Part shown: in pieces, positions 1 through 27,093 of the stretch | Layout: each line of letters starts with the position of its first letter | Numbering within the stretch: the first letter of the stretch is position 1 | Virus record (IMG/VR): IMGVR_UViG_3300032160_001545 | Location: 1-27,093 of that record | DNA from: a virus | Length of the DNA stretch: 27,093 nt | Direction: 5' to 3' (one strand) | Program-made: the position numbers and the translations under genes | Notes under the pieces: generated by a model | The model's database searches: none | What the model was told of the DNA's origin: nothing | The model's input: only the letters and a program-made list of their open reading frames with translations

Positions 1-666
1 ATGGCTTGGAGCGGTTGGCGGCTGCGTGTGCCGGGCGGCCCCGACGGCGGACAGTACCACGGATTCATCGCGCAAGAAAATTTCCAGGGCGGCGACGATC
101 AGCTTCTCAACCCGACTTTAGTGCCAGGCCAGCCGGCACCGTATCCGCACCCGTCGCCGTGGGATTCGGTGTGGGGCGGCATCGCACTCGCAGAAGGCGA
201 GACGCGCTCTGATTTTGTGTACCGCTCGAGCGCGGAAATTCCGCCACGCCCGAACGCATCCGGCGGCGCCCATGTGGTGAACGCATACCAGACCGAGCGC
301 TCACCCGGCTACGCCGAAGCGCCGGGCAATTATGCGGCACTCGGCGGTCCTGTCGTCGCGGCGCCGTATGATGACGGGCTCGAAACATGGGGGCCAGGTG
401 CCACCGCTCGAGTCACGCAGCCCCCACCGCCGACCGGGCCGGGATCCGGCTACATCGTTCGCGGTACCGTTCCACCGATTTCGCCGACACCCTCCCCCAC
501 CGTGCGCGTGCAACATCTCGGCGCCACGGCAGCAACACCGCCAGTGGTGCCGGACCCGATCACGGCGTGGCTGAGTGAAAGCACAATCATTCCCGGCGTC
601 GAAAACATGTGGCTCGCCGGCGCCGCGGCGATCGCGGCCTTTTTCTTGCTGAGAGGGAGCAAGTGA
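1..666 (+). CDS. C-terminally membrane-anchored structural protein (candidate), 221 aa
   Basis: I do not recognise a family. The protein is Pro/Gly/Ala-rich with no N-terminal signal peptide. It ends in one hydrophobic segment (about residues 199-217) followed by the short basic tail RGSK, the layout of a tail-anchored protein. Its last 40 residues resemble the end of the next gene product: both have a W-L-x(3)-S-T-x-I-x-G-V-x-N pattern before the anchor, so the two share a C-terminal module. It heads a run of coupled genes with C-terminal anchors, and I infer a virion membrane or vertex protein. The ATG is the first base of the window, so the true start could lie upstream. The next gene starts on the GTGA that contains this stop codon. 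Confidence 0.75.
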   Translation: MAWSGWRLRVPGGPDGGQYHGFIAQENFQGGDDQLLNPTLVPGQPAPYPHPSPWDSVWGGIALAEGETRSDFVYRSSAEIPPRPNASGGAHVVNAYQTERSPGYAEAPGNYAALGGPVVAAPYDDGLETWGPGATARVTQPPPPTGPGSGYIVRGTVPPISPTPSPTVRVQHLGATAATPPVVPDPITAWLSESTIIPGVENMWLAGAAAIAAFFLLRGSK

Positions 667-1550
667 TCCGGGCCAATCGCATCACCGACGCACCGCACCC
701 GTGGGACGCCTTCGCCGTCACCGGAGGCACCATGCACGGCCTCGGGATGCGCCCCACCATGGCCCTGCCGACCGACAGCCCGCGCGGCCGATTTGTCTAT
801 GTACCGCCAAAGCCGGCGCCGGTGCATGTTGCGCCGAAAGTTCCGGTGAAAGTTGCCACGCCAGCCCGGAAACCGGTACCCGTTCACACCGTCCCCATCG
901 CACCTAAGAAGCCAGCCCCGAAAAAGCCGGTAGTCTGCTCGGAGATTGCGTGCGGGAACACCGTCGGCCACGGACCCGCACCGTGCTTCACGCCAATTTG
1001 CGGGCCCACGAAGGTCACAGTCAAACCGCCGGCAAAACCGGCAGCGCCGAAGGTAACGCCGGCACCGCCGAAACCACTTCCACCCGGCGCCTGTCCTTCC
1101 GGTAAGTATCCCGTGAACGGAGTTTGTGAAGCCACCGGCACGAGCTGCCCAAGCGGTTACGTCGACGCCTCGGGGAATTGCGTTCCACTCTCCGCGCCAG
1201 CAGCGAGTGCCGGCACGTGTCCCACCGGCTATCAGATCGACTCGGCGGGAAATTGCACACCGGCCGGCGCCGAGCATAACCCTTACTCGCTGTACCTGCC
1301 CGCGGGCGACGTCGCACCAGGCGGCACGGCGACACCAGCAACGGCAGCAGCCGTGAGCGCCTGTGCGACCGGATACTTCGCCGACAACTCAGGGAATTGT
1401 TTTCCCAACACACTGCAGGGATGGCTGCAGGCGAGCACCCTGATCACGGGTGTACCGAATTACGAAGTGGCCGGCGGCGCCGTTGCTGTGGCGATCGTCG
1501 GATTTTTGTTGATGAGCGGCAAATCGAAACCCGCAGCGAGGAAACGGTGA
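663..1550 (+). CDS. Membrane-anchored protein with Pro/Lys-rich stalk and CPxGY...GxC repeats, 295 aa
   Basis: The GTG start at 663 overlaps the preceding TGA (GTGA) and has a purine-rich GAGAGGGAG ribosome site. In order, the protein has an N-terminal region with an MHGLG motif, a Pro/Lys/Val-rich stretch at about residues 46-142, and four copies of a Cys motif (CPSGK.., CPSGYVDASGNC, CPTGYQIDSAGNC, CATGYFADNSGNC) at about 144-247. A C-terminal hydrophobic anchor and the basic tail KSKPAARKR follow. The anchor region is related to that of the preceding protein. The Cys motif recurs once in the product of 2547-3185. I infer a stalked virion surface or membrane protein in which each motif's two cysteines may pair. 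The function is not established. Confidence 0.8.
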   Translation: MIRANRITDAPHPWDAFAVTGGTMHGLGMRPTMALPTDSPRGRFVYVPPKPAPVHVAPKVPVKVATPARKPVPVHTVPIAPKKPAPKKPVVCSEIACGNTVGHGPAPCFTPICGPTKVTVKPPAKPAAPKVTPAPPKPLPPGACPSGKYPVNGVCEATGTSCPSGYVDASGNCVPLSAPAASAGTCPTGYQIDSAGNCTPAGAEHNPYSLYLPAGDVAPGGTATPATAAAVSACATGYFADNSGNCFPNTLQGWLQASTLITGVPNYEVAGGAVAVAIVGFLLMSGKSKPAARKR

Positions 1551-1684
1551 AACTTGTTCTTTTTCTCGTGCTCTGTGTCGCTCGCTTGGACCCGAGCATC
1601 ATGACGCCGGTGTATTACCCACAGCGCGGATCTCTATATGCCGGTGATCAGCAACTTTGGAAGCACCAATTGTGGAAACTATGA
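1547..1684 (+). CDS. 45-aa small secreted or membrane peptide
   Basis: A short reading frame begins with GTG inside the GTGA at the end of the preceding gene and ends in the ATGA that starts the next one. Both borders therefore show the coupling typical of this operon. The product begins with a hydrophobic run (VKLVLFLVLCVA) that could be a signal peptide or membrane anchor. A polar, aromatic tail rich in Tyr, Gln and Trp follows. I recognise no family. The main support is its exact fit between two coupled genes; otherwise 130 bases would be left empty in a gap-free operon. Confidence 0.6.
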   Translation: MKLVLFLVLCVARLDPSIMTPVYYPQRGSLYAGDQQLWKHQLWKL

Positions 1685-2547
1685 TCGGCAACATCGTACA
1701 CGGCCGGCCGCGAGTCGGATGGCATCCGGGCTTGAGTGATGGCTCGATCGACACGCTCCTCGTAAAAGCGCCGAGCATCGCCGCGAGTGCGGGCACCACC
1801 GCGGCAGTTTCGGCGGGAGCGATCGCCGCCGGGGGTGCGCTCTCGATTGCGCTACCAATCGTCGGCGTGGCCCTCAGCGCGATCATCGGCAGTCTTTTTG
1901 CCGCACACGCCGCTCGCGTGGCCGGCGCGAAACAAGAAAACACTGTACTGAATTCGCTGATCCCAACGGTGCAGCAAGCCGTCGCGGCCGTGTTCGACAA
2001 TTTGAACAGCGGCAACGCGACACCACAGCAGGGAATCGACGCGCTCAATCAGATCGAACAGCAGTATTGGTCCGCAGTTTCGCAGGTGGAGCACGGACCC
2101 GGACAGGCCGGCAGTCCGTCACAGTGCGTGAGTGTCCCGAAGGCCGGCTTGCACATCACCGGCACGGCCTCGGTGCAGAATCCGCCAGGCTCGAACTTCT
2201 CAAGTTACGGCCCGGCCCACTTCGATAAGGCTTGCACCGCTTCATGTGGTGTCGGTTGCATGTGGGTCGCGAGCTGGGTGAACGTCGGAATCAAACTCAT
2301 TCAGGCCGGGGGCGGCCAGGTGACGTTCGACGGCGTGGTGGGCAACAAGTACGGCCTGCAGGACTATCCAAGTCTTTCGATTTCGTACACGCCGCCGAAG
2401 CCGAGTCCGGTTGCATCCGCAGCAGCCGCGGCCGGTTTGCCGAGCTCCGTAGTGAGTGCTGTGACCGATGTTACTTCGGGATCCGTTGCCGGAATTCCGA
2501 TCTGGATGATTCTCGCCGGTGTGTTGGCGTGGAAGGTGCTCAGTTAA
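1681..2547 (+). CDS. Two-segment membrane protein with Cys-rich ectodomain, 288 aa
   Basis: The start is the ATG of the ATGA shared with the previous gene, not the in-frame ATG 24 bases upstream. A long Ala/Gly/Ile-rich hydrophobic stretch at about residues 35-72 is followed by an amphipathic helical region (SLIPTVQQAVAAVFDNLNSG) of a type I remember in uncharacterised phage proteins. A Cys cluster (CTASCGVGC) and a beta-rich part ending NKYGLQDYPSLSISYT come next. A second hydrophobic segment forms the C-terminus (about 268-286). I infer a membrane-embedded virion component. The stop TAA overlaps the next ATG (TAATG). No enzymatic motif is visible. Confidence 0.78.
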   Translation: MIGNIVHGRPRVGWHPGLSDGSIDTLLVKAPSIAASAGTTAAVSAGAIAAGGALSIALPIVGVALSAIIGSLFAAHAARVAGAKQENTVLNSLIPTVQQAVAAVFDNLNSGNATPQQGIDALNQIEQQYWSAVSQVEHGPGQAGSPSQCVSVPKAGLHITGTASVQNPPGSNFSSYGPAHFDKACTASCGVGCMWVASWVNVGIKLIQAGGGQVTFDGVVGNKYGLQDYPSLSISYTPPKPSPVASAAAAAGLPSSVVSAVTDVTSGSVAGIPIWMILAGVLAWKVLS

Positions 2548-3185
2548 TGGCTTGCTGCGATAGTTGCGATCACGGCCACGCTTGCGACAACACTCGCACG
2601 CGCGAAGGGCGCCCGTTTGGCAACACGAACTTGCAGGGCATCTTTACGACGCGCAGCCGTGAGGCTTTTCCGTTTGCGAATCTCGCCTTGAGCGGACACC
2701 CGCACACCGTGCGCGCACCGCAGACGCCGCTCTATCAGCTCGGATGGTTAGGTGACAGCGTGGATTTTACGGACCTCGGTCCGCCAGTTGACTCGCCGAT
2801 CCTCGGGCCGATCGACTACAGCGCCAGTTTTCCGGCGAGCCCGGATCAGGTCAGCGTCGACACGCCCGTGAATCCGATCAGCCCTGTGGTGTTTTGTCCG
2901 CCAGGACCGGGCCAGCCGGGAGGAGTGCCGGCCGCGGCCGGTGTTGCCACATCGCTCACGCAATCCATTGCAAACTTTTTCAAACCAACTACGCCCGTGT
3001 TGCAGCCCGGAGTCGCGCCGCGCGTGAGTGGTTGCCCCGCTGGTTATGGCATCAACGCCGCGGGCCAATGCGTCCCAACGTCGGGCACCATCTCGCTCGG
3101 CAGTGCGCTCCCGATTCTCGGCATCGGCGCCGTGGTGCTGATCGCGATCTCGACGATCGGCGGCGGAAAGCGGAGGAGACGATAG
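2547..3185 (+). CDS. C-terminally anchored protein with N-terminal Cys/His cluster and one CPxGY motif, 212 aa
   Basis: Translation is placed at the ATG overlapping the previous TAA. The N-terminus has a Cys/His cluster (MACCDSCDHGHACDN) that could bind a metal. The middle is Pro-rich. A CPAGYGINAAGQC motif of the same type as the four copies encoded at 663-1550 lies just before the C-terminal hydrophobic segment (about 188-205), which ends in the strongly basic tail GGGKRRRR. The shared motif and anchor place it in the same structural group as its neighbours. I infer a virion membrane or spike protein. The stop TAG overlaps the next start (TAGTG). Confidence 0.77.
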   Translation: MACCDSCDHGHACDNTRTREGRPFGNTNLQGIFTTRSREAFPFANLALSGHPHTVRAPQTPLYQLGWLGDSVDFTDLGPPVDSPILGPIDYSASFPASPDQVSVDTPVNPISPVVFCPPGPGQPGGVPAAAGVATSLTQSIANFFKPTTPVLQPGVAPRVSGCPAGYGINAAGQCVPTSGTISLGSALPILGIGAVVLIAISTIGGGKRRRR

Positions 3186-3820
3186 TGGCCTACGTCACAC
3201 ATCGCCAAGGACTCTACCGCACCGGTTTCCGGCCGGCCACGAACCCGTACGCCGCCACACAGCTCGGGCTCAGTCCCTTCGAACCGGAAGTGTTGCACGT
3301 GCGCGGAGGAATGCACGGCCTCGAGCAAGGACACCCATTCACGCCCGGCGGCGGCTGGGGCTTGCACGGCCTCGGCGATATTGTGCCCAACGGTTCGATC
3401 GTGCAGTACACCGGGCAGTGGCCCACGGATATTAAGACCACGCCGGACGCAACTCTCGCGGCCGTGGTGAACGCTTTGAACCGCGACGGCCTGCACGTGC
3501 TCAGCAGTTCGCAGAGCGGCGGCTTCATCGGCGAAGTTTTCACCGGCAGCTTTACGGCCACGCTGCAAATTCAGGTATCGAACGGCATGGGCTTCGGCCA
3601 GGCAGGCGATGTGGCCTCGATCGTCGATCACGAAGTGTACCTTGCAACCGCAGAAATGCCGAGCGGCAGCAGCGCGTCAGTGATCTCGATCCCCGGTTCG
3701 ACGCCGAACCTCACACCAGCGTCGACCGACTGGGGTGCATGGATCCAGCAAAACGCGATGTGGATCGGACTCGGCGTGCTCGGTGTGTTTGTCTTGCCGG
3801 ATCTGCTGGAGAAATTTTGA
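3185..3820 (+). CDS. C-terminally anchored structural protein with GMHGL motif, 211 aa
   Basis: GTG at 3185 overlaps the preceding TAG. The N-terminal part carries GGMHGLEQGHPF and WGLHGLGD, echoing the MHGLGMRP motif of the 663-1550 product, so these proteins may share a short docking or processing element. The middle alternates hydrophobic and polar residues like a soluble alpha/beta domain. A hydrophobic helix (about 192-206, MWIGLGVLGVFVLPDLL) sits at the extreme C-terminus. It completes the group of anchored proteins at the left end. The role is inferred as a virion membrane protein. Nothing identifies an enzyme. Confidence 0.75.
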   Translation: MAYVTHRQGLYRTGFRPATNPYAATQLGLSPFEPEVLHVRGGMHGLEQGHPFTPGGGWGLHGLGDIVPNGSIVQYTGQWPTDIKTTPDATLAAVVNALNRDGLHVLSSSQSGGFIGEVFTGSFTATLQIQVSNGMGFGQAGDVASIVDHEVYLATAEMPSGSSASVISIPGSTPNLTPASTDWGAWIQQNAMWIGLGVLGVFVLPDLLEKF

Positions 3821-4174
3821 GTGCGCATTGGGCAAAATTCGATGATCGTCCCAACTTCCAGCACGGCAGAGTCACCCTCAAAGAGCGGGTGGCAATCGAT
3901 CGTTATCTGCGATGGCGTGACTATCGCATCAGTGAAGGAGACAGCAGCCTACTTACTTTTTGTGAGTGGCTGGGGCAGTCGAATATCGCGATCGCTCCTG
4001 CCGACGGGCCGGGAGATCCTGAGCCGAGTAGCCCTCTACCTTGCGTTGACGCCGACGAGCGAGGAGTGGGAGAAGGGCCAGGACGATGCGCTGAATTTGG
4101 TTCTCTGTCATCTGCTGGACGCACGGCGGAAGTGGCGCTTGCATTTTTGGGGATTTGATTTTCCGTGGCTGTGA
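3817..4174 (+). pseudogene. Frameshifted gene of unknown function, about 118 aa when repaired
   Basis: Two frames each hold half of a plausible protein. From a TTG at 3817 (TTGA overlap with the previous stop) the first frame reads a charged, helical sequence (KERVAIDRYLRWRDYRISEG then LTFCEWLG). From about 3976 the sense continues in the +1 frame (TGREILSRVALYLALTP, EEWEKGQDDALNLVL) to TGA at 4172-4174, which overlaps the next ATG. The switch falls on the GGGG run at 3972-3975. Removing one G joins the halves as FCEWLGSRISRSLLPTG. This could be a real mutation, a sequence error or two overlapping genes. The second frame could alternatively start with GTG at 3821. No family is recognised. Confidence 0.5.
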
Positions 4175-4344
4175 TGAAAATGACCGGCGACGAATTCAAC
4201 GCGCATCTCGACGAGTGCAGGCAGTGCCGAGAGAATCCTTTCGACCTGTGCCCGATCGGGGATGAGTTGCTTCGCAGAATCGGCAGCGGAAACACGGACC
4301 CTATGTGCTCGAGCGCCGGCTGTGGAATTGGTGGTGGTAGGTGA
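4174..4344 (+). CDS. 56-aa Cys-rich protein with HxxxCxxC...C motif
   Basis: The gene starts at ATG 4174 overlapping the preceding TGA (an in-frame GTG at 4171 is an alternative) and ends in the GTGA that begins the next gene. The sequence carries H-L-D-E-C-R-Q-C followed by L-C-P-I-G, then a further Cys pair near the end. This spacing suggests a small zinc-binding fold. I remember similar short 'HLDEC..CR..PF.LC' proteins in phage genomes, but no function is assigned to them. It is too short to be classified further. Confidence 0.65.
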   Translation: MKMTGDEFNAHLDECRQCRENPFDLCPIGDELLRRIGSGNTDPMCSSAGCGIGGGR

Positions 4345-5783
4345 GCAAGAAGCGCAAAAACGCGGGCGAAGGCTATGGGTACATGTTCTCGGGCGCCTTC
4401 AAGGACAAGAAAGACGCCGTGCGCAAGGAGAGATCGCGCAAGGGCTCTTTCGTGAAAGGCGTGTACACACCGCAGGGACACCGCTACGTGGTGATGACAC
4501 CGCGAACCAACCCGCGAAAGAAGCGGGTCGCGAATCCAGCGACCAAGGTGCACAAACATTTCGAGAGTAGCGTCAAGGCGTATGAGTTTGCCGAAAAGAT
4601 GCGGAAAAAGTACCCCGGCCGGCGGCTCGAAGTTAATGAAAATCTCAACGGCTCGTGGGATGTGTACGTGTTGAATGAACCGAGCCACACGAAGAACCCC
4701 ACCGAGTTGATGGTGATGGGAGCAAACCCGTCGGCCGACAATCCGGTTTTCTATGATGCGGGAATTAAGAAATTCACCGCGCACCGTTTCGATCAGCGTT
4801 TCGGAAACATCTACGCGAGCGGCTTCACCAAAAAAGAAGCACTGCACAATTTGCGCGACCGCTTGCGTGATCTTCGTCGCGGAGGGGAAATGACGAGCTC
4901 GCGCGGCTATGGTGAAAATCCCAGCGAGATCACCGTGCCCCCAGGCACCACGATCACAATCCGCACCAACCCAACGGCCGCGGCCAATCCGCCCGACCGA
5001 TACACCTCTGCCCACGCACGCGCGGCCGGGCACGCGCGGCCGTTGGGTTGGACGCCGTTCCAAAAACGCATCGCGAAGATGGTTCGCCGGGCCAGCGGAT
5101 CCGAAGGCGCCCGTATGGTGCGGAGTCGCCGAAAACTTGCGCGGCCGAGCCGATCCGCCTCGAAAGTTTTTCACGAGCTGTACAGTCCACTCGAGAATCC
5201 GGCCACGTGCGGAAAACTAATCGGCGGACTCCCCTGCACCCGAAAGCCAGGGCACCGCGGGCCGCATCTTCCGCAGGGAGCGACGATGCGGCCGAAATCT
5301 CGGTTGCGCCGCGGATGGCAGCCGAACCCAAGCGCAGCCGCACTCCGTTCGAAGTTCACCGGCACCGACGCGGATACCGTCTCGATCTACGACGAGCCGC
5401 ACATGCCATCCGGCGACTATGCCCAGCTCGGTGAATTGTTGGCGCTCTATTTCAAGCCCATGAGCGGCGGACCCGTGCAGCAGATCACGTTTTCCAAGAG
5501 CGACCGTCCCCTCGTGGTAGCCGACGAAAGCGCGCGGCAGATTTATTTTGTCGGCGGGAATCAGGGCTTGCCGGCCGGCTTCAGCGGCGAGCTGGGCGAG
5601 TGCAGGCGGATCGACTACAAGCAACGGAAAGAACACGTGCCGGATCCAGACGCGGACGAGTGGCGGCATGAATTCGGCGAGGAGAGCGGCATCCGGCCGT
5701 TGCTGCACTATAACGCAGCAACGCAGCGGCTTTCTTTGTCCGGCGGAGAGCACAGAATCGAAAGTGCAGGGATTATCAATTGA
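4341..5783 (+). CDS. Basic multi-part protein with repeated Asn-Pro motifs, 480 aa
   Basis: GTG at 4341 overlaps the preceding stop (GTGA). The N-terminal third is Lys/Arg-rich with a mixed alpha/beta segment (FESSVKAYEFAEKMRKKYPG). Short Asn-Pro motifs recur through the protein (TNPRK, ANPAT, KNPTE, ANPSADNP, ENPSE, TNPT, ENPAT, PNPSAA) and separate the domains. A C-x(8)-C-x(3)-GH-x-GPH motif near residue 300 may bind zinc. The last 140 residues form a distinct domain (QLGELLALYFKP...EWRHEFGEESG...RPLLHYN...SLSGGEHRI). I recall this domain type from uncharacterised phage proteins. A structural, scaffold or nucleoprotein role fits the position. No enzymatic motif is seen. Confidence 0.75.
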   Translation: MSKKRKNAGEGYGYMFSGAFKDKKDAVRKERSRKGSFVKGVYTPQGHRYVVMTPRTNPRKKRVANPATKVHKHFESSVKAYEFAEKMRKKYPGRRLEVNENLNGSWDVYVLNEPSHTKNPTELMVMGANPSADNPVFYDAGIKKFTAHRFDQRFGNIYASGFTKKEALHNLRDRLRDLRRGGEMTSSRGYGENPSEITVPPGTTITIRTNPTAAANPPDRYTSAHARAAGHARPLGWTPFQKRIAKMVRRASGSEGARMVRSRRKLARPSRSASKVFHELYSPLENPATCGKLIGGLPCTRKPGHRGPHLPQGATMRPKSRLRRGWQPNPSAAALRSKFTGTDADTVSIYDEPHMPSGDYAQLGELLALYFKPMSGGPVQQITFSKSDRPLVVADESARQIYFVGGNQGLPAGFSGELGECRRIDYKQRKEHVPDPDADEWRHEFGEESGIRPLLHYNAATQRLSLSGGEHRIESAGIIN

Positions 5784-5959
5784 ATACCGTGTGCGACGTG
5801 TGCCGGCTGATCGACGGGGATTACTCGACAAAGTTTTGCGAGTGGTGTGCGCGCTGCCAGTCGTGGATCTGCACATTTTGCAAGCATAGCCCGCTTCGCC
5901 GCGTGCAGGCGGCATTTTTGCAGCGGATGAGTTGCCGGCAGGGAGAGGTGATCAGGTGA
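5780..5959 (+). CDS. 59-aa zinc-ribbon-like protein
   Basis: The gene starts at TTG within TTGA, overlapping the 480-residue gene, and ends in the GTGA of the next gene. It contains four Cys pairs in a short span (CDVC, then FCEWCARC, then ICTFCKHS), followed by an Arg-rich helix. This is consistent with one or two zinc-binding knuckles. The fit between two coupled genes and the regular Cys spacing make it likely to be real even though the start codon is TTG. The role is unknown; nucleic-acid or protein binding is possible. Confidence 0.65.
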   Translation: MNTVCDVCRLIDGDYSTKFCEWCARCQSWICTFCKHSPLRRVQAAFLQRMSCRQGEVIR

Positions 5960-6314
5960 GAAAACTGTTTCTCTTTGCGCTTCTAGTTTTCGCTCTTCCG
6001 CTCTGGGCTAACACCCCAGGGCAGCACGCCGTCACGCTTTCGTGGACGAACAATTGTACCGGCTCGACCGCTTGCACCTTCAACCTGTACCGCGGAACCG
6101 CGGCGGGTGTGTGCAACGGAACGCCGACACCGTACGTGAAGGGCATCGCGAGCCCGACGTACAAGACACCGTGGGACTGACAGACGGGGCCACGATTTTC
6201 TATAACGTGAGCGCGGTCAGAAACGGAGGGGAAAGCGCTTGCGACGGAGAGTTGCAAGTGCAGATACCAATTCTTCCTCCACCGCCGACCGGTCTCAGTG
6301 GTACGGCCCAGTAA
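5956..6314 (+). pseudogene. Secreted fibronectin type III-like protein, frameshifted (about 119 aa repaired)
   Basis: GTG at 5956 (GTGA) begins a clear signal peptide (VRKLFLFALLVFALPLWA). A beta-sandwich sequence of fibronectin III type follows (HAVTLSWTNNC, FNLYRGTAAG). The frame closes at TGA 6178-6180, but the expected second half (DTVGLTDGATIFYNVSAV, then GGESACDGELQVQI) continues in the -1 frame to TAA 6312-6314. The break is at the AA run 6163-6164. One extra A would read TYKDTVG and restore a single domain with the family's usual Y-N-V-S-A-V strand. Whether the host virus really carries a broken gene or the base is missing from the sequence cannot be decided here. Confidence 0.6.
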
Positions 6315-6434
6315 TGGCACGATGTGGATTTTTGTAAAGCAGAAGTGACGAGTGGAACGTCCGGCATCTTCTTGGACCCGTAGCCAGTGGCGGCCCGATG
6401 AGGGCACGTAGGGACCATGAAGCCGACCGGACAA

Positions 6435-6462
6435 AGAAAAAAGTCTCCAAGAGAGGGACGCC
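6435..6462 (+). promoter_or_regulatory. Conserved leader element with strong ribosome site, copy 1
   Basis: An A-rich run followed by CCAAGAGAGGGAC lies just upstream of ATG 6468. Nearly the same 28-29 bases occur at 9174-9202 before ATG 9203, with about four differences. The GAGAGGGA core is a good Shine-Dalgarno match. The rest of the 6315-6467 gap shows no other feature I can support. Confidence 0.55.
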
Positions 6463-6467
6463 AGAAA

Positions 6468-7142
6468 ATGACCGCAGCCGCAAGCGCCGCCGTTCTAACC
6501 CGACCAACCTTCACCCTTGCCGATCGCCTGAAGATCCAGCAAGAACGATTCCGCCGACACGATTACATCTCTGTCGGCCGACTGACCAGCGTGATTTTTG
6601 AAGCGCAGCGCGACACCCGCGGGCTCAGTGCCTCACGGCCGCGGTATCACAATGCCGAGCAGTACAAAACGACGCCCGACTCCATGGCGCCATTCTCGGA
6701 AAAGCAGACCGTGCTGTGGGCTTCGATCACGCTCGATTGGTTGACCCACAAGAATGCGCCGATGATCGCCGTAAGCCGCGATCGCCAGGACTTGCTACTC
6801 CCCCAGGGCATGGGAACACTGCCCCCAATTCCCGATCCGCGCTGGGTGCCGAAGCAAGCCGGTGACATTGCGCCGCGGATCCCACAACTCTTGACCGGCT
6901 GCCCGGTTGTCGGCGATCGCGTGCGCGACAAAATCACCGCACGGGATGGCCGAGTGTATGGAGTGATTCATCCCGTGCTCGAGTTGTGCGTGATGATCAT
7001 GGGCGCCGGCGGAACCTTCGCCCGAATCAAAGGCGGCGTGGATCCGGCGGACGGCACGCACTTGGCACTTCTGATCGACGACAGCAACCCGCAGCAGTTG
7101 CAGGGTTATTTCGTGGGCGGCCGCTTTCAGTTCGGCGGATGA
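6468..7142 (+). CDS. Protein of unknown function, probable virion or assembly protein, 224 aa
   Basis: I choose ATG 6468 because the conserved leader element with GAGAGGGA sits at the right distance. The in-frame ATG at 6417 would include that element in the coding sequence. The product is soluble, with an N-terminal basic helix (ADRLKIQQERFRRHD) and a mixed fold rich in Pro and Trp. It ends in a beta-rich section (YGVIHPVLELCVMIMGAGG, LLIDDS, YFVGGRFQFGG). No membrane segment or signal peptide is present. It follows the only sizeable gap in the left block and so may head a transcription unit that runs into the capsid genes. No family is recognised. Confidence 0.72.
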   Translation: MTAAASAAVLTRPTFTLADRLKIQQERFRRHDYISVGRLTSVIFEAQRDTRGLSASRPRYHNAEQYKTTPDSMAPFSEKQTVLWASITLDWLTHKNAPMIAVSRDRQDLLLPQGMGTLPPIPDPRWVPKQAGDIAPRIPQLLTGCPVVGDRVRDKITARDGRVYGVIHPVLELCVMIMGAGGTFARIKGGVDPADGTHLALLIDDSNPQQLQGYFVGGRFQFGG

Positions 7143-7143
7143 C

Positions 7144-7413
7144 ATGGCGCTCTTGACACAAAACGGGCAGGTGATTCGACGGCGCACAGCTCCACCGATC
7201 GACTTGAGCCGCGTGCGTGAATTGATTCGCCCGCTCGACGAAGTGGAACAAAAGGCTATTGAGTCCGCTTTGATTTTGTGTGAGGGGCATCGCGGCGAGG
7301 CAGCGAGCAGGCTGGGAATCGACCCGCACACCCTGCGCAAAAAGATCCATAAATATCGCGCGGCCGGCGAGCAGTGGACCGAAACGCCGAAAGCGAAAGG
7401 GGCAGCAGCATGA
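7144..7413 (+). CDS. Stand-alone Fis-type helix-turn-helix DNA-binding protein, 89 aa
   Basis: The C-terminal half matches the Fis/NtrC-type HTH in layout: an acidic helix (DEVEQKAIESALILCEGH), then G-E-A-A-S-R-L-G-I-D-P-H-T-L-R-K-K-I-H-K-Y. In this family that segment is the turn and recognition helix that inserts in the DNA major groove. There is no AAA+ sigma-54-interacting domain and no receiver domain, so it is not an NtrC-type activator. It could be a phage regulator or a DNA-bending architectural protein. It is encoded one base after the previous stop, and the next gene overlaps its stop as ATGA. A second Fis-type gene lies at the right end on the other strand. Confidence 0.8.
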   Translation: MALLTQNGQVIRRRTAPPIDLSRVRELIRPLDEVEQKAIESALILCEGHRGEAASRLGIDPHTLRKKIHKYRAAGEQWTETPKAKGAAA

Positions 7414-7565
7414 CAAAGAAAAAGCGGCAGGCAGCAGCGCGCAAGGCAGCGCGGACGCGGGCCAGGAAGAAAGCAGCCCGCAGCCGAGCAGCGCGCAAGG
7501 CGGCACGGAGTCGCCGGCGGAACCCGCGGCGCAGTAAGCGCACGGGCCGATTTGTTCGGAGGTGA
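7410..7565 (+). CDS. 51-aa Arg/Lys/Ala-rich DNA-condensing protein (candidate)
   Basis: The product is almost entirely Lys, Arg and Ala with the repeated pattern A-A-R-K-A-A-R-S-R-A, and it ends in RRNPRRSKRTGRFVRR. It has no acidic residues. Such composition is typical of histone-tail-like or protamine-like nucleic-acid binders, and some virions carry similar peptides to neutralise packaged DNA. Its position between a Fis-type protein and capsid-region genes fits that. The Asn-Pro within a basic stretch echoes the motifs of the 4341-5783 product. The start is the ATG in ATGA with the previous stop. The function is inferred from composition only. Confidence 0.68.
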   Translation: MTKKKRQAAARKAARTRARKKAARSRAARKAARSRRRNPRRSKRTGRFVRR

Positions 7566-7569
7566 AACC

Positions 7570-8163
7570 GTGGCCCAAGTTCGTGTTTTTAATCCAGCCT
7601 ATACCCCGCGAAGTTACTTCACGGAGTCCGGGGCAGAAAGGAGAACCGTAAAGATGGCAAAACGACACCATCATCACCGGCACCATCGCCGCCACAATCC
7701 CTTTGGGATCTCGAGCGGCGTGGTGAAGGATGCAGTGTATAGCTCCGGGGGTGCTCTCGGCGCTCTGTTTCTGGCAAGTCAGGTCAACATGACGGGTTGG
7801 GCAGGCGTCGGCGCAGTGGGCGCGGCAGCAGTGGCCGCATCCTTCCTCGGGAAAATGGTCGGCGGACCGGCAGCCGCAGAAGAGGTACTCAAAGGCGGAT
7901 TGACGGCGACGATTATTTCGGCCATCCACCAGGCGGGGTTTGCCAAGAGCCTCGGGCTCGGATTGTACGCGCCGAGCTGGTTTGCCGTCCCGACTGCCTC
8001 GAGCCAATACCTCAAGGCATATCCCGGCAACGCACAGGCCCGGCAAGGCTCGGGCACGATCGTTGCAGGACCGGGCGGAATCCCGATGCTCGTGGCCCCT
8101 ACGGCGGGCGGAAGCGGTATGGGTTTCCACCGCTTCCGCAGCCGGTACGCTGGAAACTATTAA
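7570..8163 (+). CDS. Polytopic membrane protein with His/Arg-rich N-terminus, 197 aa
   Basis: Two in-frame starts are possible. GTG 7570 has an excellent GGAGGTG ribosome site six bases upstream. ATG 7654 has AAAGGAG and would give 169 aa starting MAKRHHHHRHHRRHNPFG. I use the longer form. A His/Arg-rich stretch is followed by three Gly/Ala-rich hydrophobic segments: VYSSGGALGALFLASQ, the region around GAVGAAAVAASFLG, and LTATIISAIHQAGF. A Gly-rich tail ends in FHRFRSRYAGNY. I infer a membrane protein lying against nucleic acid or capsid through its basic head, for example in an internal virion membrane. No family is recognised. Confidence 0.72.
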   Translation: MAQVRVFNPAYTPRSYFTESGAERRTVKMAKRHHHHRHHRRHNPFGISSGVVKDAVYSSGGALGALFLASQVNMTGWAGVGAVGAAAVAASFLGKMVGGPAAAEEVLKGGLTATIISAIHQAGFAKSLGLGLYAPSWFAVPTASSQYLKAYPGNAQARQGSGTIVAGPGGIPMLVAPTAGGSGMGFHRFRSRYAGNY

Positions 8164-8166
8164 CCC

Positions 8167-8190
8167 CAGCCGCGGCCATCGCCGCGGCTG
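8167..8190 (+). terminator. Strong GC hairpin after the membrane-protein gene
   Basis: CAGCCGCGGC and GCCGCGGCTG form a perfect 10-bp stem around a 4-base loop, four bases after the TAA at 8161-8163. No T-run follows, so it is not a classical intrinsic terminator. It could slow polymerase, protect the upstream mRNA 3' end or separate expression of the capsid genes downstream. Confidence 0.45.
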
Positions 8191-8286
8191 AAGCAGTGGC
8201 AGCCGACGCCACCGTGAGCACGGCTGCCGATGTTGTGGGCACCGACTTGTTAACAATTTTGTGACCTGAAAAGGGGGTGAAAGAAA

Positions 8287-8337
8287 ATGGTCAAAGAAAA
8301 GAGAGTTACAACGCGCTATACGTCGCGTTTCGACTGA
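8287..8337 (+). other. 16-codon leader ORF in frame with the candidate capsid gene
   Basis: ATG 8287 is preceded by AAGGGGGTGAAAG, the best ribosome site in this stretch. It opens a 16-codon basic peptide (MVKEKRVTTRYTSRFD) ending at TGA 8335-8337. The same frame continues without another stop through eight codons (CREIAERE) into GTG 8362, the assigned start of the next gene. It may be a leader peptide for re-initiation, the N-terminus of a readthrough product, or an N-terminus split by a substitution (TGG to TGA). Apart from this and the hairpin, the 8164-8361 gap shows nothing I can support. Confidence 0.45.
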
Positions 8338-8361
8338 TGCCGCGAAATCGCAGAGAGAGAA

Positions 8362-9072
8362 GTGGGCCGGCCGAAACTCCACATGCTTCGCAAGAATCCC
8401 ATCGTCGCGGGGCAGCTCGAGTATTTGGTACAGCCCGTTTTCGATTTCTACGCCGTCGCGGTTGCAACGCCCGTCACCAAGCAGCAATTGTTCGCGCAGC
8501 CGATCGGCGCCTCATACACGCCGAGCGGCGGTGCTGCGTTCATCAAAACGCTGTACCACACGAACCTCGTGCAGCCCGGAATGCTGGACGCACCGAAAAA
8601 ACTGCTCGTGAAGGCGGTTGCGATTGTGCTTCGCTCGGACATTTCAGGGCAAGACCTTGCGTCCTTCATCGGACTCACCCTTGCTCAGCTAACGATCTCC
8701 GGAAAAGATTACTGGACTTCGTTAGTGTCGAAATGCCCGGCAGGCGCGGGCGCTTACGGCTTCTATCAGTCAACGCAGACGTTGGCTGCCGGCGGCACCG
8801 AAATGAACCTCGGCGCAAACGGCTGGCCTTCAGCGCAGAACGTCGCCACCATCACCGATCCAATGCCCCAAATTCCGGGGCTGGACGCGATGGAGCCGAT
8901 CCTCGGGCAGTTGGTGGAGCAAAATCAAAACTTTGCTGTCATCCTCGATCCGACGATCTCAGGCGCGGCCGCGTTTACTACGTTGGCTGCCGCTCCAGCG
9001 ACCCAATACGTGGGCACGGGCATCAACTGCCACGTGTACCTCGAGGGGGTGTTGGCTCGGGCAATTCTGTAG
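8362..9072 (+). CDS. Candidate major capsid protein, beta-rich, 236 aa
   Basis: The sequence is dominated by alternating hydrophobic strands separated by Gly/Pro/Asn loops (FDFYAVAVATPV, KLLVKAVAIVLRSD, LTLAQLTISGKDYW, NFAVILDPTISG). It closes with a strand ending CHVYLEGVLARAIL. It lacks signal peptide and membrane segments and sits at the head of four beta-rich genes in mid structural block. This fits a single jelly-roll-sized capsid protein; it is too short for a double jelly-roll. The assignment is by fold impression and context, not by a recognised motif. The N-terminus has the basic KNP motif (MLRKNPIVAG). GTG 8362 has a GAGAGA site close by; ATG 8383 is an alternative. Confidence 0.6.
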   Translation: MGRPKLHMLRKNPIVAGQLEYLVQPVFDFYAVAVATPVTKQQLFAQPIGASYTPSGGAAFIKTLYHTNLVQPGMLDAPKKLLVKAVAIVLRSDISGQDLASFIGLTLAQLTISGKDYWTSLVSKCPAGAGAYGFYQSTQTLAAGGTEMNLGANGWPSAQNVATITDPMPQIPGLDAMEPILGQLVEQNQNFAVILDPTISGAAAFTTLAAAPATQYVGTGINCHVYLEGVLARAIL

Positions 9073-9074
9073 AA

Positions 9075-9160
9075 CCAGGCACGCTCGCTGCTTTCAAAGA
9101 CCGAGCGGAGATGCGAGCGATCTTCGCTTTTCAAAAAGCCAGGCACGCCGTTTCAAACGG
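9075..9160. repeat. Direct repeats and palindrome in the gap before the 143-aa gene
   Basis: CCAGGCACGC occurs at 9075-9084 and again at 9139-9148. Each copy is followed within 10 bases by TTTCAAA. The second copy runs into the palindrome CCGTTTCAAACGG (9148-9160). The 130-base gap has no coding signal on either strand, so it is a plausible regulatory region or remnant of a duplication. The binding protein, if any, is unknown. Confidence 0.45.
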
Positions 9161-9173
9161 TCCACCTAGGCGC

Positions 9174-9202
9174 AGAAAAAAAGTTCCCAAGAGAGGGACA
9201 CC
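9174..9202 (+). promoter_or_regulatory. Conserved leader element with strong ribosome site, copy 2
   Basis: This is the second copy of the element at 6435-6462: an A-run, then CCCAAGAGAGGGACACC directly before ATG 9203. The GAGAGGGA core lies four bases from the start codon. The similarity extends well beyond a ribosome site, so both copies may derive from a common leader. Confidence 0.55.
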
Positions 9203-9634
9203 ATGGACCCGACATTAGATGATCAGTTTGAACGGCAATTCTTTTCGTACGTGCTCGATCGCGTGGTACCCGCGAACGCCGTGCAGGATCCGAACCAGTT
9301 GCAGATTCTTTCGGACGCCGATTTCGAATGGTGGTGGGTACTCGCCTCGCGGACCTCGAACCTGCTCAAAGTTCTCATGAAAGAGCAGGCCACGGGCCGC
9401 GACTTCATCGGCACCACGGCATCCGCGATCGCCGGCGCCGTCACCTTCAACGGAATTCAGATCGACCTGTGGGCCGGCACCGCGCAGGCGTCGGGTGCAT
9501 TCCCGCTCGCCGTGCCCTACATCATGCCGGCGACTCGTGTGTACTCGCTGCTTTTTTCGGACACGAGCGGCGCCCCGAACACCGTGGAAATTGTTTTCAG
9601 CGGCTTCAAGTTGTGGCCGCGCCCGAAAGGCTAG
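9203..9634 (+). CDS. Candidate minor capsid or vertex protein, beta-rich, 143 aa
   Basis: ATG 9203 is fixed by the leader element. The protein has an N-terminal strand region (FERQFFSYVLDRVVPANA) and an aromatic motif SDADFEWWWV. It ends in the pattern Y-x-L-L-F-S-D-T-S-G-A-x-N-T-V-E-I-V-F-S-G-F. I have seen such closing strands (SGA..N.V...F.G.K) in small structural proteins of uncharacterised phages. No helical membrane segment is present. With the 236-residue product next door it could form a large and small capsid pair like those of P23-77-type viruses. That is an inference from size and order only. Confidence 0.58.
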   Translation: MDPTLDDQFERQFFSYVLDRVVPANAVQDPNQLQILSDADFEWWWVLASRTSNLLKVLMKEQATGRDFIGTTASAIAGAVTFNGIQIDLWAGTAQASGAFPLAVPYIMPATRVYSLLFSDTSGAPNTVEIVFSGFKLWPRPKG

Positions 9635-9637
9635 GAC

Positions 9638-10234
9638 ATGGCAGGCGAACGCCAAACCGGCCGCGGGGCGCGTCCCTACTCGCTCCGCAACACCATCCAA
9701 AATCCGCTCGCGCGGATGCTGGACCCGTTTCGCTTGCAGGCCCAAGTGTATCGGCTCGGCGAGCGGCACCCACCCTCGGGCCATCTGGACGGGTTCGGGC
9801 CGACGTGGGAAGCGGTCAGCATGGTGCTCGCGCCACAGGGCACGCTGCAGGCTCGCGTGAATCTGCAACGCGAGTACACGCTCATTGGACTCACCGCAGC
9901 GACGACTTCGAACGCAAACGGAGGATTTCGCGCGCAGCTCTACGACGTGAAGAAGCAAGTGCGCCTCGCCGATCGCGGTGTGCAGTTAGCGCTCATCGCC
10001 GGCAACCTCGGGCCCGTCGGACCCATCGCTTCGTTCTTGCTGCGTGAACCGTACCCGTTCGACGAGCCCGACTCGCAAATTCTCGTGGTAGTGCAAAACC
10101 TCGAGACGGTGCAAAACAGTATTCAGCTTGCGCTCTATGGGGTTGCTCTGCCCTTCAATGCCGTGCACGCGGCCGGCGCCCACGAATTCCCCGGCGGCCC
10201 GGTTTCGAGCACGCGCGCACCAGGGGGTCAATGA
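9638..10234 (+). CDS. Candidate structural protein, beta-rich, 198 aa
   Basis: The gene starts three bases after the preceding TAG. A basic N-terminal arm (GARPYSLRNTIQNPLARML) with an Asn-Pro precedes a beta-rich body (TLQARVNLQREYTLIGLTAA, GGFRAQLYDVKKQVRLA). It ends with FLLREPYPFDEPDSQILVVV and NSIQLALYGVALPF. The R-E-P-Y/H-P-F and 'IQLALYG' strands recur in uncharacterised phage structural proteins I remember. The closing strand is analogous to that of the 143-residue neighbour, suggesting a shared fold. The C-terminus is Pro/Gly-rich. I infer a capsid, penton or spike-base protein. The next gene starts on the ATGA that holds its stop. Confidence 0.6.
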   Translation: MAGERQTGRGARPYSLRNTIQNPLARMLDPFRLQAQVYRLGERHPPSGHLDGFGPTWEAVSMVLAPQGTLQARVNLQREYTLIGLTAATTSNANGGFRAQLYDVKKQVRLADRGVQLALIAGNLGPVGPIASFLLREPYPFDEPDSQILVVVQNLETVQNSIQLALYGVALPFNAVHAAGAHEFPGGPVSSTRAPGGQ

Positions 10235-10845
10235 TGCCCAAACGCCGTGGAGCCGACGGACTCAGTTACCCCCACCGCTTTTCACGGACCATTAACCCGT
10301 ACAGTCCAACCTTGTCGGGCCTTGGGCAGGACACCGCAGTGGAATCCGATCAGGTGATCAATCCGAACGCCGATAGTCAGCCGCAAGCTGTGACGCGGCC
10401 GATTTGGCTGGATCCGCCGACCAACTGGGAGAACATCGACCAACTCGCCTATGCTCTCTTGCCGGCGATCGGCGCCCAGGTCACGATCCTCAGCTTTCAG
10501 GTGCCGATCGGCCGAAACGGTGTGATCAACAAAGTTGCAAACAATTTCGTGGGCGGCGGCTGGGTTGCCGGCACCGGAGATGTGATCTGGAAGATTCTCG
10601 TGGATGGCACGCCACCGCCAGGCGCGACCAGCTACAGCGCCATCACCGATTCACTCGGATCGCCGGCACTACCGACCAAGATCGCCGGCTTTCGTGTTTT
10701 CGAAAACCAACTTGTGACCGTGGTGGGCTTCAACAATCCCGCCGGCGCGAACGGCGGCGTGGTCGTCGCGGGCCAGCGTCTCGGCGCTCGGTTGCTCGGC
10801 TACCTGTACCCGCGCGATCTGGAAGATGGAAGCATATGGATTTAA
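10231..10845 (+). CDS. Candidate structural protein, beta-rich, 204 aa
   Basis: ATG 10231 overlaps the preceding TGA. The N-terminal 75 residues are basic and Pro-rich (RRGADGLSYPHRFSRTINPY). The rest alternates strands and loops (AQVTILSFQVPIGRNGVINK, FVGGGWVAGTGDVIWKILVD, IAGFRVFENQLVTVVGFNN, LGARLLGYLYPRDL). The pattern 'P.G..GVI...N.F.GGG...G.GD..W.I' is one I recall from uncharacterised virion proteins. A jelly-roll vertex or spike-base role is possible. No signal peptide or membrane segment is present. It is the last of the four beta-rich genes before the secreted group. Confidence 0.6.
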   Translation: MMPKRRGADGLSYPHRFSRTINPYSPTLSGLGQDTAVESDQVINPNADSQPQAVTRPIWLDPPTNWENIDQLAYALLPAIGAQVTILSFQVPIGRNGVINKVANNFVGGGWVAGTGDVIWKILVDGTPPPGATSYSAITDSLGSPALPTKIAGFRVFENQLVTVVGFNNPAGANGGVVVAGQRLGARLLGYLYPRDLEDGSIWI

Positions 10846-10850
10846 GGCTC

Positions 10851-12002
10851 ATGAAAAAAATTGCTCTACTTTTGCTCACACTTCTCGCGCTCGTCGGATG
10901 CGCTACGCGACCCGTGCGCGCGCAGTTCATCGGTTACACCGCGCCGCAGACCGAACAGCAAACCCTTGCGACGAGCACATTGTGCACTGGCAGCGCGCAA
11001 ACCTATGCCATTAACAACCTCGGTCAGACCCAGCATTGGTTAAGTGTCGCAAACGTCACCGGCGCCACCAAATTCCAGGCTGAGCTTGACGCCTTCGACG
11101 TGCAGGGCAACACCTACCGCATCTCGGACGTCATGGAAATCCCCGGCCTTGTTGCCACTCGGCAAGGCACGCTCTATGCGACCGGCTACTTTCCGAAGAT
11201 CCAGGCAACCATTACGTGCTCGCCCGGCACCGCGACCTTTACCGCTTCTTACGCGGGCGGCTGGGGAACCACGAACGGCGCCGCCGGATCGTTTCTCACC
11301 GCACAGATCGATAAGGTGAATTTTGCGCAGATCGCCGGTAACGCGCCGCAGACCGATACCTTTCAGACCCCATTTGGCAGCAGCGCCGGCGCGATCTTCT
11401 TCCAGTACTCCGGAAGTGTGGCCGGGGGCACGCTCGCAGTTGTCTGCAATACCAACGGCACCACGGGCAACTCGAATCTTGCGCTTTTCACGTTGGCCAA
11501 CGTCAGCCTTTTGCAAGTCTTCACCGTGCCCGATTACGGGTGCCCCTTTGTGACGCTCAACTACACCAACGGCGGCGCCGCGACCTCGATCACCTCGGAC
11601 TATGTTTTCGCGGTTCCAGGCTTGCGCAATCACGCCACGACGGACATGTGCAGTTCGGGCACCTTCCCGAAGAGCGGCACCGCCGTCTCTGCCGGCGCCG
11701 CGACCACGACCCAGATAATCGCCGCAGTCGCGCAATTCGCGATTTACGTGTGCGGCTACGAACTATCGCAGATCGCGACCGCGGGCACGGTGCAATGGGT
11801 CTATGGGACGGGCGCTAGTTGCGGCACCGGCACCACGAACCTCACCGGCCCCATGGGCGTCACCGCGTCTCAGCCGTTTGGCTACGGCACCGGCGGCAAC
11901 ACCGTTTTCAAGGTGCCCGTGGGAAACGCGCTTTGTCTGACCGCAACCGGCGCCGGCGGAACCGTGTCCGGCGTAGTGACCGCAATCCAGTTGACGCAGT
12001 GA
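10851..12002 (+). CDS. Secreted or lipid-anchored surface protein, 383 aa
   Basis: The N-terminus is a signal sequence (MKKIALLLLTLLALVGCAT) with a lipobox-like L-V-G-C, and an alternative signal peptidase I site at VRA-QF. ATG 10836 would add five residues. The mature part is Gly/Thr/Ala-rich with scattered Cys and many short strands. A final domain (IYVCGYELSQIATAGTVQWV, YGTGASCGTGTTNLTG, VFKVPVGNALCLTATG) resembles C-terminal beta domains of secreted or fibre-like proteins I remember from acidobacterial and phage sequences. I infer an exported receptor-binding or surface-decoration protein. It opens a run of exported products reaching to 17803. Confidence 0.68.
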   Translation: MKKIALLLLTLLALVGCATRPVRAQFIGYTAPQTEQQTLATSTLCTGSAQTYAINNLGQTQHWLSVANVTGATKFQAELDAFDVQGNTYRISDVMEIPGLVATRQGTLYATGYFPKIQATITCSPGTATFTASYAGGWGTTNGAAGSFLTAQIDKVNFAQIAGNAPQTDTFQTPFGSSAGAIFFQYSGSVAGGTLAVVCNTNGTTGNSNLALFTLANVSLLQVFTVPDYGCPFVTLNYTNGGAATSITSDYVFAVPGLRNHATTDMCSSGTFPKSGTAVSAGAATTTQIIAAVAQFAIYVCGYELSQIATAGTVQWVYGTGASCGTGTTNLTGPMGVTASQPFGYGTGGNTVFKVPVGNALCLTATGAGGTVSGVVTAIQLTQ

Positions 12003-12009
12003 ACGTGAA

Positions 12010-12228
12010 ATGTGGAAGGCGCTGACACTCTCGCTTTTATTCGTGGGCTGCAGCCAAAGGCGTACGCCGTTGCCCGCACCGCCGTTGCCCGCAGCGCCGT
12101 TGCCTGCACCGCCCACTATTTCCATGTGCGCCTCGGGCACGGTAATCGTGAATCCCAACGGGCCGAACTGCTGCATGCAATTCGACTTGAGCGGCAAACT
12201 TGGCTGCACGCCGATAAAGGGGAACTGA
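12010..12228 (+). CDS. Small Pro-rich lipoprotein, 72 aa
   Basis: The first 14 residues (MWKALTLSLLFVGC) form a short lipoprotein signal with lipobox F-V-G-C. A Pro/Ala repeat (PLPAPPLPAAPLPAPP) follows, then a Cys-containing tail (ISMCASG, GPNCCMQFDLSG, LGCTP). It lies between two other lipoprotein-like genes, and the next start (TGATG) overlaps its stop. In tailed phages such small Pro-rich lipoproteins can be outer-membrane spanins (o-spanin, Rz1). That is a reasonable guess here, with the 81-residue membrane and coiled-coil protein at 12973 as a possible inner-membrane partner. No pairing evidence beyond layout is available. Confidence 0.6.
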   Translation: MWKALTLSLLFVGCSQRRTPLPAPPLPAAPLPAPPTISMCASGTVIVNPNGPNCCMQFDLSGKLGCTPIKGN

Positions 12229-12761
12229 TGAAAACGCGCCACTCGCTTCTGATCTTCGTCCTCATCTTCGCGCTACTCCTGACCGCCTGCAGCACGTGGC
12301 CCACGATAATCGCCACGGCGGAATCGCTCGCCTCGATCACTACGATCTTTGAGCCCGGCATCGGTGCACTTTCCGCGCTCGCCGTGAGCCTCTTGGAGTC
12401 GGCCGAAAGCGCCGCGACCGTGTACAACAAAAGCAAAAGCACCTCGACCGAGCAAGCGTACATCGCCGCAATTCAGGACATAGAGACACGGTTGCCGGAT
12501 GAGCTGCAGAAATTGAGAAACGCCGGCGTGAGCATTCCCGCGGCTGATCTCGCGAAGGCGCAGGCTACCGTCAATATCATTCTTGATTGGGTAGAAGCCG
12601 AAGCCGCGCAGGTGCCGGCAACCGCGGGAATGGTGGCCGCGAAGCGCCAGGCTCGAGCAGTCGGACCAGCACCCAAGCGGATGACGCGCGCCCAGATCAA
12701 AGCGCGATGGGATAAAGAAGTGTGCGGCGGGGATGCCGCGTGCGCCGCAAAGGTGAAGTAG
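12228..12761 (+). CDS. Helical lipoprotein, 177 aa
   Basis: The signal MKTRHSLLIFVLIFALLLTAC-S has a clear L-T-A-C lipobox. The mature protein is predominantly helical and Ala-rich (SLLESAESAATVYNKSK, EQAYIAAIQDIETRLPDEL) and ends with a basic, Cys-containing tail (KARWDKEVCGGDAACAAKVK). It is likely tethered to a membrane facing the periplasm. Its setting among small membrane proteins and a transglycosylase suggests lysis or cell-envelope passage, but no family is recognised. The start is fixed by TGATG overlap with the preceding stop. Confidence 0.66.
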   Translation: MKTRHSLLIFVLIFALLLTACSTWPTIIATAESLASITTIFEPGIGALSALAVSLLESAESAATVYNKSKSTSTEQAYIAAIQDIETRLPDELQKLRNAGVSIPAADLAKAQATVNIILDWVEAEAAQVPATAGMVAAKRQARAVGPAPKRMTRAQIKARWDKEVCGGDAACAAKVK

Positions 12762-12778
12762 AAAAAGAGGGGGATCGC

Positions 12779-12976
12779 ATGAACACGATAAAGAGTTTTT
12801 TCGTGAACTGGAAAACCAGTTTGCTCGGAATTGTGGCAGGGGCTTTCACTGCCTTGCAGGGCGGCGCGTCGGTGAAGAGTGTTGCGACGGGCGCCGCGAT
12901 CGCTTTGCTCGGGCTCGTCTCGAAAGACGGCACCACGCACAGCACCCAAACTGAGGTAACGGCCGCAAGCAAGTGA
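12779..12976 (+). CDS. Small membrane protein, possible holin, 65 aa
   Basis: ATG 12779 has a GAGGGGG ribosome site. The product has a short basic N-terminus (MNTIKSFFVNWKTS), one hydrophobic segment (LLGIVAGAFTALQGG) and a second moderately hydrophobic one (SVATGAAIALLGLVSK), then a polar tail. Size and two-segment layout fit class II-type holins, the pore-formers that release lysis enzymes, and the transglycosylase gene is 500 bases downstream. Holins are defined by behaviour more than sequence, so this stays a guess. Confidence 0.55.
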   Translation: MNTIKSFFVNWKTSLLGIVAGAFTALQGGASVKSVATGAAIALLGLVSKDGTTHSTQTEVTAASK

Positions 12977-13218
12977 CCGAAAATGTGTGGCTCGGGCTCG
13001 TGGGCGTGCTACTCACCGTGATCGCCGCACTTGGTGGACTTGCCTATCGCGACGTGCAGCGGCAGATCGCCACGCTCACCGAGCGCCAGGAGATCGCGGA
13101 GAAACGGCGTAAAAGGATTGTCATGGCCGTGCTTGCGTTGAATACGACGGTGCACCCGGACACGAAGCACACCATCGACATTTTGCGGCCGCTGATCGAA
13201 AACGGAGACGCCGACTAA
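12973..13218 (+). CDS. 81-aa N-terminal membrane anchor plus coiled coil
   Basis: GTG 12973 overlaps the previous TGA. One N-terminal transmembrane helix (WLGLVGVLLTVIAALGGLAY) is followed by a charged helix likely to form a coiled coil (RDVQRQIATLTERQEIAEKR). A short C-terminal part ends DILRPLIENGD. This is the layout of XhlA-like or i-spanin-like lysis accessories. It lies between the putative holin and the transglycosylase. The product is annotated on layout only; a virion membrane protein is an alternative. Confidence 0.6.
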   Translation: MTENVWLGLVGVLLTVIAALGGLAYRDVQRQIATLTERQEIAEKRRKRIVMAVLALNTTVHPDTKHTIDILRPLIENGDAD

Positions 13219-13455
13219 ATGGCATACGCGCTCGAGGTTCTGATCATCGACGAAGGCGACGGCACGATTAAAGTGGGCCACACCTTTTACGGAGAAACCG
13301 AGCGCGAGGTGCGGACCTACTTCCGCGAGCATCAGCAATCGTGCGAGTACTTCGCCGCGGCCGTGAAGGCCGGCCGGGCACTCGAGGAGCTCGAAGAGAT
13401 CGACGACGACGAACTCCCCGACGCGGCAGACTTCGAAGAGGAGGAGGCAGGATGA
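13219..13455 (+). CDS. 78-aa acidic cytoplasmic protein
   Basis: The gene directly abuts the preceding TAA and ends in the ATGA of the transglycosylase gene. The N-terminal half looks like a small alpha/beta unit (LEVLIIDEGDGTIKVGHTFY, ETEREVRTYFREHQQSCEYF). The C-terminal third is extremely acidic (LEELEEIDDDELPDAADFEE). I recall similar 'HTFYGETE.EVRTYFREH' proteins from phage genomes without assigned function. The acidic tail could mimic DNA or dock a basic partner such as the 51-residue protein; that is speculation. Confidence 0.65.
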   Translation: MAYALEVLIIDEGDGTIKVGHTFYGETEREVRTYFREHQQSCEYFAAAVKAGRALEELEEIDDDELPDAADFEEEEAG

Positions 13456-13982
13456 CAGCCGACGTTCTCGCACTCCTGCAGTCCGCGGCCGCACGGTACG
13501 GCCTCGATCCGGCCCTCGTGATCGCTCAGGCCAACGCGGAGTCGGGCGGCCGGCAGTACGACTCGAGTGGCAACGTGCTCACCTCATCCGCCGGCGCTCT
13601 CGGCGTTATGCAATTGATGCCGGCGACGGCAGCCGGGCTCGGCGTGGACCCGACCGACACCGCGCAGAACATCGACGGCGGCGTGCGCTATCTCGCGCAA
13701 CTGATCAAGGAATTCGGGGGCAACACCACGCTAGCGCTCGCTGCCTATAACTGGGGGCCGGGCAACGTGTCGAAAAACGGGCTCAACAATTGGCCCACCG
13801 AGACGATGAACTACGTGAGCTCGATCATGGCCGCGATCGGCAACGTGTTCTCGCCGAGTGACGCGCCGGCGGATCCAAACGCACCGCCAGACACAACGGG
13901 CGGAACCGGCTCGAGCAATCTGCTGATCTGGGCGGCCGTCGCTGCACTTGCGCTCTGGGGTGCAAGCGAAATCTGGGGTTGA
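13452..13982 (+). CDS. Membrane-anchored lytic transglycosylase (SLT/goose-lysozyme-like fold), 176 aa
   Basis: The catalytic domain fills residues 1-120. It has A-N-A-E30-S-G-G with the family's catalytic Glu, then S-S-A-G-A-L-G-V-M-Q-L-M-P-A-T (about 45-59) and A-A-Y-N-W-G-P-G-N-V, all hallmark SLT-type motifs. The enzyme cleaves the MurNAc-GlcNAc bond of peptidoglycan. Unlike typical soluble endolysins it ends in a Pro/Gly/Ser linker and a hydrophobic anchor (about 156-176, NLLIWAAVAALALWGASEIWG). That suggests a membrane- or virion-membrane-bound enzyme for local wall opening during entry, as P7 does in PRD1. A role in host lysis is also possible. The start is fixed by the ATGA overlap. 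Confidence 0.9.
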   Translation: MTADVLALLQSAAARYGLDPALVIAQANAESGGRQYDSSGNVLTSSAGALGVMQLMPATAAGLGVDPTDTAQNIDGGVRYLAQLIKEFGGNTTLALAAYNWGPGNVSKNGLNNWPTETMNYVSSIMAAIGNVFSPSDAPADPNAPPDTTGGTGSSNLLIWAAVAALALWGASEIWG

Positions 13983-14006
13983 CAATGCCGCGCAAATTTT
14001 TACACT
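13979..14006 (+). promoter_or_regulatory. Possible sigma-70-type promoter at the fibre gene
   Basis: TTGACA (13979-13984), a perfect -35 box, is followed after 16 bases by TACACT (14001-14006), four of six matches to TATAAT. The region is unusually A/T-rich for this window. It overlaps the first codons assigned to the fibre gene, so it could serve a shorter transcript or be fortuitous. Confidence 0.3.
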
Positions 14007-17000
14007 GCCGTCAAATTTTTACACTGCCGTCAAATTTTTACAGGCAAAGTCGGCAGCTCGGTACCCTTCTCGCTTTCCTCTTCTGTGCCGCATCCGCGTG
14101 GGCACAGTTTACCCAGGTGTCGGGCACGATCACCGACCCGAACGGCCTACCATACGCAAATGGAACGATCAGTGCCGCGCTCGTTTCGAGTGCCAGTCCC
14201 ACTCTAAACGGCTTGCCGTACACCCCACCAACGCAACCCTCTGGACTCAATAGCTCGGGCTCGTTCGTGATGAACCTTGCCGCGAATGCTTCACTACTCC
14301 CAGCCGCAAGCACGTGGAGTTTTACCGTCAATTGCGGTACGGGTTGCGTCTTGCCGGCCGGGGGGCTCGGCCCCGTATCCTTCACCATCACCGGCATTAC
14401 GATCGCGGGCGCCTCGCAAAACATCTCCGCACAGTTGCAGGCCGCGGCGCTCCCCATCTCGATTCCAGCGAGCGGCAGCTTTCCGACAGCCGCAAATGCA
14501 ACATTCGGCGCCGGCGTGGTCACTCTCACCACGTTGACCGGCAATTTTCCAGCAGCCTATCTAGTCGGCGCAACCATCTCCGTCACCGGATGCACCACCG
14601 CCGGGGATAACATCAGCGCAGCCATTGCGACCGGCGGCGCCGGCACGAATACACTCACTTATGCCGACGCCGGCGGCGGCGGCCCGGCTACCGGCTGTAT
14701 CGCGCATATTGTTTCGGGCACGGCCGCGCCACCGTTCAACACCGTAGGTGCTGGCACCAATCCTAACGCCCTGCTGGTTTCGGGGAGTCTCGCACCAACC
14801 GGCGGCGGAACCATCACCACGAACAATGTGGGAGTTGCCAGTGCCACAGTCCTCGGCAGCAACGGCAGCAGCGCACCCATCGCCGCCGGCTTGACCAACA
14901 CAAATATCTGGATCGGCAGCATCGGGGGCTTGCCCGTTGCGAATGCACTCTCGGGAGATGCTTCGCTCGCGAATAATGGCGCCGTCACGAATAAGGGCAT
15001 GAATGGCACACTTTTCTCGAGTCTCGCCACTGGCCCGCTGTGCAACACCACGGCAACCGGCGTGCCCTTCATCTGTGCGGCCGGCAACTTCCCAACCCTC
15101 AATCAAAACACCAGCGGATCCGCGGCCAGCTTCACCGGCTCGCTCACCGGCGATGTTACCGGCACACAGGGTGCAACGACTGTCACCGCAATTCACGGCA
15201 CGATCCTCACCAGCCTTGCGACTGGCCCACTGTGCAACACCACATCAACCGGCGTGCCCTTCATCTGCGGCGTCGGCAATTATCCGATCTTCAATCAAAA
15301 CACCACGGGCACAGCCGCATCGATCACGGGCGCCCTCACGCTCGCCAACACGCCACTGACCACGAATAACGACTTACTGGCGGAGCTCGGGGGAGTGCTC
15401 GCTCGAGTGCCAGGCGGCACGAACGGAACATGGCTCGGAATCTCCGGCGGGGTGCTCGCCTACAGCACGCCCAGCGTCACGCTCTCGGGAATGTTGCAAG
15501 GGCAGGCAGCCGTTGGCGGCGCTCTCACCACGAATCTCGCGCCGAGCAGCGCGCGCATTTTTGCCTCTTCGTTTCGCACCGGCGCCGGCCTCACCTCGCC
15601 GTGCTCGACGCTGCAGCAAGCCGTCGGCAATCTTGGATCCTTCGGCAATATCATCGACGCCGGCGATCTCGCCAACACCTCCGGCCCGAACGTCGGCACC
15701 TTCGCCGGGCTCAGCTACACCAACACCGCATGTGGACTTGACTCCAACATCTTCGGCGGGTTCTCGGGCGGCCAAGCGTCGACTTCGGTGATGAACGGCG
15801 GGGAAATCGACCTCGGGCCGATGAACCTGATCGTCTCGCTCGTGCCGTCCTTCTATGGTGTCTGTTGTCAAACGGTCACCCTCAACCAAACCCCACCGAT
15901 CGGGGTGATGATGATCCCGAACGGTGTGATCGGACTGAAGGGCCGCGGCCGCGGCTACGCCGGCACCCGCAACACTACCATCACCGTCGCCGCTTCTGCT
16001 GCGAATGGATCCGTCGCACCCCAGGCTCGCTCGTGGACGATCAGCGGAATCACCGCCAGTGCCATTGCCGTCCAAAATCAGAAATACGGCGCCGTGCACC
16101 GCGAGTACATGACGATTACCGCGACGGCGAACAGTTTCGGGATTAACTCAATCAGCGGCAACGGCACTCTTGCTACCGTCACCATGAACGGCCTGATCTC
16201 CGGCGAACTCTCGGCCGGGCAGACTGTCACCGTGTCGGGTAACGTGACTTTTAACGGCACGTACAGCGTGTGCGGCGCCGGCGTGGGCGGCAATTGCACC
16301 TCGCCACCCGTCACCGTGGCCGGCGTCACTACCTTTACGATCTCGACCGCGACCGTGGGCACCCAGGCCGGCGGCTCGCTTGCCGTGGGGCCGAACTTTG
16401 CCCCCGGCGAGTATATACAGATCGAAGGCGCGACCGGCGCCGCCAACGTGAACGATGGACGATGGAGAGTGTGTGCGACGCAGGTGAACGTCAACGACGG
16501 TGTGGGCGGGGATAACAACTGCCCGGTTGCATTGCCAGGCGCGTCCGGCAGTCCGAACACATTGGCCGTGGTGGGCATCAGCGCGGACAGTTCCCCCAAA
16601 CTGCAGGGTGCGACTTCCGTCACGTGCGCCTCGGGGTGTGGCACGATCGTCGGCGTGCTTCCCGTGGTCGAGCTGGGAGATCCAACCAAGGGCAATTCTC
16701 AGTTCGGCGAGCTTGTCGATCACATCCTTGTGGACTGCAATAATGTGCCCTCGTGCGTGAACTATCGCGATCTGACCGGCAACGAGCAAAGTGGAATCTG
16801 GTTCTCGGGCGGCACCGGCAGCCAGGAAGCATGTTTCATCGCCTCGACCAACGTCGGACAAAACTCTTATGGCTGGTTTTCGCTCGAGTGCTTGCCGGAC
16901 GTCGGCCAAACCTGTCTGCCTGGTTCGACGGGCTACATTATGTCCGACAACGGCGCCCGGATCATCAACGGTTGGACGTACGTCGCGCCGAACTCCTGCT

Positions 17001-17803
17001 GGCCGATCACCGGCTTCTATAACGACATTAACGGCACTTCCTTAATCGGCACCGGCCACTCGGAGCACACCATCTTCGGATTTTTGGCGGGACAGAACGC
17101 ACCCAGCTCGAACTGGGTCGCGACGGGCGTCGGAGGAATGCCGGCGAATCCGGGCAATGTCACCGACGGACCTTACCAGGGGAACCCACCGCCAGGCGCC
17201 GCGGCCCAAGCCGTTGCCGGCGCCTTCCCACAACAGATCAACGGGGCCAACTCCGCGTTTACCTCGGACTATGTTTTCATCGCCCAGAAGAAATCGAGCA
17301 ACGTGGCAGCCAGCTTCTTTGAGATCGCGGACGACTATTTCGGCTATACCTCGACCGATCAGCAGATCATGGTCAACGCCGTCGACACTTTCGGCAGCGG
17401 CACGGAGCCAACCCACTACACAACCAGTGCTTCGGTGCAGTCGACCCTGCAGGCGATCGGGACCGCACAGAACGGCAGTGCTGCCGGCACCGCGGCGAAT
17501 CCCTCTGTGGTGACGTTCTCGGCGACAAATCCGAATCTGCTGGGCTCCACGTCGGGCGCTTTTGCCTGCTCGGCAAGCGCTTCCACCGGCACCTGTGTGG
17601 TCAACACCACGGCAGTCACAACAAACAGCCGCATCTTCATTCAACCCACGGCAGCCTCGCCGGGCTTGACCTGCAACGCTACGCCGGACACGGGTCTCGT
17701 ACTTCAGCGGCTCGCTTCGCAGATCGCCGGCACGAGCTTCACTATCAATCTCGGCACCTTTGCAGGGAACGCCGAGTGTTTCAACTTCTGGATTATCGAC
17801 TAG
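13979..17803 (+). CDS. Large secreted fibre or adhesin-like protein, 1274 aa
   Basis: TTG 13979 (TTGA overlap) or ATG 13985 opens the frame. A 19-bp tandem repeat encodes the first residues before the signal peptide LGTLLAFLFCAASAWA-Q. Next come a beta domain (VSGTITDPNGLPYANGT) like those I remember from acidobacterial secreted proteins, a Thr/Ala/Gly-rich region and a 64-residue-period duplication (about residues 341-454). A long Gly/Asn-rich beta region with many paired Cys follows, suggesting a beta-helix. The C-terminal domain has the pattern 'TTNSRIFIQPTAA...SFTINLG', seen at the ends of some phage and bacterial fibre proteins. A receptor-binding or adhesin role is inferred. Export through Sec is unusual for a phage fibre. 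The stop overlaps the opposing gene by four bases. Confidence 0.78.
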   Translation: MTMPRKFLHCRQIFTLPSNFYRQSRQLGTLLAFLFCAASAWAQFTQVSGTITDPNGLPYANGTISAALVSSASPTLNGLPYTPPTQPSGLNSSGSFVMNLAANASLLPAASTWSFTVNCGTGCVLPAGGLGPVSFTITGITIAGASQNISAQLQAAALPISIPASGSFPTAANATFGAGVVTLTTLTGNFPAAYLVGATISVTGCTTAGDNISAAIATGGAGTNTLTYADAGGGGPATGCIAHIVSGTAAPPFNTVGAGTNPNALLVSGSLAPTGGGTITTNNVGVASATVLGSNGSSAPIAAGLTNTNIWIGSIGGLPVANALSGDASLANNGAVTNKGMNGTLFSSLATGPLCNTTATGVPFICAAGNFPTLNQNTSGSAASFTGSLTGDVTGTQGATTVTAIHGTILTSLATGPLCNTTSTGVPFICGVGNYPIFNQNTTGTAASITGALTLANTPLTTNNDLLAELGGVLARVPGGTNGTWLGISGGVLAYSTPSVTLSGMLQGQAAVGGALTTNLAPSSARIFASSFRTGAGLTSPCSTLQQAVGNLGSFGNIIDAGDLANTSGPNVGTFAGLSYTNTACGLDSNIFGGFSGGQASTSVMNGGEIDLGPMNLIVSLVPSFYGVCCQTVTLNQTPPIGVMMIPNGVIGLKGRGRGYAGTRNTTITVAASAANGSVAPQARSWTISGITASAIAVQNQKYGAVHREYMTITATANSFGINSISGNGTLATVTMNGLISGELSAGQTVTVSGNVTFNGTYSVCGAGVGGNCTSPPVTVAGVTTFTISTATVGTQAGGSLAVGPNFAPGEYIQIEGATGAANVNDGRWRVCATQVNVNDGVGGDNNCPVALPGASGSPNTLAVVGISADSSPKLQGATSVTCASGCGTIVGVLPVVELGDPTKGNSQFGELVDHILVDCNNVPSCVNYRDLTGNEQSGIWFSGGTGSQEACFIASTNVGQNSYGWFSLECLPDVGQTCLPGSTGYIMSDNGARIINGWTYVAPNSCWPITGFYNDINGTSLIGTGHSEHTIFGFLAGQNAPSSNWVATGVGGMPANPGNVTDGPYQGNPPPGAAAQAVAGAFPQQINGANSAFTSDYVFIAQKKSSNVAASFFEIADDYFGYTSTDQQIMVNAVDTFGSGTEPTHYTTSASVQSTLQAIGTAQNGSAAGTAANPSVVTFSATNPNLLGSTSGAFACSASASTGTCVVNTTAVTTNSRIFIQPTAASPGLTCNATPDTGLVLQRLASQIAGTSFTINLGTFAGNAECFNFWIID
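13993..14042. repeat. 19-bp tandem repeat within the 5' end of the fibre gene
   Basis: CAAATTTTTACACTGCCGT occurs at 13993-14011 and 14012-14030, followed by the first 12 bases again at 14031-14042. Part of a degenerate copy (ATGCCGCG) precedes it. The unit is not a multiple of three, so gain or loss of one copy would shift the frame ahead of the signal peptide. Confidence 0.9.
14999..15340 (+). repeat. Internal duplication in the fibre gene, period 192 bp
   Basis: Two 50-residue units at 14999-15148 and 15191-15340 share S-L-A-T-G-P-L-C-N-T-T-x-T-G-V-P-F-I-C and G-N-x-P-x-x-N-Q-N-T-x-G. The DNA is also similar, so this is a fairly recent or conserved 64-residue repeat. Each unit has two Cys. 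Confidence 0.85.
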
Positions 17804-17994
17804 CTGGGAATCTGGACCCGCGGCTCTTCGCCGGCCATCATGGGCAGCACCGACATGTTGAGGATCTTCTTGCAGTGGGCGCAGTATACCGCGAGAATCA
17901 TCCACACGCCAGCTTGCCAGTTGAAAAGACCGAGCCCGGCTTGCTCGGCGTCACAGTAGGGGCAATGGGGAAGTGGGGCAGCTTGCTCGGCCAT
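17800..17994 (-). CDS. 64-aa zinc-ribbon membrane protein
   Basis: The product has C-P-Y-C near residue 12 and C-A-H-C near residue 39, a zinc-ribbon pair. A hydrophobic, aromatic stretch (GLFNWQAGVWMILAVY) lies between the two knuckles. It starts one base after the ATPase stop and is the last gene of the leftward block. Its TAG overlaps the TAG of the fibre gene on the other strand in the palindrome CTAG. It is probably an accessory of the ATPase or a small regulator; no family is recognised. Confidence 0.65.
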   Translation of the reverse strand: MAEQAAPLPHCPYCDAEQAGLGLFNWQAGVWMILAVYCAHCKKILNMSVLPMMAGEEPRVQIPS

Positions 17995-17997
17995 CAG

Positions 17998-19047
17998 TTA
18001 CGCTCCTTGGTGCTCTTCATCAAACTCCCTCACGATGGCTCGAGCTGATTCCACCGGCTCCTCGCCTCGAGCGATTGCTTCTGCATGGGCCATCCCCATC
18101 CATGCCGGCTGCACGTACACCCGATACAGTTCCTTTTCCCAACACACAATGAACTGCCCCAAGCCGAGCTCGGGGATCTCGTGCTTTTTCGGCTTGCGAA
18201 TGTGGCCGGGGATATAGGCCAGGGTCCGATCAATTTCCCCCGGGTCGCGCTGCACACCGAACAGCCACACCTTGCACTGCCGCAACAGCACACCGCTCAC
18301 GCTCGCGAGATCCTGAGAGTCGATCCAGAGAAAGTTTTTCAGGGCAGCCCCTTCGCGGATCATCTCTTCGGCTGCGAACCGCACCGGCGAGCCCCGGCGC
18401 CGCGGCGCAAACTTCCACGCCTCGGGAATGACCGCGATCGTGTGCACTTCGTTGTGGTGGATCCACTCGATCGCTGAGCGCACGATCAGCCCTTGGAGCG
18501 CAAACTCGTAAGGCAGAAGATCCATCACGTTCAGCCCGTCCTCGAGTTCGAGCGTCGGCGTGTGCGGCAAGGCTTCGATACCGGGCACCACTTCGCGAAG
18601 GTACTCGGTGAGCACGGTGTACACGTTGCGGGTGAAGCCGCGGACCTTACTGCTGAGCGCCGTCTCGGCATTCTGTAACACGTCCGCCAGGGTTTTCGGT
18701 GCTTTCCATGTTCCCTCGGGTCCGCTGTAGGTTTGGCACAGGTTAATAATTTGCGCCAGTTCGATCTTCTGTTTTTCCCCGGACGTCGCTTCGATCAGAG
18801 ATTTGATAAAAGGCCAGTCCGTCCGATCCTTGAAGTATGCCCGGATCGGTTGCGCCACACGGAAAGACCCTTCGCCGCGCTTGGTGACGAAGGCCACGGC
18901 TCGGCACTTCGACCGGCACACTACACCCTCGAGCAGTGTCGTTTTGCCGCTCACGTTGGTCTGTCCGGTGACGGCCATGTGGCCGATCGGGATTGTGATC
19001 GCTCTCCCGGTACGCAACTCAAATCCGAGATGCACGCCGGCGCTCAC
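17998..19047 (-). CDS. HerA/FtsK-superfamily ATPase, candidate genome-packaging ATPase, 349 aa
   Basis: GTG at 19047 (GTGA overlap) gives 349 residues. Motif A is TGQTNVSGKTT (28-37), one residue longer than the usual GxTGSGKS of HerA proteins. The motif B position reads I-A-V-I-P-E-A (204-210), with the normal D-E pair replaced by P-E. A Gln at 245 in FLWIDSQDLASVSGVLLRQC fits the sensor Gln of HerA/FtsK ATPases, followed by WLFGVQRDPGEIDRTLAYIP. Such ATPases move double-stranded DNA, and tailless membrane viruses use one to fill the capsid. There is no terminase-type nuclease domain and no relaxase or pilus gene nearby, so packaging is preferred to conjugation. Confidence 0.8.
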   Translation of the reverse strand: MSAGVHLGFELRTGRAITIPIGHMAVTGQTNVSGKTTLLEGVVCRSKCRAVAFVTKRGEGSFRVAQPIRAYFKDRTDWPFIKSLIEATSGEKQKIELAQIINLCQTYSGPEGTWKAPKTLADVLQNAETALSSKVRGFTRNVYTVLTEYLREVVPGIEALPHTPTLELEDGLNVMDLLPYEFALQGLIVRSAIEWIHHNEVHTIAVIPEAWKFAPRRRGSPVRFAAEEMIREGAALKNFLWIDSQDLASVSGVLLRQCKVWLFGVQRDPGEIDRTLAYIPGHIRKPKKHEIPELGLGQFIVCWEKELYRVYVQPAWMGMAHAEAIARGEEPVESARAIVREFDEEHQGA

Positions 19048-19154
19048 AGCTTGACCCCAAGCAGCCGCAGCAAGACGAACAGGACGATAGTCCAAGCGAG
19101 AAACGGGTGCAGATTCGCCATCTGATCGAACGCGGTTATAAAGTGCTCAAGCAT
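19044..19154 (-). CDS. 36-aa single-pass membrane peptide
   Basis: The peptide MLEHFITAFDQMANLHPFLA leads into the hydrophobic helix WTIVLFVLLRLLGVKL. Its stop is shared with the ATPase start (GTGA), which supports the reading. The start is uncertain: in-frame GTG codons farther upstream could add residues, and no strong ribosome site precedes the ATG. It may anchor or regulate the ATPase, or be a virion membrane peptide. The bases between it and the recombinase stop (19155-19233) hold nothing else I can support. Confidence 0.5.
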   Translation of the reverse strand: MLEHFITAFDQMANLHPFLAWTIVLFVLLRLLGVKL

Positions 19155-19233
19155 GACGCAAAAAGAAATGTTTCTGTGGTTCAAAAACTGTGCAAACTCG
19201 ACCACTACAATCAACCACTTACACACACCACAA

Positions 19234-19817
19234 TTAGGCACCTTTTGCGGCACGCTGCAGGGCGCGCCGACAGCTCTCAATGGAAACCTTCATCTCGCTC
19301 GCGATCGTGTCCCAGGGCACGCCCTGTGCGCGGCGCTTGCGGATATAATCGGCATCCACAAAAACGCGTGGCCGGCCGAGCCTGCTTCCTTTGCCCGCGC
19401 GTTGGCGATTCCCGACCGAACTCGCTCACGGATGCACTCGCGTTCGAACTCGGCAAACGCTCCGATGATCTGAAACATCAGGCGGCCGGCCGCGGTAGTG
19501 GTGTCCACCTGATCTTTGACGCTCACAAATTCCACGCCCAACTCGTGAAACTCTTCCAGGGCATTCACGAGATGCCGCAGGGACCGGGCAAACCGATCGA
19601 ACTTCCAGACCATAACCACGTCGAACTTTCGCCGGCGGACGTCCGCCATCATGCGATCGAGCACCGGGCGCTTCTCTTTGGAACCAGAAACGCCCGGCTC
19701 GGGAAAGATGGTGTGCTCCCATCCGCGATGCTCGGCTTCGGTTGCCATGTCGCGGATCTGCATCCCCTCATCTTGCTCGCCCGTCGATACCCGTGCGTAG
19801 AGTGCGGCTCGCTTCAT
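19234..19817 (-). pseudogene. Serine recombinase (resolvase/invertase family), frameshifted
   Basis: The catalytic domain is intact: Y-A-R-V-S11-T-G-E-Q with the nucleophilic Ser, then V-V-M-V-W-K-F-D-R-F-A-R-S, and F-Q-I-I-G-A-F-A-E-F-E-R leading into the long arm. The frame ends at 19290 after a nonsense tail. The expected C-terminus (GSRLGRPRVFVDADYI, then WDTIASEMKVSIESCRRAL, a Hin/resolvase-type HTH) continues in the -1 frame to TAA 19234-19236. One A added to the AAA at 19390-19392 restores about 194 residues. Small serine recombinases resolve multimers or invert segments. ATG 19817 overlaps the preceding TGA. A truncated protein would lack its DNA-binding domain. Confidence 0.85.
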
Positions 19818-20020
19818 CAGGCTTTCCAGTTCACCGCACGCCAGATCCCCATCAGGAAGAAAAACAGCACGCCCACTCGGGTTATTTTTTCTGTCGGCTT
19901 GCCAAAACACCAGGACCGCGGAAAGAATCGGCTCGGGATTCCAAGGCTGTAGAGGATCCTCCCGAGCCAAGTGCGCTCTACGCTGAACTGATAAGGTTCG
20001 CTCTGTGCTGGTTGCTTCAT
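19817..20020 (-). CDS. 67-aa basic membrane protein
   Basis: ATG 20020 follows a GGAGGG site that lies inside the end of the propeller gene, and the stop overlaps the recombinase start (TGATG). A basic, aromatic N-terminal half (SVERTWLGRILYSLGIPSRF) precedes a hydrophobic helix (ITRVGVLFFFLMGIWRAV). No signal peptidase site is evident. The function is unknown. The tight coupling on both sides makes it likely to be real. Confidence 0.6.
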   Translation of the reverse strand: MKQPAQSEPYQFSVERTWLGRILYSLGIPSRFFPRSWCFGKPTEKITRVGVLFFFLMGIWRAVNWKA

Positions 20021-20024
20021 GGTT

Positions 20025-21674
20025 TTATAGTTGCCCTCCTTGGCAAGGTGTCACGGGATCGCCACCAGGGCCACGTTGCTGCGAGTCGTTATTCCACGTG
20101 TAGATGTGCCCCGGAATTCCGCCAGCCCCGTACACCCTTATATGCGGCGCACCGACGGTAAGTGCCACTCCCCAGCCTAAGCCGTCTGAGGTCACTATAC
20201 CCTCAACATCGCCATTCACGTACCGCCCCGGCATCTTCGTCGGCTTCGGGCTGATGCCTTTGTAAACGACGTGCACGTTGCCACCGTAAAGATCCAACAG
20301 GGGAAAAAATGTAGAGGTGCACCATTGCTGCATCCCCACTCCCGTCCACTCGTAGTTTCCAATGAGCGCCCCTACCCCAAACAGCCCGTACCCTGACGGC
20401 TCGACGTTGAAGTTATTCTTAATGTAGTACTTTTGATTGACCTCGGTTTCGTGCCGGTTGCAGTCGCAGTCATTCGAGCTCGTGAAGACAATCCCTCCAA
20501 CAGCTAACACCACTTCAAGTTTGAAGTTTGTAGAGCTACAACTGGGACCCGGCGCGAAGCCATCACAGGTCGTACCGGCGGAAAATGGGGTTGCGTCCAA
20601 AACGGCATCGGCAGTTGTCGACAGGTAGCATTCCGGATCCCCTAACGGTTCCCACCCAGAGGGACAAACATACTTCGCGTTCGCGTGGTTTAGGTCGTAG
20701 AAGTTGACCGTCACGTTAGGATCACCACTGCCACAAGCCGATCCGCAGGTGCCGCTGATATGAATCGCCCCTTGGGCAAGGACCGTGTTGAGGTGATAGA
20801 GATAAGTGTTAGATGCCACCGCGAGGCTGAGCCCTGCCCCTCCCACCGTGAGGTACGTCGGCGTGAAGTACGTAGTGGACACCTCCGAGAATGTGCTTCC
20901 GTTGTCGTGGGAGATCCAAACGTTTCCGCTAGTGTCGAGCATCATGACGCTATCGTTGCCGATCGCGATAGCCCCGGCGTTGGTACTGGGAGTAAAGGGA
21001 ACGGAGCTGCTCACGTTCTGCCATCCAAGGGTTGTCTCCCACACCCAGGTTGCGTTCGCTCCGTTGACTCCCATCACGTTTCCGTCCGAGCTGACCGCGA
21101 TGTTGTCGAATGCTCCGTCTATCTGTTGCCAGCTAGTTCCGCCTGCTACCCATTCGTAAATGTTCCCGTTTCCGTTGGAAGTACCCAAGCACCAGAGGTT
21201 CCCTGCGGCGTCGATCCCGCCTTGAATACAAGCGCCGTTGGCCATTTGCTTTAAGGTTCCATCGCTCTGCAGGGTGAAGACGTTGTGAGTTGCGGTGCTT
21301 CCGAGGATCATCACCTCGGTCGCGCTTCCGGCGTAGATGGTCACGGTGTGACCATTACTGCCGGAAAGTTCCAAGTTGGTTTTCCGATTCCACGCCTGCG
21401 TCGACCAGTTCCACAGCCACACTTCATGACTGCTGTCTACGTGATAAACGGTGCCGTCGGCCGCGGCTGCAATGTTGACGGCGTTCCCGGTGAAATTCAC
21501 CCAGCAATTATCAGAGACACAGTTCCAGCCTGAGTACGGGCTGTAGGTGCTGTTCAGCACGTCGACGCCAGTTAGAGAGTAGGTCGCCGTGTACTGGGCC
21601 AGTCCCGGCAGGGACAGCAGAAGGACCGCATACACTCCGAAAACCAAGCGTGCTATTTTGTGGTAGCTGATCAT
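20025..21674 (-). CDS. Secreted beta-propeller-like protein, 549 aa
   Basis: ATG 21674 has a GGAGGGG site. The signal peptide is IARLVFGVYAVLLLSLPGLA-Q. Residues of about 50-310 form repeated blades with the tectonin-like pattern 'I-A-x-x-x-D-G-x-V/L-W ... W-x-x-I' (AAAADGTVYHVDSSHEVWLW, AAGNLWCLGT, SSDGNVMGVNGANATWVWET, TSGNVWISHDNGSTF). Such propellers bind ligands or glycans outside the cell. The C-terminal half is Cys-rich (CGSACGSG, CPSGWEPLGDPECY, NDCDCNRH) and has no family I know. By eye its GC content is lower than its neighbours, near 50% in sampled lines, which suggests a separately acquired cargo gene. It is the only large exported product in the leftward block. Confidence 0.78.
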   Translation of the reverse strand: MISYHKIARLVFGVYAVLLLSLPGLAQYTATYSLTGVDVLNSTYSPYSGWNCVSDNCWVNFTGNAVNIAAAADGTVYHVDSSHEVWLWNWSTQAWNRKTNLELSGSNGHTVTIYAGSATEVMILGSTATHNVFTLQSDGTLKQMANGACIQGGIDAAGNLWCLGTSNGNGNIYEWVAGGTSWQQIDGAFDNIAVSSDGNVMGVNGANATWVWETTLGWQNVSSSVPFTPSTNAGAIAIGNDSVMMLDTSGNVWISHDNGSTFSEVSTTYFTPTYLTVGGAGLSLAVASNTYLYHLNTVLAQGAIHISGTCGSACGSGDPNVTVNFYDLNHANAKYVCPSGWEPLGDPECYLSTTADAVLDATPFSAGTTCDGFAPGPSCSSTNFKLEVVLAVGGIVFTSSNDCDCNRHETEVNQKYYIKNNFNVEPSGYGLFGVGALIGNYEWTGVGMQQWCTSTFFPLLDLYGGNVHVVYKGISPKPTKMPGRYVNGDVEGIVTSDGLGWGVALTVGAPHIRVYGAGGIPGHIYTWNNDSQQRGPGGDPVTPCQGGQL

Positions 21675-21724
21675 CAAGTGGCCCCTCCGTTGGGCCGGTT
21701 GTGGTGATTGGTGAGGGCCGGGAC

Positions 21725-22660
21725 TTAGCGCGTCAACGCCAGTTCCGGCCCGCTGGTTAAAATCGTGGGCCACTCCCGCACCCGTAGACTCTCGGGCCAC
21801 TCGGAAGGATCGCCGCCCTTGCGATCCTTGATTGGCAGCGCTGGACAGTGCAGCAGTGTTTCAGAACCCAATATCGGGGTAATCCAACGTTTCGGGCAGC
21901 TCCCCACCTGTTTCATGAAGAACGGCACGCCGGCAGCCTTGCACTGCTCTCGCAGGGATTCGGCCCAGGCCAGGTTGAATGGTCGCGCCTGTGAGCCGGA
22001 TTCGCCGCCGCAGATGATCCAGTTGAGTTTGGTGCACCACAGAGAAATCCCGGCCGCGGCTTCCAAGTTTACCGCCTCGAGCATTGGCTCGACGCTGGCC
22101 CCACGCATCGCCGCCGGTGTCTGAAGCAGCAACGGCATCTCTACGTCCGCATCTTTCTGTCGGCCGAAGGATGCCATCTCGATCACGTTGGGCAAGGGCC
22201 ACGGGCCATCGACGGCACCGAGCACGTTGCGCTTTGTTGTCGGGTGTCTCAGAAACAGCTTTCGCTGATCACTCCGCTTGGTGAGCACAATGTAAAAGTG
22301 CTGAGGAGTCGCCGCCATCACCGAATAGATCTGATCGACCCATGCCCACGGCACCTCTTGGCTGTACAGGTCCGTCATGGAGCACGGGAACACTTTCCGC
22401 GGTTGCTTCCAGTGCAGGGGTTGCTGCAAAGTCTTTTCATCCAAAAAGTATTCGACCAGGGGAAGTTTGTCCGCAGCGTAGGGCACGCCGTTGCCGTGGC
22501 GGCCCCGGTTGGTGCCGGCTACGATGTTTTGGTGCTCGGCGTAGCAGTTGCGGCAGGCATCATTCACCTTGACGCAGTGCCAGCCCACTTTGCCGTCAGA
22601 GCGGCGCCGGGCTCGGATCGGGTTCCATGTGGCATCGGTCCACTCGATCTTTGTGCTCAC
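21725..22660 (-). CDS. DUF5131 / phage Gp37-Gp68 family protein, 311 aa
   Basis: GTG 22660 overlaps the preceding TGA. The N-terminus has the family signature I-E-W-T-D-A-T-W-N-P, with a C29..C36-x-x-C39-Y-A cysteine cluster. Later come V-F-P-C-S-M-T-D-L-Y, H-F-Y-I-V-L-T-K-R, G-A-S-V-E-P-M-L, W-I-I-C-G-G-E-S-G, and V-P-F-F-M-K-Q-V-G. These match the radical-SAM-like DUF5131 proteins common in phages and mobile elements, whose substrate is unknown. Length is normal for the family. It lies downstream of a DNA methyltransferase and an HNH nuclease, consistent with nucleic-acid modification, but the context does not prove it. Confidence 0.85.
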   Translation of the reverse strand: MSTKIEWTDATWNPIRARRRSDGKVGWHCVKVNDACRNCYAEHQNIVAGTNRGRHGNGVPYAADKLPLVEYFLDEKTLQQPLHWKQPRKVFPCSMTDLYSQEVPWAWVDQIYSVMAATPQHFYIVLTKRSDQRKLFLRHPTTKRNVLGAVDGPWPLPNVIEMASFGRQKDADVEMPLLLQTPAAMRGASVEPMLEAVNLEAAAGISLWCTKLNWIICGGESGSQARPFNLAWAESLREQCKAAGVPFFMKQVGSCPKRWITPILGSETLLHCPALPIKDRKGGDPSEWPESLRVREWPTILTSGPELALTR

Positions 22661-22761
22661 GAAATCCTCATTCCGAGCCAACCGCGCCGGTTCCAACCGT
22701 AGTGATTAAGCCAATATTTGATGTGGTCAAATTGATGTCTGGAATTGTTTTCCAAGTTCAT
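22657..22761 (-). CDS. 34-aa peptide between coupled genes
   Basis: ATG at 22761 overlaps the preceding TGA (TGATG) and the stop overlaps the GTG of the DUF5131 gene (GTGA). The peptide is polar and aromatic (NSRHQFDHIKYWLNHYGWNR) with a basic end. The double overlap is the main support. It could be a short real protein or simply a translated linker that couples its neighbours. Confidence 0.5.
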   Translation of the reverse strand: MNLENNSRHQFDHIKYWLNHYGWNRRGWLGMRIS

Positions 22762-22931
22762 CACTGTGCTGCCCTCGCTTCTTGTTGCTCTTCTCGGCGC
22801 ACCGCACGCTCGGCCATCCACTCGGCGCTTTGTCGTTCCATGTTGCCCAGAAATTCCATGATCGCCGCTCGCTCTTCAAAGGCTTCGCGCCAGATCTCGG
22901 GCCAATCGGAGCGCTTCAGGGGAAGAGTCAT
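22761..22931 (-). CDS. 56-aa charged helical protein
   Basis: ATG 22931 lies in the ATGA at the end of the methyltransferase gene and the stop is TGATG with the next peptide. The product is a single charged helix rich in Glu, Arg and Ala (WPEIWREAFEERAAIMEFLG, AEWMAERAVRREEQQEARAA), likely coiled coil. No family is recognised. The borders and the amphipathic pattern make it credible. Confidence 0.6.
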   Translation of the reverse strand: MTLPLKRSDWPEIWREAFEERAAIMEFLGNMERQSAEWMAERAVRREEQQEARAAQ

Positions 22932-23565
22932 AGTTGCCGTGCTTCTCGATCGACGTCACTCTCGGGATCCACCGGACCAAAAGGTAAGTGGTTCGTTTCG
23001 TTGAGCCAGCGGTTGTATTTCACGGCCGGCCCGTGCGTGAAGTGATTAACCGGGCGCCACTTTGGCAAGGTCGGCGTCAAAAACTGCAGCACGCGGATCT
23101 CGCAGTAATCGCCGACTCGGACCATGAACGAATTGCGCAACCGCAAAAACTTGTAGCTCGATATCCACAACGGTGCAAACCAGACCACCTCCTTGCGGGC
23201 AATATAGGCTGCGTTCATCAGTAACGGCCGCACCGTCGAAGGACCGAGCGCCAGGTAGGGCGGATAAGGCGGATCCAGAATCACCACATCGACACTCGAC
23301 TCGGCAAACGGCGGAAGAAACGCATCGCCAATGACCGTGGGACGCACGCGCGGATCGATATCGAGCTTTATGCCAAACGTCGCCTTCCCACCAAAAAGAT
23401 GAAGAACGGAATTCGCGGCATAGCGTTCTCGCAAGTAGCGCTCGACCTGTGGCGGAAACGACCATTTTTCGCCGCGGGGAACATTGAGATTGCCGCACCA
23501 AAATAGCTCAATCGGGTCTCGGGTCCTACGCTTAGGAAAGTACGGATCCAGATTTTTTTCCTCAA
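22928..23565 (-). CDS. DNA N6-adenine/N4-cytosine methyltransferase, start disturbed (about 207-212 aa)
   Basis: The core is a class I SAM-dependent fold: a motif I region V-L-H-L-F-G-G, a D-I-D strand, then V-D-V-V-I-L-D-P-P-Y-P-P-Y, the DPPY catalytic motif of amino-methyltransferases. It lacks an obvious target-recognition insert and is short for its class. No ATG, GTG or TTG opens the sensible part of the frame. A TTG at 23565-23563 sits in the TTGA overlap with the preceding stop, but it reads into this frame only if the A7 run (23552-23558) had one more A. CTG 23551 is the in-frame alternative. It probably protects viral DNA or modifies the host; no matching restriction nuclease is evident other than the HNH gene upstream. 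Confidence 0.75.
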
Positions 23566-23864
23566 ATCTCCCACCCGTCCATCGTGACCCACTCGCCCAG
23601 GGCGTGCAGCAGGAATTCCGGCACGTACTTCTGATTTTTGTTGGCGTGCACCCAGGCCACAATCCGCCGATCTTGGTGCCAGTACTGCTCGGGCACGTGC
23701 AGGTCCGCCACGAACTTTTCAAACTCTGTCGGCCCATTCACCGGCTGCAGCACCAGGGCAAAGGGTGTGCCGTGGGACCAACCGTGCGGGTTGTAGTTCA
23801 CCGCGCTCGGCGTGGAGAAGGTTCGCCGGTGCAGTGGGGTGCGATTGCCGCGGTTGCCGTTCAT
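23562..23864 (-). CDS. 100-aa protein of unknown function
   Basis: The start is the ATG of ATGA with the preceding stop. The product is soluble and aromatic-rich, with FEKFVADLHVPEQYWHQDRR and WVHANKNQKYVPEFLLHALG as likely helices. It has no cysteines and no membrane segment. Its stop lies in the TTGA just ahead of the methyltransferase. I do not recognise it. Confidence 0.65.
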   Translation of the reverse strand: MNGNRGNRTPLHRRTFSTPSAVNYNPHGWSHGTPFALVLQPVNGPTEFEKFVADLHVPEQYWHQDRRIVAWVHANKNQKYVPEFLLHALGEWVTMDGWEI

Positions 23865-24106
23865 GACGGATATTGCCTCGCAGCGGTTCTGCCGTGATCG
23901 GAAGTTTCCGAGCCGGGAAGTGAGTTGACAGGTTCAAGTGGAAGCGCATCCTGCCCGCTGAGAACGTCATCGGTCGCAGTTGCGAGCGCGTTTTCGAGCT
24001 TCTTTTTACGGTCCTTCCACTCGGTCATGTACTCTTCTTTTTCGCGCTCCAATTGCTCGAGCCCGCGCACGATGGTTGCGAGATATTTTGCTTTTTCCTC
24101 GCTCAC
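23861..24106 (-). CDS. 81-aa coiled-coil protein
   Basis: GTG 24106 (GTGA) overlaps the true end of the HNH gene. The first 45 residues form a highly charged amphipathic helix (LEQLEREKEEYMTEWKDRKK) typical of a coiled coil. The C-terminal 35 are polar and probably disordered. No enzymatic motif is seen. Its exact overlap with stop 24103-24105 is used as evidence for where the HNH reading frame ends. Confidence 0.65.
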   Translation of the reverse strand: MSEEKAKYLATIVRGLEQLEREKEEYMTEWKDRKKKLENALATATDDVLSGQDALPLEPVNSLPGSETSDHGRTAARQYPS

Positions 24107-24532
24107 TTGAGCCTCCAGTAAAGTTCGAGCAGCCAGTCACACTCGCTCATGCTCAACATCTGCCCCCGCTTGCGGATCACCTGCAGGCGGTTCATCTCCA
24201 GCAACTCTTCGTCGCTCAGCCGCGAATTGTGGGCCAGGGTGCCGAGCCCGGTGACAGTCGAAGCAACTCCACTTGACGTTGTTTTCTTCGTCGGATCCGC
24301 CGCGGGCTCGGTGCAACTCGTGGTAGAGTTCGCCGTGGTGCCATCCATCCCAGGGTGCAACCGCATTGCAGCGCTCACCGGCTTTTTCAATTTCGCACCG
24401 CCCCTCAGCTCGGAAATAGATCTGCAGTCGGAATTCCGTCATGTCCCGGCCGGCCAACCGTACGCGGCCGTTTTTCCAGACCCTCGAAACCTTGCGCGCG
24501 TTCCGACGCCAGGAAAACCGGGAACGCTTCAC
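24103..24532 (-). pseudogene. HNH endonuclease, frameshifted near its C-terminus
   Basis: GTG 24532 (GTGA) starts the gene. Zinc ligands C46 and C55, then H-E-L-H (71-74) with G-G-S-D-E-E-N-N-V-K and C90-F-D-C93-H94, form a complete beta-beta-alpha-metal HNH domain that cuts DNA. After R-A-R-H-P-G the frame runs into a low-quality tail ending at 24137. In the +1 frame a natural helix continues (HNSRLSDEELLEMNRLQVIR, then MSECDWLLELYWRLK) to TGA 24103-24105, which the next gene overlaps. One surplus base at GGG 24231-24233 explains the break; the repaired length is about 142 residues. A separate 30-residue ORF from ATG 24195 is the alternative. The catalytic domain is intact either way. Confidence 0.82.
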
Positions 24533-24843
24533 GGCTTCTGCCCTTGGTGGAATCCATCGCCATCATCGGTAAAGCCTCGAGCCACGCCGCCGTACATGTG
24601 CGACGTCACCGCCTTGCAGGACAGACACCGCAATCTCACATCCTCATTCCCCGTGATGGTGACGGGCGGCGCTTTCTCGCCCCACTGCCGCACCGTTTCA
24701 CACGCCCGACAGATCCAGAGTTGCGCACCGCCGAAGATCGGCCGCTTCTCCGTGGCCCACTTCGGAAAGCCAGATCGCGCCGTCTCCACACTCTCGCGGG
24801 CCGCGGCATACAGTTGCATCGACTTGGAAAACTCGCCGCTCAT
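24529..24843 (-). CDS. 104-aa zinc-ribbon protein
   Basis: The gene starts at the ATG of ATGA and is followed by the HNH gene in GTGA. An N-terminal helix (KSMQLYAAARESVETARSGF) precedes a two-knuckle ribbon: W-I-C-R-A-C-E-T and, about 25 residues on, L-R-C-L-S-C-K-A. The ribbon probably binds one zinc and contacts nucleic acid or protein. No catalytic residues are apparent. It is one of several zinc-binding products in this leftward block. Confidence 0.68.
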   Translation of the reverse strand: MSGEFSKSMQLYAAARESVETARSGFPKWATEKRPIFGGAQLWICRACETVRQWGEKAPPVTITGNEDVRLRCLSCKAVTSHMYGGVARGFTDDGDGFHQGQKP

Positions 24844-25157
24844 ATAAACAGCCTCACGTCGTAGGACACTGACACGTCACACGCTCGGATAGGGAATCCG
24901 TCGCTCTCGAGCCGTTGCAGCGCTGTCCGCGCCGACACGCCAAAATGCTCCACGATGAACTGCAGCAAGCGAGTCGTTTGCACGCGATCGAAGCGCTCAA
25001 GATCCAGGCTGTACGCTTCCGTCAGTTCGCCGCCGAGTTCGACTGCAAACGGTTTCGAGTTCGAGAGTGGCACCTCATCGGCGCCAAGAATGCCAAACCA
25101 ATCGGGATAACGTGGCGAGGACTTTACGAGGTGGGCCATCCACAGTTTGCGGCTCAT
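24840..25157 (-). CDS. 105-aa protein of unknown function
   Basis: I place the start at ATG 25157 in ATGA rather than at the upstream ATG 25223, which would run deep into the preceding gene. The first half contains strands (WFGILGADEVPLSNSKPFAV). The second is helical (TTRLLQFIVEHFGVSARTAL) with a possible helix-turn-helix shape, ending in a strand (VSVSYDVRLFI). I recall similar C-terminal patterns in uncharacterised phage proteins. No function is assigned. Confidence 0.65.
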   Translation of the reverse strand: MSRKLWMAHLVKSSPRYPDWFGILGADEVPLSNSKPFAVELGGELTEAYSLDLERFDRVQTTRLLQFIVEHFGVSARTALQRLESDGFPIRACDVSVSYDVRLFI

Positions 25158-25342
25158 CGGGCGTACCACTCTTTCGCGCGGCGTGCCTGTAACGCGAGAG
25201 ATCGGCACTGCAGGCAGTCGCAATCAACGCGAGCCACGTCGGCCCGGTGTCCGCAATTGCGGCAGTAAACTCTTGTGCGGCCGCACGGGATCTCGTTCGC
25301 CTCGTGACACCACGAACAGGACACACTAAACACTGCGCTCAT
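25154..25342 (-). CDS. 62-aa double zinc-knuckle protein
   Basis: Starting at ATG 25342 (ATGA), the product has S-C-S-W-C-H, Y-C-R-N-C-G-H and D-C-D-C-L-Q-C in succession, then a basic helix (RSLALQARRAKEWYAR). This is enough for one ribbon plus an extra knuckle. The layout suggests a small nucleic-acid-binding or adaptor protein. The longer upstream reading of this frame would overlap the preceding membrane peptide gene and is rejected. Confidence 0.65.
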   Translation of the reverse strand: MSAVFSVSCSWCHEANEIPCGRTRVYCRNCGHRADVARVDCDCLQCRSLALQARRAKEWYAR

Positions 25343-25428
25343 CGAACCCCCAGCAACCAACCGACCCACATACCAAAGGCCAGCAACAGCGCACAGGCCA
25401 TCACCAGTTCAAGTTTTTCCTCGATCAC
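25339..25428 (-). CDS. 29-aa single-pass membrane peptide
   Basis: GTG 25428 overlaps the preceding TGA (GTGA) and the stop overlaps the next ATG (ATGA). The peptide is one acidic turn (VIEEKLEL) followed by the hydrophobic helix VMACALLLAFGMWVGWLLGV. It is too short to find by length-based gene calling, but its borders are exact. It may be a membrane micro-protein acting early in infection. Confidence 0.55.
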   Translation of the reverse strand: MIEEKLELVMACALLLAFGMWVGWLLGVR

Positions 25429-25910
25429 AGGCTGTACCCGTCTTTCTTCCCCGGCGGCGCGTAGGGGCCATTCGGCGAGTCTCGGTATCCGACGGCGAGT
25501 TGCAACTGCTTCGGCCCGTTGCCCTCCGGTTGACTCGAGCGCCGCTCCCCGAATTCCGGCACGGGTTCGTCCGCGATGCCGTCTTGCTTGCCGAAAATTT
25601 CTTCGCGGTCCGCCTCGGTCAGTTCCGCGAGCAGGAGATCCCGCACGATCCGGTGCTCTTCGTGAGGCACGGCGCCGATCGCCTCGAGCTTGAGCCACAG
25701 ATCCGAGATCCGGCGGAATGTGGTCATGTGCCCGTAGATTCCCTGATCCAGTCCGCCGACGCCGTAGCCGTTCGCCCCAAACCAGCGCACCCCATCACGG
25801 AGCGGACAGAACATGTCCGCCAGGATGCACAGCTTTTCCTCGCGACTGAGATCCTTGATGGAGTAGCGCAAGGCCAAGCGGGCCAGGGCGAGTTTGTTGA
25901 CCTTAGCCAC
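25425..25910 (-). CDS. 161-aa protein of unknown function
   Basis: GTG 25910 overlaps the end of the preceding gene by eight bases. The N-terminal two-thirds are helical (LALARLALRYSIKDLSREEK, FRRISDLWLKLEAIG, HRIVRDLLLAELTEADREEI) with an aromatic, Gly-rich loop (WFGANGYGVGG). The C-terminal 40 residues are polar and Pro/Gly-rich, probably disordered. No membrane segment or Cys motif is present. No family is recognised. Confidence 0.68.
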   Translation of the reverse strand: MAKVNKLALARLALRYSIKDLSREEKLCILADMFCPLRDGVRWFGANGYGVGGLDQGIYGHMTTFRRISDLWLKLEAIGAVPHEEHRIVRDLLLAELTEADREEIFGKQDGIADEPVPEFGERRSSQPEGNGPKQLQLAVGYRDSPNGPYAPPGKKDGYSL

Positions 25911-26232
25911 GGGCTCTCGCTTTCACGCAGATGGGGAATTCACTATCACGCACGCCGAAATGTTCGTCGGCTTCCTCGCCCGCCATAAAGACTTCGCCGC
26001 AGTGGTAGCACCGATACTCGAGGTGTTTCTCGACAACATGCCGGGCCATTCGCAGAGGGTTGTGTCGGCACTCATCGTGAAAGCAATCATCACAGGCGCA
26101 TTCGACACCGAACTGCTTAAGGTTCCGCTGCGCCGTCTGTAGTTCTTCAATCGCGTCGTCGTAATCCTCCGGCGTGAGTGGCAACGTGCGATAGATCGTG
26201 CCAATGCACTTTCGCGGAGTCTCGTAGCTCAC
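25903..26232 (-). CDS. Zinc-finger protein, 109 aa
   Basis: GTG 26232 sits in GTGA with the preceding stop. After a helical N-terminus (LTPEDYDDAIEELQTAQRNL) the protein has C-A-C-D-D-C-F-H-D-E-C-R-H. It then has a C2H2-like unit, Y-R-C-Y-H-C-G-E-V-F-M followed by D-E-H-F-G. Both could bind zinc. A regulatory or nucleic-acid-binding role in the early block is plausible but not shown. Confidence 0.68.
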   Translation of the reverse strand: MSYETPRKCIGTIYRTLPLTPEDYDDAIEELQTAQRNLKQFGVECACDDCFHDECRHNPLRMARHVVEKHLEYRCYHCGEVFMAGEEADEHFGVRDSEFPICVKARARG

Positions 26233-26765
26233 GCCCGCACCCCCACGACGTTCGTGTACTTATCTTTGTGCACCACGTAGAGCACGGCCTCTTGCTTCAG
26301 GCGGGCAGCGATCCAAGGGAAGAGGGTTTCATCGAAGCAGCTCGCCTCGATATAACCGCGGCCGCGCGAAGGCCACATGATTTTCAGCCGCGGGCGGCCG
26401 TCGGCGAGATCCTTGCGCTCGATCCGCGTCGGCGTCACAGTAATTTGTTCGACGGCTTCGCGGTTGAACTTGTCGACCGACCATCGGACGGTTTCAGCTT
26501 GCGCAGTGCGTTCCGGCTTGTCACTGCTCGGTGTCCGTCCTGAAACTCCACCAGGCAGGAGTTCCGCTTGCCGCGGACCAGCACCCGGCAGCTCTGATTT
26601 TTTCGGCCCATTCGATTCCAGCGGTACACGTAGATTTGCATCCGGCACCCACTCATTCACGAGGCGATCAAAGAGCGCAGACGCGCCCGGAAAACTCACT
26701 GCCACGAACGATCCAAGCGAGCTTAGTATGAGTCGTCGCTCTGCCGCGCTCAGTTCAAATTTCAT
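26229..26765 (-). CDS. OB-fold-like protein, possible single-strand binding, 178 aa
   Basis: I place the start at ATG 26765 in ATGA; the longer reading from 26840 overlaps the membrane peptide gene. A helical N-terminus (LSAAERRLILSSLGSFVAVS) is joined by a Pro/Ser-rich linker to a C-terminal domain of about 65 residues with five strands (AVEQITVTPTRIERK, RPRLKIMWPSRGRGYIEAS, AVLYVVHKDKYTNVVGVRA). The pattern 'F..L.P.I...L......L.V..K.KY.NVVGV' resembles OB-fold nucleic-acid-binding domains. A single-stranded DNA-binding role is an inference from pattern alone. Confidence 0.6.
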   Translation of the reverse strand: MKFELSAAERRLILSSLGSFVAVSFPGASALFDRLVNEWVPDANLRVPLESNGPKKSELPGAGPRQAELLPGGVSGRTPSSDKPERTAQAETVRWSVDKFNREAVEQITVTPTRIERKDLADGRPRLKIMWPSRGRGYIEASCFDETLFPWIAARLKQEAVLYVVHKDKYTNVVGVRA

Positions 26766-26875
26766 CGCCCCAAGCCTCCATGCTTCCCCGAACCCACGTG
26801 CACAATCGCAAGCAAGCCAGCGAACACGAACACCCCGCACGCCACGCCCAACCCAAAAACGCCCAGCCAGTTCAC
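26762..26875 (-). CDS. 37-aa single-pass membrane peptide
   Basis: GTG 26875 overlaps the stop of the Fis-type gene (GTGA) and its own stop overlaps the next ATG (ATGA). The peptide is a Gly/Val/Ala-rich hydrophobic helix (LGVFGLGVACGVFVFAGLLA) with a polar, Gly-rich tail. A longer in-frame reading exists, but its first part is out-of-frame sequence of the Fis-type gene. The function is unknown. Confidence 0.55.
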   Translation of the reverse strand: MNWLGVFGLGVACGVFVFAGLLAIVHVGSGKHGGLGR

Positions 26876-27093
26876 CGCTTCACATCCCATTCCTTGAGCC
26901 ATCGGTACAGCGTGGTTTTGCTGACGCCCAGCGCTTTCGCCGCTTGAAACGCATTCCCGTTGAAGTGCGACAGGCAAAACAAAACGTGCGATTTGATGAT
27001 TCGATCGAGTGCCCAGACGAGCGGCGCCGCTTCGGAGGAATAGGAAGCGGGCCGCTCTTCGGGTGTCTCCGCGGCTTGTCGACTTAAGAGTGA
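26872..27093 (-). CDS. Fis-type helix-turn-helix regulator, 5' end outside the window
   Basis: The frame is open to the window edge, leaving 73 C-terminal residues with no start codon. They hold a helix (LVWALDRIIKSHVLFCLSHF) and then N-G-N-A-F-Q-A-A-K-A-L-G-V-S-K-T-T-L-Y-R-W-L-K-E-W. This is a textbook Fis/NtrC-type HTH with the conserved A-A..L-G-V-S..T-L-Y-R-x-L. Whether an AAA+ domain precedes it cannot be seen. As the first gene of the leftward block it is well placed to regulate it. It shares only the fold with the 7144-7413 product. Confidence 0.82.
   Translation of the reverse strand, partial: SLLSRQAAETPEERPASYSSEAAPLVWALDRIIKSHVLFCLSHFNGNAFQAAKALGVSKTTLYRWLKEWDVKR

Follow-up and report, generated by a model that had tools for sequence, protein, structure and literature searches.

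Does a tandem repeat with a unit length not divisible by three, lying at the very beginning of a long phage gene, serve as a switch for this gene, or is it the trace of an event of another kind? The question is raised by a virus record of 27,093 bp (the window), in which a fibre-like gene opens with such a repeat, and which the first-pass annotation had taken for the classic layout of slipped-strand phase variation. Our analysis suggests that the array is probably the product of a recent tandem duplication, private to this lineage, that copied the translation start of a putatively exported fibre-like phage gene, and we see no sign of a selected switch at it.

The array and the start of the gene

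Tandem Repeats Finder places a perfect tandem array at 13993-14042 (+), with a period of 19, 2.63 copies of CAAATTTTTACACTGCCGT, 100% matches and 0 indels. This confirms the earlier observation of a 19-bp non-triplet repeat of 2.6 copies between the start codon and the signal-peptide core; the interval first given for it, 13981-14060, does hold the repeat and is too generous. With up to 3 mismatches allowed, matches to CAAATTTTTACACTGCCGT in the window are confined to the array (chance expectation 0.02). Two other repeats were seen in the window, an imperfect non-triplet tandem duplication (13 bp x 1.9) at 8276-8300, at the putative gene start GTG 8277, and a 15-bp x 3.3 triplet repeat at 12065-12113 within the ORF 12012-12761, where it encodes a short peptide repeat.

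Parsed from ATG 13985, the block on the plus strand reads ATGCCGCGCAAATTTTTACA (20 bp, 13985-14004), CTGCCGTCAAATTTTTACA (19 bp, 14005-14023) and once more CTGCCGTCAAATTTTTACA (19 bp, 14024-14042), followed by GGCAAAG. The second copy has CTG in place of the ATG of the first, and the third, in frame with ATG 13985, would give a leader of 27 codons. The block is probably better read as the translation start in triplicate (20+19+19 bp), with the ATG in the first, so that the array, which had been described as lying after the start codon and does lie between ATG and signal-peptide core, would itself include this codon and extend over 13985-14042. That the first block is a diverged copy of the unit bearing the start codon is likely rather than proven: its upstream part is equalled in likeness to the unit at 0.7% of window positions, and the likeness of the copy is matched by 2.5% of random sequences with the stop TGA and the start ATG fixed, a modest resemblance that counts against a duplication. 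If the three-copy parse holds, the upstream two copies contribute 39 bp (20+19), or 13 codons, which leaves the frame intact. One period of 19 bp is also the distance from one ACA trinucleotide (in TTGACA, ahead of the ATG) to another (in TTTACA, ahead of GGC), and the two may be a natural pair for slippage.

The gene (13985-17803, +), delimited by its open reading frame and by profile and fold comparison, encodes 1272 aa from ATG 13985. The 1274 residues reported earlier correspond to the ORF-list start at TTG 13979; the long reading frame stands, and this TTG overlaps the stop of the upstream gene, an SLT transglycosylase (lysozyme; 13452-13982, +) recognised by domain and sequence comparison, which stops 2 nt before the ATG. 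A Shine-Dalgarno-like GGGGT (13975-13979, +) lies 5 nt ahead of the ATG, the sole in-frame ATG upstream of the mature protein. From the array to the predicted cleavage site of the signal peptide, the ORF scan found no in-frame ATG, GTG or TTG, and the downstream start codon for which the first-pass annotation had proposed to look is thus absent in any usable form. Judged from the sequence, ATG 13985 is the sole plausible start, and it is supported by the fibre-like genes of two related loci (L070 and L073), because these likewise start just past an upstream stop (4 nt past it, against 2 nt in the window); the preceding gene there has a C-terminus resembling that of the window transglycosylase (ALALWLAMKYFG against ALALWGASEIWG).

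The present frame is open as far as the stop at 17801. The two other frames past the array meet stops at 14205 and 14251, therefore gain or loss of one unit would leave a truncated peptide of roughly 70-100 residues. The earlier arithmetic, by which a change of one copy shifts the frame, was right, and such a change is predicted to abolish the product, with the reservation that an upstream GTG or TTG might rescue one state. Loss of one unit would bring GTG 13960 or TTG 13948, both inside the upstream gene, into frame, and since neither has an evident ribosome site, this state would be at most leaky.

Some further features of the start region were considered and set aside. A candidate ribosomal slippery site in copy 3 (A AAT TTT) would be of no help to expression, since a -1 slip there from the present frame meets the stop at 14251. 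The mRNA accessibility at the start is nothing unusual (0.52 unpaired in the window vs 0.35-0.64 in relatives). Low GC is no special feature either, as it is shared to the same degree by other gene boundaries in the window; such ordinary boundaries are compatible with a duplication.

The leader among its relatives

Signal peptides were judged from hydropathy and charge alone. By these measures and by family comparison the leader (13985-14104, +; 40 codons) has an n-region of 23 residues with a charge of +5, a hydrophobic core, and AWA before QF; the basic n-region, the core and the small pre-cleavage residues, conserved in the family, are those of a Sec signal peptide, and the array sits in the n-region of this predicted peptide. 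Homologues were collected from dozens of IMG/VR contigs by the degenerate pattern DPNGxPYA, by a profile of the N-terminal domain and by single proteins, and 47 distinct 5' regions were compared, 41 of which (the window included) gave a leader with a start codon. Leader starts were set by rule as the nearest ATG at least 15 codons upstream, and the few short leaders that result, for instance the one of 16 codons in L098, are probably underestimated.

With starts so chosen, the leaders of the 40 relatives have 16-36 codons (median about 21), and the window leader with its 40 is the longest. Its n-region of 23 residues compares with 3-15 residues in 20 relatives; counted from copy 3, it would have 10 residues and a charge of +2, which is normal. 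The array was found in none of the 40 homologous leaders on other phage contigs, and the longest self-match, 31 bases in the window leader, is at most 10 in the others. Identity in the mature domain reaches no more than 77% even in the nearest relatives; their leaders are unrelated, and a single-copy ancestor was not seen among them. Among arrays of at least 2.5 copies in the 0.81 Mb of partly overlapping comparison loci, 14 have a triplet unit and one, that of the window, a non-triplet unit. Exact-pattern search of IMG/VR, in which near-identical records may be left out, for the array or its flank matched no other contig, distant blastn against named phages gave no match, and a search of genome contigs with the whole protein and the family profile found no relative. 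The array appears recent because its copies are perfectly identical, and this identity together with its absence from the 40 homologous leaders argues that it is young and private. On the sequence evidence, the event was rare, private and recent, and befell a part of the protein that tolerates change.

The family (L059-L110, and 13985-14434 of the window) consists of large fibre-like phage proteins, often with 2-3 paralogues per contig. Its members have a standard Sec signal peptide in front of the conserved QFTTVTGTVTDPNGxPYA domain, a feature odd for a virion protein; a few (L079, L080) are devoid of the Sec signal peptide. A 46-bp non-triplet duplication of 1.65 copies occurs in L077 (3110-3185), apparently intergenic or at a gene edge; L065 and L069 carry a similar GGTAAGGGGCGCTTTCGCGGTAA stretch ahead of fibre-like genes.

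Structure prediction gives the mature N-terminal domain a beta-sandwich fold (mean pLDDT 86.7); the domain is weakly similar to CarboxypepD_reg, and its fold resembles, with moderate significance (best E 4e-4), domains that occur in phage tail fibres and further structural proteins. The C-terminus is weakly like PF24146 (K1-lyase_C), with 24.8 bits, below the Pfam gathering score of 27. The identity of the product as a fibre or a receptor-binding protein is plausible. Elsewhere on this phage contig, the minus strand of the window encodes a protein with a Tectonin domain, which is a lectin-like propeller (20025-21800; PF19193, E 2e-11), and a DUF5131 / phrog_2045 protein (21725-22696; E 7e-61 and 2e-73).

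A probable gene-start duplication and its alternatives

We propose that the ancestral start resembled copy 3, 27 codons ahead of the mature protein, and that it was multiplied to three units; replication slippage between the flanking ACA trinucleotides would be a plausible route. Translation would now begin at the copy-1 ATG, behind GGGGT and 2 nt past the lysozyme stop; with copy 1 one base longer, the 13 extra codons would stay in frame and fall in the n-region, a part of the signal peptide that is poorly constrained. The export signal is therefore expected to remain functional, and the duplication would be tolerated because a permissive leader has been lengthened in frame. A change by one 19-bp unit in either direction would shift the reading frame, which makes the array a latent mutational hot spot, with a switching rate that we expect to be low. 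Given the extreme rarity of non-triplet arrays in the comparison loci, it may also have been selected for.

The reading with which this locus was first presented, that gain and loss of the 19-bp unit toggle the fibre-like protein in the phage population, seems to us unlikely. It is consistent with the non-triplet unit in the leader of the open reading frame, as in contingency genes, with both other frames ending within about 210 bp past the array, with the lack of an in-frame ATG, GTG or TTG between the array and the mature protein, and with the array being the only non-triplet one in the 0.81 Mb of comparison loci. There is also a precedent, according to the passages of PMC11868660 and PMC8766974 that cite Sorensen 2021, in the switching of phage receptor-binding genes by polyG slippage, and the remark that a slippage switch would be unusual in a viral receptor-binding gene does not hold against these reports. 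What tells against a switch is that 2.63 copies of a long unit are outside the range of known switch tracts, which are many copies of short units, at least 5 copies being the cut-off for longer units (PMC6321876); the layout is not the classic one. The array is not kept in homologous genes (0/40 leaders), as would be usual, if not obligatory, for such repeats, and on this absence it is not a conserved switch; the net addition on the three-copy parse, 39 bp, is in frame. No variant copy number was found on exact-pattern search of IMG/VR contigs, among which near-identical records may be left out, and the state with one copy lost might leak through the weak starts GTG 13960 and TTG 13948. A bolder proposal, which we regard as quite unlikely, is that a minisatellite made of the gene's own duplicated translation starts switches this putative adsorption or exported fibre-like gene among three frame states, ON from the ATG, fully OFF, and possibly leaky via the upstream GTG or TTG.

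Three other readings are less likely than a duplication. A wrong copy number in the contig is very improbable: the contig is metagenomic and tandem repeats are known to cause errors, but an array of 50 bp fits inside a usual short read, and the assembled number yields exactly the frame in which the 1272-codon ORF stays open, as a random copy number would be expected to do in one case of three. Nor do we give much credit to the repeats as regulatory DNA, either operator sites or a promoter. The promoter-like match TTGACA-16-TACACT at 13979-14006 agrees at 10 of 12 positions, but 0.5 such sites are expected in the 2 kb scanned, its -35-like box arises from the upstream stop codon and is not conserved among relatives, and a transcript from it would be without the ATG; the 19-bp unit is found nowhere else in the window. 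The promoter or operator idea was rejected as weak and not conserved; an RNA element was rejected too, no Rfam match appearing up to E 0.5. Translation from CTG 14024 in the last copy, which would make the copy number irrelevant to the frame, is highly improbable as well; this CTG is in frame and its 27-codon leader falls within the family range, but CTG is a poor start codon, the preceding AAATTTTTACA contains no ribosome-binding site, and ATG 13985 has one and is placed where relatives start.

As it stands, the locus mainly illustrates how a probable gene-start duplication can survive where the signal peptide is permissive, and it warns against taking every non-triplet repeat for a switch. 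If the copy number does vary, slippage phase variation of phage surface genes would extend from polyG to long-unit arrays and would reach a quite different phage group.

Comparison with known systems

The closest phage parallel is found in Campylobacter phages (Fletchervirus), whose receptor-binding proteins are phase-variable via polyG tracts, as far as Sorensen et al. 2021 is represented in PMC11868660, PMC8766974 and PMC10579305. Both have a non-triplet repeat in the frame of an adsorption-type phage gene, where a copy change would shift the frame; the Fletchervirus tracts, in these accounts, are mononucleotide ones with reported switching and phenotype, whereas the window has 2.63 copies of a 19-mer that is absent from homologues. 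With the bacterial translational simple-sequence-repeat contingency loci (PMC6321876) the array shares its place near the 5' end of a gene for a surface or exported protein, but its unit length and copy number are outside the cut-offs given there. It is like the ordinary small tandem duplications of prokaryotes and phages in its few copies, their perfect identity, its restriction to one lineage and, if the diverged first copy is counted, its net in-frame effect, and differs from them in a unit that is not a multiple of three and takes in the start-codon region.

What the first reader, a model, noticed from the sequence alone, without database searches (positions are those of the whole stretch)
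20025..21674. Lower-GC secreted beta-propeller inside the early block
A 549-residue exported propeller with a novel Cys-rich C-terminal half interrupts a run of small intracellular genes. Its base composition differs by eye from both sides. It could be a recently acquired cargo gene that changes the host surface or binds extracellular glycans.
Basis: partly seen in the sequence, partly recalled or inferred. Interest (0 to 1): 0.5.

Follow-up and report, generated by a model that had tools for sequence, protein, structure and literature searches.

The report
Virus-borne secreted tectonin lectin-like cargo
A little-known environmental virus, probably of bacteria, carries a swappable gene for an exported protein with a sugar-binding-type propeller and a cysteine-rich tail, which may let it coat or change the surface of the cell it infects.

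Summary
A 549-residue gene lies at 20025-21674 on the minus strand, with a ribosome-binding site and an N-terminal signal peptide. Its propeller half matches Pfam Tectonin (E 1.7e-11); no family was found for the Cys-rich C-terminal half. Its GC (0.562) is second lowest of 24 window genes tested, and its codon usage is the most atypical (z -6.1).

The window is an uncultured-virus record. Of 35 other records sharing its ATPase or a second conserved protein, one (G014) encodes a tectonin protein. That protein too has a signal peptide and lies upstream of the serine recombinase and ATPase genes, though its immediate neighbours differ. In G014 the gene is part of a clean 1.8-kb insertion against a relative about 90% identical on its left. 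The two proteins share N-terminus and propeller; their C-terminal halves show no significant similarity. Slot contents vary among the relatives inspected.

Best reading: an exchangeable accessory (moron-like) gene for an exported, probably glycan-binding propeller that may mask or alter surface glycans. Ligand, fold, host and lysogeny were not shown; AlphaFold failed. No report of a phage or prophage tectonin turned up in the papers searched.

The parts
20025..21674 (-). Secreted tectonin-domain protein, 549 aa, the finding
21684..21688 (-). Shine-Dalgarno-like GGAGG before the ATG
   Evidence: Read from sequence
21597..21674 (-). N-terminal signal peptide, residues 1-26 (by inspection and hydropathy)
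20775..21530 (-). Propeller region, about residues 49-300 (right-hand limit judged by eye); Pfam Tectonin best stretch 49-210, with a second stretch below the cut-off at 20787-20975
20028..20774 (-). Cys-rich C-terminal half, residues 301-549, no recognised family
19817..20020 (-). 67-aa ORF with one hydrophobic stretch (by eye), four bases after the tectonin stop and overlapping the recombinase start by one base
   Evidence: Read; translated
19290..19817 (-). Serine recombinase (Pfam Resolvase E 1.7e-46); compared with a relative, its C-terminal part lies in another frame
17998..19095 (-). P-loop-type ATPase, conserved landmark gene of the lineage; no Pfam match, only insignificant PDB matches to DUF87 (E 0.048) and HerA (E 0.57)
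21725..22696 (-). DUF5131 protein, upstream neighbour

Best explanation
The gene is an exchangeable accessory (moron-like) gene of an uncultured, probably bacterial, virus. It sits in a variable region just upstream of the lineage's serine recombinase and ATPase genes. Shown here: reading frame, family match, atypical codons, no match in most relatives, and a second diverged tectonin gene in the corresponding region of another member. Inferred: during infection or carriage the protein is exported through the Sec pathway, folds with disulfides outside the cytoplasm, and uses its tectonin propeller to bind surface or extracellular glycans (tectonins of other organisms bind O-methylated sugars and LPS). 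The most likely benefit is to mask or cross-link the host's surface polysaccharide, so that competing viruses adsorb less well or the host's surface behaviour changes. The variable Cys-rich C-terminal half would anchor the protein or carry the specific activity.
For: Tectonin match above the curated cut-off for both proteins (44.4 and 46.6 bits, cut-off 30) and to PDB 5fsb. Signal peptides in both by a crude scan (sequences). Corresponding region in window and G014, upstream of recombinase and ATPase. PF19193 in 2 of 36 lineage records, window included, against 0 of 50 virus records picked for DUF5131 (that call had no positive control of its own). G014 compared with G001: flanking homology of 89.7% over 650 bp stops at L112:6698 and resumes at L112:8523 (74% over 262 bp), leaving 1824 bp in G014 where G001 has 23 bp (alignment). 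Codon usage of the tectonin gene is the most atypical of 24 genes in the window and of 9 genes in L112 (z -6.1 and -5.7). N-terminus and propeller of the two proteins are homologous (0 of 1000 shuffles reach either score). Papers: Tectonin2 binds 2-O-Me-fucose/3-O-Me-mannose and agglutinates certain E. coli (PMC6272156, passages); tectonins bind O-methylated glycans (PMC5238581, passages); a human tectonin protein binds LPS (PMC2707011, title in a search listing).
Against: No ligand, fold or localisation was shown; the AlphaFold model is useless (mean pLDDT 31.8). Tectonin2 did not inhibit the E. coli that it agglutinates (PMC6272156), so surface binding need not have a strong effect. The gene is rare in the lineage (2 of 36), so its benefit may be small or host-specific. 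No cellular relative or provirus was found (these scans reach mainly close relatives), so host, lysogeny and donor are unknown. GC alone does not single the gene out. The clean insertion is in G014; no close empty relative of the window is available. The immediate neighbours differ between the two carriers. Atypical codons could partly reflect selection on an exported protein of unusual make-up.
Confidence: 0.55

Rival explanations
1. The protein is a virion or release-associated lectin: an exported surface protein that decorates particles or helps them stick to glycans outside the cell, rather than a host-modifying protein.
For: Lectin-type domain and export signal. The virus already has a long spike-like gene with a weak, sub-cut-off K1-lyase C-terminal match (13979-17803).
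Against: It lies on the opposite strand from the conserved, structural-looking block, among DNA-modification and recombinase genes, and no tectonin was found in 34 of the 35 other records.
Confidence: 0.15
2. The protein is a secreted effector (chimerolectin): the propeller aims it at a glycan on competing cells or grazers and the variable Cys-rich C-terminal half acts on the target.
For: Propeller conserved but C-terminal halves not detectably homologous between the two proteins (C-terminal score reached by 152 of 1000 shuffles, propeller by 0 of 1000). Tectonin2 of a fungus is nematotoxic (PMC6272156, passages).
Against: No toxin domain is recognised in Pfam, NCBIfam, PHROGs or PADLOC for either protein. 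No immunity gene was looked for beyond the family scans of neighbours.
Confidence: 0.15
3. A host gene picked up by accident, with no function for the virus.
For: Rare in the lineage and atypical in codons.
Against: Intact long frame with a ribosome-binding site in a tight gene row; a diverged tectonin gene sits in the corresponding region of another member, which chance capture does not predict.
Confidence: 0.15

Closest known systems
Tectonin domain family (Pfam PF19193); Laccaria bicolor Tectonin 2 (PDB 5fsb/5fsc)
   Same: Sequence match over the propeller repeats, above Pfam's cut-off
   Different: Tectonin 2 has no cysteine (PMC5238581, passage) and its chain is 227 aa. This protein has a signal peptide, 14 cysteines and an extra half of about 250 aa, and is encoded by a virus.
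Phage morons / lysogenic-conversion surface genes (class recalled from general knowledge, no call)
   Same: Self-contained gene of atypical composition, present or absent among relatives, with a product for the cell surface or outside
   Different: No tectonin-type moron appeared in the searches made; lysogeny of this virus is not shown.

Membership tests
Tectonin domain proteins (PF19193) | Profile score above Pfam's curated cut-off | tested here: met
   44.4 bits (window) and 46.6 bits (L112), cut-off 30
Tectonin domain proteins (PF19193) | Closed beta-propeller fold | tested here: inconclusive
   AlphaFold model with a two-row alignment has mean pLDDT 31.8; the hand-cut repeat alignment is weak, 28% mean column identity
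Tectonin domain proteins (PF19193) | Binding of (O-methylated) glycans | not testable with these tools
   Needs protein and a glycan array
Phage moron / accessory cargo gene | Present or absent among close relatives at one site | tested here: met
   Shown for the second copy: G014 filled, G001 empty, left flank 89.7% identical. 2 of 36 records carry the domain. For the window itself no close empty relative was available, so its own site was not tested.
Phage moron / accessory cargo gene | Composition unlike neighbours | tested here: met
   Codon z -6.1, most atypical of 24 genes; GC only second lowest
Phage moron / accessory cargo gene | Own promoter and terminator, expressed in the lysogen | not tested
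   No promoter scan was run; no provirus found
Secreted protein (Sec, signal peptidase I) | N-terminal signal peptide | tested here: met
   Crude hydropathy and cleavage-motif scan, which also lists doubtful hits; no dedicated predictor was available
Integron-type cassette array | attC-like recombination sites flanking each cassette | tested here: inconclusive
   A 33-bp sequence recurs at the slot edge in six relatives but not in the window (up to 7 mismatches); its palindromy is weak (116 of 5000 random 33-mers score as high)

The most novel reading that the evidence does not exclude
A lineage of uncultured viruses without a recognised hallmark gene carries a recombinase-linked cassette slot into which exported chimerolectins are swapped: a constant tectonin propeller for aiming and an exchangeable Cys-rich tail. 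In a subgroup the slot edge is a conserved 33-bp sequence at which different genes are joined.
Probability: 0.15. Interest if true: 0.75.

Novelty: new variant of a known kind. Interest (0 to 1): 0.5.

Why it matters
If right, some environmental viruses distribute exported lectins the way some phages distribute toxins or O-antigen modifiers, and the region beside the recombinase is where to look for more host-surface cargo. It also gives a concrete protein pair, with a shared propeller and an unshared tail, for testing how a virus-encoded lectin affects adsorption of other viruses.

Tried and rejected
Structure prediction of the tectonin protein (two-row alignment A3) and of the 236-aa conserved protein (eight rows) both gave mean pLDDT near 32; no fold search was run on them. 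Searches with the window protein in viral contigs, genome contigs, GenBank phages and plasmids found no relative. The L112 protein found only its own record in viral contigs and nothing in phages or plasmids. A local phmmer search of 24,228 open frames from the session's loci gave, besides the two proteins themselves, one weak match of the L112 protein to a frame in L019 (E 2.9e-4). It covers 52 residues of the C-terminal half, the frame is Ser/Pro-rich with no Pfam match, and the window protein does not match it; I take it as chance. The host could not be named: no cellular genome matched the 236-aa protein and no tRNA is present. Homology of the C-terminal halves was not supported. The 33-bp joint as a recombinase crossover site was considered; its palindromy is only weakly unusual, so I do not claim it.

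Rows dropped: of 80 DUF5131 loci (itself capped at the best 80 of 577), 50 went into the tectonin control because a call takes at most 50; 30 were left out, and kinship of those 50 with the lineage was not tested. The codon test used 24 genes chosen by hand from the window and 9 from L112; other frames, such as 10404-12002, were left out, and small overlaps between chosen genes remain. One search printed only ORFs passing a GC-by-codon-position filter. The signal-peptide scan is crude.

Full report
What is there. The stretch 20025-21674 codes on the minus strand for one intact protein of 549 residues. It has a GGAGG site nine bases before its ATG and an N-terminal signal peptide by inspection (hydrophobic core, then LPGLA-Q). 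Pfam Tectonin matches residues 49-210, whole-protein E 1.7e-11, above the curated cut-off, with a second, weaker stretch further on. The best solved relative is Tectonin 2, PDB 5fsb (E 3.7e-6; profile of both session proteins E 2.1e-5). The C-terminal half holds 10 of the 14 cysteines. The whole protein has no other Pfam match, and none in NCBIfam, PHROGs or PADLOC.

Neighbourhood. On the minus strand the order is DUF5131 (21725-22696), tectonin, a 67-aa ORF with one hydrophobic stretch starting four bases after the tectonin stop, a serine recombinase whose ATG overlaps that ORF's stop by one base, a 78-aa ORF, then the ATPase gene. The recombinase's C-terminal part is found in another frame when compared with a relative's protein; this may be a real break or a sequencing error.

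Composition. GC is 0.562, second lowest of 24 genes. Synonymous codon usage corrected for amino acids is the most atypical of the 24 (z -6.1). The 22928 methyltransferase-like gene and the 24137 HNH gene are next (-3.7, -3.0). In L112 the tectonin gene is again the most atypical, of 9 genes (-5.7).

Relatives. The window is an uncultured-virus record of 27,093 bases; its completeness is not given and it may be a fragment. Its ATPase finds 34 loci in viral contigs and a conserved 236-aa protein 15. I call the latter capsid-like only from its conservation and place; it has no family or fold match. It is not found in cellular genomes, and neither protein is found in 50,697 GenBank phage records. 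In 36 records (window, the 34 ATPase loci, and one more from the 236-aa scan) Tectonin rings in 2: the window and G014. 25 of the 36 are 30 kb or longer and all 25 are negative; the other 11, including the window and G014, are shorter. BLAST with the window protein finds only itself in these 36. In 50 virus records picked for DUF5131 Tectonin rings in none.

The second copy. G014 (locus L112) encodes a 492-aa protein with a signal peptide and a Tectonin match at E 3.6e-12. It lies between DUF5131/HNH genes and the serine recombinase and ATPase genes. The fit with the window is regional, not gene by gene: in L112 several small genes stand between DUF5131 and the tectonin gene, and a 92-aa ORF between tectonin and recombinase. 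Pairwise the two proteins are 22% identical over the best BLAST segment (E 7e-5). By shuffling, the N-terminus and the propeller are homologous (0 of 1000 each) while the C-terminal halves are not detectably so (152 of 1000). A small ORF follows the tectonin gene in both (67 aa in the window, 36 aa in L112); whether these are related is unknown.

Gain and loss. G001 (L111) is a close relative of G014. Their DNA is 89.7% identical over 650 bp up to L111:7632 / L112:6698, and homology resumes at L111:7656 / L112:8523 (74% over 262 bp). G014 therefore has 1824 bp, including the tectonin gene, where G001 has 23 bp (alignment). L113 and L157 also lack this stretch. The slots inspected hold varied small genes, some with hydrophobic stretches; L113 and L114 are alike.

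A side feature of the slot. Its left edge in six relatives (L110, L111, L112, L113, L114, L157) is a 33-bp sequence, seven copies in all, nearly invariant, at the 3' end of three reading frames that look different by eye. It occurs in none of 1.34 Mb of control loci at up to 7 mismatches. L112 has it twice, before and at the end of a 54-aa ORF (read), with the tectonin gene following. The window lacks it. It looks like a recombination joint; that the recombinase uses it is not shown, and common descent within this subgroup may explain part of its conservation.

Mechanism. Export and foreign origin rest on sequence evidence; glycan binding rests on the family. Papers seen in passages: PMC6272156 (Tectonin2 binds O-methylated fucose and mannose, agglutinates certain E. 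coli without inhibiting growth) and PMC5238581 (O-methyl requirement). PMC2707011 was seen only in a search listing. I infer that the protein coats or alters the surface of the infected cell, most usefully by masking receptors from competing viruses; this last step is untested. In the held open-access library, 'tectonin' with 'phage' gave six papers, none about a phage tectonin by title or start of abstract; with 'prophage' it gave none. A wider search on prophage, lectin and superinfection exclusion listed 19 papers, none with tectonin in the title.

Limits. No structure, no host, no lysogeny, no close empty allele for the window itself. The lineage is defined here by its ATPase, and its more distant members (40-47% identity) may differ in much else.

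Noticed in passing
window 1-13455 and 17998-19095; loci L002-L008, L089-L148: A lineage of uncultured viruses with a conserved 236-aa protein and a P-loop-type ATPase. In the plus-strand, structural-looking block of window and G004 the proteins tested have no PHROG match better than E 0.03. On G004's minus strand one protein matches a PHROG of unknown function (E 2.4e-19) and an HNH protein matches many HNH PHROGs, one of them named terminase small subunit (E 3.2e-7). Neither landmark protein is found in GenBank phages.
   Followed up: partly
L112:6666-6698 and 6827-6859; L111:7600-7632; L113:5575-5607; L114:7454-7486; L110:753-785; L157:4572-4604: Nearly invariant 33-bp sequence at the 3' end of different genes, marking the left edge of the variable slot upstream of the recombinase.
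   Followed up: partly
window 19243-19413: C-terminal part of the serine recombinase lies in another frame than its catalytic part.
   Followed up: no
window 13979-17803: 1274-aa spike-like protein with a weak, sub-cut-off match to a K1 lyase C-terminal domain (E 3.2e-5).
   Followed up: no
window 19817-20020; L112:8381-8491: Small ORFs with a hydrophobic stretch directly after each tectonin gene.
   Followed up: no
L095:7985-9001: A relative (G004) encodes a transglutaminase-like protein (E 7.3e-15) near the start of its structural-looking block.
   Followed up: no
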